Assembly (NCBI GenBank): GCA_023078555.1
Contig: CM041200.1
Span: forward strand, 8,951,528 to 9,015,527
Reading direction: 5' to 3'
Source of the DNA: Ulva prolifera
Taxonomy: Eukaryota > Chlorophyta > Ulvophyceae > Ulvales > Ulvaceae
Length of the DNA: 64,000 bases
Below, in pieces: positions 1-64,000 of the stretch; position 1 is the stretch's first letter, and each line of letters starts with the position of its first letter. The translations under genes were made by a program, and so were the position numbers. The notes under the pieces were generated by a model. The model searched no databases. It worked only from the letters and a program-made list of their open reading frames with translations, and was not told the DNA's origin.

Positions 1-2619
1 GCCTTTTTTACTTGCCACGCCTTACCGCAGCTTCTGAAATCGGACAACCTCATCGTTTCTGGCAATCAATCGTCACCGCCTGCTTCGGCGACGCGTCACA
101 GCGCACGACGTCCAGCATATACTTTCCAAGAAATACTGTTAAAATTTAGCTCGTTGGGTGACTAGGCAAGAGGAGCTGCTGCTTTGCACGCAAACATTCT
201 GGAGCGACACGACCGACACAGGATCTGCGATCGGCCAATAGACAGCGTGTAGCTACATGCACTGTGTAGGACCTTCGATGTCGGACAGTGATGGAGATGC
301 TGATCTCAGTGCTCAGACGTACCAGTGATCCTTTAGGGAGCTCGGCGCAGGGGTGCAGCTCTATGCGACAGTGCGCACAAACAACAGTGCGCTGCTACGT
401 CTGCAGCATCAACCGCATTGTGTAGAATCCACTCAGATCTGACGTGCCGCTGATAAGCTTGACGATGCAAGCGTTGTGGTGACAGGCTCTCATTCATCCA
501 TGTGTGTCTTCCAGGGCGCCAAGCAGCCACCTCTGTCAGCATACGCGCGTCGCTGCGCGCCCAACATACGCATCACTTTGAACGCACGAAGAATGTGAGA
601 CAAACTGAGCTTATACGCAAGCTCAGCCGCGTTGTGCCATTACGCTCGCAGAAGTGCAGAGTATCGTTGTCCGCGACCAATGAGAATGCCTGATCGTCTA
701 TAACGTCGCACGATGAAGTTTCCGCAGATCCTAGTATGCAACGGCAGTACATTTGGCAACACGCTGTGACAGATCTGCGCAATCAGCGCCGACTACTGTG
801 GGTCGCCGGTGCTAGACGGAGGTACGGGCGCGCGGCGATGTCTGCGATGCCGCCCCGAACTTAGCTTTCGATGATACTTAGGCTTTGAACTTGCACTTGT
901 GTGCACCACAAAGAGCATGCACAGAAGACTCCAGCTCGGCAAGGACGCGGACCAGTGGATAGTCTGTTCGCTCTGCGTGCGGTTACGGACACTCCTCGAC
1001 CGCACCGGTTCGAGTCCTGTCACTTTTGCAACTCTCTGTTCTGCCTTGGGGAATATTCGATTTTTTTTACATGCGGTGATATGTGTGGGACGGAACCGTC
1101 AACGCAAGGCGCCGGGGGACCGGATTTGAGACGATGTGGCCGCCCCCGTGCTATAAACATCGATAAACATATGGTATAGCTTCTCTAGTTTCAGATTATG
1201 GTCCTCCGACAGGACTTCGTTATAACTGCGGCATTCCTGGCTGGTGTATGCGTACTGCTGAGCGCATTCCTTCTGGAGGCGCACTCAGCAGAGTACATGT
1301 GAATTCAATTGCGAAGCGCAGTTCCGTGCGCCCGATGATTGCACGGCTATATTGAAATGGGGCGCTGGTGCTAGCTGGGCCCACAGCAAGTATGATAGAA
1401 AAAGTACAACAATGCCATCCGAACAGCCGCTGGCTGAGGCTCATGGCTCACATCGCACCCCCGCTGACAGGCCTTTGCGTGCATAGATACACTTGGGAGC
1501 TATAGGTTGTGATTCTAATTTTACGCTTTGTTCACTTTGGCCATGCGTGGCAGGTCTGCTGAAACCCCGGAAGGGGGCCTCAACTGTGGAATCGACAGCA
1601 TCGCTCACTACAAATGTCCTGCCTTCATTTCGGCAATCTGGAGGAATATTTGCGAGTCTCCGCCATTCCTTCCGGCAAAGGCACTGATGTACTGCATCAT
1701 GGATGTGCTTCTGGCTCTTGCGGAGTGAGAAGATGGCAGATGTTGCGGTCAAGGGCATTGTCTAGTTGATCATGCAGTACATGAAAGCCTTGCACCATCA
1801 TAATTGTGACTCATGGATACTCCTGCTGACGAGCAATCATGATTGTGTGAAGTGAAGCAAAAATTGCTGGCCAACAGGAGTGTTTACGAGTAACAACCAT
1901 ACTGGTGCGAGGCGCCACGACTTCACCATATCACAGTAGGTCTCTACTGCAAGAAAGTAGGTACTTTTCTCAGAAAGTGTCAAAATGATCGTTTTCAGTG
2001 GCATCAGGACAAGAGCTCCATTCACACTCTGGACTCATGCTGGCTGGGTTCTCATTGTACTGCTCGCACCAGGTTGACCTAGCACCACTTGCATGAATGT
2101 CGACTGGATTGGAGCCACAGAGCGACTGTGCAGGTTGTTCATATGCAGCTGATGCTAGCATAGCCAGGCTGTGAGGCGAAGTGTGTATAAAGGCAATCAC
2201 AATGTTCACCGGGCCCGCTTCTCATTACATCAGTGTGACCCACCAAGTCAATTGACAGCTGCCAATGTTGGCAAGGAGGCTTTATTCGAGGCCTTGCAAG
2301 GCGCTAATAAACTGTGATATAAAAAGGCTATCAAAACACAAGCGGGACCACACACCGTGTGGAATCAAGCTCATGGCGGTAAGCTGAACATGTCGAACAT
2401 GCGTGACAGGGCAGGCATCCCTGCTCGAGCACAGCACATGTACTAGCCATCGCAGCCAGGCACGGTCATACTCGTGATCGGGGCGCTTGTTTCACTTTGG
2501 GCTGCGTCTCGAAAATCAACCGACATCGTGATTGGGACGAGCTCATCGCGGAGGAGCCTCAGCTCCACTAGCAACAGCTTCGCTGCTGTCGACAGCACAC
2601 CAGCCGACGCGCCTTGCAT
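1..2619. other. No gene recognised
   Basis: Short overlapping open frames occur on both strands, but none has the GC-rich codon bias, domain content or splice signature of the genes elsewhere in the window. The only structured item I see is the tRNA-like Pol III pattern at about 948-1068, listed separately. Confidence 0.5.
944..1068 (+). other. tRNA-like Pol III pattern (A box, B box, T run)
   Basis: A sequence resembling a tRNA A box (CCAGTGGATAG, about 952-962) is followed 45 bases later by a perfect B-box sequence, GGTTCGAGTCC (1007-1017), and then by an eight-T run (1061-1068) that could end Pol III transcription. A D-stem and most of a T-stem can be drawn, but the 7-bp acceptor stem does not pair and the anticodon arm is poor. 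It may be a decayed tRNA, the head of a tRNA-derived SINE, or chance. It is not a convincing functional tRNA. Confidence 0.25.
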
Positions 2620-2751
2620 CTACTGACGGACGTCAGTGCCGCTCGTGACGTTGCGCTGGTTCTGCGCCATCAGGTTGGCGATCGCCAGGCAGTCTGGATG
2701 GTACGGGTGCGAGATGATCAGAAGGACGGCGGCCTGCTCGACGTTGAGGAC
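2620..2751 (-). CDS. Orphan terminal exon, unknown protein (partial)
   Basis: On the minus strand a good acceptor (CTGTGCAG) is followed by 43 codons that end in a stop and read VLNVEQAAVLLIISHPYH and onward. The codon bias is GC-rich like the real genes here and unlike the flanking DNA. No family was recognised, and the residues suggest one amphipathic or buried helix. I could not place a convincing upstream exon: a candidate methionine near 2.9 kb does not match in phase. It could be the last exon of a gene whose other exons I missed, or a remnant. Confidence 0.3.
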   Translation of the reverse strand, partial: VLNVEQAAVLLIISHPYHPDCLAIANLMAQNQRNVTSGTDVRQ

Positions 2752-2759
2752 CTGCACAG

Positions 2760-4507
2760 TAGCTTCAAATGTTGTACTCCGATGGCTGGAAGCTGAAGTC
2801 GAGAACTGCACTGCGTGAACTACGGGGCATGTGAAACGAGGCGTAGCTACCACTTCACGCATATGCGTCAGACTGGAACGGAATGAAGTTCTGCACCGTG
2901 CGCATCTGGATGCATACGCCATGCACGCCCTGCATTACAAACTGCACTCATGCTTCACAGGGTACACTTGACCTTGACCGCTGTCACTCGGTCGTCATGA
3001 TGCAAGCGAGCAAGGCATGCACGGGCGGAACCATGCATCAGCATGAGCTACCAGGCCCTGTAGGGCATCCGTATGTGTGCCTACACGAACGCATCATGGT
3101 ATTTCCACGACTGACGTGAGAAGGCCATTAGACTCGACCATATGTACTGTACATTGAGAGCTAAGTAGAACTGAAACCATGTTGACATTCATGCCCCCAG
3201 CAACAAGGCTTTCTCCAAATGCAGCCTGGTCTGGCCTGCAGAACAGGACAGCCCACACCTATACAGAGAAGCTGCTCAAGAAGGCAGTGGCTTCCCTGCA
3301 ACTGGAAAAAAAATCCAACTGCAACACGTAAGCCCAGGGACACAGCCCCTGTGAAAGGGCACAGGATAACAAGATGCACAAGGAAACAGCAGCAGCAAGC
3401 AGCTCCACCACAGATAAGCCATGTAGTCATCTGGCAAACATGACTGCCTCTCTAAACACATGTGCATGCAAGAGCAACGTGGTAACCATACAGCTCTGGC
3501 AACTGGCAACCACGGGACAAGGGAATGCAGAAATGCCCATGCTGCAGACCAACTCCCATCGCCATTGGACCCCCAGGCCAGTGTGCTGTCTCATCTCACC
3601 ACCTGAAAACAACACTGACTACAGTGGCTGTGAAGTGGCCCGAGCCTGGCACAGCCAAGCAGATCTGATTGCTGACTCAAACCAGGACCAGTACCAGCAG
3701 GCTGCCAGAACAGTGAGTCCTGTGGCTGATTGCATGAACAGTTTGGCAGCAGGCTGGGTTTGCTATCAGCAGGCACAGGTCTGATGTCCAACTGACACTT
3801 TTTTAAACTGACACCAACCCCAGCTCACTGCAGCTGGGGGCTTGCAGGTCTGCTGACTACTGCATGTCGCTCCCAGTCTGACCTGACTCCATTCCCACAG
3901 ACTCTGCTTCCCCATTCCAGCACCACTTCGCAGTGAAGACAAGTTGGAGACAAGTTGGAGGCGAGACCAGCAGTTATCCTACTGTCAACAGGAAAGCTGT
4001 TATCCCACTTTCAACAGCATCCATCCGTCCACAATGCCAAGTGGGAAGGCTGACAGGACCTGGTCTAAGTATGACTGAGCAGGAGTAGCAGCAAATATGA
4101 CCAGCCGGCTCAAAATGTGACACAAGGGGGAGCACAGCCCTCCCCAACACCACACCAGAGTCTCACCGACATCACACACCCACCACTCGATGTTGTATAC
4201 TATCAGAATGTTGGTGATATGCACTCACACACGACCACTCCACGCAAATCCCAGGTCCCTCCTGGCACACATCCCACAGCTGACAGCAGCACTGCCTGCC
4301 ACTGAGGCTAAGGCACTGAGGCTCCGCAGTGTGGTGTGGATGATGGCCCTGTGCGAAACAAGTTCAAAATTGCTCACAGCTGCCCTGTGCATGCTGTGCT
4401 GTGCCTGCTGTGCTGTGTGGGAAGTGGACCGGCAAGCTGGTCAGTGCAGGTGGGTGGACATTGTGACACGGAAGGGGATGGCGTCTGGGGACGCCCCAGG
4501 CATTCCT
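2760..4507. other. No gene recognised
   Basis: Lower-GC DNA with many small open frames on both strands and no domain or splice pattern that I can support. Confidence 0.5.
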
Positions 4508-5064
4508 TCAGGGTTCTCGTGAGATTCGGCAGGGTGCAAGGGGGAGAGAGGGGGAGACAAAGGGGGGGCGTGCCTTGGTGGTGCAGTATTGGTTGAACTC
4601 CAGGATGACCTTACGCCACTTGCGCAGGTTGTCCGAGACCTCGTCGAGCGAGTCCTGCAGCTCCCGCTCCTTGAACAGCACCTCGAACGCGCCATGCATC
4701 TGCACACGCATGTACACTCCGCTGAGGCCAGAACACCTCTGCCCTCGCCTCCCCAGCTGCAGCCGAGGTCGTGCCCTGATACCGGGCGCGACGTAAGTAC
4801 AAACACGCGTCACGCGGCTATTCGATGCCTTCGGTACCTTGGGCCGATGCGCTGGCAGTGAGCCGACCGCACCTCGTCACACCTCCGACGGTCTAACCAA
4901 ACACGGGGAACAACAGCAGGCTGGCTTCAGCCCCTCCGGAGGGCAGGGCCGCCTCCGGGGGTGCGTGCGCAGAGCATCGGCATGCATGGTGCAGACATGC
5001 ACGGGACGATGGAGGCATGCGCAATGGCAGGGCATGGGTGCCCTGCCACCGGTGAGGCGCGGGG

Positions 5065-5099
<35 letters not shown>

Positions 5100-8000
5100 C
5101 GCACCTCGAGGGACTGCAGGCGGGACTCCGGCGTCTGGTGCTGCGTGCTGTGGCGCTGGTGCGGGCTCGGCAGCAGCATGCCGACGGCGCGCAGCGCGAG
5201 GTGGTTGCGCACCTCCGACAGGTTCTGCAGCCGCTGCAGCAGCTTCGTGCGCGCGTCCAGGATGCGTGCCATCTGCACACCACACCGCACCCCCGTTTGT
5301 GGCAGTCCCGTGGCTTGGGTGCCGTGAAGGGACTGGCTCCACAATCGTGCATACAGCCAGGCACCCGCCCTGCCTGCTTAGCACTCACAGCAGACAGTAG
5401 TCTCCACGTGCGCAGCGGCAAAGAAGCAGCGGCAAAGCACTAGTAGGGGCTTGCAGCTGCAGCCGCCGGAGGGCCACTGGGGCGGCGTGGGGAGAGGGGC
5501 ACCTGCTGGTCGTTGAGCTGGATGCTGACGAGGCAGCGGCCCCAGAGGTCGAGGGCGGCGGATGCGTCGGAGTGCATGATGGCGGCGGCGTCGGGCACCT
5601 TGCCGAGCAGCAGCTTGGCGCACATCGAGGAGTTGCCCTGCACGAGCGTCGCGAGCTCCCGCCTCAGGTCCGCGTCGGTGTACCGCACGTCGTCCACCCT
5701 GCACCGCACGCCCCAGATGCAGGTGGTGATTCGTACAAAATCACACCGCAAAGTCCCGGAGGGTGTATACCAGTGTGTGACCATGCAAGCATACGCATGC
5801 ACACCTGCACCCTGCACCGCAACGGGCGGAGACACATGCAAAGAGACAAGGTTGACATTGGAGTTGTCCGTGGTGGAAAGGGGTACGTAGTCGTGCATGT
5901 CTGCATCAACACATATGCATCCACCCAGTCTGCGCCGATCCACAGAGGGAGGGTGGCACAGGGTTTTCGACATGGAGCAAGATGGTTTGCCATTGAGTAG
6001 GGGCTTTGAGACAATGATTGTCCATGACTGAGTCAGAAATTCGTGCTGGTTGGACAGGGGCCAGGGTGCCTGGCCGAGCCACGGCGCACTCGTGAGCAGC
6101 GCCACAGACAGTCATTGTGCAAATTCCCCCCAGCGTGTGCCTGCACAGCTAATCAACTACATCCTGAAGCAGAAGCAGCTGCACATGCGCATGTGCATCA
6201 CCGACGCTGGAGCCGGCAGAGCCACAGATGCCGACCGAGGCGCACGCCGCCAACACTCTGAGGCGCAGAGGCCGGCAGAGACGTGTGCGGAAGGGGGGGG
6301 GCGCACAGCACGTTGTCCGTCGGCAGGCCGCGGTCCGACAGCAGCTTGCGCATGCGCTCCACCAGCAGCGACAGCCGCTGCACGATGTGGGGCTCAGCGC
6401 TGCCGCTGCTCGCCGCGTCGGCCGCACCGCCGCGGTCCTCCATGTCGACGTCGCCGCCGTCGCCGCGCGCCGCGCTGCCGGCGGCGCCGCCGTCGCCGGC
6501 CGCGGCCGCGGCGGCGCCGTCGCCAAAACTGGAGGGCCCGCCGGTCGCGCTGTTGGGGCCGTTCTCGCCGTGCGGCCCCGAGAGGCCGTCGAGGTTCGCG
6601 TCGGGGTCGAGGCCCCGCACGTGCGCCTGCACACACACGCACACATGCATGACACAAACGTGCCCCCGTCAGAGCAACAGAGCTGGGTCTTTGCTCGCTT
6701 CACCAAGGGTTTCTGCTCCGACAACGGCCACCTGCGCTCGCAGACGCAGACGGTGTCACGCACAGACAGAAGCAAGGGCGGTGTGCGCAGGGAGAAAGAG
6801 CGCACCCTCGGGGGAGCAGACAGGGTTGAACACGCAGTGAGGCACAGGGGCGGCGTGCACAGGGAGGCGGGGAGCAAGGGCAGGGGCGCAGGGGCGGACC
6901 TGCAGCTTGTCGAGGTTGGACTGCTGCTGCTGCAGCTGCGTGCGCAGCATCTCGTTCTCCAGCAACAGCTCGCGGCTCTTGCCGCTGCTCGACTCCAGGG
7001 CCTTGACCTGCGCCGTCAGCTCTTCCACCTGCAGGCCGGCCTCGCTGCCTTGGATGCAGCGTGTGTTGTTGCATACACTATTCGGTGCATGTGCACAAGT
7101 GCATCACAGCCCCCCAGCGAGCGTCCGTACGTCTCTGCGGTTGCTGGACAGAACAGGCATGGTGCACACGCAGTCACCACGGCTGCGGTGGCTGGCTCTA
7201 GCGTTAGCTTTCAGGGTAAAGCAAAATGGAACCCAGACACACGCGGAGTATTCATGGTGAGGGGGCTGCAGTCCAGACGATGTGGACCTCTTTGTGCTAG
7301 TCCTGCTAATCAGCATGGCGTGCTAGGCTGTGCTAATCACAGTGGATAACACTGCGGATGACCCCCCCCAGTCAACGGATGACCAGGCATCCCAGCCAGG
7401 TGTGACTTCCCACGAGGCCAGGACCCTCATATCACACTGTGGGCTCTGCAGTGTGGGCTGCACACCACTGCTGGCACTGACTAACTCACAGATGCGTGGG
7501 ATGAGTTAGCACCCACTCCTGCCCAGCACCCACATGCCCAAACATGCCAGTTCGGATGTGTCACGGCCGCCCGAGTCTTTTCAAAATTCTACCACACCCT
7601 CAGATGGTACTGCATGGGACTGGAACTACGTGTGGTGGTGGCGCGTGGCGGCACCACACACACGAAAAGCCCCATGGCCACACATACCCGCCGACATCAG
7701 GCCTGGAGATCGGCCCAGAAACCTGCGCAATGCAGGCGCAGCGCACACACCTGCCCCTCGAGCTCCCGCGTCTTCTGCTTCTGCTTCTCGCGGTACCGCT
7801 GCTGCGCGAGCTTGTTGTTCACCTGCTGCTGTTCGTTGCGGCGGCGGCGCTTCGGCCGCGCGTCCGTCGCGGGCGTGTTTGCCGAGCCCCCTGGCGACGG
7901 CTGCTGCGCGAGCGGCGCGCTGCTCGCGCGCACGACCGGCGCGGTGCGCGGTGTGAGGTACCCGCCCCCCGGGTTCCCCGACGAGTCCCCGCCGCCGAGC

Positions 8001-8758
8001 GCCGAGAGGTGGCCAGACATGTCCTCTCCCCACGGCGCGGAGCTAGGGCCCGGGAGGCCGAGGGTGTTGAGGGAGATGATCGACTGCACCGCGTCGGAGC
8101 GGCGCGCGGGGTGGTGGCCGTCGGAGTGGGGGCCGGAGGAGAGGGGATACGCAGGCTCGCCGCCGGAGGAGTACCCGGAGATACTCGGGTTGTCGGAGGA
8201 CATGCGGACGACGGGTTGGCCGGAGAAGTTGGTGTTGCCCTGGGAGCCGCGGCGGGAGGGACCGCCGCCGCCGATGTGAGGGCCCGCGACGGCGACCGGG
8301 AGGTTTGCGTGCGCGGGGGGCCGCGGTGGGAAGGGGCCGCCGATGTTGAACACAGAGTTGAGGTTCGGGTCGGCGGAGGTGGACATGTGGGGGGAGTTCG
8401 GCGGGCGCGCGCCGGGGTGGCCCGAGATGTGGAGGGATTGCATACCGCCGGGGGACGGCGCTGGCCAGATGTCGTCGATGATCTGGCGGCTAGAGAGGGG
8501 GTCGCCGGGGTAGTGACCTTGCGGGGTAGTGTCATATGGGTTCACAAAGGCGCCATGGGGGGCGGAATGGGGGGCGGATGGCGGGGCCGAGCCGCCGGAG
8601 AAATGCCCGGAGGCGACGCCGCCGGCCGAGTGAGCAGAGTGGCCGGAATTTGGGAAGGGGTGCTCGCTGCGGGAGCGTGGTGATGGGTGGGCTGAGTTGT
8701 ATGGACTGGAGCGGGCTGATGGGGCACGCCTTTGGGCAGCATGGCCTTGGCCCTGCAT
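4508..8758 (-). CDS. bZIP transcription factor, six exons
   Basis: Predicted DNA-binding regulator of about 670 residues. Exons (minus): 8758-7751, 7028-6900, 6626-6307, 5698-5503, 5272-5105 and 4699-4508, with all phases agreeing. Exon 1 starts at a true ATG and encodes a long Ser/Gly/Pro/His-rich region, presumably disordered, then a basic region at about residues 304-330 (KRRRRNEQQQ, then NNKLAQQRYREKQK with the N-x3-A-x2-R pattern of bZIP factors). The Leu/Val heptads begin at the end of exon 1 (RELEGQ) and continue in exon 2 (VEELTAQVKAL), so an intron interrupts the zipper. Exon 3 has an Ala/Gly/Asp spacer and a helix (QRLSLLVERMRKLL). Exons 4-6 form a helical tail that I do not recognise. 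A nuclear dimer is expected from the family. The target is unknown. The 3' end could contain a further intron. Confidence 0.82.
5066..5098 (+). repeat. 33-nt poly-G tract just inside a bZIP intron
   Basis: On the coding (minus) strand this is a run of C starting a few bases after the donor GTGCGA of bZIP intron 5. It could form a G-quadruplex in the plus strand and may be length-variable. Confidence 0.95.
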
Positions 8759-11158
8759 CCCGGCGTCCTGGCGGTCATCCGGAAGATCTGCATAAATGCA
8801 TGAGGTTATCCTAATGATACCATTGTCCTGCTGGGGAGTCTAAAGCGTGCAGAATTGCGCTACCGACCTGAGTGCTTAGAAGCGTCCTGCTTCAGGAAAT
8901 GCTCGCATGTCTGCGTACATGACCGGGCAAGCCCAGAGCTCAGTAGATTCATGCAAGAGTGACGCTGCGTTCTTGCTTGAACGGCTGTGGTCAGCCGAAG
9001 ACAGAGCTTTGCTCGTGGGTAGAAGTGCCGCAATTCGGTTCGGCAGCTTGTCCACAGAAGCGCAGCACACGTACAGCCACTCGTGGTGTCGAGCTCAATG
9101 TGCACATCCATAAGATTCCTTCCTTAGCGCGTCATCGGCTTGTGTGCCATTGGTTCTGGCACGCATTCATGCGGCATGCGCTTGTGCACTACATGCATAA
9201 AGGCACCGGCATGCCGCAGTGCCTCGAGACGAGAGACAGCCGAAAATTCCCAAATTGCAATCGAATGCAAGAGAGCCGGCGTGACGGTGGCAATGGTCAT
9301 GCCTTTACGTTGGCTGCCTCACAAAGGCGGGGCAGGCCGAAGAATGGAGTCAGCGGCATAGCTGCGTGGCCGGCACAGAACAGTATGATGCAAAAGTTTG
9401 AAATAATCACATCTGATGGAATCACGATGCTGTATGATGGCTATCGCCGCTCGCGCCCAAACAGAGCATGGCGTGTCTCAATCGCGAACAACGAGAAGCA
9501 ACAGCTGAGACGTGAACTCAATGGGACACTCACAGCTATGCTCCTCGCGTGCAGCGACGAAACAGGCTACAGCAATGCTACGTCGACCGGCGTGCGCTGG
9601 GCTGTTGAGCACCTGAACTCGGAAAGTTCGTACATTCAACCGTTTGGAGCTTGGAATTTCAACTGCCACAGGCAACATCGAGCGGCGGCACCGTGCAAAG
9701 GCGACTCGGTTTGAATGCCCACAACAACAAGCCAGCCTCGACGCAATGGGCTCTGACACAGTCTGTTGAAAAACGCGCAGGCCGCCAACTCGGAAAACAG
9801 CGGGTGCGTGTGTGTGTCCCGCGCGTGATTCCCACCGGCATTGTACAATGCTTTGCCAACCCGCACACACCCTCAGAAACTTTCTCAGAGAAGCATGTTT
9901 CAGATGAAAGCAGTGGCGTGTCAAATCAGGTCGATGTGTAGAAACCGATTTTCTCGCCCAACAACAGCAAGCACGGAAGCGCATCCAATCGCAGGACACA
10001 TGGCTGGTACGCTTACCAAGCCGAGCGCTTTAAAACTGTCAACGTGAGTTTCTACATGTGATCACAGCCGGGACATCACGACAGATATTCTGTATCACTG
10101 ATCGATGAGCGCACCTAGTGCGGCCGCGAGCGCCTGAATGTAGTCGTTCAACGATCCTTTTCCATACTCCTCATCTTGCATGCCTTGCATTGTCATGTAA
10201 TTGGCCTTATCGAGGAGCGAAGTGCGCGAATCTGTTGCCTGGCCTCAAGCACCAAGGACGGGATCCGGAACCATTCCAAGCACAAAACAGCCACTGTTAC
10301 GAATGGAGATTGCCACAATCGAATTTGATAAAATGTACGTGACTCGGCCATGCTTTGCCTTTGTGGTGTCCAATGGAAATGGCAGCATCACATGAAAGAG
10401 ACTGAGAGCCATGCAGGATGCCGATGACCTGGTTCCCCCGTTACAGCACCTCTGTGACATTACGTCAATGCGAAGCCAGCGTCGTAACGTGCTGCCAGGT
10501 TGGTTCCTGATACATTCATGCATACTGTGCCGGCCATACTGCATCAACATTTACGCCATGACCGATCAAAGGCACGTACACAGTGATGGAGAGGACGACA
10601 TGTGCGCTTCTTCCAGTATGATGACCACCCAGCGCTGTGACGTCTCCCGGCGCGAACCGCATGCCTACGTCATTGCGTGGCGTGAGTGGCTTCAGATCAC
10701 CTCCAGTTGACGCCTGTCCGCCGCTCCTGTACTGACGAGCGAGAATGTGCATACTAACACCACCAGATACTGATCGACAGATTGCCATTGCCCTCGCTGC
10801 TCATTGAATAGTGTATTGGCCCTAAATAGTCAATGGATTGCTGTGTAGACACATGTGTTGAGTGCGGGCCCGTCGGCCGACCCGGACGTGTTCATGTGTC
10901 GACATTGCACATGGCTCGCTTACCATGTTTAGTGTCGATGACAGCCAATGTTGCAATCTGGACCCTGCAGCGCGCAGTGCCCAGGGCACATTCGAGTGCA
11001 GCCGAGATGTGGCTGCTGCAACAAGCATGCGAAGGCTCGACTTGCAACCACCGCTGGCCACCGATATTTCGCTAGACCTGGTCACGTACGTGCGCACTGG
11101 CTCATGCGGCGGGTCTTAGTCCCCCTGCCGGCCGGAGGCTGCCGGCATCGATGCTTGA

Positions 11159-11180
11159 CTAGCTATAGTACTATAGCTAG
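11159..11180. repeat. Perfect 22-bp palindrome
   Basis: The arms are CTAGCTATAGT and its complement with no spacer. It may be a DNA-binding site, a transposon end or chance. Confidence 0.6.
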
Positions 11181-12567
11181 CAGGGCTGGTCGCTGCAGAG
11201 TGTACTTGGAAGCTTGCATGCCGTCATCTTTCGCCATGGCTCTTATGATGCCATGCAATGCAGCTGGCCGTAGGTGTTCTCCAGATGATCGACGTCCTGC
11301 AGGCATTCATGCGCCCCTGCCGCGTGCCCGAATCCAACATTAATCTCTCTGGAGAAACACGGTTTGCAGCTGTGCGCTGGCCGATCAGACGCACGCTGCC
11401 GCCTGGGGGCCAGGTCAGCGCCTTCCATTAGCGTAAGATATTCTGTCGCAGGGAAGTATAGCCGTGCTGGTCTTAGTCAGGCATGGAGGCAGTCATCATG
11501 CATGCGTACACATGCAGCTCGGCAGAGCATGCATGCGCCTGGTGCTTTATGCATGCGACGCGCATGACTGCAGCTGCAGAGCCGGCTACCCTCAAGCAGG
11601 CCCGGCCTCGGGGAGTTCGAGCCATGTTCGTCGCTGTGTTACATGGCATAATGTAGCCCCATGCCTGAAGTCGACGTTAAGAGTACACCGTTTCATGTTG
11701 GGGACGGATCTTTTTGAAACGTTGCGGTGGCAAAATGTCCGCGTGTACACACTGTCTCAGAGGGACATCTGCATGCATCCGCATGCATGTGCTCACTGCA
11801 GCTCATTAAGTTCGTGTGCACCAGCGGATGCATCGAGAGCTTGCGCTTGCCAAGAAACGCCGAGCGACTTGGTTTCACGCACATGATATTGGACGCAGCC
11901 TCTACGCACATTAACGCCCAGCTTGATTGTAAGGACAGCTCTAACGAGCAATGCGCGCTCGGCCTTTGACGCTTGGCAGCGACTTCGTTCGACCGTAAGA
12001 TGTTTGTTTACAGATGGGTGAACAGGTATATGCATTCCCTTTCACAAGAATCTCTAGAGATCTTGCAAGCCACCCAATCGACTGACCGTAGGATAACACT
12101 TTGAAATCTTTGATGGTGCGCATAGATCTGGCCTCGAGAGCACGCACCATCACGCCTCGACACCTAGCCAGAAAGACCTGAGATGTCTCGCACGATATGA
12201 GCTCACACAGTTGGACGTCACGGAACTACTGGACTGCGCAGGTGACGGCACGTGCGTGCATGCAGACCTAGATTCGCTGGTGCGCCGCTGCCTACATCTA
12301 GGCCTCCGAATCCCGATCGCGAGTCGTGATACGTTGCAACTGGATTGCAATGGGAAGCTGCTCGGTGGCGCCAAGGCGCATTCCTTGCGCAGACCAGACC
12401 CAGCCGACGGACCACAGATGTGGCGCGGCTGTCATGTCCGATGGTCTAATCATACCATATGTAGCAGCACGTGAGTGCCCGTTGGCGCGCTGGCAGAATT
12501 CAGAGTTCGCGCCGTCTGATGACACGGCTCCTCCGAACACCGGACTGGGCCCAGCTGGGACTAGCGG

Positions 12568-12601
12568 TCGACTCGACATGGTACGATCCTTGTCGAGTCG
12601 A
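12568..12601. repeat. Inverted repeat, 10-bp arms
   Basis: TCGACTCGAC and GTCGAGTCGA are separated by 14 bases. No neighbouring gene was recognised. Confidence 0.6.
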
Positions 12602-15600
12602 ATGGATGGCGGCCGTCGTGATGCCGAGGAGAGTGAATCGTCGTGTTGCGCAGTGATTTGCAAATCAACTGGGCACCGTCGATATGGTCTTTCCTTGTCG
12701 GCACGGCCTCGGCGGCCGGCGGTGATGCACGGCATCCGCCCGGGAATGCATGCATGTGTACGTGGGTGGCCACGTACATATGTGGTGTCAGGTGTGGAGT
12801 GACGGCGGTAGCTTGCGTGGATGTAGTTGATGTTCGTGTCGTGCGCGCGGATGAGTCCTGCGGTCCTGTAGCAACCTGCCTCGATGCAGGACATGTACAT
12901 CTCTCCGCCATTCTCCTTGTGCCATTCATGGATGTGGGCTGGCAACGTGCCGATTCGCAGCGACAGGCCGCACACTCGCCCGACGCAACCACACGCGTAT
13001 TCATGCGTACATATTCAATTCGCATGCGGCCGATGAATAATTCCGGTAGCCCAGTTGGAGCGGGGCAAGCCCGGTACGCATGCACAATGATTAATCCTGA
13101 GCCCGTGGCCAACTGCATTACTAGACCGGCGACCTCTAGAGCTGAGGAGCCGCTGGGAAGCATGCAAGGTGCACAACTGCTGCAGACTCGGGAGAGTGCT
13201 CTGCTTACAGGCAGCCTCAGATCATTGGCCACAATCACTGGATGATTTGGCCCAGGATCACAAACTCGAAGCACATGCAACAGTAGTGTGAATCTGCGGG
13301 GTTTTCATATAATTTCCCTACAGTACAACATGAACCTCGAGCCCACATCAACTGCAATCAATGCAATGTCTGCTCATATATTCACATTGAACTTCTGCAC
13401 AACTTGTATGCATTCATTCTTGCAGTGTGACGCTCCTGTGTTGTCCTGGCATGGTGCTCCTGGCCTGGATATGTGAAGCTAGTTGCTGTGGTGAAGGCCA
13501 TGCCGGTGGTGAAGGCCTGGGCTTTTCACAGGCTGTGATTAGAGTGGCCAGATACTGTGGTGTTGGTCTATCTGTATGGGGCAGTTATGTGGACATATCT
13601 TTGTGGACATATCTTTGATGATTTACGAAGTTAACTTTCTAATTTCTACATGTAGAGCCTGTCTGATGGGACGTGGGTGAACAACGCCCAAGAGCCTATG
13701 ACCCTGAGGGTCATACTGGCAGCAGCAATTGCACAGCTGTGATACAAGGACAACTGCACAGATGCACTGCAATCTATCCAGGCCATGCATGTAGGCCATG
13801 CCTGCACTAGCATACAAGCACAGCATCAACATGCTGCAGCTCCGGAAAGCCCCAGCTGTACTGGGTCATTCACCAACTACAGCTGCAATGAATAGACAGC
13901 CTCTTGGTACAGCAATTGTGATACAGCACCAATCGCAGCCTATCCATGCATGCTTCAAGCACAGCTGTTTTGGAGTGACAGATTACAAGGACTCGAGGGC
14001 CATTCGATGGCAGAGCACCAACCCAGAGAGACAGAGAAAACAGCTGCCTTGGCCACACAGGGCCATGTGGTGCAGTGCTTGCAATTGCAGGGTGGCTCTG
14101 CCGTTGATGCCAAGTGTGGCTGAATTCTTAAGCCTGATGAGGCAGAGTCAGCCATGCAGCAGGTGTCATGCGTGACCATGCCTGCTGAGAATTCTGGGAG
14201 GATATGGGAAATTCTGGGTGTGTATCACTGCAGCTCATGGTGTGCAGTGCTCCACTGCCATCTGTGTGTGCAGCATGTGACAAGCACAAAGACCATTGTG
14301 CTCGTCCTGGCCATGGTCACATTCAATTCTTTCTCGCGGTGCCTCTTGAGCTTGATCCATCCATTCTATCCACTGGGATCCATTCTATCCACTGGGATCG
14401 GACAGTGTAGAGATAATGCCCTGGAGCCAGAAGAATATTTAGCATTCAGTCAGCATCAGCGATCTGCTTCTGGGGTCTGCTTCTGTAATTCCGGAAACAG
14501 ATGCCACACCTTTCAGGGAAGCAGGTTCCACAATTAATGCTACGTCAGACTCACTGCACAGCTGAGAAGCCTCACTGACTGGAGGCATTCAAGCAAACAT
14601 GTTACACATCTACAATTGTGTCTGTCCATTGAGGTGCTCTCTTGGAAGGTGGGTGCTCAACCTGAACTGCCCTTCATCGGCCTGGCCCGTGAGATTCCCC
14701 CACACACCTTCAAAGCCATGCTCACAAAGGTGTACATGTCACACAGCATCAACCAGTGAACTTCCTGCCTCAGTACACATGCCCGAGACCAGCTTCCTTA
14801 CATAGCTTGAGCTGGAAGCTGGGCCACGCAGGAGCACCCAGAGCTGTGCTGGATAGGCTCCAGGATACCTCTGCTGCTGGCCTCCACCTGCGCAAGGTGG
14901 TTGGCTGGCTGGCAGCTTGCAGATGGAGGTCAGCAGGCTCTCACTTGCAGTTGTCACTTGAGAGTGTCATATGTGGGAGTGGCCCTTGAGGCGAAGCTGA
15001 GATTCCAGTGCACAAACTCCAATGCACCATGGTCAGTCTCACACTGCCATCCAAGAAGGATTCTAGCAATGCAAGCTCTGCATTGGGAGAACTGCAGGCA
15101 AGTCCGCATGCCGCATCCATGGTGATGGTTGATCAAATCTGCTTTGGTCTGCTGCTTTGGCCTTGACTTTGGCAGACGGGGCACAAACTGGGGCACAAAC
15201 TTGAGCCAGCTGCTGGGTCACGATGAGATGAGGATGAGATGAGGACACGAGCAGGAAGCAGGTGGATGGTGTTGTGATACAAGGATGAAATGGCACTGTG
15301 GAGCACACAGGTGCCCGAGGCAGAGGGGGACCTGCACAAAGCAAAGTAGAATAAACCTTGAACGAATCTAGAACAGTCTAGAACGGGCACGTTGCCACGT
15401 GGCAAGGACAAAGGCAAGGCCGGAGATAGCTCCAGAGAAAGCAAAGGGCAGCACCAGGACAGGAACATCAACACAGCACTTCTGCATCACAGCCAGCATC
15501 CCAGATCCGGCAGAACCAGCAGGGGCCAAAGCCTCACACCCACGCAAACAAAGGGGGTGTGGGTTAAGAGGTCGACAGCACGGGTCCGAGTGACGACTGC

Positions 15601-15736
15601 AGAATTGAGAATCGAGACAGCATGGCCGAGATGGTGTTCAGTACAACACGTGGCTGTGTTGCCATGGAGCCTCCAAGGCACCGATGACACAGACTGTGCA
15701 GCCACGCAAGTAAGGCAGTCAGTCTGCCACTGGTGT

Positions 15737-15758
15737 GGGGGGGGGGGGGGGGGGGGGG
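15737..15758 (+). repeat. Poly-G tract, 22 nt
   Basis: Uninterrupted G run in non-coding DNA. Confidence 0.95.
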
Positions 15759-16073
15759 CTAGCGTGCTTGCCTTGCTGACCCCGTCGCTCCCTTCAACAC
15801 TCTACTAGCAGCCGCCCAGCGCCCCCATCGTGGGGCTGCGCCTGCTTGCCTTCAGGCCTCTGTCGCCCCCTTTAGCACTCTACTAGCAGCAGTACTTTAC
15901 ACGTGTTGGGTTGCTAGGCCCGGTCACATAGAACATTTCTGATATTTAGGTGCTATTTGTGGCTGCCTGCCCCCAGAATGGTGCCGGGTGAGCAAGGACT
16001 GACTGGCAGCCCCCGTTGACCCTACACTAGCAGTCCCCGTCACTACCACCTAGCGTTGTGACTAGCACCCAGT

Positions 16074-16116
16074 GTGGCAATCCAGTGATATGGCCGCTAT
16101 ACCACTGGATTGCCAC
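16074..16116. mobile_element. Tiny palindromic element, copy 1
   Basis: Perfect 14-bp arms (GTGGCAATCCAGTG and its complement) flank a 15-bp centre. The same sequence recurs at 17321-17367. Two identical copies of an inverted repeat suggest a mobile foldback or MITE-like unit. No coding capacity. Confidence 0.5.
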
Positions 16117-16550
16117 AGCCAGTGTTACAAGGACAAAGCTACAGCCAGTGTCACTTGACTAGTAGCCCCCACCTTCCAAGCGAGCACCTCAAAGTGACTC
16201 ACAGAGGTTGCATGTGGCTGTGCAGGAGTTTTCTGAAGATGCACAGCCAGGAAGCACATTGGCTGTTTTAGACTGACTGGCAACAGACAAGGGCTGCATA
16301 TATGTCCAGTGGTGCCTACTTTCTGGCATGCTTCAATGTAGACACACTGTACATGTCGGACACGTGGGTCCTCTGCACTGGGAAGCCCTGTTGCAGAAGC
16401 CCAGGGAAGGGAAAATTCCTGACCAGCCCGTTGTGAGCATTGTCCGTTGACTCTGCTCCCGGCAGTGGCCAAGGAGGCCTGCGACTGAGTGGTCAACATG
16501 CACATGTGTATGGGCGTGGTGGTGGGTGTCGGTGTCGCGTGCGTGGGTGT

Positions 16551-16643
16551 CTGTTGAGAGAAGCACGTGCGCCTCAGTGGTAATCCTCAGTGTCATACTG
16601 ACACTGAGGATTACCACTGAGGCGCACGTGCTTCTCTCAACAG
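16551..16643. repeat. Perfect inverted repeat, 45-bp arms, 3-nt loop
   Basis: Positions 16551-16595 are the exact reverse complement of 16599-16643, with TAC as the loop. The arms begin CTGTTGAGAGAAGCACGTGC. Such a perfect hairpin could be a small-RNA precursor, a recent foldback element, or an assembly or library artefact. No gene is adjacent. Confidence 0.9.
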
Positions 16644-16928
16644 CAGAAATCCCTTGAGGGAGAGCAAACGTGCGTCTGTAGTCCGCATGGAGGTTCTTGT
16701 GTAGTGTGAGCTAGGCATGAGGTGAGACAGGAATGGTGTATTAGTGGGACAGTACAGGAGGCACCAATGAGCAGAGCAAAGCGGTGTGGACCACACACAC
16801 GGGCTGGGGCGGCCCCCGGCAAACGGGCGGCCAGGATGGGCGGCTTTGGGCAGCAGTGTGTTGGGCGCGGTCGGGCGGCAGGCGTTGAGGTGTTGGATGC
16901 TGAGTGGTTGTGTGTGGGCCGTTGAGTT

Positions 16929-16975
16929 TGTGTGTTACAAAGGAAAAAGCCGGAGGGGCCGGTAGCACCGCCAAG
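16929..16975 (+). repeat. Solo copy of the ACAAGGACAAA-type terminal repeat
   Basis: The pattern GTGTTACAAAGGAAAAAG, then GGCCGGTAGCACCGCC, matches the ends of the elements at 17261-18003 and 48926-49237. CA-rich DNA follows on the inner side, as in the other copies. Confidence 0.5.
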
Positions 16976-17260
16976 ACCAAAAGGGAGAGCATGAACAACG
17001 CGACGCGCACGCAACAGGAGAGCAACAGCCGACGCCAAGGCACAACAAGCACCCACACACCCCCACACTCCTACACACCACCACACGAACCAAACCCCCA
17101 CACGCACCTCCACACGCACCGACACACTGACACCCTACCCACGCACCCACGCACCCGCACGCGGCCCAGACCCAACCCCCAACACACACAGCCACACGCC
17201 AAGTTGGGTTTGTGTGTGCGTGTGTGGGTGTGTGGCCATCCGGGTATGTGCTTGGCGGTC

Positions 17261-18003
17261 TGTGTTACAAGGACAAAGGCAGCAAGTCGGGCAGCACCGC
17301 GAAAGGAGCAAGCAGACGAAGTGTGGCAATCCAGTGATATGGCCGCTATACCACTGGATTGCCACACGAAGCAAACACCAAGACACCCACGAACATCTCA
17401 CCCATCACCGGCGTAGCAAGCGACGCAGATCCGCAGACCGCCAAGCACACACCCACACACCAGCACACACACGCACAGACCCACACACCCACAAACCCAA
17501 ACCCACACACGCGCACGCACAAACCCCACGGCCGACACACAACATCACAACCACCAGCACCACAACGCCCGCCGCCGTATGACAGGGCCAAACCCAACAC
17601 ACTGCTGCCTGAGGCCGCCCGTCATGGCCGCCCGATTGCCGGGGGCCACCCTGGCCCCAAGACCCACCCCCACCCCACCAAGCCACAGCATACCACGCCA
17701 GCCCGGCACACCGCCGCGCAGCCTCGCCGGCCCACGCCGCACCGCACCTAGGACAATGCATCGCCCAAGCCGTTCCGCAGTCCCCGCACATGCCAACGAA
17801 GGCATCCCGCACACCCATCGGACCCCGCCCAGCTGGAGGTTGGCGGTCTGTGGATCTGTGTCGTTTGCTGAGAGCGTGATGGGTCTTCTGCGCGTGCTGG
17901 GTGTGATGGGTATGGCGTGCGTGGGTGTCTGGGTGTGTGCTTGGTCTGCTTGCTTCTATCACGGTGCTGCCCGCCTTGCCACCTTTATCCTTGTAACACA
18001 CAC
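17261..18003. mobile_element. MITE-like element with inverted terminal repeats, about 740 bp
   Basis: The left end (TGTGTTACAAGGACAAAG, then GGGCAGCACCGCG) and the right end read on the minus strand (TGTGTTACAAGGATAAAG, then GGGCAGCACCGTG) match over about 45 bp. The interior is CA-rich and has no credible protein. The tiny palindrome at 17321-17367 sits inside it, so it is a nested insertion. It is a non-autonomous DNA transposon candidate. I could not assign a superfamily or define a target-site duplication. Confidence 0.45.
17321..17367. mobile_element. Tiny palindromic element, copy 2
   Basis: Same sequence as 16074-16116. Here the arms extend to 16 bp (GTGTGGCAATCCAGTG) and GAA flanks both sides, a possible 3-bp target duplication. 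Confidence 0.5.
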
Positions 18004-20484
18004 GTGTGCATGTCCCTTCGCAGCTATGATCAAAGACGTATAGAGCAGCATATGTGACCGTTTGCACACAGGTGCTACTTTGTCGCAGCCTTCAAGATTG
18101 GGGCATGTTGGAGACAAGACAGTGCAACACGCTACGTGTAGCCATAGCCTCACGCACTGATCTTCCAGCCGAATTACAGATGTTTACACATCTGAGGATG
18201 CTCGTGGGACTGCGTGGCTGTGCAGGTGCACGGTCCACCGGTTTTTTTTTTTTTTTTTTTTTTTTTTTACGCCCTTAGAACGAAACAAAACGCATGGCAG
18301 GCACGGCGGTATGAAGAAATCGATCATGTGGACGTCGATACTTCCAACAAACGGACAAGGCCTTGCTATGCCTGGCAACAAACGGACACGGCCTTGCTAT
18401 GCCTGGCTAGACTCATTGTGCTGGTGGCATGTGCATTCATGCCAGAGGCGCAACAGCAAGCGGTTGTGGGTCTTGGAGCGGAAGAACATCTGTTAATGGC
18501 TCCGCAGGTCAATATACACCGCCATCTGCCACACGATCTGACGAAAAGTCGTCGTCGAGGGGCAATGGCCGAACTGGGCAATGGCACAGCTGAGCGTTCT
18601 TGCTTGCGCAGATGACCGCTGACAGTGATACATTCAGTGCGCCCACTCAGACACATCGACACCGGAAAATTCTATGGAAGCGCACGCGACAGGCGCTGTG
18701 TTATGACAGGGCTCCGCAGGGCTGCCTTGCTGCGCTTGGCCACACGGGGGTTGCGCTTCCGCGTCCAGCACTGTCGCTTCCATGGATCCACATGAACGAT
18801 GCCACATGAAGCACCCATGTTAAATCCACGGTTGACGATATACAGATCATCCTTTAAGTGAACGTCGGTCGCGCCTAAGCGCGTGCGGTGGGCAGTGCCG
18901 TGATTGTCGGAGTACATTCAGACCTTGGGATCGCTGAAAATCTCGATCGCCGTATCAGAATTAATCACACCACTCAGCACGCGGGTCTCATAACGTCTGA
19001 CAACGAAGAAACGAGCGCAAGTAGATATCCGCTGTTGTCAACATGAATGCATGTTGCACGGTACACATGCGTTGACGCAAACCCCGCAACCTCTAGTCTG
19101 GGAAGTGACATCAGATACGTTAGGATATATAACGGGTCTACGTTAGTCCCGGAAGCGAGCGTCAACCTGCTTGCTAAGTTGGCAACGCCAACAGCACATG
19201 GCGCCATCGAACACAACCACACCATCGTTACCCGTACAGCCTGGCGTGCCCAATATCCCCGCACCATCACTGTGTCATGCCACGGTAAGTACAGCATGCT
19301 TTCACGGCCCGTGCACAGGCGCAACGTTCGCCGCTACGTGCTCCTACGCCACAATCACAAATCCGAAGAGGGCGAGCGTCGCGGCATTATCAGAAGTGGC
19401 CCATGGACATAGATTTTGCCTAACAGGAGCTTGTCCATGTTGTGTGAGAGGCGCTTCTATGCGTGGTGCTGTTCACGACCGCCGTACTGCCAGGCATGCC
19501 CACAACTGCACGACCGCTGATCAGACAACCGCACATCAATGGAAGCCATCATCTCGAGCGCAGCAAACATAGCCATTTATATCCCTCCTGATGCTCCCAA
19601 GTCGCTCCTTGCCGCGACCCCACGTTGCATCTTGTGCAATTCCCCGTGAGCTCGTTCCTTGTTCTTCAAGCCCAGTGACATGTCTCTGCGGAAAACCTGC
19701 TGCTTTGAACATTGGGCAGCTAGGTGGTTTATTTGAGTCACCTCGTCAGCATAACTCTGTACTCTGTTTATATCTGAGAATTAGCCCAGTTGATGCAGTT
19801 GCTCACAGCAGCTTCCATGAACATGGCTGTATGTCTCAGGCGCACAGAAGGCCCAGTAACCATGTACTGTCAATGTCTGGACAGGCAGCAATGTATCTAC
19901 TCAGGCAGAGAAGGGTGACTCTCACTGCCCTACGAACTGTGCTTGCGTCATTCTATGGCAGCATGCAGTTACAGCGCATGTTGGGCTGCAACTGGATGGT
20001 CATAGCCACTGTGATAGACGATTTTTGAACTGCTCGTTTGCCTGCTGCCGTACACTACTCGAGTGCTGCTGCGTGTCCATGGGTGTGCGTTTACATTCAT
20101 TGCTGTACAGCTCACACAGATCATTTGGAACATGCCCTGATGAAGATTGTATGGTATCATACCCAGTGGAGACATGGTTGTGCAAGGGCTTTCTTTACAC
20201 TTTGTCGTCAGCGATCCTGGCCCGCCATGCATGGGCTGTTGGTGTGGGAGTATGTGTGCCTCGAGTGAGGCCCGGGGACCCAGGGAGAATGCTCTCCTTC
20301 TGCACGGATTGCAGTGATGCAACGTCACGTCGACAGGCAGTATCTGTGGCTGCAGAGGGGCCAGCCTTGCTATGCGAGTTTGCTCCTACAAGCATTCCTG
20401 CCGTGGAGTTGAAACTGACAGCAGGATCTGGCCAATCCGAAACGTCCTGAATTCACGGTACCCGATATTATATTGTTGTCGAAC
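18004..20484. other. No gene recognised
   Basis: Short frames only. A 28-base poly-T run lies at 18241-18268. I see no domain or splice signature. Confidence 0.5.
18241..18268 (+). repeat. Poly-T tract, 28 nt
   Basis: Uninterrupted T run. It could be the reversed poly-A tail of a retroposed copy, but no body or flanking duplication was found. Confidence 0.9.
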
Positions 20485-22690
20485 ATGCGGGGCAGCGAGG
20501 AAGTGGAAGATGCCCTGTTTCAAGTAGGCTTCCGGCGTCAGCGCGCAATCAAATGCACATGCAACATTTGTTTGCAGTGCAGCTGCAAATTATCATCAGT
20601 GACTGAGCCGATAGGTTTTGCAGGTTCCAGAGGAGCTTGTATGTCCAATCACGCATGCAGTTTTCAGAAATCCTGTCATCACCGCAGTAGGGACAGTGTA
20701 CGAGGAGCGCGCGATACGACAACACCTGCAACACAACCAGACTGACCCGCTCACTAACCAGAAGATTGAAGATGCCAAATTGACGCCAGTGTTTGTCCTC
20801 CGCAGCAAGGCGAAACAGTATGCCACGTCCACAGCAGCAAGATGCCTGGATCGTGTCCTCGATCCAGAGTGCCATGATCCTGCAACGTATCTACGGCGTG
20901 CATGTGACGTCTGTGAAGAAGCTGGTGCGCTTTTGTGTCCCACTGCAAACCACGTTCCGTCAGAGGACGACTGGTGTATGTGTGCCACAGCATCCGTGGC
21001 AGCCAGCCAGCCCAACACTGTGTGCCTTCGTCACAGCACCAATATGCCATGTGATCTACGGCGAAACTTCTCAATTCCCAAGTCCGGTGCATCGGTGTCT
21101 GAGCCGCTTCCATTCCATCGTGAGCATTGCAGCACTACGTACACTGCATCGGTGGTGTGGTAGGGCCATATGCTACTCTGTTGCCGCTCTCACGTCGCCA
21201 TGTCCTCCCAGCCTGCTGCATATTATCATGATAGGCTGGAATTGAACATGAGATGGACCCAGTTGCATGCAGCAAGTTTTGACTGTCACTCGGCCGCCTC
21301 CTGGACAGCTCGCAGATGCCTTCACAGAACCGCACGTAGCACAGGCATGAGGATCGGGCATGCATGCGCTGTCCGACACACAAAGGCCGCATATGTACCG
21401 GTCATGCCGGTCCGTGCACCGGTGGTGGCAGCCCTGCACGTACTGTCCGGCATCGACGTGCTCAGGTGCACACTGACTGCTGCTGCTGCTGCTGCAGACG
21501 TCCTCGACTCGGTGCCGCAGCTGTCGGCGAACATCGTGGACTTTGCGCAGCAGCACCGCGGAGCGATGCACGATGTCTTCCTCCTTATCAACTTCGCCAC
21601 CGGCCTCGCGATCGCCGGCGACACCGCCGCCGCGCTCGCCCTCTTCGCCAACCTCCTCCGCCTCGAGCCTGACCGGCCCGTGCAAACGGCCGTCATCAAG
21701 CGCTGCCTCCTGCACTGCTGGCAGCCGCCCGATGCTACGGCCGCGGCAGCGGCTGCGGCCGCCGCGGCAGCAGCCACGGCGTCAACGCCGCCGGCCGCGG
21801 CAGCTGCCGCGGCCGTCGCCGCCGCCGCGGCAGCGGCGGCTTCGCCGCCGCAGCTGCGCTGCGATGTCGCGGCGGTGCTGCGCTTCATCGCTGCACAGGC
21901 AGGCCTGCGCGCCGCAGACTTTGTCGCCGTGCTGGAGGACCTGGGCGTGCCGCGCAAGGACCTCATCACCATCTGTCAGGGCCTCCTCAGCAACGCACAC
22001 GCCGACCCGGCCTCCTCCTCCTCCCCAACCTCTCAACCCCCGCTCGACCGGCCACACTCCAGCTCAGCCATCGCACCCTCCACCGACGCCACACCCGCGC
22101 CGGCCACAGCACCCGGCCTTCCGACGCCCCGCTCGTCTGTGATGGGCTCGCGCTCCGCCTCCCGTGATCTCTCAACGGGCATGAAGGGGCGGCAGGGGGT
22201 TTCGTTTGCAGAGCGGGGGGTGTCCCACGACGAGTATCCGCCTGCTGGCACCACGGCGGGTGCTGGCACGGGCGCTGCGGCGCACGCACAGATCCGGCGG
22301 GCCTCCAGCAGCGCCGGAGGTGCCGCGGGGGCGGAGGTGGTGGTGCTGGATGCCGTCACGGACCTCCAGGCGACTTGTGCGCAGCTCCAGGAGGCGATGG
22401 CCGTCGTGCCGAAGCTCCTCGCGCTCGTCGAGGCGGAAGTTCGCGCCGAGTCCGCCGAGAAGTTTGCGCTGCTGGAGCAGGAGGTCGGGATCGCCGAGCC
22501 GGCGGAGGGCGAGGACGGGGAGTCGGTGGCAGCTGCGGCGGCGGCGGGCGGGGAGGGCGCGTCGGGTGGGGCCGCGTGGCGGGGGCGCGCGTGGGCCGTC
22601 GGGGCGGTGGTCGGTGGCACGCTGGTGCCGGGGATCCTCGGGCGCGTCGCGCTGGCGGGGCCGGTGATCGCGCTACTGCTGAAGCGCTGA
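20485..22690 (+). CDS. Tail-anchored U-box protein, copy 1
   Basis: Candidate membrane-bound E3 ubiquitin ligase of about 510 residues. Exons: 20485-20523, 20624-20924 and 21498-22690, with phases agreeing. Exon 1 is a 13-codon leader (MRGSEEVEDALFQ). Exon 2 is a full U-box, residues about 14-85: ELVCPITHAVFRNPVIT, TVYEERAIRQHL, then DPLTNQKI. This matches the family (CPI, PV, Y-E-R/x-I, DP-T) without zinc ligands. Exon 3 has paired helices (VFLLINFATGLAIAGD), poly-Ala runs near 21740-21840, a Ser/Pro/Thr-rich linker, a coiled helix (LQEAMAVVPKLLALVEAE) and one hydrophobic helix near the C terminus (VGAVVGGTLVPGILG). U-box proteins recruit E2 enzymes. The substrate is unknown. Paralogue of the gene at 27940-30172, with the same intron positions. 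Confidence 0.75.
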
Positions 22691-23969
22691 CGTGCGGCTG
22701 TGGAATCGCTGACCTTTCGTTCCTTCCAGAGCTTGGCCGTTCTCCTCCTCATGCCATGCCATACACCAAGGGCAACGTGATCAAACGGTGTGCATGCCGT
22801 TTGAGACATGCAGGCGATGAGATCCTGTAAGAAGGAGGCCCCAAGTGAAGGTGACGTAGGCAGCAACCAGCCGGGCCCACCACGGCCCCGTGCAGGTACA
22901 GAGTACGGAGCCATGCCGCTGCGTGATCCATACTATGCAGGTGAGTGCGAGTTGCAGGAGAGAAGGGGTGGGATGCAGAGTGCTGAGACGCCCCCTGGAT
23001 GGGCCGTGTAGGGTCGCTGGAGGGGATGGGCTGCATACGGCAAGGCCGGGAGTGTCGCCTCGGCTGTCGTCACTTGTGGCGGGGTTGGGTGTAGCGGAGT
23101 CGGTTGCCGACCCTGCTCTTGCGAACAGATCAGCCGTAGCGGTCGCGTGGGCTGCTCGTCGGGTCGTGTTCCGACTGTACAGTGATCAATTGATGATGCA
23201 TGAATGCATACGGGTGCTGGGCACGCGTGCAGCCGTGCCTGAGCCTCTGGCAGGCTGCTGCGAACCACATGTCCTGTGAACTCGGAGTTTTCAATGTCCA
23301 ATACGATATGGCTCAGTAAACCTAGATGTACTTAGCTTTAAATGAGAAAATTTGCTTTAAATAAAAAAAATAAAAAAAAAATGTGCCCACCACTGCTGCG
23401 TTTGTGTTGCAAGGACACAGTTGAAGAGGCAGGCTGTGTCTCTCCAGCCGTTAGTACGCGTGCGTCTACCTGTTCTGTCTGCTGCAAGTTGTAATCAGAG
23501 CTGCTGTGTTACGAGGACAAAGCGAGTGAGGCAGGTAGCACCGCGGGCAACAAGCAGGGGACAAGAGCTGCTGTGTGTCCTGTGACCCCGAGACGGTTGT
23601 CACAGCACGAGCGTGCTAGCTCGAGTACTGAGCAACATAGGGTGCCTGCTAGGGTGCCTTGCACTTGTGCGCTCGGTCGGGCTTGCTGAAGGCAGCCACG
23701 TCCGGCTCCGCAGTGCGACACACGGCCAAGCAGGAAACGGTTTCAATCCCCACTAGTCCAGCCAGATGTAAGAAAGAGCGTCTATATGCGTCGGGTGTCT
23801 CAGGATACGTATGCGTGCTGCGTCTGGCTCGAAGCCACATCTGTGCGGAGCGATATGGTGCAGTCTCAATTCACCCACGCGGGGGCAGATGAGTGAGCTA
23901 TCAAACAAAGCATCGTGCCTTTGACAGTGCTTGCACGCATGGCATCACTCAGGCCTGGCCGCAATGCAG
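22691..23969. other. Spacer between U-box copies
   Basis: No gene recognised. It holds an A-rich stretch at about 23343-23382 and one solo terminal repeat at 23505-23546. The U-box exon expected upstream of the decayed copy at 23970 is not present here. Confidence 0.55.
23505..23546 (+). repeat. Solo copy of the ACAAGGACAAA-type terminal repeat
   Basis: GTGTTACGAGGACAAAGC is followed by GAGGCAGGTAGCACCGCG, the family core. A weaker partial copy lies just upstream at about 23404-23436. Confidence 0.5.
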
Positions 23970-24850
23970 GCATCAAGCTCACGGGCATGCACTCCACCGA
24001 CTTCCAGGACCCCATCGGGCACTCGGACAGCGGAGACGCCTTCACTCAGCCAACCCACGCCGCCGACATGCGGCGGCTGTTCGGCTACGCATGCATGCTC
24101 GCCACACGCCGGTTCACCAACGCCGCGGCATCCCTCGCCGCGTTCTACATGCTCCGCACCGGTGCACACGGCGAAGTCGCATACATTCTGAACATATGCC
24201 TCACCAACGGCTGGCCCGAGCTGCGTGGGCCTGCACAGCCAGAGACCCCGCGCGGTGGGCATGCCGTCCATGCATCGCAGCATCCGATCCAGGCCAACCA
24301 TTCATCTGGATGTGCTCGGCTCCATGATCAGGCCTTCATCGAGGATATGGTAGCCTTCGTTGCGACAGAGCGGTGGCTCCGCGGCAACGCCTTTGTTGCC
24401 GCGGAGTTTCTAGTTGTCCTCGTGAATATTCTATATAGCCATTCATTCTCCAAGGCTGTGTTCAGGGATATCCGTGAGGACCTGCTATATAGCCTGCTAT
24501 ATCCGTGAGTGTGTTGCAGCGGCTGCCGCTGGCTCCGACGCACAGCGCCGCCACCACCCGCACGCAGCCGTGGCAGCCTTCGGCCCAGAGGCGCTGGTGC
24601 AGACTCGGCGTCCGTCCGAGCCGGGCGCTGCGGTGGATCCGTGCAGCGGCGTGCCTGCCGCACACCTCCTGAGTGACGCGGCCGCACGCGGAGCCAACGC
24701 GTGGTGCGGCCGAGGTGTGAGTCTCAGCGCCGCAGTGGAGGAGGTGCGCAGACGGTGCGGGTGCATGCAGCCAGATCTTCGAAGGCGCCCGGGCTGGTGC
24801 CGTTGCTGCTGACGGTCATGCAGCAGGGCACGCCAGCCGTTCCCCAGTGA
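23970..24850 (+). pseudogene. Decayed U-box-family copy lacking the U-box exon
   Basis: Starts after a good acceptor (CAATGCAG) exactly where exon 3 of the paralogue at 27940-30172 starts. It matches it closely: KLTGMHSTDFQDP against KLKGMHSLDFQDP, and RRLFGYACMLATRRFTNAAAS against LRLLFSYACMLAMRESTNAAAS. The match continues through DQAFIEDMVAF and RWLRGN. Near 24420-24510 the sequence turns AT-rich and the frame is interrupted. A shorter match resumes (VSLSAAVEEVRRR, then a VPLLL segment) and stops at 24850 without the C-terminal membrane helix. No U-box exon is found upstream. A host gene duplicate that has lost both ends. Confidence 0.7.
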
Positions 24851-24920
24851 GGAGGGGTCGGGCGGAGCGCATTGGCAGAGCGTGAGACGTCAAACAGCGA
24901 TGGCGCCCCTGGCGTGCACT

Positions 24921-24943
24921 GGGGGGGGGGGGGGGGGGGGGGG
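24921..24943 (+). repeat. Poly-G tract, 23 nt
   Basis: Uninterrupted G run directly before the 63-bp direct repeat. Confidence 0.95.
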
Positions 24944-24947
24944 CCTG

Positions 24948-25249
24948 TGTGAAAGAACACAGCTGCTGTGAGTGTCTCCCTCTAGAGTACTCACAGATTC
25001 ATGCAGCCTGTGTTTAACTCCAATAGACAAGATTACAGAGGTATACACTAAGTAGAAGTATACCTGTGAAAGAACACAGCTGCTGTGAGTGTCTCCCTCT
25101 AGAGTACTCACAGATTCATGCAGCCTGCATTCAACATGCTGAGTTATACCAACTCAGCAGACTATGTGTCCACAAGCACAAACCAACCACATATCCATGC
25201 ATGTCAGCTAGAGGACACCATACCTGTGTTTAACTCCAATAGACAAGAT
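24948..25249 (+). repeat. Mosaic direct repeats (63 bp and 27 bp)
   Basis: A 63-bp unit at 24948-25010 recurs without change at 25065-25127. A 27-bp unit that directly follows and overlaps the end of the first copy (25007-25033) recurs alone at 25223-25249. The 63-bp unit carries short inverted arms (CTGTGAGT and ACTCACAG), and the spacer carries GGTATAC and GTATACC. Confidence 0.85.
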
Positions 25250-25973
25250 GTCCTACTGGAGTCAACACAAGGCTTATATGCAAACAAGCACACAGACACA
25301 TAATGTCTACCTATGTGCAAAACAACAAACGCTCCCGCTTTCTGAGTCCCTTTATCTCAGGGATCGCGTCGAGCACGTGTACAGCAACCATGCGTACAAC
25401 CACCTCTTGATATGCTAGCTTCTAGCTCCCTCACACAGCAGTCTCCTATTGAGCCATGCTTATGATTCTCCTGAAAACTCCTGGTTTCACCACAGCCTGG
25501 CGCGCAACAGTACGGGATGTGTACAACCAGGCCATCAGGGTTTGCATATTTTGTTTGATACTATACTAGTAGTTTACATTGTATGTGCTGCCAGATGTCA
25601 GCCGCAATGCGTATACGTATACATATATGTGCTCCGGCGTGGGGCAGGTGTTGCCTGGCGTGCTCATACAGTCTCTGCTGATTTCCTTTTTCATTGCAGC
25701 GAACAGCGGCATATGCCTTGATGATGTCGATGCATAGATGCTGTCGCTGATAGTGTGCGTTAACATTTGTATTGATGTGATTGTACTTTGGTGTCTTTGC
25801 TGTTGAGACAGAGGATACAACTGAGTGCCAGGTGATAGCAGGCACAAGGAGTGAGCTGTGAGACGTCTTAACATGACGACCGACTCGCTCCGCAGCGGTG
25901 GGCACGCTAAGCTCAATCGAATGTGCATCTAGCTATAGCATGGCGCTAATTTGCAGCCAACCTGCATTAGAAG

Positions 25974-26041
25974 TGGCGACGTGGCTTGGGTGGCGACGTG
26001 GCTTGGGTGGCGACGTGGCTTGGGTGGCGACGTGGCTTGGG
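25974..26041 (+). repeat. 17-bp tandem repeat, four exact units
   Basis: Unit TGGCGACGTGGCTTGGG repeated four times head to tail without change, in non-coding DNA. Confidence 0.95.
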
Positions 26042-26565
26042 CCATGACTTGATGCATTGTAATCACCTATGCTTCTTGTGAAGAATGTACCAATGTGGCA
26101 GTGCTTCCAGATTCACACCTGCGCCATGATAGGCCTGCACGCTGTCCATCTGACCTTGCAAGCTCCCCTCCACCCCAATGCCCGCTGCTGCTAGCAGCCT
26201 CAAATTCCAGGCCAAACCGGTTGCTGCTGGCATGGATTCGCTAGAGTGCCTTGCAAAACTGTCTCAGTGACCCACCGCAGTCCCAATCACATTTCATCTG
26301 GAGCCGTCTCTTGCCAATCCAAGCCTGACGAATCACATGTTGCCTGCTCATTGAACATAGACACGCACAGCACCACACTCATGGTGCATCGTGCAACGAG
26401 CAGTATGCACAGCACCGCACTGCAGGGTTGCACACCCGCCCCGGCGATCGATCTGGATCCAGACGCAGCTCGGCACTCTGCCCCCCTCTTCACTGTCACC
26501 GTTCGCCACAGGCACTGCCGCAACTCCATCGAGCGGGACGCATGCGTCGCCGCTGTCGCGCGCCC

Positions 26566-27270
26566 CTACACCCACGCTCGCCGCCACTGCCGCCGCTCCT
26601 GCGCCAACACCGCAGCATCCATCACCTCCCCAACCACACCATACACCAGAGGTGCCATTGACGACCGCAGCATGCGCCGCACGGCCGTCCGCCGCAGCAA
26701 GGTACTACACCCAACAATACAGTTGAGGACCCGCCTCTGTGCAGTCGCGCCCCTACCTTCCAGTGTGTTCATCGTCTGGTCCACAAACAGGGCCGCAGTG
26801 GTCTCTGCCCCCTCACCATCCGCCTCGCGCACCTCATCGTCATCACCGTCCCCAGCACCCGCAGCATATGCTTGACCTCTTGCCGCGCAGCGCGCTGCAG
26901 GCCACCCGAGTTGCACCTGCCGCCAGAGCTGCTGTCGATGCCATTGTGAACCGCCGCCAGTGCCGGCACCGGAGCAGGATCTCCGCGTGCGCTTCTCCGC
27001 ACTCCGGAGCGTTGTCGGTGCAACGCCGCTGCCGCTGCGTGAGCCACGGCGGCCGCCGGCCGCGGCCACATGCGTGGGGACATCGAGGATGATGTCTGTC
27101 GCACTGAGCGCGCTGCTATGATTGCCCAGGCAGCAGGTAGCTGCTGAGAAGAACCACCATGTGGCTGGATATCATTGTTAGAGCGTTGGTGTCCTACGCC
27201 GAGCGTGCGCCCGCTGGCTCCACGATGAGCGCTGGCATGGGCGCTGGCATCCTTGTGTGTAGATTGCAAT
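26566..27270 (-). pseudogene. Decayed copy of the acidic protein at 30808-31632
   Basis: Minus-strand stretches match the intact paralogue in order: AAAGGRRGSRSG, then ALAAVHNGIDSSS against ALAAVDDGIDSSS, then a D/E-rich stretch, then ETTAALFVDQTMNTLEG against EITAALFVDELINTFDG, AQRRVLNCIVGCSTLLRR, and APLVYGVVGEVMD against AHLVDGVVGAVMD. The matching segments lie in two frames, so at least two frame changes are needed and the copy appears non-functional. Its place downstream of the decayed U-box copy mirrors the intact pair. Confidence 0.6.
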
Positions 27271-27939
27271 GCTCAAAACTGTTGTACATGTGCGTACTTG
27301 ACCAGTGATGCCCTCCAGCTAGCGCAGGGTGACCGGTTGCATGATGTCCTGCTGGAGTTGGCACAGGCAGCAACATGGTGCACACACTTGTCCATCTGCA
27401 AGACACAGCGCTGACCGTCCTACCTGGCGTCAACAGCTGCAGATGGCGTGGTCAGCGGGGCCGTTCGAGCAGGAAGGGATGCCACATGACAGCCAGGTTG
27501 GAGAAGCTAGCAGTGGGTGGCTCTCCTACACAGCTTGCGCGCGGGACACCTCTCCAGTGACGCTGGCTGAGTGGCCATCACGCTGAAAATTGTACTCTGC
27601 AGAGCCCTGGGGATGCTGAATTGCAAGCACTGCGAAGGTGAATGGGGAATTGTCTCCGGATGTGCGGGAGATGCGATCCATGTTGCGCGCGTGCTGCTCA
27701 CAGTTTAGCCACGGCCAGCTGCGGTATCGCTGATTTTTTGAACGCCACGGCAGAATTTTACGCTGGAATTTGCAGTCCAGCATCTGAAGCGTTAGGCAGA
27801 CGGCGCCAAGCTCCCTTGATTCTTCTGCGCGCCTGAGGATTCTGGCATCGAGCGCTGCACATGCTCGAGGCATTCGAGAGCCTATATACCGACCTCATGA
27901 TACACAGCAGGTAAAACCAAAGCGTATAAGTTCATAATC
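27271..27939. other. Spacer upstream of U-box copy 2
   Basis: No gene recognised. It should contain the promoter of the gene starting at 27940; a TATATA stretch lies at about 27881-27886. Confidence 0.4.
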
Positions 27940-30172
27940 ATGGCTGGGCGATGCGGGGATGTCTTTGACGCTGCAGGGAGTAGCTTGTTCGAGGTATGCT
28001 CCACGCTTGATCGTAGCTTGTTCTCAGAAGACACCAGATCACGATGCCATCGTGTTTATAGATCTATAATTTCGTGAAATTATGTATCTTTGTGATGTAC
28101 GAGCGGCTGATGCTGTGGACCTGCAGGCACCGGACGACCTGGTTTGCCCCATCACACTCGCACTGTTCAAGAACCCGGTCATTACCACTGCCGGGACGAT
28201 ATACGAGGAGCATGCGATACGACTGCACATGCAGCAATCTTTCAGCGATCCTCTGACGAGCCAACGCATAAGCGAGCAGCTCACGCCTGTCATCTTCCTC
28301 CGAAGCAAAGCGAAGGAGTACGCGCAGAGAACTGCGACCCAGTGCATGCAGCGAATATTCGCGCGGGACTGCATGGAGCCTGAAAGATATCTCCGAAGAG
28401 CGTGCGAGCTTTGCGACGGAGCTGGTGCGTCAATGAACCATGCTGTTCTCTTGTTGTCGTCACAGAGTCGGAGAGGTAGGCATGCACCGCCCCACCAGCT
28501 CTGCCGCGAAACCCAGCGCCTCATATCACCGCAGCCTCTCTGGGATAGCTTCACAGCAGGCTGCCAATGTTTTGCCCCTCTGCATAAAACATCCACATGA
28601 ACACGGTGCACCGCCCCCCCCCACCCCATACTGTTTCCCGCTTGTTGGCCCACATAGGTTGGGCGTGCCAAGCGGGCGATGCCGTTTTCATGGGATGCAT
28701 ACAGGTCTGTCCGACCACCTCTGGCCGCTCGTTCGTTCTCAAACCTCAGCGGCGCGCCGCCATACTCTGTCCGACCTTTTGCCGGCACACGCCTCCTCAA
28801 CATGCAATATTGCGATATCGTGTCTGGACACGGTGCAGACATCAAGCTCAAGGGCATGCACTCCCTCGACTTCCAGGACCCCGCCGCTGGCTGCTATTCA
28901 GACCCCCGTCTGAACGGGGGCACCCTCACGGAGGCCCGCCACGATGCAGATCTGCGGCTGCTGTTCAGCTACGCATGCATGCTCGCCATGCGTGAGTCCA
29001 CCAACGCCGCGGCTTCTCTCGCTGCCTACTACATGTGCCGCACTGGTGCACACAGCGAAGTGGGCTACATTCTCGACGTCTGTCTCATCAATGGCTGGCC
29101 CGAGCCGCGCAGCCCTGAGCAGCCAGGGACGCCTGGAGCTCATGTGCATGCCGGCCATGCACCGCGACAGTCAGCCCACAAAGCTCATGCAGCTCTAGAT
29201 TCAGACACGCGTGTGCCTCAGCGCGGCGGCCCGCACCATGCATGCGGCGCCACCGTTGCTGGTGAGATCCCCAGCGGGAATGCATGTGCATCTGCATGTG
29301 CGGCTGGCGATGTCCGGGATGCCGGGGCGTCGCCCGAGCCCGCATCAGAGCCCCTGCATGAAGATCAGCAGCGGCGCCAGCTACGGCCCCGTGACGAAGC
29401 CTTTGTAGATGACATGGTCGCCTTCCTGCTGTCAGAGCGGTGGCTCCAGGGTTGCATTCCCGAGTTCCTCGACATCCTCATGAACAGCCTCGAAGCCAAC
29501 GAGCTCTCCGCGGCTGAGGTGAAGGCGGTCTGTGAGGGCCTGCTGCGCGCAGCAACGCCCGCCGCCGTCACTGCTGCGCGGGGCGCAGCCCGCACAGCCG
29601 CAGCTGCGGCAGACTTCTGCACCGAGGCGCTGCTGCGGGTGCTTTCCGAGGCGGGCGCGGCGGGGCTGCGGCCCGACGGACACGCACCCACGCAGCACCT
29701 GCCGTGCAGCTGCCCTGCATGTGATGCTGGAACGTGGCGCGGTCAGTCTGGCCACGGCGTGAGTCCGGGCGCGGCAGCGGAGGAGCTGCGTGGCAGGTTC
29801 GAGCGCAGCGAGAAGGCGATACAGGTGGTTCCGCTGCTGCTGAAGGTCACAGAGCATTGTGAGACCGCGAGTCTGCAGGGGGCAGGGGCGGGGCAAATCG
29901 ATTCGGAGAAGGCTCAGCACGCGAATGTTGATGGTGCCCCCCGCGTGGTTTGGCTGGATGAGGCCCAGCGCGCCAGAGTAAGAGCGTTGTTTGAAGGGAC
30001 CTTGCAGATGTTATCTAGCGTGCTCATAGTGTTTGTCGTGCTTGTGTTTCTCTTGTGCCTACTCTTGGGCGGCAAGCTCTGCTTAGATGTGTTGCATCGA
30101 ATCGTCTCTACTCTTGTGGCAGAGGAGGGACTTGAGCGGCAGAGGATAGCAGATTCAAGGAGTGAGCTTTGA
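27940..30172 (+). CDS. Tail-anchored U-box protein, copy 2
   Basis: Candidate E3 ubiquitin ligase of about 561 residues. Exons: 27940-27993, 28127-28424 and 28839-30172, phases agreeing and intron positions identical to copy 1. Exon 1 is an 18-codon leader (MAGRCGDVFDAAGSSLFE). Exon 2 is the U-box, residues about 19-88 (LVCPITLALFKNPVITT, TIYEEHAIRLHM, DPLTSQRI). Exon 3 has paired helices (LLFSYACMLAMRESTNAAAS and GYILDVCLINGW), a His/Ala-rich variable linker, a second helical block (DEAFVDDMVAFLLSERWL, FLDILMNSLEAN), a helix (KAIQVVPLLLKV) and a strong membrane helix near the C terminus (VLIVFVVLVFLLCLLL) followed by a basic tail of about 34 residues. A type II tail anchor with a cytosolic U-box is expected. 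Substrate unknown. Confidence 0.78.
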
Positions 30173-30807
30173 TACAGAAATGTTATGATACAGAAATGTA
30201 TTAGAGTGCAGCTGCTGACAAGCCAGGCAGAATGGAGTGTGCACTAGTAGACAGCCAACCTGTGCTGCCGGTGGCTTCCATGGGCTATGTATGGATGCAA
30301 TGTTCTCACTTTCGTTCCTCAGCAGTAAGCGTGCGTTGTATGTGTGGGAGCATCTGAGTGAAGCACTGCATTGCACTGCTGTGCAGCTACGTCGGCTACA
30401 ACATACCGAATGACGCTCACTGGTCTGTCCCAATGCATACAAACCAGTGCACAGTCACCGCATCACAGGCCACCACATGCGGTCAGTCCTGGTGAGCCCG
30501 GGCCAAGTAACATGGAGGGAAATTCCGCTGCACGCCATTGTCATCTAGATCGTCAGCACTTTGTCCGCCTGTTTGTGAGAACTATCCTCACCCCCAACAG
30601 TTGCCATGGCTAGCAGTCTTTATAGGCCAGGTCGGTGACAGGTCGATTGCACCACAGGTATAGGCAGTCTTTCATGATTGGCCGACCGCATCTCCCACTC
30701 AGATGATACCTGCAGCCACCCACATCCCCTCCCGCTAGTCCAGCCCTGAAAGCTCTCATAACATCTGCTCCTTGAGACTCAATGCGCCAGGATGCACAGC
30801 ACCGCAC
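30173..30807. other. Convergent spacer
   Basis: Lies between the 3' ends of the plus-strand U-box gene and the minus-strand acidic protein. No gene seen. Confidence 0.5.
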
Positions 30808-31632
30808 TCAAGCCTTGCGCGACCGCCTCGGCGATCCAGACGCCCGCCGCGCCATGTTGCGCCGCATCGTCGCCCGGTGCGCCGTCCGTCGCAAGGACTG
30901 CCGCAGCTCGGTCGAGCGCGTCGCAATCGTCGCTATTGTCGCGCGCCCCGCCGCCGCCGTTGTCCGCACCCCTACGGCCACGCTCGCCGCCGCCTCCCGC
31001 GCCACGTCCGCATCGTCCATCACCGCCCCAACCACACCATCCACCAGGTGCGCCATCGATAACCATACCGTGCGCCGCACGCCATTCTGCCGCAGCAGGC
31101 TACTAAACCCTGCAATCGAATCGGGGACCCGCCGCTGTGCCGTTTCCCCCCCACCGTCGAACGTGTTGATGAGCTCGTCCACGAACAGAGCCGCCGTGAT
31201 CTCCGCCTCCTCACTATCCCCGTCAATTACCTCATCATCATCATCATCATCATCATCATCCCCTGCAACTGCAGCATGCTCAATCGCCCGCTGCGCAGCG
31301 CACTCTAGCCCCCCCGAGCTCATGCTGCCGCTGCCATCGGAGCTGCTGTCGATGCCATCGTCCACCGCCGCGAGTGCCGGTGCGGGTTCTTCACCGGCAC
31401 CACTCCACACGCCGCCGCACTCCGCGTCGTCGCCGGTGCGCCGGGCGCCGCCGCTGCGCGAGCCGCGGCGGCCGCCGGCCGCAGCCACATGCATGGGGAC
31501 GTCGAGGATGATGTCTGTTGCACCAAGCGCGCCGCTGTGCTTGTCCGGGCTGCCGGCAGCTGCCGAGAAAACCCACCGTGTGGCTGAGGTGTTTGCGGTG
31601 GCGTCTCTGGTGTCAAGGGCCTTGCTTGCCAT
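30808..31632 (-). CDS. Acidic protein of unknown function
   Basis: About 274 residues from the ATG at 31632; the open frame continues upstream to about 31692 without another ATG. Features in order: N-terminal Ser/Ala/Gly region with GGRRGSRSG, DDGIDSSSDGSGS, a run of nine Asp encoded by a CAT-type triplet repeat (31230-31259), then a helical region (ITAALFVDELINTFDGGG, SIAGFSSLLRQNG, LVDGVVGAVMDDADVARE) and an Arg-rich C terminus. No family recognised. A degenerate copy lies at 26566-27270, so the gene was duplicated together with its U-box neighbour and the helical block is its best conserved part. It could be a single exon of a longer gene. Confidence 0.5.
   Translation of the reverse strand: MASKALDTRDATANTSATRWVFSAAAGSPDKHSGALGATDIILDVPMHVAAAGGRRGSRSGGARRTGDDAECGGVWSGAGEEPAPALAAVDDGIDSSSDGSGSMSSGGLECAAQRAIEHAAVAGDDDDDDDDDEVIDGDSEEAEITAALFVDELINTFDGGGETAQRRVPDSIAGFSSLLRQNGVRRTVWLSMAHLVDGVVGAVMDDADVAREAAASVAVGVRTTAAAGRATIATIATRSTELRQSLRRTAHRATMRRNMARRASGSPRRSRKA
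31230..31259 (+). repeat. CAT triplet repeat coding for poly-Asp
   Basis: Ten triplets or so within the acidic protein. Likely length-polymorphic. Confidence 0.9.
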
Positions 31633-31692
31633 TCCAGTGTTTGAGTTTTCCAGTGGCTGCCAAGCGTTTGGGTCGCCACGCGCCTGTTCCAC

Positions 31693-32612
31693 ACGGCCTG
31701 CATGCTGGTGCAGCTACATGTGCAAGGCTGCGACTTGTCGCAAGGAATGGTGTGCCATTTCAGAGACACTGGCATGCCGCGTCTGCATTGCACCTGCTGT
31801 TTGTGTGTACCTGATGCTTGTACAGCTATACCTCTGCCAGGCACACCTCTCAGCCGTGCTGCACAATTCTGCGGTTCTGGCTTGCCAGTCTCAGAAGCAG
31901 GATCGCTCTGCATACGCCGTAATGACGCACCAGGCCGTGGCCCTGCTTCCCAGCTCATTCAGCTCCCTAGTGAACAGCTTTCCATGCAGACAGACATCAA
32001 GATCTCATACAGAAGTTCCACAGTAGATCTGCTGTAACGGTGACATGGAATGGCAGGTCCGCCGCAGCTCGATCCACGATGTTGAGCCGAACTGTCCAGG
32101 TGGTAGGAGTTGTATGTGTCCGAAAGAACGGCTGAGCATTCATGTATTCAGACCGACGAGCACACAAGCCCTGAGTGGAAAACTGAACCAAATACTAGTG
32201 TGCTTGTAGGTACACTTTGACTAACCCAGAGCACCTCCACAAGCACCATACACCGCAGACTAATCTGGTACGATATACCGGTCACGCTGCAAGTGATCCA
32301 GTGCGGAAGTGTCCTGGGCGCTTTGTACTGCTGTGTCGGAGTGATCACTCCGACACAGCAGTACAAAGCAATGGGACGCTGATCGATCAGCGTCCCATTG
32401 GAACCAGAAACCTGGAATGCACCTCAGCGCAATGACCAGATGGCCCATCGGTCCTAAAAATCAAAGATATCCAAACATCGATGGATATTCAGGGACGACG
32501 TGAGCTGGAGTCCGCCATACTCTGACCAAGCTTAAGCAGGCTTCGGATTGCAGCCGCGTGTCACACATTGGCCAGCACAGAAGGGCCCGACAAGCCCGGC
32601 AGCAAACATCCG
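31693..32612. other. Spacer with tandem palindromes
   Basis: No gene recognised. It contains the two adjacent perfect palindromes at 32320-32400. Confidence 0.5.
32320..32400. repeat. Two adjacent perfect palindromes (50 bp and 32 bp)
   Basis: Positions 32320-32369 form a perfect palindrome with no spacer (centre GTGATCAC), and 32369-32400 form a second one (centre GATCGATC). They share one base. The arms are unrelated to each other. They could be transcription-termination hairpins, foldback elements or binding sites. No gene end lies close by. Confidence 0.92.
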
Positions 32613-35600
32613 TCACAGCTGCCCCAGCGGGGCACATTCGTCGCGGCATGTACAGTGGGGCGTTGTGGTCGCACCGAGCGCGCAGAGCTGCTGCGGGGTC
32701 AGGAAGCCGACGTCGCTGGCGGTCTGCATCATGCGGAACCACCACTCCAGCGCCCGCTGGTCCAGCACGAGGCCGTGCAGCGCGGCCGCCTCCGCCGCGG
32801 ACAGGCCGCGACTGGCCGCCTGGCGCCGCAGCTGGAAGTACCGGTGCACACGGGCGCACTTCGCCCCCCAGCCCTGTATGGCACCGATGGTTGGCCAACG
32901 CACGATCACGCAGAACAGGCCCATGTTCGTCGGGAGTATGTACTGCGACACGCCCTGCTGCATGGGGCATGGCACATGCAGCCAGCAGAGTGGTGCGTGA
33001 CTCATCACGGCCTGACAAGGGCTCCACAACGTCACCGATGAGGCAACTCATGCAGCTCTCAGAGACAGAAAACGACCCCCAAATCGCGTCAACTGATCTG
33101 ATGAATACACGATGCACACTTTGCAGGAGCCGACAACACGCCATCTCTGATGTCTGGCATTGCCTATGTAGTGGGGCGACAGCAGTCAGTGGCCATGGCA
33201 TGTTGCAGCAGGAAACACACGTGGGTGTGCATCGCGGCGAGGTGCATCTCTGTCGTGCTGCTGACGATGCACGCCATCAGATACTCCAGCAGCGTCGTTG
33301 TGCCGGCGAGCCACAGGGACGCGATGCAGCACAGTTGCAGCTGCGCCCACCCCTCCAGCGCGCCCACACACGCGCACAGCACCGCCGAGGCGACGTTGCA
33401 AGTGAACCACGCGATCTGGATGCGCCGTGGCGCCGCTGTCACGCGGCGAAGTGCCCACGGATGCGCGCCTTCGAGCTTCGCAGCCCTGCACACCACTCGC
33501 TATCGTACACTTGCAACTCTGCTCATTGATCACCAATCATCACATTCTTGCACGAATGCCTGAGAATGCTCATGGGGCATGCATTGCACATGAGCACCTC
33601 CATGCCTGGTGATCAATCGGCAAACTGGAGACAATCGTGCCGAGGCCTACGGTGAGTTAGATACATTTGTTCTGGACATGCGGACATGCGGACTTGTGTG
33701 CAGCAGGCTACCTTGCATAGGCCAGTAAGGGTACCGAACCACCCACACATCACAGCCATGTCTGACACCGCAGCTCCTCCCTCCGCCACGTGTTGCTGCA
33801 CTTTCACGCGATGAACTCGGCGGTCACCGCTCTGCCCAATCGATCCACCCGACATCTCTCCAATACCCTCATCATTATCCGACTCTGACCCGTCCGCCTC
33901 GGCGCCCTTTGCAAAGCGCACCGTCGCGCGGACTGCCTCTGCCCCGCGCTGAAACGCGGTGGCCGCCGCCCCGCCTTCGCGGCCCCACCAGCTCGCTCGC
34001 TTTCCCTCCCCGTCTGCCGGCACTTCCACGGCCTCCCCGAGGGAACGGCTCCGCCGAAATGCCTCGCCCATGCCGCTTTGAGACGCCTCCGCCCGCGCCA
34101 CCTCAGCAGCCGCCGGCAGCCCGCCCTCTGTGCTCGGCTGCGTTGGCCGCAGCCTCGCCCTCAGAGCCGGGCCCTCATCCCGCTCCGCCTCGGACACCGC
34201 CGCCCAGGGGAACGCAAACATGCTGAGCGTGTCTTTGTTCATGTCACACGACTCAAGCCGCCCGATCTGTGCGACCGCATTGATCAAGCCCATATCGCCC
34301 GATGGAACAACGGTCATGTGCGCCGCGGTCCCCAACGCCGCCGCCGCGCTCGGGTGCCGCTGCTGCAGCGGGTCCGGGGAGCCTCGGCCGTGCTCGCGCG
34401 CCTTGCCCTTGGGGCTGGGACGCCCGGCAGGGTTGCCGATGTCGATGTGATATACCGCGGAATCTTCCGGAACGGCTTGCGGCATTGCGGCGCCGCCGGC
34501 GGAGCGCGTGCGAGGCGGTTGAGGCTGGGGGCCGGACGGCGTGCGCGTGACGTCGACGGGGTGGCTCCGGAGGGCAGCTGCCGGAAGCGGTGGGCGCACA
34601 GCCGGGGTGCCGGAGGAGGAGGAGGAGCCGGTGGTGATGTCGGTGGAGCTGCGCGCGGCGGGGCCGTCCGGGCCGACGAGCGGCCAGCGCACGCCGCGGC
34701 TGCCCGGGATGCTGCGGCTGCTGAGGCCCTCTGAGCCTTCTGCGACTGGCTCGCCACTGTGAGCCTCTGCACACAGGCTAGCTGCCTTGGCCAAGATGCC
34801 AGCGCATAGCAATGGTGCACACTCGGCAACAGGGTATCGGCTCGATCACAGCGAGATACTTGCCTCTGCCTAGGGCCATCCATCCAAGCTTGCTGAACAG
34901 AGCTAAGGCCCCTTCAAGAGAAGCCTGATCGCATTGCATGTTGGCGCTGTGGTTGACAGTCGACATGCCAGGACGACAGAAGCAGTGTAGATGTCAATGT
35001 GAAACTCATGCATGACTGCATGCGTTGGCAGCGAAAGCCTCTGAATGCACGCAGCTGACGGATGGACACTCCAGAAAGCGAGTGTGCAAGCATCTTGTCG
35101 ATGTTGCACGCCTGCAGGAGGAACAGGGCACCCACCAACGAGTGCACAGCAGGACAGGCAGGACAGCAAAGCCGAAGCACACTGGCATGGTCTGCTACTC
35201 CCCCCGGGCGAGTCAAACTCTCGATCGACGCGCTGCGGTGCGCATCCAGGGCGTCCTGCATACACCGCACGGGCGGCGGGTCCCGCAGACCGCGACGCCG
35301 AGCCAGCACCAGCGCCGGGGGCTGGCTATCACTGACATACTTCGCTGCAGGCCCACCGGCGGCCACCCGCGCGGGCGCGAGTGGCGTGCGGTGCCACGGC
35401 CACACGTGCAGCGCCCTCAGCGCGACGGCTGCCGGGAGGACGTTCAGCACGACTGCGGCGGCGGCGAGGTCAGAGGTCAGCCGAGCACACTCGCCGTTCT
35501 CGGCGGGTGCGCCGACGGCGGGACGAGTGCCGCTGAGGTGGCAGAGGCGACTCAGCGCGGCGATGGTGATGATGCCGGCATGCAGGAGGGGCCACCAGTG

Positions 35601-35663
35601 CGGGAATGGGCCCATGATGAGCGCCCCCCGGATGCTCAGTATGAGCAGCCAGCGCCGGACCAT
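32613..35663 (-). CDS. Multi-pass membrane protein with a long hydrophilic loop
   Basis: Likely exons (minus): 35663-35183, 34766 to about 33712, about 33501-33221 and 32957-32613; roughly 720 residues. ATG 35663 is chosen because a hydrophobic segment follows at once (RRWLLILSIRGALIMG, then LLHAGIITIAALSRL). A further helix is AAAAVVLNVLPAAVAL. Exon 2 is a Ser/Pro/Gly/Arg-rich hydrophilic region of about 350 residues. Exon 3 brings two helices (IQIAWFTCNVASAVLCACVG and IASLWLAGTTTLLEYLMAC). Exon 4 has NMGLFCVIVRWPTIGAI and an amphipathic tail (SAAEAAALHGLVLDQRALEW). The exon 2/3 phase is not settled. No family recognised. It lies in tandem with the HEYGH protein downstream of that gene on the same strand, but I saw no sequence similarity. 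Confidence 0.5.
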
Positions 35664-35699
35664 CCATGCGGCGACCGCACGGCGGTGCCGATCTCCTCC

Positions 35700-36448
35700 T
35701 GCCTACACCACACGCTGTCTCTCCGTGAGCCAGTGCGCATACAAGCTGCAAGAACCTCAAGGAGACGATTCTTTTCAGCACATTGCAAACGCGCTGCGTT
35801 TGCACAACTCTCGCACAACACAACACCGCGGGGCTCACGCTGGCAGCCGTGTGCGTGTGGGAACGCGTAAATGTGTAAAGAATACGTGCCTCGTATTGAC
35901 ATCTCAAGCGGGTGCAGAATGCCTGCGTCTGTGCACAGCATTCGCGATCATGACGGCGAACAAGCTTGTTGCCGCTGGCATAAGTTTGCGCCACATCGCG
36001 CGGACGGCAATTTCAATCATTGATTATGCGCCTGACAGCACAACCTTGTCAGACCCGCGCGCAAAGATTTCCAGCCTACACATGGTTCGCAAATGCAACT
36101 GATCACGACTCTCGTAAGTCTTCGGACAATCCCTCCGGGGCACGCCGCGATCGCGATCGAACTGTCACGTCATCACACATATATACTGGCCACGTAACAG
36201 GTCGGCCAAGCTGCGGATTCCAAAACCCCACATGTGGCCACATGCCGTGGCAGGGCACGGTACCGGCGTACGTGGGCCGCGCGACCTGCATCCGTGCACG
36301 TGGATCCCGCACGCCTGCAGCGCACCACCATCGATGCCCAAGTTACAAAAGAGTGAACGGGAGAAAACAAACACTGAAACCGAATCTCATCCGAATCAAC
36401 TGCAACATACACTCACACACACACGAACACTACAACCGCACTCACAAC
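35700..36448. other. Spacer between two membrane-protein genes
   Basis: No convincing gene. It may hold further 5' exons of the gene at 32613-35663, since a possible acceptor lies at about 35700. Confidence 0.4.
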
Positions 36449-39400
36449 TCAGTCCGGCAGGATCGCAGGATCGATGCCCATGTTCGTCAGCGCTACAAGT
36501 TCAACGCTTAAGTCGTGTTTTTGTTTGCCTCGCCAGCCAGCGTCACGGCGTGCCAGAAAAGCGATACGACTCGCTGATGCCAGAAGCCCATTGCTGGTGA
36601 TGACGAGCACGGTCGTGCACGGCCCGGACAGGGCGCGGAAGAAGCGTGCGTACCGCCACAAGAATCTGATGCAAGCTGCGGAACATCCGCGATGTCCCGC
36701 CGCAGACGGTGGCCCAGCTGGCGTCGGCGGCTAGCCACTGCGCATCGTAGCCTTCCGCGGAGGGATCCAAGTCTGGCAATCTGCACCAGGAGGTGCGATG
36801 AGCGCAGAAAAGCGCCATGTAGGATACGCTGCAGCTACAGCGGCAAACCTGGTTTCTAGCTGCCAACACGAAAGATGAGGCGGCGCTGATGTGCTGATTT
36901 GCAAAATCACATGACAGTCTGAGCAAACCTCACAAACACTTGCCTCGCTTGCTTTGTCCTTGTAACACAAACACTTGACCCTGTGCCACCTTGCATGTGC
37001 ACATGAGGCCACAGCTACAACCCACATCTTCAGGTAGCCACAGAAAGTCACAGCCACAGGCACAGCAGAGATCAAGCCACTGAAATCTGCATCTGGCACC
37101 ATCCGGTCGCACACCGCGCCCCGCCCAACCGTCACTGAAAACATGCTGGCCGGCCCCAAAACTGCACTGCGCTGCACGCACCTTGCCACAGTCCCGCACG
37201 CGGTCACCATCCGCTCCACCCAGTGCCGCTGCGGCGCCCGCGTCTCCGCGATCGCCACACGCCGCGCCCGCCGCAGCAGCCGCCGCGTCCCCCGCACGTC
37301 GGCCAGCGCCGCGGACAGGCAGCGGTGGTACCGCCGCATCAGCCGCACGATCGGCCGCCGCACGCTGCCCATCGCCTTCACCGCATCCGCTGCCGTGGAG
37401 GCGTCACGCAGGGCCGTGGAGGCCGCCGCGGAGGCCTGCGTGGCGCCCGTGAGCGCCTCTGACGCCATCTCGTGGCTCGCCCCGGCGCGCAGCGGCGACG
37501 GGGGGCTAGAGCGGCCACCCGGTGGGAAGAGGGGGCTTGACGCTACTGCGGATTTCGCGCGACTTCCGGGTCCAGGGGCAGCCATGACTGTCGCAACCAC
37601 CTTTGCGACTGATGATATCAGTCGGCCTGGGGCTTGCACTGCCGTCTCTCGCCGTGACATCGCCATGGCTCGCTGCAACAAGAATCTAGCAGTCGTACAC
37701 CTTGCGGTGGATCTAGGTGCCACACAGTCTGCGCGCAGCCCACCTGGCCAGCACAGAACGATACAACGGGTGGGGCTCACACCTTGACGTGGGTGGACTC
37801 GGGCTTCTGATTGGTGCCTCTGTCACCGGCATCGTCGGCATGACCGCCGGTCGAGCTGCCATGGCGCCGCAGCGCGGACCTCGCCCAGTCAAGATTGCAG
37901 AGCATGCGCACTGTGTGCGCCACCGGCAGCCGGCGCAGCCGCAGCGAGCGCAGGATCCAGTACGTCATGCAGAATGCGATGATCGGCACGAGGACGTATG
38001 AGAGCGCCCACTGGACGAGGATGGCTTGAGCGTCCCAGCCTGCCAAGGCATGCAGGGCGTCTGCGGCTTTCCTGTAGTCCCCCGCCTCCCCAGAGAAAGC
38101 AGACATGAACACGTAGTCTACCGTCAGTCCGTCCATGAGCACGCCGAGGCTGGTGAAGAGCGTCCCTGCAGCAGAAGTCAGCTATCCGGCCGCACCCGCA
38201 GGTCCCATGGCTCTGGAGCTGTGTTGCTGGAGGTCTGGGTGAGGGACAGGCGCAGGGCTGGCTAGTGTACATATGAGGATGCGGCGTGCACACAGTTGGA
38301 CACTCCCACGCATTATGGACGGATTTTCTACAAGGTCAAAGTCTGAGAGGTCGTTCGCACCGCAGGCGACCCACACCCGCACAGCATGGCCAAACTGTTC
38401 CCAGCTGCACACATGTACACTATTCAACAAGTGTGATATTCGAAGATAAAAACAGGGTGAGGGTGTATGCATTTGTACGTGTGGTGCGGAGTGCAGCACT
38501 CGCCAGAGCTCAGTTCGCGAGCTGCAAAGATGATCAACAGCAACGTCAGGTGTCAGCGGGAACCCCGTGCGACCTCATCACCACCTCAAGGCAAAAAAAA
38601 ATCTCAAGAAATCACAGGAGGACGTGTGTACATGTTCACTCACCAAAACTCGCCCAGCGCATTGAATCCTGATGCTGCATCGCGTTTACTATACTACATG
38701 CCAGCTTGTTCAGTCTACAATGGCTGGCACATGGGCTGCACCGGGGTAGATCTAGGAACTGCCACAGGAAGATCGGGAAGGGTGAAGGCATTTCAATGGG
38801 TCAAACTCTTGTCGGACGCACCCCAGATGGTGTACCCAAAGGCACAGCAGGTGGCTCCAGCCATTAGGACCGTGCAGATCACGGTCATCTCCATGGACGG
38901 GCCGCCCATCGCTCGAACTGCGACTATTCCTTGGGTGCCCAAAGCCCTCCCGGCTGCATTGCTGATGTCATAGTACTGCGCTACGTCCACAACTGCTTCA
39001 CTGGCAACAGCTTGTTGCACGCCATCAATGTCACGAAACTCGAATTCAGTGGCAGAGGCTGTGATTTCCAGGTAGTGAGTGTCATTGATGAGGACTTGCA
39101 CTGGTGCAGCGGAGTCAGTACCAGCTTTTGCGACAGCGTCGGTAGCATTCACATACACTGGTAGCGTAGTGATGGCGCTATACGTTGCTGTTGAGTTTTG
39201 ATTGGTGTCCTCTGCAAGCAGCAGCAGGGATCTTCAGGGAGAATGAAGACGATGATGTCACACCAAATACTTCACTTTCGGGACCACGGGCGAAGCTTGC
39301 GGGAAAATGTATACTTCAGGAAGGAAGTCGAAGCACATTTGCACGGGTGGACAAGTACAGCTGAAGTATCCGACGATTGCTGTGAGATCAATGCGAATGC

Positions 39401-40182
39401 AGGAACCAGTCCATGGACAGTGGAGCGCCAACCCAGTGCGGCGACAGTCATGACGGGAATAACTGGTGCTACTGTTGCTACTGTGGTTCCATTCATGTGA
39501 GCATGAAATCCATGTGCGACGCAACGGTATGGTCAGTTGCTACACACAAAGAACGGAGAAGCGTGCCAGCAAAGCTGTTGTATGCATCGACAGACTGATA
39601 ACTTGTGGTGTTGATCCATATTATGCTGGGCTCGTAAACCACGAAGCCCATTCGGCCATCCTCTGCATAGTTTTCTGTCTGCTCTGAGCTTGAAGTGGCA
39701 TTGTTCGAGGACGGTTCGTCGTTAACAAACTCCTGTGTGTCGTCCACCAGTCCACGGAAGAATGCTCCACTCTTGTCCAGAAAGTCGACTTGTACTTTAC
39801 TGACTCTGTGGCCGACAAATCTTGCTGCCAAAACATGGCCATACTCATGTGGCACTGTCAGGATGCTGTATAGGGCTTGAAGGACTCCAAATACAGTTGC
39901 CCCAGCTAAAGCAAAAGTGAATCCGAAATGCAAGGTGTTCAGCGCAGATAAGCGTGCGGATAAGTAGCGCCGCTGCACCTGCGCAAACACATGCTGAATT
40001 GGTACTTGAGATGCTGTGGGAGATCGTGCACTCTATGCAACTGCGGCGAAAGATCAATCAGCAGGAAGATAACCATCCCTTCTTATGATATACATATGGC
40101 AACTATTCAGCAAACGAGTTCGTACCAATTGCATCAACATGGCACGAGCAATTTTGTCTTGCTTGCCCGCAGCAGTTTCCAT
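36449..40182 (-). CDS. M50-like membrane metallopeptidase candidate, about eight exons
   Basis: Exons (minus): 40182-40126, 39978-39546, 39379-39264, 39209-38822, 38165-37783, 37672-37182, 37079-36990 and about 36780-36449; phases agree through exon 7. Exon 1 reads METAAGKQDKIARAMLMQL. Exon 2 holds a hydrophobic stretch running into HEYGHVLAARFVGHRV, the HExxH zinc motif with the A-x2-x-G-x-R-V context of site-2-protease-type (M50) enzymes. Exons 3-4 encode a Thr/Asn-rich region with several N-glycosylation sequons (INDTHY, YVNATD). Next come MTVICTVLMAGATCCAFGYT, VLMDGL, and WALSYVLVPIIAFCMTYWIL. Exon 6 is a long Arg/Ala/Ser-rich region. M50 enzymes cut within membranes. A third zinc ligand is not certain (MDG or SGEAGD are candidates), so it could be inactive. 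A frame change near 36.66 kb leaves the C terminus unresolved. Confidence 0.55.
36930..36971 (-). repeat. Solo copy of the ACAAGGACAAA-type terminal repeat, intronic
   Basis: Read on the minus strand: TTGTGTTACAAGGACAAAGC, then AAGCGAGGCAAGTG. It lies in the predicted last intron of the M50-like gene and lacks the GTAGCACCGC part. Confidence 0.45.
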
Positions 40183-41957
40183 GATGAGCGATGCAAGTAA
40201 GAGGGTCGAACTCTGAAAAGTAGTTGGCCTCAACTACTGCGAGATGTAGACGCGAAATGAAGGAGCTCGTGCTTGCGTCTCTCCGGAGAGGCAGACTACA
40301 TTGGACACGCAGCATGGGCATCCATTGACACGGAGCCTTCTGATACAAAGAAAGCTACGCTGTAATGGACCATAAATGCCACGACTGCTTTGTAGCTGGA
40401 CTTTGGCTTCAATACTTGAGCGGAGTGCAGTTCGCGGAGCTCCAGGCTGGAAGCAGGAAGCTCAGCACTGGCCCCGCGTCACGATGTTCATACATGAAGC
40501 AAGTAAAGCGATCAGCGTCCACCACCTGCATAAAGGGCCCAAAGAGGGTTTTGCGATAGACTATCGCAGTAGCGGCCATAGACCTCATGCGTAGGCCTCC
40601 TCACCGTCTCCGTGGCTGAGGTGTACTGGCAAGTCGCCCCGAAACGACGGTGGTGTCTCAGGACACGCCAACGTCAAACATTCAGACGCTGAACAAGTAT
40701 GAGGCACACATGCCCTTGAGGCTATTGCATGAGCAGCACTTCCTCGTCGTGTACCTGTTATGTGCAGCATGCCGAAGGCTTCGAAACAATGAGTCCCCAT
40801 GCCAACCCCGACTGCTACCGTATCATCCTCGGTATGAGCTTCCATTTACCATGCTTTTGTCGCTGGCGACTGATCCGGCCGCAGCCATTATCCGAGTTGC
40901 CAGTTATCTGGTGGAGCTAATTGTTGAGCTTGTGCAGCTAGGGCCAGAACAAAATCGTTAGCATAGATCATTAGGTCGGACAGCAAGTTAGATTATACAG
41001 AGTTACACAGTGGTTGCTATCTTATCCATTCCGAGGTTCTGCCTGTCCCCATGGTGTCTGGGATGGCTTCAGACACAGCAACGACAATGTACAGACATCA
41101 GCCAATGCTTTCACTTGAAAGAAATCGTCAGGTTTGCTACTCTGGCTATCCACGTGCTCCATCAATGGTGCAGCTGAAGGGAGCCACCTGCCAAACATGA
41201 CTGCAGCACCACACCTGCGCTGCAATGCTACCATGGGGGGCACTGCAAAGTGCGCGAAACAATATAAAAAAGATCCGGCTGTGTCACTGGTTCAATGTCT
41301 GCACAGCACTCAGAACTGGGTGTGTACACTGCAATCACAGCCAGCTGCCGTTACCGCCGACTTGTACGCTCGGGACGCCCATACGGACTACCGTCTACTC
41401 GACCATGGACGGCTACTGATCAATGCGTGGGTACAGCTTTCTTTCATGAACCCATGCTAATTCACATCGGGGCCTGACAACGACATTTATGTCGTCCGTT
41501 CTATCACCATCGGGCTCCCATCGCCACATCAAGAAATATGTACACATCTGGACCTCTCCAGTTCTCCAAAGACAGCTAATCCTCCTGCAGATGTCGCTGA
41601 TGATCCGCTGTCATTGCCTGAAAAAGCATCCACCTGCAGCGGGCATGCTACGCATCATCCAGGAGCATTCCTGATCGTGCACAATGCAGCCTACTCACAT
41701 GACCCTGGCTGTCGCCAACGTCTCTTCGACACCGCTCCACACAATTGGCCTCACCATACCGTCAAGACCTCTCCGACACGATGTGCTGCTTCGCCCACAG
41801 CAGCTGACAACAGGTGACAGGAGATCTTCTTGCACATGCCCCAAAAGGGTACCTACTGCAGGAAAGAACGCCGGTTCCATATGCCTCTAGAGATATGCTG
41901 GTCGGTTCGAGCAGCGCCGGGCACGTGAGCACCGGAGGGGCACTGGAGGGGCGTCTA
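40183..41957. other. No gene recognised
   Basis: Upstream DNA of the M50-like gene and downstream DNA of the Ala-rich gene. An open frame on minus at 40585-40845 has mild coding character but no domain or splice partner I can support. Confidence 0.45.
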
Positions 41958-44900
41958 TCAGCCGCACTGTTGCACAACAGTGATGTCTGCCCCCGCAAAG
42001 ACGGCGACGTCGGCCTTCGCCTCCGCCGTGATACAGTCGGTTTCCACGAATGCCTGAGCCATGGCCTGCAGGGGGCACCGTTTGTAAAGTGAAGTAATCT
42101 CAATTTACTGAGCCGTATCCTATTGGACATCAAAATATCCAAGGTGACAGGACCACACATGCCGGGACCACATATTTGTACGCACGATGCATGTCTTCCT
42201 ATTATCATGCGGTCATATTACCAATAAGATGGGGGCATCGCCACATGCTCCCCAGTGCAGGCACCAGTCGGTGTTGGTGTGTGTGGGCACTGATCATGAC
42301 TGCAGAGACAGTTCCGCATGCTGCCACGTAAAGTACATATTTGCCAAGGCATTCACACATGGCAAGGGTGGCGCTGTGATATGCCGTGAAAGAGACACCA
42401 TCTCAGACGGAATCATCACCATGCGAGGGGGCGAGGACACGTCAGCTGCTCGGGAGCTCAGCTCGAAGCACTGCATGCATGCGGTGGACTGGAGAAGGAC
42501 CACACACCTTTGCAAAGGTCTGCGAGAGGACTGCATCGAGGCAGTGCGCGTGGGACTGCATGTCCACCTCTGCATCACCTGCAAGCAGCGCAAGCCCCGT
42601 CATCAGACTACCCATCATAGTACCATTCTAAACAGTACACAATCACGTATCTCGAGATAGTATTCTGCACTGCCACCGCAGTGCGCACAAGAACTTGAAG
42701 TCGCTCACCTTACCATCACCGGCACTCATACCTGCCACAATACAGTACATCTACAAGAATGGCAAGGACACCGGCGAGTTTGACATCAGCCGGAACTGCT
42801 GGCTGGATCAAGGCATGCTTCACGGCGGAGCTTTCAGCCATCTTTTCTCCCTTTTCCCGTGGATGCTGTCAGCGGCTTGGGATGTCTCGCGATTGCAAAT
42901 GCCTGTTCAGGTGGACTACGAGCTGTGCCTCAGTGTTGGGTCATCGGGCCCGATCGCAAAGAACAATTCCGAATATCCAGGTCTATTTTTTGGGTGGCAG
43001 GCCTGAAAAAGCTGCAAAGCGACACAACACTGCAGTGTCCCTCCAGGCCACAGCATCCGTCACAGCTGCATGAGGGCTGTGACTGACCCGGTATCCACAG
43101 TGAGGCAGCCTGAAAAGTAAAGTGCACAGCAGCCAGGCTGCTGGAAGCCATTCCATGCATACCACAGGCGTGCTCCACACTGATCAGTCTCATGCATGCA
43201 GCCAGTATCATGCATGCATTACCTACGCCGTGTTCCATCGATGTCGCTAGTAGAAGATGATTTTACCAAAACTAAACTATGATGATCACACTCGCGAGGC
43301 TGCTGCTGCAGGCGCACCCTCGATGCACACAGAGATGTCGACCGCGGCCGCAGCCTTCACGACAAACTCGCGGAAGAAGCTCGTGCTCGCCGCCACCGGC
43401 GCCACGGTGCCGCTGCCGGCGCAGCCGCAGGCGTCGACCGCGGCCGCAAAGGCGCCGGCATACGCGCTCGCCGTCGCCGACGCAAACGTCGCCGCGGAGG
43501 CCCCCACGGAGGCGCACGCGCGGCCGCGCTTCATCGTCTTGCACTTGATCGACGCCTCGGCAATCGCCTGCACCGACCCAGGCTGAGCGCTGTGGGTTGA
43601 CACACGTGCGTCGCCGGAAGCGGCGCCAGTTACAAACTGTGTGTGCACTTGCGGGTGTTTGGGGGGGAAACTAAGAACTTAAGTCTGGTACATGTGCGAT
43701 GGTCTGGCATGGCTCGGGGGACGAACTGGGCTTGTGGTCTCAAAAACCTTGAGTTAGCAAGGTGCGAATGGGATCTGGCTACTTACGTTAGACCTTACGT
43801 TGCGTTGCAGTGCAGCCCTTTGGGTCAAAGCTGGGTGAAGGTGTCGCCGCTGCGGTGTCATGCCTGGCAGACGTGACTGCAGCGGCGTGAATGCACAGCG
43901 GCGAGACCATCACACACAAGGCTACACCAGAGAGATTCAAGTGTCAACAGAGAATGGCATGAGGTCATGGCTGTCTCAGCGGAAGAGGTGGTGAATGTTT
44001 GGGCGGGTCTGTGACTCTAGTGATCATCAACACACCTCAGCGATCGCGTACGCATCGGCCTCGACCCAGGCATTGTTGACAGCGGCCGCGAAGAGCTCGC
44101 CGTTCAAGGGCTGGCCGCCCAGCTTGCACACGGTCGCCACGGCGTCCGCCACTGCAGACACAAGCCTCAGGCTCAGTTCACACGCCGAGCATGCCTCTGG
44201 CCAGGAATTGCTGGGCCTCCAATGGCGAATACGCAGCGCTGCGCCGCCCTGCTCCATTGCTCATACAACTGCTGCACTGAATGACTCGCTCTGATCCTCT
44301 GACGGCCGTCGTACACCAGCCGCACACCAGCGGATTCGGGCACGCGGGCCTCGAGTGCGTGAGAAACCAGTGCTGATGAATGAAACATACATTGCAAACA
44401 ATGCCACAAGGCAACACCAGTCATCAACAAGAAGAAGCATCACGTCAGACACCGGTGCGGTCGACACGCTGCGCTTCCGTTGGGCCACGGACCACGGTTA
44501 CGCTTGAGTGACCAGGCTGCTTGGAGGCGCACCAGCATCTATGACTACACTCTGGGAGCTGCTGAACTGAGCAGAATCTGACGTGGTCGTGCATGTGGCA
44601 GATTTTGAGGATGCAGACCCCCTGGCGGTGCCTCCTCCACGGGTGAAGGAAGAGCTGAACACGACAGCACCGCCGGAGTCGCCGTCACCACCCTCGTTGC
44701 CCTCGTTGCCTTCGTTGCCTTCATTGCCCTCGTTGCCCTCGTTGCCTTCATTGCCCTCGTTGCCTTCATTGCCCTGGTCTGCTCCAGTCTGTGCCGGCGG
44801 TGCATCACTAGCGGCCGGGCCGTCGTCAGACGGGTCTCCAGCAGCATTACTGTTATCCGTTGGGGTGTTGTCGTTGAAGGGCCACCACACTGGGAAGAAC

Positions 44901-44995
44901 GTGAGGCTTCTGCCTGCTCCAGCGCTCATGGCCTGAGCTGGGCTAAGAGCTGCCATGGCCAGAGCAAGAGCTCCGACAGCACAAGGTCCAGTCAT
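41958..44995 (-). CDS. Secreted Ala-rich protein with a Gly-Asn-Glu repeat
   Basis: About 307 residues. Exons (minus): 44995-44533, 44151-44036, 43567-43331 and 42065-41958, with phases agreeing. ATG 44995 is preferred because it opens a good signal peptide (MTGPCAVGALALAMAALSPA with AQA cleavage). Next come an acidic linker, nine or so Gly-Asn-Glu units (9-bp DNA repeat at 44695-44775) and a Ser/Thr-rich stretch. The rest is an alternating Ala pattern with scattered Cys (VADAVATVCKLGG, ASAATFASATASAYAGAF, DACGC, AQAFVETDCITAEAKADV). This low-complexity Ala/Cys style suggests an extracellular structural protein, which is inference. Alternative: exon 3 reads on to a stop at 43286 and the segment at 42065-41958 belongs to a paralogue. 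Confidence 0.6.
42105..42186 (+). repeat. Dispersed repeat, copy 1
   Basis: Shares CTGAGCCGTATCC, TATTGGACAT and GGACCACATAT, in that order, with 48478-48560. The spacing differs between copies, so the element is degenerate. Nature unknown. Confidence 0.4.
44695..44775 (-). repeat. 9-bp tandem repeat coding for Gly-Asn-Glu
   Basis: About nine units of a CCTCGTTGC-type motif inside exon 1 of the Ala-rich secreted protein. Likely variable in number. Confidence 0.9.
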
Positions 44996-45299
44996 CCTAC
45001 AGAAGTTCAGGACTGAAGTGACTGCCTTGCCTCCTGTGCCTAACAAGAAAGCAGCCATCAGCAACAGCTGGGCTACACCTCTGAAGAAGCCGGAGGAGCA
45101 CCACAGCCGTGTAAGGACTGACACAAGGTATGCACAATTGGCGACCTGAGTCTAAAAGCATCAGATGCGCTGTGACGATGACTGATCAGTGCAGGCGCAT
45201 TGGCAGTGCAATGACAGTGCAGTGCCCTGCGTCAGCATGCACAAGTAGCTGACCCCCCAGTGAGCACCCAAGGGCCGGCATGATCAGGTAGAACCCGCT

Positions 45300-46880
45300 G
45301 TCAATTGGTTCAAAATCCTTATGTGTGTGTTTATCGGTCGCATTGTCTTTCCCAATGTCCCCGCCCTGACTGCTGCGGATCTGCGTGTAGCAGCAGCGCT
45401 AACACAACACCAGCAGAACTGCCACATGCAGGAGACTTGACTAGCTTCTACTCTTACGCATATGGGAAGGCCAGAAATAATTTCTCATGCGGTGTAGGAC
45501 GTCACGCAGCGAGCGGCCGTTCACGACAGTGCAGACGGTCTGGGCAGGTGCACGTAGATCTGTCTGAAGCAGGACTCAGCGAGGGTGCAGCGCGCACGGC
45601 CAGGCCCCGCTGTGATGGAAAGAATATCGCCATTCTCAGCTCAAGTCAGCTCGTATGTGCGATGCGAGCTACACTGCACTGGGCGCAGCTGCGCCATTTG
45701 CACCTGGCCACCCCAGCCTGTCACAGGCTGCCTGTGCACTCTGTCATCAGTACCGTGCAGAGAAGGCATGCACACCAGTCAACGTGTACGATTGCCTCTC
45801 GTTCTACTGTAGCACCGTGGAAACGTTCATCAGTAAGCATAACGCCTTTCCGAAACGTTCAGAGTTCGGCACGCCTATGTATCTCCCGCAGCGAGACATG
45901 TCCCGCACACTGTGCAAGCGCGATCTCGCCAGCACTGTACCGCCTCGGTGACTATCTCGATCGCAAGTTCACGATTCGCGTGGTGCCTGCAGCTGTGTGT
46001 CATACGAGCAGTGCGAATCAGCTGAGTCAATTGACCAAGCTTGTGCTGGCACGCTTGCCTGCCCTGGTCCCATGGCATCGCGCGGCATCCCCGCAGGTCG
46101 ACCACAAGCACAAGGCCTTGATAAGCCAAATTGACTGGAACGATACCTTCAAATCCGGTCTAGGATTCGCTTGCTGCAAGTTCTTCCTCGAGGTGAACCG
46201 GGATACGTATACAGAACTGCAGCTGCCGAGTGGGCACAACGAGTTCAGGTATTCGCAGCAGAAGATTGAGCACGCAGCGTACACAGTACGGCACATATAC
46301 GATACACATTACAAGCTCTTCTATATAAGTGCGGTTGTGTGGAGCGTGCTGCACATGCACGATCGGGGTCAGTTGTGTCGGGCTCGCAGCCCTGCTGCCT
46401 CGCGTGCGCATTTGCAATCCCAGTGTGTTGCGGGAGCGCGTGGTACAATTGTATCCCGTCGATCCGGGGGCGCAACACCACGTGCGAAACGCTAGGTATG
46501 TCACGTTCCTCGGGCGCTCGACAAGCTTGGGCGGACTCTGCACTGCGCCGTTGGGTAACGTACGTGCCTGCGCAAATCCATTCATTTCATCACAAGTATC
46601 CAACTTTGACTGCGTCAGATATGATCCCGTGCACGGCCTCTCGACTAGCGTTCCAGGTCTTAGGATAGTGGGGCAATCTCTGATCAAACAGTCAGTTCTT
46701 TCGACTGTGCCCAAGCCGCCAGCGCACTGTCTCCGTGGATCCGGAGTGCGGAGTCCGAGGCGTGCCGGACGGCACCACGAGCGTGGTTGCGGGCCGTTAC
46801 CTTCGGATCTCGAGGATATGTCACCACGTGCACAGTCGGGATTGCCTCTAACGCATGCCTCTGACGCATGCGTGTAACGC
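45300..46880 (+). other. Unidentified, probably degenerate coding remnant
   Basis: A region of lower GC than the real genes that contains protein-like stretches on the plus strand, the longest open frame being 45305-46495. I recognise no domain. It may be an old, broken insertion of unknown origin or chance. Codon use differs from the neighbouring genes. Confidence 0.25.
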
Positions 46881-47129
46881 AAACACGATCAGCACTGCGC
46901 AGCTACCAGCCTTGTGGAGCCCTCGCCGCCGCAGGGAATTCTTCGCTTGAGGCTGAGCACACTGTACATGCTTACAACCGAGCGAGGCCAGGTCTGCGTT
47001 GTGCACAAGAGCATGAGCTCCAGGTCAGCTCCAGGTTGCATCAGGATACAGCTCAGTAAATATAAATCCACTTTACTTTTCTTGCAAGCCATCCACATGC
47101 ATTGCCAATGGTGTACACCAACACAACGT

Positions 47130-47256
47130 TGTGCTACAAGGACATCATGATCATCATATGATATGATATCTAGCAAGGCAAGTAGCACCGCAGGTCACAG
47201 AGGAACCACACACCCACACAACCGGCCCCTCCGGCTTTGTCCTTGTAACACACACA
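47130..47256. mobile_element. Short element with ACAAGGACAAA-type inverted ends
   Basis: The left end has GTGCTACAAGGACAT and, after a TCATATGATATGATATC insert, AAGGCAAGTAGCACCGC. The right end, read on minus, is GTGTGTTACAAGGACAAAGC then CGGAGGGGCCGG, which matches the solo copy at 16929. Likely a deleted or nested MITE. Confidence 0.4.
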
Positions 47257-47262
47257 ACGTTA

Positions 47263-47340
47263 ACGTTGTGCGTCAGGCTTACAAAAGAGTGAACGTTGTG
47301 CGTCAGGGAGTTCGGCACGCACACAACTTTGTGCGTCAGG
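47263..47340 (+). repeat. Three spaced copies of a 15-bp motif
   Basis: ACGTTGTGCGTCAGG at 47263-47277 and 47293-47307 and a one-base variant at 47326-47340, two of them followed by GAGTTCGGCA. Confidence 0.8.
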
Positions 47341-48477
47341 GAGTTCGGCAGTTCGGCACACACGATGCATCATATGGTACAACGTGGAGCTCCACCAATG
47401 TACCTGTTGAGGTCACTTATTCAGGAGATATTCCAGTGAGGTTCATCTGAACCAATTTTCTCTTTCGTTACATTTGTAACAGAGGAGAAAACTGGTGCAG
47501 AGAACTGCCGCAGACACCTCAGTGACGGCCGTCCCTCGGGCCCTGCGCCTGCCCAGATCTGATGATATGCACATGTACGTAGCAGTTGCCCCTCGAGGTG
47601 GACGACTCTGCCTTCGACACCCTGCCTTCGAGGATGTGCACGAGGCCCTCCGGCTATTATTATAGCATGCTTTTGTAAACCATTATAGCATGCTGAGGTA
47701 GCCGAATTCTTCGAAGGGCCTCTCGCACCTGGCAGTGGTTCTGTTGATGATTTTGACACATTCATATGTCACATTAATGCGCATGCGTCCCGGAACGCAC
47801 GAATTGAGGATCGATGGAGTCGGCGGCGGCGACTCGTCGGCCATGCATGTGGCCTGGTACGCTACTAATATTGCCACGTGGACCCGCCGGCGTCGACAGC
47901 TGATCGCAATCGCTGTCGTATATCTCAGAGATACGCCTGCAGCCGGCGAGCATGTCAGGCCGCACGTACGAGGGACGTCCCTCGGTACCACGATGGTACC
48001 ACCCTGTGTACTTCTCGTTACTGTCTCATCAGGTTGGTGTTGGCGGGATGTTACTTGAACGTTCTCTACAGGGCCTTTCCGGAGGCATTCCCGTTGGGCT
48101 TTTCAAAACTCGAGCGGTACGTACCGTATGCTGCACCGCTGAGGGACCGCGCGGCCAGCGGGATGCGCTCGCTATCTCTAGAGAATATTGGCTTTGAAAG
48201 CTCATTCTCAACGGCAAAAACCGGCCGTTGGATTCTCCAAGTTCTGGCGGGATTTCTGGGAACCCGAACTCGATTTCAGGGGGGAAACCGCCGGGCTGTA
48301 GAGCACTGGCGGGCTGCATTGTCCGGGCGCTATTCTGTGTAGATCTAGAGAGACGTCTCTGTGTACAGTGGCGTCTCTGTGTACAGTGGCGGCGCACATG
48401 TATACATGTGGCGTGTACATGCATATGTGGCGTGTTCCTGTCCACTGTGGTGGTAGTGTCAAGTAAATCTGAAAACA

Positions 48478-48560
48478 CTGAGCCGTATCCGGAAGGATCC
48501 TATTGGACATTGACCACTCCGAGTCAACGGGACCACATATGCCGCCCTCAGACGACCATA
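48478..48560 (+). repeat. Dispersed repeat, copy 2
   Basis: See 42105-42186; shares three blocks in the same order. Confidence 0.4.
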
Positions 48561-48925
48561 CGGTGCGCACAGATGATCCTCAAGTCTCACAAGCAGCAGT
48601 GCTGCCTGCGCCTATCAGCTGCCACTGGCCGAGTCTGTTCCTGTGCCACAGGAGCAGACTCGGCGCCTGGCCATGGTGATTGCTTCACTGATTTCTTTTC
48701 CTCCGAGGCTGAGTCATACAGTGTACCACCCTTGCACCATTCCCTCAGATCTGACATATTGTGTGTCCTGCTGCATCTGTTGACAATCGTGTTTGATCAG
48801 GCTTGCCATGCAGCGATTCGTAAAGTAAACTTGAAATTCGTTGTTGGGTAACAGGCATTGGCACTACAATGCTTATGATGATGACACTCCCCGCAACAAC
48901 CACCAACTAACGGCAGTGACCACGA

Positions 48926-49237
48926 GTGTACTACAAGGAAACTGCAAGTCGTGGAGGCAGGTAGCACCGCCGGCGCGACGTACAAGAACAGAAACGCTTA
49001 CACCATCGCACCATCATGATTTGATATGATTTGGAAGCCGTCACAGCTGGTTCAACCCGCCCATGGCACTTGCGTGCTGCAGGAACGACACACACACACC
49101 CCCCACACGCACACGCACGCACAAACACACACACACACACACACCCACCTGCCGTGCATGCGTCGGGGCGTTGGTGTGCTCGTTCGTTGCCCTGGCGGTG
49201 CTACCAGGCTGCCACCCCGGCGTGGTCCTTTTAACAC
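48926..49237. mobile_element. MITE-like element with inverted terminal repeats, about 312 bp
   Basis: The left end (GTGTACTACAAGGAAACTGC, then GGCAGGTAGCACCGCC) and the right end read on minus (TGTGTTAAAAGGACCACG, then CTGGTAGCACCGCC) match over about 48 bp. The interior is a CA-rich tract with no coding capacity. Same family as 17261-18003. Confidence 0.5.
49086..49145 (+). repeat. CA-rich microsatellite
   Basis: Imperfect (CA)n inside the MITE-like element. Similar CA-rich DNA lies inside the other copies of the family. Confidence 0.85.
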
Positions 49238-49457
49238 ACATACAGCCACACAGACTCACCCGCCGAAGTACGGACGTGCCAAAACCCACAGGCCTCACCT
49301 GCGACGTGCACCACAACCACTACCTACCCGTCTGAAACACAATGTGTAAACACAGCACACACACGATCACGGAAGCATAGTGAATGAGGTGTGCTAGTCA
49401 CATCTGTGAAAGGACTGCGCAGGCCCATGTGCCGAGCGACCACCGCGATCGATGCTA

Positions 49458-52103
49458 TCACTGGTCCTCGAGGATTTCAAGACCTTCACCTGTGTTCTCT
49501 ACAAAACTGATGACCTCGAACTGACCCTGGACGTGAGCACCCCTCGCGATCAGCTGCGCCTTGACTGCCTCCAGCTCACTCTCCGGGGTCAGCTTGTTGC
49601 TACATCGAAACTCGTAGTATCCCCTGCTCGGCAAATTGAGCAGGGCTTGACACCAGTCTGCCTCAGCGTAATTTACGCCACTCGCCGCTGGGTTGCACTC
49701 CGGGCTATCATACGATGTGAGGGAGGCTTCCTCCAGACTCGCCATTCCACAGGCGAGCCTGGCAAACGCTCGCACGACATCGGTCGTCACAGGCCGTACC
49801 GCCAGGCTCAAGCTCACAAGGGCGGTCAGAGGTGCAAAGCACGCCTCCAGCTCGGCAGCGCCGCCGTGCCGGAACCCTTCAATGCTGACCTCGCGCAGCT
49901 GTTGCATCGCTGCCAAGTGACCCGTCAGCATGTGCAGCTGCATGTCCGCTGCCGCCGGCATGCGAAGGTGCAGATCCGCTAGATCTCTGAACGCAGCCAG
50001 CGGTTGCGACAGGACGGCATCACACACCGCCCGCGCCCGTGAGTCGTACGCGCTGTCGACGCAGCTCCAGTGAAACGCAAACTCCTGCAGATGAGGAGGG
50101 GCTCTCACCGACTGCAGCATCAGGAGCAGATCCTGTGCGGTGTCAAGCAGCGCATCCTCCTCGTTGCTGTCAGCGCTCCCGAGCATGGTGAAAGATGCTG
50201 GCCGGGTGAGACCGGACAGCCCAGCGGACATCGCTCGCACAAGCTCGGCGTTCATGCATGTCACGCGTACACTCGCAGTGACATCCATCGGCGCGGCGTC
50301 CGTTCGCCAGGTGAGACAAATCGCATCCGCCAGCACGCGCTCCCCATGCTGTGGGCCGATTTCGATGGAGACAGTGGTGAGCGCTGGGTGGCACGTGGCG
50401 TCTGCGAAAGCACTGCGCAGCAATGCGCAGTGTCCTTCAGTTTCCCGGGACGTGTTCGAAAACACCAGCGTGTCCAGCGCCGGGAGGGGCGTGCACCCCA
50501 GCCGTGTGGGGTGCAGCGCAGAACCCTGGTCCACTCCGTCCGCAACAGTGCAGTCATAGAATAATTGCCGCAGCGTGCGGAATGGGCCGCTGATGCCGTC
50601 GCTGCAAACGGGCTGCATGGCACTGCGGCCGGGGGCAAAGAGGTGGAGGGCTGTGAGGGAGGGGGCGGTGGAGAGGGCCGTGATCACCGGGTCAAGGGAG
50701 GGCGGTATGGTGGTGTTGCATCCAGGGCCCATGCACGCGGCGATCCTGCGCCGCTTGGGCGCTGGGCCGACAGCTGTGCCTTGACCAGTGGCGCAAGGCC
50801 CGGAATTCCTTGTTCTGGAGTGGCCTGGAGTCTTCTGTTCCCGGGGGGCGGGGCTGCGGAGGTGGAATGTCTCCAGCCGGGGCAGCGCGGAGATGGCCGC
50901 TGCCATGGCCTGGACGGCCTCCGACACGGCCTCTGTGGCTGCCTCTGTCGGAGAGCATGGCAGGCAGGGGGTGGAGAGGGTGAGGGACGTGATGCCGGTG
51001 AGCTGCGGCAGCACGCGGAAGACGGTAGCGGCGGGCGGGGAGGGGTCGCAGGGTTCACAGGAGAGGCGAAACATGCACAGCCTCTCCAGCTTTGAGTGGT
51101 GGAGCAGCACAGAGCAGAGAAGGCTGGCTGCCTCTGCGGTGGGGATGGCGCAGGGGAGGTAGAGGGAGGAAAGGCCGGGCAGGGCGGGTTCGGTGCGGGA
51201 GAGGAGGTCCAGGAAGCTGAGCACCGAGGCGGGGGAGTGGCCCTCAGAGATGGTGAAGGGGCAGGGCTTGCCCTGTCCTGGAGTCACCCACAGGTCGGAG
51301 TATGCCTGCACACACACGGCCCGAGTGCGACTTCGACTTCGCAGGAGCATTCAGACCTTCATGCAGTGGAAGAGGCAGCGTGGGGTGGTTGGCAGCGGAC
51401 TGTGGCTCCATCACCGTCCGGCGCTGCGAGGCAGTGTGTCAGGCACTGTCGTGGTGATTGACAGATGCAGGGATCAGCGTGATTAGCAGGGAAAAGAAAG
51501 AGAGACCAGTGCGCATCAGCAGCAGAGCACGGGCTGTCAAAAGTGGCGAGGTGTATGGGCTTCTCTCCGCACCTGCTGCAGAACTATGGGCCAAGAGAAC
51601 AAGGCAGGCGCTGACAGCGTTCCGGCCTCACGAAACACCAGCAGCTGCATGTTCTTATCAAGACTCAGCAGGGCATGCAGCATTGCCTCTTTCTCCGAAG
51701 CAGACCTCCAATCTGTCGCTCTCAGCTTGGCTGCAAGAGCTCGCACCAGCTGTGTGCTGTTGTATGCGGACAGCTTCTCACTCACCTGCAGAATAAGGTC
51801 TTTTTGACAGACAATCATATGTATATGCAGCAATGAATTGAAGCACTGCATGCACACCTGCAGGGCGAGGCTCAGCTCTTCGAGGGCGAGCTGGGATGGG
51901 TCTTCTGTGGCAATCGCGGCCCATGCTTCAAAGTCGTCGAGCGCGATGCCTTCCGGCAGCTCCACGAAGCCATCAAACTCCATCAATGCCTCGATCACGG
52001 GGGATTTCGTCGCCAGGTCTGGGTCAACGGGTATGCAGACGTAGACTGGAGATCTTTCGCAGCCGTGCGGAAGAAGCAAACATGGGTTCTCGAGGCTTGG
52101 CAT
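49458..52103 (-). CDS. BTB-like/LRR protein A (left member of pair 1)
   Basis: About 768 residues. Exons (minus): 52103-51858 (246 nt), 51785-51573 (213 nt) and 51305-49458, all phase 0. Exon 1 (residues 1-82) reads like a BTB/POZ fold: VYVCIPVDPDLATKSPVIEA, FVELPEGIALDDFEAWAAI, LALEELSLALQ. Exon 2 is a helical linker (KLSAYNSTQLVRALAAKL, SLDKNMQLLVF, LFSWPIVLQQ). Exon 3 is a run of degenerate leucine-rich repeats (LPQLTGITSLTLSTPCLP, SLDPVITALSTAPSLTALHL, LTALVSLSLAVRPVTTDVV), closing with LPSRGYYEFRC and an Ile/Val tail. BTB domains can dimerise and bind Cullin3, and LRRs bind ligands; such roles here are inference. Head-to-head with protein B, 536 bp apart. Confidence 0.72.
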
Positions 52104-52639
52104 CGAAGACCTGTGTAAAAAAAGTGAAAATAGCGTAGAGACCTAAGGATATGCGATACCTAGCACAGCAGGTGTGCCTGTCGGCGTTCTAGTTGCCCTT
52201 CTGCACTTCAAACGCTCAGAACACATTAATTTACACATGCAGACGGAGCTCTCAACAATTCGATTGCCCTACATGGTTGCCACACACATGACCCAAGCCT
52301 GCACAAACCTTGGCCAGGCTCGTTCACTGTTTGATATATCGGGCGACGTCATTTTCGAATGCTGTGGGCGCGTGCATGCGTGACATCGCCTCCGCGAAGC
52401 TCCGCAGGAGAACCGCTACTGGGCAGCTGTCGAGACGCCTTGATCGCACTGCCCCATGGTCCTGCGAGTCTCACATTGTAGCCATGCGTCTCCGTCTCTG
52501 AAGTGCCTTCTGGAGATTTACCAGCGCTTGCACACAGGCCTAGGTCACACGAGCGAGCAGCCCCACGATTTGTGCTAAGACGACTTGCTGATTACTTCAC
52601 GCCGAATGAACGTTGTTATCACTGGCTGACAGTATAGAC
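52104..52639. promoter_or_regulatory. Putative bidirectional promoter of pair 1
   Basis: The whole 536-bp gap between two divergent start codons. It shares motifs with the matching gap at 62038-62586: TTGATNTATCGGG followed by GGGCGCGTGCAT (here 52331-52377), and CAGCTGTCGAGAC (here 52424-52436). The second motif lies 216 bp from the plus-strand ATG here and 211 bp there. The conservation may reflect function or only recent duplication. Confidence 0.5.
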
Positions 52640-53285
52640 ATGGCAACTGTGGAGAGTCCCTGCTTTCTGCTCGCGCGAGGAGCACCCCGGTCAAGCGTGT
52701 ACGTGTGCATCCCGGTAGACGATTCCTTGGCCCGCCGTTCGACAGTACTGGACACTTTCATGCGGTCAAGTGGCATCAATGAGCTGCCTGAGGCAGTGAG
52801 TTTGGACAGCTTTCAGACATGGTGTACAATGCCGCTGGAAGGTCTCGATGATGCACCGCTGGAGGACCTCGCTTCCGCTATTCAAGTGCGCTACGATCGA
52901 CACTGTCTCGTCTTCAATGCCCATGTTGACTGTGTTGACGCGAGCAATGTGTTGTGATCCAGGTTGGCGCGAAGATGTGCGACGGAGAAGAGGCCCTGGC
53001 AACGCTAGCAAAAGCGATTGCGGACAGGATCTCGAAAACGTCCAGCATTCAAGCACGCGAAACTGACCCAGTACCGACCCAACACACGTTGGGCAATCTG
53101 TCGACGCAGTCGAGATGGCTTGTGTTCCAGCAACTGCAGCTCTTGGATGCTGGAGCTTGGACAAATTTGCCACTACAGCTGCAGCATGTGCGCTCCTCCG
53201 GTAGAGACTGTTGGCCAGCGTCACCAAGATGTAGCAGCTGCGTGATTTTGTTGCCCAGGTCTGTTTGCTGTGTCACCCCCGCCCC

Positions 53286-53326
<41 letters not shown>

Positions 53327-55450
53327 CCATGACAAAATCTATCCGTCACTCTTGGTCTTGACCACATCATGGCCGGCAGTATCCCTGTGTATGTAGATTG
53401 TGATGCAGCCATTCATTGTGCCAGATACGCTAGACCATTGCCAAAGCCACGATTGGCCAAAATCACGATCGCACGGGTGGGCCTGGATGGCATGTTAACT
53501 TGAGCACCATAGCAGACACTGGTCGCGATGCCGGAAAACACGGCGCCATCATGTACCCGACTCCCCATGCATGCACTTGAGCACCACCCCGCCTCCGCCA
53601 TGTTCACCAAGCCCCCTCCATGCCCCAGATCCGAATCGCGGAGGTGTCCAAATTCTGGTAGGCCACAAGACAGCATGGCGCATCATCACAGATGCATGCT
53701 GCGCATGCAGGATTACCTCAACGCGTGTGCGAGTGCAGCAACTGGCCGGTCGCTGACGGTGCGGGCGCCCATGCGCGGCGGCCGGCGCCATGCGGCCTGC
53801 GCCAGCCGTCCCTCCCAGGACTCCCTCGCTCTGCTGTCCCGCACCACCCCCGCGGCCCCCGGCCTGCACACCCTCCGCGTCGAAGCCCCTGTCGCCGACC
53901 CCGCCGCTGCGGCCCTGCTTTCGGCGGCCCTCGTCCACCACTCCAGCCTCTCCTCCCTCAGCATCCCCAAACTCGCGTGGAGCGCCACACCTGGAGCAAC
54001 CCCACCCGCCGAGACCATCTACCGCACCCTCCCCCGCCTCTCCCACCTCACCGGCCTGACTGTGGCTATCCCCCATGGGCCGGTCCAAGATCCCGCCACC
54101 ACCGAGGCAACGATCCGCGCCCTCGCAGCCGCAATCGCCGCCCTCCCCGCCCTCGCGTCGGTCACGCTTACCAGTGAGACGCCTGTGGGTACATCATCGC
54201 CACAGCCACCTGCCGATCCGTCTCTGCGCCACAAGCGGCGCCGGGGCGGCGGCCTCATCGGCCGCGCCGCATCGCCCTCCCTCGACCCCGTCGTTGCAGC
54301 CCTCTCCACCGCCCCTGCCCTCACCTCGCTCTCGCTTCCGTGGCTACAGGTGGACGCAAAGCAGCTGGCCATATCAAGCCTGCGCGGGGCCTTTGCGGCG
54401 CTGCAATCGCTCCACATCGCCTTCGATGACCACAGATCCGCAGCGCCGCAGTCCAGTCCCGCCGCACAGCCGCTGGACCTTGGGCCGCTGCCCGTGCTGC
54501 GCGTGCTGCGCACAGAGGTGGCGCAGCATGCTAGGCAAGTCTTCCCGGTCGCGGCCGTTGCCGAGGCCGCTGCGCAGCAGCCCGCGCTTCAGGTTCTTGA
54601 CGTCCGTGGAGCTGCATCAGGGGATGCATGCGACACCGCTCCGCGCCCCGCAGAGCCGCCCGCGGCCGTAACTACCACGACCCTGCACCTTCATCTCCGG
54701 CTGGATCTGGACGCCTGTGTCTTCCAAAGGCAGGACTACATGGCAGGCCTGGACAGCCTGTCGCAGCTGTCGAATCTGCACAGCCTGACGCTGGTGTTTG
54801 GCGAATGTTTCACGCGGCCAGGTGCAGATGCAGGCCCTCAGCCATGTCTGAAGCCCCTGACCACTTTGCACTCGCTCCGAGACCTGGAGGTGGAGAGTGC
54901 CGGTGGCGTGCTGAGCGGGTGTGTGGCGGCCGCGCTGCTGGCGATGCCTGTCAGCGCGCTGACTCAGCTAACGGCGCTGTCGCTGTGCGCGGACGCCCAG
55001 GCATCCGAGGAAGCATGTGATGTCGTCGCCCTTCTGCCGGGGCTCACCAGGCTGCAGCGGCTGCGTGTGGGGGGGCTGTGCATGCTGGGTAGAGAGGCAG
55101 CTGAACTGCAGGGGTGCCTGTCGCCGCTGACAAACCTGACACAGCTCGAGCTGGCCGTCTCGCCGATCGACGCGGGGCTAGTGCGGGTTTTTGCAGCGTG
55201 CGCAGCGCGCATGCCGCGCCTGCGTGCAGGGAGGATGGCCAGGCCGGAGATGGTGTGTGCGGGGTGGTTTGAGGGGCTGCGGGACCTACCGGGCTGGGGG
55301 CGGTATGAGTTCGAGGTCGGTAAATGGCTCGAGGCAACGGGGTTCGTGGCGGAGCGGGAGGCGGTGCGGCAGGCGCTGATCTCCCGGGGCGCGTGCGTGT
55401 CTGGGGCCTGCACACAAGTTGACTTTGGGGCTGGTGGCAGCTCCTGTTGA
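52640..55450 (+). CDS. BTB-like/LRR protein B (right member of pair 1)
   Basis: About 736 residues. Exons: 52640-52885 (246 nt), 52963-53187 (225 nt) and 53711-55450, all phase 0. Exon 1 is the BTB-like domain (SSVYVCIPVDDSLARRSTVL, NELPEAVSLDSFQTW, DLASAIQ). Exon 2 is a helical linker that keeps STQSRWLVFQQLQLLD. Exon 3 is LRR-like (LLSRTTPAAPGLHTLRV, LPRLSHLTGLTVAIPHG, SLDPVVAALSTAPALTSLSL, LPVLRVLRTEV, LSQLSNLHSLTLVFG, LLPGLTRLQRLRVGGLC). It ends in WGRYEFEVG and a Cys-rich tail. By hand alignment its first exon is about 45% identical to that of A but about 77% identical to that of E. Intron 2 holds a 39-nt poly-C run. Function unknown beyond domain resemblance. Confidence 0.72.
53287..53325 (+). 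repeat. Poly-C tract, 39 nt, in an intron
   Basis: In intron 2 of protein B. The longest homopolymer in the window. Confidence 0.95.
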
Positions 55451-56257
55451 TGACATCCCACCACACGGCCTTCCCGTTGATGTTACCCCACCACATAGCC
55501 TTCACCTGCCCAAAGTTTGCATGCACAGGTGAGGTGTCGTAGTAGCTGCATGTAGGAGTCTGTAGTCGCTCCATGCGGCCGGTGTCCGACGTGCATTCAT
55601 GGCTGTAGCACACATTTGGAGGTGCCGTGTAGATCTGCTGCGATGTGGCCTCATTTCATTGTCGCACACTGCTAATAGCGCCATCCAGGCAGACGTGCAT
55701 ATGTCAGGTTGTCCTCAGTGCTGCATGTAATGTGGTGCACAGCAGTTCAATCAGCGATGCACAACTTGCAGAACGCCCGATCTACTGGTAGATGCCCAAC
55801 ATGTCAAGGAATGCAATGCAGCGCAATGTAAAACGCTCGCCAGCAAGGCTGTCACTGCATGCACCTGGTGCAACAGCTGCCGAGACCGTTTGAGGTGCGC
55901 CATTGACACGCCGCTTTTGGAGGAACGTGACCGGCCTCTGACGCTGCTCTGTACAGATACACGCCAGAATCAATGTCAGAAGAACGGCTGTTGATGTGTG
56001 GCGCCTGCGGTGCTTCCCACGCGCCATGGTGACAACGCAAGCCGCTTGGACTGGATGGGCAGGACGGCGGCCAACCTGGTGGGGGACGGGGTGTGCCGCA
56101 TGAGTTGCATCTCCGATACTTATCTAGCCCCGAATCCGGATCATGTGGCTACTTTTCAAGGCGCACGAAGACATCACCTGCGAGACTCGCAACAGACGCA
56201 CTACTTGCCAGTGCTCCCTCCTTACCAACATGCATGCCTGAAGTGTTTACAAAGCAA
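55451..56257. other. Convergent spacer
   Basis: Between the 3' ends of copies B (plus) and C (minus). No gene recognised. Confidence 0.5.
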
Positions 56258-58122
56258 TTACTGCTTCGCAGATACGTTGTCAAAGCTAATGTATCCAGGA
56301 AAGTGTTGAACGTAGGCACCGCGAGCCACCAGCTGGTGCCTGACCGCCTGCACCTCCCCCTCCGGTGTCGCCTCGTTGTGGCATTCTAATTCATACGTGC
56401 CCCGGCTGGGCAGCTCCAGCTGGCCCCGGAACCAGTCCACATCAGCATAGTCGTCGCAGTCCGCTGCAGGGTTCAATTTCGGGCCGTCACGTGATGACAA
56501 ACCCGCCACACCCAGGTGCGGCATGGCCGAAACCACCCGCGGGTGGTCGCGAGCCCACGCCCGCACGAGGTCCGCCGTCACCGGCCGGAGCCTCACCCGG
56601 AACTCTGTCAGCAAAGTCAGTTGTGCAAAGCATACATCAAACTCGTGCACCCTCGCACGCGCGACTCCGTCAATGGACAGGTCCCGCAGCTGTACCATCC
56701 CCTGCAGCTGCTTCGCCACCATGCTCATCCGCATGGAGATCCGGGCTGGCATGGCCAGATGCAGGGATGTCAGCAGCCGCAGCGGCTGCAGCGGCTGTGC
56801 AATGACAGCATGGCACAGCGCTCTGGCCTGCTGGTCGGACCTCCTGGCGTGCAAATTCAAGCGGACGTCGATGTCTGCAGGGACGTCATGGTGGCTACAG
56901 GCGGCAGGGCGGGTGCCACATGCTCGACACCCTCCAGCAGCTGGATCCCTCCTGGGCCGTACACATCGATGTGCAGGGTGTGCGCAGACTCCACGAGGCT
57001 GGGAAGGCGCGACTGCAACACCTGGGCCATCTCTTCTGTCATGCCGCGCTCGACGCGCACAGTCACCGCCTCCGGAGCAGCGTCGGCGTACGCCCTGAGC
57101 TCGAAGCCGCTCCGGAAGCGCTTGCGGCGGGGCTTCTCAAGCCGGACGTCCACCACGTCGGGGGCCGGGTGGATCGCCGCGGCGGCGAGCATGCATATGC
57201 GCCGCAGTGCCCCGCAGTCGACTCTGCAGTCTGGGGACGCGCTTGTGTACACGAGGTGCTCCAACGCCGGGAGGTGCACGCCACTCATGCCACTCATGCC
57301 ACTCATGCCACTCGTGTCGAGGACCTCCATGCCCGGTGGTGGCCCCTCGCCCCCGCCACCGTCGACACCATTGCTGGCCTTGTATGCCAGCCGCTGCAGC
57401 GTGCGGAACGGGCCGAGCATGCCGCTGCAGGGGAGAGGGCGGCCGAGGGCGGCACATCCGATGTTGAACGTCAGGGAGGTGAGGGAGGGGGCGGTGGAGA
57501 GGGCGGCGATGACGGGGTCGAGGGAGGGTGGTGTGGGGCCGCCACCTGCGGGGCCCATGAATGCAGAAATCCTGCGCCGCTTTCGCATCGTACATGGCTC
57601 GGCGGCGGTGGCTTGAGGACTTCCTTGGCCTTTGGCGTCGCCGTGTGGCGCAGCCGCGGTGGCTATGCTTGAGAGGTCAAATTCCGCAAGACGCGGGAGA
57701 GCGGAGATGGCCGCTGCCAAGGCCTGGACGGCCTCCGCCGCAGCCTCTGCAGCTGCTTCTGCTGGGGAGGGCGGCAGGCAGGGGATCGGGAGAGTGAGGG
57801 AGGTGATGCCGGTGAGCTGCGGCAGGGTGCGGAAGACGGTTGCAGCTGGGGGCGAGGGGCCGCAGGGCGCCCAGGAGAGGCGCAGCAGTTCCAGCTCCTG
57901 CAGGGCCGAGTGGTGGCGCAGCGCGGAGCAAAGGAGATGAGCTGTCTCTGCGGTGGGGACGGCGCAGTGGAGGGAGAGGGAGGAGAGGCCGGAGAGGGCG
58001 GGGTCGGTGCGGGAGAGCAGATCCAGGTAGCTCGTGGCAGTTTCGGGGGGTTGGCGCTCAGAGATGGTGAAAGGGTGGGGCTTTCCGCCTTGCGATGGCG
58101 CGATCCACAGGTCGGCATAAGC
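56258..58122 (-). pseudogene. LRR copy C, truncated and frameshifted
   Basis: Begins after an acceptor (GTCCAG) where exon 3 starts in the paralogues (AYADLWIAPSQGGKPHPFTI). It continues through the LRR region (LPQLTGITSLTLPIPCLP, SLDPVIAALSTAPSLTSL) to the family C terminus (LPSRGTYELEC, VQHFPGYISF). No BTB-like or linker exon is found upstream to 59.4 kb. The reading frame changes once near 56870, between MTSLQ and VRLNLHARRS. Four 9-bp CCACTCATG-type units (57278-57313) encode Met-Ser-Gly repeats absent from the other copies. Closest in sequence to D. It could be a sequencing error plus a missed 5' end, but the missing exons favour a pseudogene. Confidence 0.65.
57278..57313 (-). repeat. 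9-bp tandem repeat coding for Gly-Met-Ser
   Basis: Four units within LRR copy C. Confidence 0.9.
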
Positions 58123-59033
58123 CTGGACACACGTGGGCTGGCGTGAGAATGCGCTTCGCAAACTCTGATCGCCGGAAGTCTTTCCACGACAAATTACATC
58201 TACCACTCTTCTCCACTGGCATGGGCAGTGATACCTGTGCAGGTTATGGTTTGTTGGCTGGGCTACAGGAGATAAAACAAAAGCAGCCTTTGGAAGACAG
58301 CCAGATATTTTCACTGAAGCGACAGCACAGTCACTGCTCGCAACGCTGGTGCACACGTGGCAATCATACAGACCGGTGATCTGCATGCACTCGGCAGTTT
58401 GTTTCCTTCCAGCAAGTCTGCCCAATGCCCTCCATGACTTCACATCCAAGAATCTGAGGTGTCCATGTTGCATGCTGTTGAGTCGCAAGACAGTGCGACC
58501 CAATGTGAGTACACCACAATACCTTTGGCAGGGAGTCTGTTACACTTGAGCGTATGAATACATAGCATATGGAGCAATGGTTGTATGGCGGATGGATGTG
58601 TCCGATCGCAAAACTTGGTGGTTCATCACTGCTTACTGCTCCATTGTCAACTCTCGAGATCGGTGCATTTGTGTTGTCAGTTTAGTGTGGTCACGGTGGC
58701 GCCGTGTACGCACAGCAAGAGAGAGGTGCAGTCTATACGTCCCTGGACTGTACGCGTGCACACAACAGCATGATCTGAATTCTCCTGCCGTGGCATTCTG
58801 CTGTCATGTGTGGTGTCTCCACTTCTGGGCAGCTGCATGTTCAAGGTACATCCTCAGGAGCAGGGTGGTGGGTTATCTTCAGGGCTGCTGCTCAGGTACA
58901 AGCACTGCAGTCTCCAATGACATGCTAGTCTCACATTTCACCAGCAACTGAACGAGTTCACCCTCGAGCTTGGTAACGGTGGCAGCATGACCTCAAAGCC
59001 ACGCAATCGTGTGCGTGAGGGCGGCAGGCGACC

Positions 59034-59063
59034 CGGGCACTGCACCGGCCGGTGCAGTGCCCG
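59034..59063. repeat. Perfect 30-bp GC-rich palindrome
   Basis: The arms are CGGGCACTGCACCGG and its complement, with no spacer. Confidence 0.9.
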
Positions 59064-59194
59064 CGGGGGCGACAATGCCGCTTCCGCCACCGGTACAATT
59101 TTGCAGCGCCACCATATGTTCAGGATACTGGCCAGGATGCTGATCAAGGTACCAGGGGGTTTGGGGCTGAGCAGAGATAGCTTGAGGGTCAGGT

Positions 59195-59236
59195 GTTGTG
59201 GTACAAAGACAAAACTAGCAAGGCAGGTAGCGCCGC
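59195..59236 (+). repeat. Solo copy of the ACAAGGACAAA-type terminal repeat
   Basis: GTTGTGGTACAAAGACAAAA then AAGGCAGGTAGCGCCGC, followed by CA-rich DNA. Confidence 0.45.
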
Positions 59237-59427
59237 AGAACACCAACGGGGGCACCACACACCCCCCCAACCATCAACTCGCAACACAGACCCACACACC
59301 TATGCACCCACACTGCAGCACTCACCCCGGCCGCAGACAGACTCACACGGACACAGAGGCCCCTGCACCGATGCTCACACACGCACACCCATGAAAATCA
59401 TGTGAATTTCTTGGATCGACACCTGTA

Positions 59428-62037
59428 TTACTCTTCAGCAGGGTCAAACCGACGATTGAAGCTGATATATTGCAAACGATCTGCAACATCAGCACCGCGG
59501 TCAATCAATTGCTGCCTGACTGCCTCCAGCTCCCCCTCGGGCGTCTCCTCGCTGTCGCATGAAACCCAGTACGTGCCCCAGCTGGGTAACTCCAGCAAGC
59601 CCCGGAACCAATTGATGTCAGCCAAGTTCGAATTGATCATGCCATGCCCTTGCTCACACGCCTCAAAGGAGGCCTCCTTAAGCTGCGGCATGGCACACAC
59701 AGCGCGCGCCCACGCCCTCACGTCGTCTTTGGTCACCCCCACGTCGTCTTCGTACACCGGCAAGACATAAAGCACGAAGCGTGTCAGCGCAGTCAGCGGC
59801 GCAAAGCACCCATAAAGCTCATCCGCGCCTCCGAGCTTAAATACACCGACATTGAGGTGCCGCAGCTGCGTCATCCCCTGCAGCTGCTTCTCCACTATAC
59901 CCAGCGGCATGCACATACTATAGTAAAGAATGGGATACTAAGGCACAGAGATGTCAGCAATCTCAGTGGCTGCAGAGGCTGAGAAAGCACGTCGCAGCAT
60001 AACGTCTTGACGCGTATGTAATCAGAGAACATGTTCACGTCAAAATCAAGCTCCTGGAGGGAGGTGAATGTGGCTAGAGGCGGCAGAATGGGTGCAACAT
60101 GCTCGACCCCCGCTATTGACTTGTCACTATAGTTCTGCAGGCGGACCTTCAGGGTCAAGGCTGACTCCGCGAGGCTGGGCAGGTAAGACTGCAGCACCTT
60201 GGCCACCTGCGCCGTAATGCCGCACTCGAGGCGTACAGACACGCGTGGAGCAGAGCAACTGCAGACGTCGAGCTCCAAGCTATTCGAAACGCAAGAATTC
60301 CCCATCCGGACCACCACCGCCTCCAGGGCCGGGAGGAGTGGCGCGGCGGCGAGCAGGCGCCGCAGGGACCCGCAGTCATCTGCGCAGGCTGATGACTTGT
60401 TTGTGAGCGTGAGGTAAGTCAGTGCCGGGAGGCGCGAGCCGCTGATGTCGAGGATCTCCATGCCCAGTGGCGCCCGCCCGTCCCCGCCTGCGTCGACCCG
60501 ATCACTGCCCTCGTACGCCAACCACCGTAGCGTGTGGAACGGGCCGCAAATTCCGCTACAGGGGAGAGGTCGGCCGAAGGCGATGGCTGGGATGACAAAA
60601 CTCAGCGAGGTGAGGGAGGGGGAGGTGGAGAGGGCCGCAATGATAGGGTCTAGGGAGGGCGGTGTGGCGGCACGGCCGGAGAAGCCCATGCATGAAGCAA
60701 GCCTGCGGCGCTTGAGGGTGAGCGCTGGCCCGTCGGCTGTGGAGGTGCAGTCCGCATCGGTGCCTTCTGCATCGCCATGTTGCGGGGGCTGGCTGGCGAT
60801 GCTGCCGAGGTAAAACTCCTGCAGTTGCGGCAGCGCGAAGATGGCGGCTGCCATGGCCTGCACGGCCTCCGCCGCAGCCTCTGTGGCTGCATCGGCTGGG
60901 GAGGGCGGCAGGCAGGGGGCTGAGAGGGTGAGGGCGGTGATGCCGGTGAGAGGCGGCAGAGCGCGGAAGACGATTGCGGCGGGTGTGGAAAAGCCGACGG
61001 GCGCAAATGAGAGGTGCACCGCCTCCAGCTCCTCTAGGGCCCGGTGGTGGCGCAGCACGGAGCAGAGGCGGTCGGCTGCCTCTGTGGTGGAGATGGCGCA
61101 GGGTAGGGAGAGAGATGACAGGCTGGGCAGAGCGGCGTCAGTGCGGGAGAGGAGAGAGAGGAAGCTCAGAACCGACTCGGGGGTGTGGCAATTAGAGATG
61201 GTGAAGGGATGGGGCTTGCCGCCTTGTGCTGGCGACACCCACAGGTCGGCATATGCCTGCACATGTGGGGACCTTTTTGCGACTGCGCTTATAGAGCTAA
61301 CCAAGGGGCTGAACGCATCGAAATGGGCAGGTCTCACGCCAAATGCTAACTGCAGCACTGCCCTTCACTGCACCGGCATGATCATGCACAGGAGTCTCGT
61401 GATCGCATGCCTGACCGAGGATCGGAACACAAAGACAGTCTGCATCAGCTGCGGGCAAGGGTGCACAGGTCGTGGCCGTCAAGGTGAAGAAGCTCTTCCG
61501 CACCTGCTGCATACCCATGGGCCAGGAGAATAGGACGGGCGCTGACAGGTCGCCGAGTCGCCGAAACACCAGCTGCTGCAAATTGGTCTGAAGAGGCAGC
61601 AAGGCACGCTGCATTGCCTCTTTGTCTGAATCAGAGCTCCAATCGGCGGCTTTCAGCTTGGCTGCAAGAGCTGATGCTAGTTTCCCACTGTTGTGTGCGG
61701 ACAGCTTGTCACTGACCTGCACCAGACCATCTTTTAACCAGCTCCTCATGGGCTCACCTACACGCGACGGCCTTTGATGCTACATACACACCCGAAGAGC
61801 GAGGCTTAGCTCTTGAAGGGCGAGACTAGATGGGTCTTTGGTGGAAATCGCAGCCCATGCTTCAAAATCGTCCAGAGAGATGCCTTCCGGCATCTCCACA
61901 AAGCCATCAAATTCCAGCAATGTCTCCATCACGGGCGATGTTTTCGCCAAGCCAGGGTCAACAGGTATGCAAACGTAGACTGGAGACCTTTCCGAGCCGT
62001 GTGGAAGCAGCAAACATGGCTTCTCGACGCTTGGCAT
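59428..62037 (-). CDS. BTB-like/LRR protein D (left member of pair 2), with one apparent frameshift
   Basis: Exons (minus): 62037-61792 (246 nt), 61716-61504 (213 nt) and 61256-59428. Exon lengths and phases equal those of A. Exon 1 is about 80% identical to A by hand alignment (MPSVEKPCLLLPHGSERSPV, VEMPEGISLDDFEAWAAI). Exon 2 has KLASALAAKLKAADW and LFSWPMGMQQ. Exon 3 has the LRR region (LPPLTGITALTLSAPCLP, SLDPIIAALSTSPSLTSLSF) and the family C terminus (LPSWGTYWVSC, LQYISFNRRF). The frame changes once near 59920, between SIPFFTI and MCMPLGIVEKQL, so exon 3 is not a multiple of three. Either the gene is newly broken or the assembly has a one-base error. Everything else looks intact. Confidence 0.65.
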
Positions 62038-62586
62038 GGGTATTTCGTCGCGAAAGAATGGTCACAACGTATCAAGCTGGGGAACACGAGTTCCGGATCG
62101 ATGGGTATGCCTGTTTGCGATCAGCTGCAGGTAGCTGTTTTGCGCCTTCAAGGGGGGCAAGGCCAGGAAGAGCGTGGACCGAAGCCTGCGTACATGCGGA
62201 CAGAGCCTACAAGCGCCTTCAGATCGCAGCCCAAATAGTACATCAGTCATTGTCAAGCCAAGCAAAAAAAGCTTACATGTGCACTTAATGTGTGCTTGAT
62301 CTATCGGGTGGCATAGCTTTCGATGCTTGCGGGCGCGTGCATGGTCTGCATGAGCACGGATGCACTGCACACAGTCAGCTGTCGAGACTCCTCGAGGGCA
62401 CTACACCAACCCCCTGTGGCTCTCACAACGCAACATATGTCTGATTCCGACTCTGGAGTGGTCATTGGCTGTATGCGTTCACTTGCGTGTTCAACGCGCC
62501 TTCACCTTAAAGCTGCAACACTCAATTGGTCGTCTCGCACCGGCTGATCGCAACAAAATTGTGGTCCGCACACTGAGGCGAAAAGC
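62038..62586. promoter_or_regulatory. Putative bidirectional promoter of pair 2
   Basis: 549-bp gap between the divergent starts of D and E. The motif corresponding to 52331-52377 lies at 62297-62342 and CAGCTGTCGAGAC lies at 62376-62388, in the same order and with nearly the same distance to the plus-strand ATG as in pair 1. Confidence 0.5.
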
Positions 62587-64000
62587 ATGGCCAGCGTGGA
62601 GAGTCCCTGCTTCCTTCTCACGCGTGAGGCACCCCGTTCAAGCGTGTACGCGTGCATTCCGGTAGACGCGTCCCTGGCCGGCCGTTCTTCAGTACTGGCA
62701 ACTCTGATGCAATCTAGTGGGATTCAAGAGCTGCCGGATGCCGTGACTCTGGACAGTTTTCAGACCTGGTGTACCATGCCGCTGGAAGATACTGATGCTG
62801 TGCCGGTTGAAGACCTTGCTTCCGCCGTTCAAGTGCGCTGCGACAGCTGCTCTGTCGTAATTTTTGCTCTATTCGGCATGAATTGGCCGACATTGTGGCA
62901 TGTTTCAGGCTGGCGAAAAGCTGTGCGAAACAGGCGAGCCAGCCCTGGCAAAGCTGGCAGAACTGCTTGCGCACCGGGTCGCGAACGCATCCTGGAATAC
63001 AGACTGTGACCAGATGAAGCGAGTCCTGGGTCATCTCTCAACGGAATCGAGATGGCTTGTTTTCCAGCAGCTCCAGCTCTTGGACGGTGGAGCGTGGACA
63101 AAACTGCCACTGGAGCTGCAGCATGTGTGCTTTTGCCTCTAAGGTGACGCTTGTTCACCAGCTTCGCCATGATCAAGCAGCTTCGCACACACTGCTTGCT
63201 CAGTGGCGCCCCACACAAATGTCTTTCACCACACCACACCTCTGTCACTGACAGTCATGGGCATATCCCTGTGCAGCTCGTGGTTTGAGCTGTGGGCTGC
63301 ATATATGTATGACCAAAGCACGATTTCATCCCGTTGGTCTGGCTCACAGCCAGGATTGTTCACTTCAGCAGTAGCACAGATGCCAGTCAAGGCGCTGGTG
63401 TTCAGCGCGCAATCATGCATGCAACCTCGCCCGCATGCATCTGAAAATCACTCCCCCTCCGATCTGTTGGCGAGTTGAATCCACCCGGTGCCCTCCACGG
63501 CAGAGATCCTACACACACAGATCCCTTTCACAGAAGCGTCCGTGTTGCAAGTTGTTGAGTCAGTGCGACTCCTCATGACGCGTGCACGTGCATGCGGCAC
63601 ATGCAGGATTACCTCAATGCAAACTCAAGCACAGCCACAGGCTGGTCGCTGACAGTGCCGGGGGCCATGGTAGACGTTGCAAACGAGTCAGCCCACACAA
63701 GCCGCCCCTGCAAGGACACCCTCGCCCTGCTCTCCCGCATGGCCCCTACAGCACCCAGCCTGCATACCCTCCACGTGCCTGCCGCCATTGCCGACCCCAC
63801 CGCCGCAGCCCTGCTGTCCGCGGCCCTCCTCCACAACTCCGCCCTCTCCTCCCTCAGCGTCCCCAGCCTCGCGTGGCACGCGTCTGATGCGGCACGCCCG
63901 GCAGAGGCCATCTACCTTACCCTCCCCCGCCTCTCCCACCTCACCAGCCTCACCGCCTCCATCACCACTGCGCCAGCCCGAGATCCCGCAGCCACCGCAG
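62587..64000 (+). CDS. BTB-like/LRR protein E (right member of pair 2), cut by the window end
   Basis: Exons: 62587-62832 (246 nt), 62909-63124 (216 nt) and 63607 onward, open to base 64000. Exon 1 (MASVESPCFLLTREAPRSSV, QELPDAVTLDSFQTWCTM) is about 77% identical to B. Exon 2 keeps STESRWLVFQQLQLLD. Exon 3 starts DYLNANSSTATGWSL and enters the LRR region (LLSRMAPTAPSLHTLHV, LLHNSALSSLSVPSLAW, LPRLSHLTSLTASI), as in B. The gene continues past the window, so its integrity cannot be judged. Confidence 0.7.

Follow-up and report, generated by a model that had tools for sequence, protein, structure and literature searches.

The genes between positions 49,458 and 64,000 of the window (the whole 64,000-nucleotide stretch of Ulva prolifera DNA that was analyzed) are organized as a divergent pair of LRR genes amplified as a block. 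The explanation that we favor, at a probability of roughly 55%, is that this block belongs to a birth-and-death array of a large LRR receptor-like family, in which a divergent two-gene unit was amplified, perhaps with shared regulation.

Within the window, we recovered the order and strands that the sequence-only reading had described, A(-) B(+) C(-) D(-) E(+), with A/B and D/E head-to-head. Exon 1 was indeed 246 nt in A, B, D, and E, in each case followed by a GT donor. Of the five paralogues counted originally, A, B, D, and E stood, and C was reduced to a frameshifted A-type exon 3; a search found neither its exon 1 nor its exon 2. The features are as follows.

49458..51305, minus strand: exon 3 of gene A (copy A1), encoding 615 aa before the stop, LRR-type solenoid; open frame, CAG acceptor, predicted fold matching LRR proteins
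51573..51785, minus strand: gene A exon 2, 213 nt, from splice sites and homology to other A copies
51858..52103, minus strand: exon 1 of gene A, 246 nt, encoding the conserved N-terminal part, for which Pfam had no match; GT donor
52104..52639: divergent spacer A/B, 536 bp, ATG to ATG
52330..52383: conserved central element of the A/B spacer, 54 bp, from an ungapped match to other units
52640..52885, plus strand: gene B (copy B1) exon 1, 246 nt; GT donor
52963..53187, plus strand: gene B exon 2, 225 nt
53711..55450, plus strand: LRR-like exon 3 of gene B, encoding 579 aa before the stop; Pfam LRR_14 matched below threshold (E 3.4e-4)
56282..58122, minus strand: C, consisting of an A-type exon 3 whose frame changes between ~56983 and 56836
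59428..61256, minus strand: gene D (copy A2) exon 3; frame change near 59910-59931
61504..61716, minus strand: gene D exon 2, from splice sites and homology
61792..62037, minus strand: gene D exon 1, 246 nt; GT donor
62038..62586: divergent spacer D/E, 549 bp
62587..62832, plus strand: gene E (copy B2) exon 1, 246 nt; GT donor
62909..63124, plus strand: gene E exon 2, 216 nt
63607..64000, plus strand: gene E exon 3, first part; frame open to 65358, outside the window

Gene E is open throughout and ends at 65358 in the adjoining sequence. The frameshifts could be assembly errors. Beyond the window, the array extends for a further ~90 kb; as a whole, it holds eight A-type copies, all on the minus strand, seven of which have a plus-strand B gene or B remnant head-to-head with them. 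The remnants are at various stages of loss, and three B-like copies are without an A. The three-exon layout is common to all eight A copies and to B1, B2, B5, and B8. Genome-wide, we counted 125 merged exon-1 loci, or 139 once weak matches (E up to ~0.4) were added; in so large a family these counts are lower bounds, and merged matches can be fragments. Extraction of exons 1 and 2 yielded a pair from 45 of 52 loci and none from 7, and 19 of the 45 were placed in an alignment with A and B. When exon-1 neighbors no more than 5 kb apart were compared, six were head-to-head and three tandem in the array, against two head-to-head and 42 tandem elsewhere. Thus, the rest of the family outside the array is mostly tandem, and these neighbor counts rule out chance as the origin of the head-to-head order. 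The six head-to-head pairs are copies of one arrangement and not six independent events.

The age of the A/B split was addressed with trees of exon 1 (n = 15), exon 2 (n = 12), and exon 3 (n = 16), from which remnants B3, B4, and B6 were left out. A-type and B-type copies were separated at a support of 100/100 in all three trees. In agreement with the values estimated earlier by hand, exon 1 protein identity was 80.5% for A/D, 76.8% for B/E, and 45.1% for A/B; it was 43.9% for A/E. In exon 1, a constraint joining A1 with B1 was rejected at p-AU 9.7e-5 and one joining A2 with B2 at p-AU 1.2e-6; in exon 3, both were rejected again, at 4.9e-8 and 6.4e-4, respectively. Because these constraints were rejected, a tree that groups A with B and D with E is excluded, and with it descent of A and B as each other's closest relatives; the proposal that the A/B split predates duplication of the pair is therefore borne out. 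The trees and neighbor counts together further indicate that the head-to-head order was kept through duplication because it was copied along with the unit. Allelic duplicates are ruled out as the source of the copies, pairwise dS between copies being ~0.48 or more.

We next consider how the parts of the genes differ in constraint. Pooled omega, estimated from the intact copies (five of eight A genes and three of seven B genes or remnants), rose from 0.13 (0.09-0.19) in exon 1 to 0.55 (0.48-0.62) in exon 3 for the A type and from 0.19 (0.11-0.29) to 0.50 (0.42-0.59) for the B type. Exon 1 is thus under strong constraint and the LRR exon less so; positive selection on the LRR exon is not supported, omega being below 1 in every 60-codon window of exon 3. 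Gene A (A1) is a mosaic, its 5' part resembling most A copies and its 3' part resembling copy A4: the highest chi was 146, a value reached by none of 300 permutations in a test that covered the best 28 triples and assumes even rates along the gene. Consistent with this, the exon 3 tree joined A1 and A4 at 100/100, and keeping A4 apart was rejected (p 0.0005); as a point against the mosaic, grouping the two was not rejected by exon 1 alone (p 0.12) or by exons 1 and 2 (p 0.31). Because the N-terminal exons are held constant, they probably serve a common signaling or docking role, and because the long LRR exon evolves more quickly and has been swapped within the array on at least one occasion, it probably serves variable recognition.

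The divergent arrangement might also owe nothing to function, an ancestral inverted duplication having set the order and block copying having carried A and B along with neither a functional link nor a shared promoter. A single ancestral event would be enough for the six close head-to-head pairs, and the separate decay of A and B, in which the remnants of B have been lost to different extents, fits such passive transport; nevertheless, we regard it as rather unlikely on account of the spacer. In five units, the spacer was 535-550 bp long (with an extrapolated B start in unit 3), and aligned spacers were 0.44-0.65 identical overall, whereas the central 54-bp element matched without gaps at 45/54 positions in unit 8, 38/54 in unit 7, and 36/54 in unit 2, the maximum in shuffled sequence being 28 for each. 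Some cis-sequence therefore looks constrained. Units 3, 4, 5, and 6 did not rise above shuffles in the ungapped search; a short form of the element is present in units 3 and 5, and none was found in units 4 and 6. A pattern derived from the element had four matches in 88.9 Mb, three of them in array spacers, and since it was drawn from the spacers themselves, its rarity speaks for specificity and no more. Conservation of the element in some units is compatible with shared regulation of A and B; its retention in unit 7, which is without a B gene, means that it may serve A alone.

Conversely, A and B could be obligate sensor and helper partners held head-to-head by selection, as in the paired NLR receptors of plants, which are mostly head-to-head (PMC9528088). 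The copying of the divergent order as a unit, the similar spacer length with a partly kept core, and the constraint on exon 1 in both types would all be expected of such partners. However, the fates of the two genes give no sign of dependence: among the eight units, both genes are intact in two, only A in three, only B in one, and neither in two, so that intactness is unassociated (Fisher p = 1, a test with little power at n = 8). In units 4, 6, and 8, A is intact although its B is broken or shortened; in unit 2, B is intact and A is broken; and three B-like copies have no A at all. In addition, no extra integrated domain was present among the proteins scanned with Pfam. We therefore find the suggestion that A and B work together unsupported in its obligate form, which we consider very unlikely; as far as sequence can speak to it, mutual dependence of the two genes does not appear supported here.

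With regard to the proteins, the LRR label holds with moderate confidence and rests on the predicted fold. The model of the LRR exon (mean pLDDT 59.9) had alternating strands and helices. At E <= 0.001, it had 84 matches in the PDB, and the 50 of them that were listed include NLR, ribonuclease-inhibitor, and F-box LRR chains, with TM-scores by query length of 0.22-0.44. Pfam LRR matches were sub-cut-off only, both in A and B and in eight proteins of other loci. Hydrophobic peaks in five proteins reached 1.63-1.96 on the Kyte-Doolittle 19-residue scale, on which 1.6 is the usual mark for a membrane helix; a membrane helix is thus possible.

The "BTB-like" label given to the N-terminal part, in contrast, found no support in any of three kinds of sequence test. 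Exons 1 and 2 of A and B matched no Pfam family, none of 14 family members scanned had a Pfam BTB, SKP1, or F-box match, PDB-sequence profile searches with the N-terminal part were negative, and hhalign against small templates from the same genome, four of them BTB proteins and the other a SKP1 fragment, gave probabilities of 0.2% and 0.1%. An AlphaFold model of exon 1 alone (pLDDT 52.5) was too poor to use. These results weigh against a further possibility, which concerns the protein and not the arrangement, namely that the genes encode ubiquitin-ligase substrate receptors with a BTB/SKP1- or F-box-like N-terminal module and an LRR, expanded like plant F-box families. By eye, the N-terminal sequence has what we take to be a SKP1/BTB-like layout, and the F-box LRR proteins COI1, D3, and MAX2 are among the listed structural matches, beside NLR and ribonuclease-inhibitor LRRs; on balance, we hold this possibility to be somewhat doubtful.

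Overall, for the amplified divergent unit that we favor, an older duplication would have produced A and B, which diverged into two types and lie on either side of a ~540-bp spacer, back to back. It was the two-gene block, not a single gene, that was then copied along the chromosome, so that there are now at least eight A-type copies, of which seven have a B or a remnant. The spacer perhaps carries shared regulatory sequence, and the A and B proteins need not be partners. A bolder version, which we think quite unlikely as a whole, is that this alga independently evolved an LRR recognition system without NB-ARC and with an undescribed N-terminal domain at well over 100 loci, one divergent pair type having been block-amplified under a shared promoter while LRR cassettes were exchanged and the N terminus stayed fixed. 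That the organism is photosynthetic is indicated by 38 matches to PF00504 in its genome. No title or abstract opening found in the literature described the LRR gene family.

Compared with known systems, the array most resembles plant head-to-head NLR pairs (RRS1/RPS4 and RGA4/RGA5), with which it shares diverged back-to-back paralogues around a short spacer, a C-terminal LRR, and a clustered family. The likeness to plant immune-receptor pairs is still an analogy, and part of it fails: searches at E <= 1 matched Pfam NB-ARC neither to exon 3 of A or B nor to eight proteins of other loci, the P-loop motif GxxxxGK[ST] was absent from the ten copies searched, the N-terminal region is unnamed, and, unlike in those pairs, no integrated domain was seen and the integrity of the partners is unassociated. 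The NLR-like genes of the chlorophyte Chromochloris zofingiensis are likewise clustered LRR genes in an alga, but they have an NB domain, which was not found in the array proteins, as well as transmembrane signatures, which the array proteins may share (PMC7145615 for the Chromochloris genes). Plant F-box LRR proteins (COI1 and D3/MAX2) share the LRR solenoid, but the N-terminal exons of the array genes are without an F-box or SKP1 match. If the receptor-like reading is true, the array would be what resistance-gene clusters are in plants, but in an alga and assembled from other components, having in common with them a constant head, a variable LRR, tandem birth and death, and divergent pairs. 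Because pairing and partner loss can be compared over eight copies in one genome, the array could then be used to ask directly whether it is co-regulation, and not obligate partnership, for which genes come to be paired head-to-head.

The Ulva prolifera assembly (88.9 Mb, 44 contigs) yields 38 matches to PF00504 (chlorophyll a/b-binding), the signature of a photosynthetic organism and consistent with an alga. We recomputed the gene positions in its 64-kb window (contig C5, 8951528-9015527; GC 58.6%), where the following features were located, numbered by window position:

1-179 (C5:8951482-8951706), minus strand: decayed exon 1 from the family's C9-type branch, interrupted by stops
7697-8839, minus strand: open frame with a basic stretch, bZIP-like by eye
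20615-32023, plus strand: second local duplication, three open-frame pairs 50-60% identical, copies at ~20.6-27 kb and 28-32 kb, order conserved
49458-64000, both strands: five paralogues of a large LRR-type gene family, A(-) B(+) C(-) D(-) E(+)
53287-53325, intron 2 of gene B: run of 39 C, a possible assembly trouble spot

The order and strands of the five paralogues were as the sequence-only reading had placed them, and its hand-aligned identities differed from the recomputed values by no more than 1 point. Each full gene comprises an exon 1 of 246 nt and an exon 2 of 210-225 nt, together the head, and a single long exon 3, the LRR part. The eight A-type copies have a first intron of 55-98 nt and a second of 226-358 nt; the corresponding lengths are 76-79 and 461-523 nt for B1, B2, B5, and B8. 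The predicted products of genes A and B are 768 and 736 aa long; C shows just an exon 3, whose frame is shifted, as is that of exon 3 in D, and E is an open frame whose end falls outside the window.

Joining the window to the next 120 kb of contig C5 extended the array to eight A-type copies, all on the minus strand (A1 is gene A, A2 is D, then A3-A8), of which seven face a head-to-head B-type gene or remnant (B1 is gene B, B2 is E); unit 7 has no B. Copies A1, A4, A5, A6, A8, B1, B2, and B5 are open throughout, B8 stops early (its exon 3 ends at 532 aa, and its tail is unrelated), and A2, A3, A7, B3, B4, and B6 are broken. Three further B-like copies without A lie downstream in tandem, with exons 1 and 3 open in two and exon 2 found in none. 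A and B intactness showed no association over the eight units in a test with little power, and the retention pattern does not support one-to-one dependence of A and B.

Consistent with the earlier proposal that the A/B split predates the pair duplication, A-type and B-type copies separated at 100/100 in the tree of each exon, exons 1 and 3 included, and trees joining A with B were rejected by topology testing. The genome holds 125 merged exon-1 loci of the family (139 counting weak hits), 90 of them on contig C9. Among exon-1 neighbours within 5 kb, this array has six head-to-head cases, all within 1.5 kb, and three tandem, whereas the rest of the genome has 42 tandem and two head-to-head (1.9 kb apart on C5, and 4.8 kb on C2, the latter between weak hits). 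We infer that the head-to-head arrangement originated at this array and was then block-copied. An isolated B-like exon 1, interrupted by a stop, lies 1.6 Mb from the array (C5:7414301-7414483). On C9, seven family exon-1 loci at 2.42-2.57 Mb are repeated 69-98 kb away with near-equal scores, as at 2438497 and 2536161 (loci L031 and L032, which are nearly identical in residues), reflecting a segmental duplication of recent date or one introduced by the assembly.

The spacer between the A-type and B-type ATGs is 535-550 bp long in five units (for unit 3 with an extrapolated B start), and aligned spacers are 0.44-0.65 identical. A central 54-bp stretch of the unit 1 spacer (window 52330-52383) matched at 45/54 positions in unit 8, 38/54 in unit 7, and 36/54 in unit 2, compared with at most 28 in shuffles. 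Units 3 and 5 carry a short form whose ungapped match did not exceed shuffles; the element was not found in units 4 and 6 or in lone B copies, and unit 7 carries it without a B. A pattern derived from it occurs four times in the genome, three of them within these spacers.

Gene A itself is a mosaic. Across exons 1 and 2, the identity of gene A per window was 0.66-0.85 against the six other A copies and 0.54-0.75 against A4; at the start of exon 3 the values were 0.79-0.88 and 0.66, respectively. Near nt 1000-1200 the identities were alike, and from ~nt 1400 to the end A4 was 0.60-0.85 identical and the others 0.40-0.62. Max-chi comparisons of A4 with each of the six placed the switch within nt 1016-1460 (window 51087-50643); in each of the six tests, none of 300 permutations attained the observed value. 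The exon 3 tree joined A1 with A4 at 100/100 and a topology with A4 apart was rejected (p 0.0005); on exon 1 alone, A1 with A4 was not rejected (p 0.12). We read the mosaic as recombination or gene conversion that imported a different LRR end.

The head is held by constraint and the LRR exon is looser: pooled omega for exons 1, 2, and 3 was 0.13, 0.31, and 0.55 in A-type and 0.19, 0.36, and 0.50 in B-type copies (pooled dS 0.60-1.07), and none of the 60-codon windows of exon 3 exceeded 1. Together, the constant head, the looser and exchanged LRR exon, and the birth and death of copies suggest that the family may have a receptor-like role. The main rival is that the protein itself is a ubiquitin-ligase adaptor. 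The label "BTB-like" found no backing in Pfam, where the N-terminal exons matched no family, in two PDB profile searches, or in hhalign against BTB and SKP1 proteins of the same genome; the exon 1 structure model was too poor for use. Exon 3 was modelled with moderate confidence as a strand-helix solenoid, whose first structural matches were NLRC4, F-box LRR, and ribonuclease-inhibitor LRRs, with modest TM-scores. In each of the five proteins checked, the hydrophobic peak (1.63-1.96) reaches or exceeds the customary membrane-helix mark. A KRRR basic cluster, a possible nuclear-localisation signal, occurs in the LRR exon of A1, A5, B1, and B11 (four of five proteins checked) and not in B2.

The proposed likeness to plant immune-receptor pairs remains an analogy. 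Unlike plant paired NLRs, the array proteins did not qualify as NLRs in the tests applied (a P-loop motif was found in none of 10 copies checked), and one-to-one dependence drew no support from retention; however, the divergent gene order and short spacer of those pairs, as described in PMC9528088, are also present in this array.
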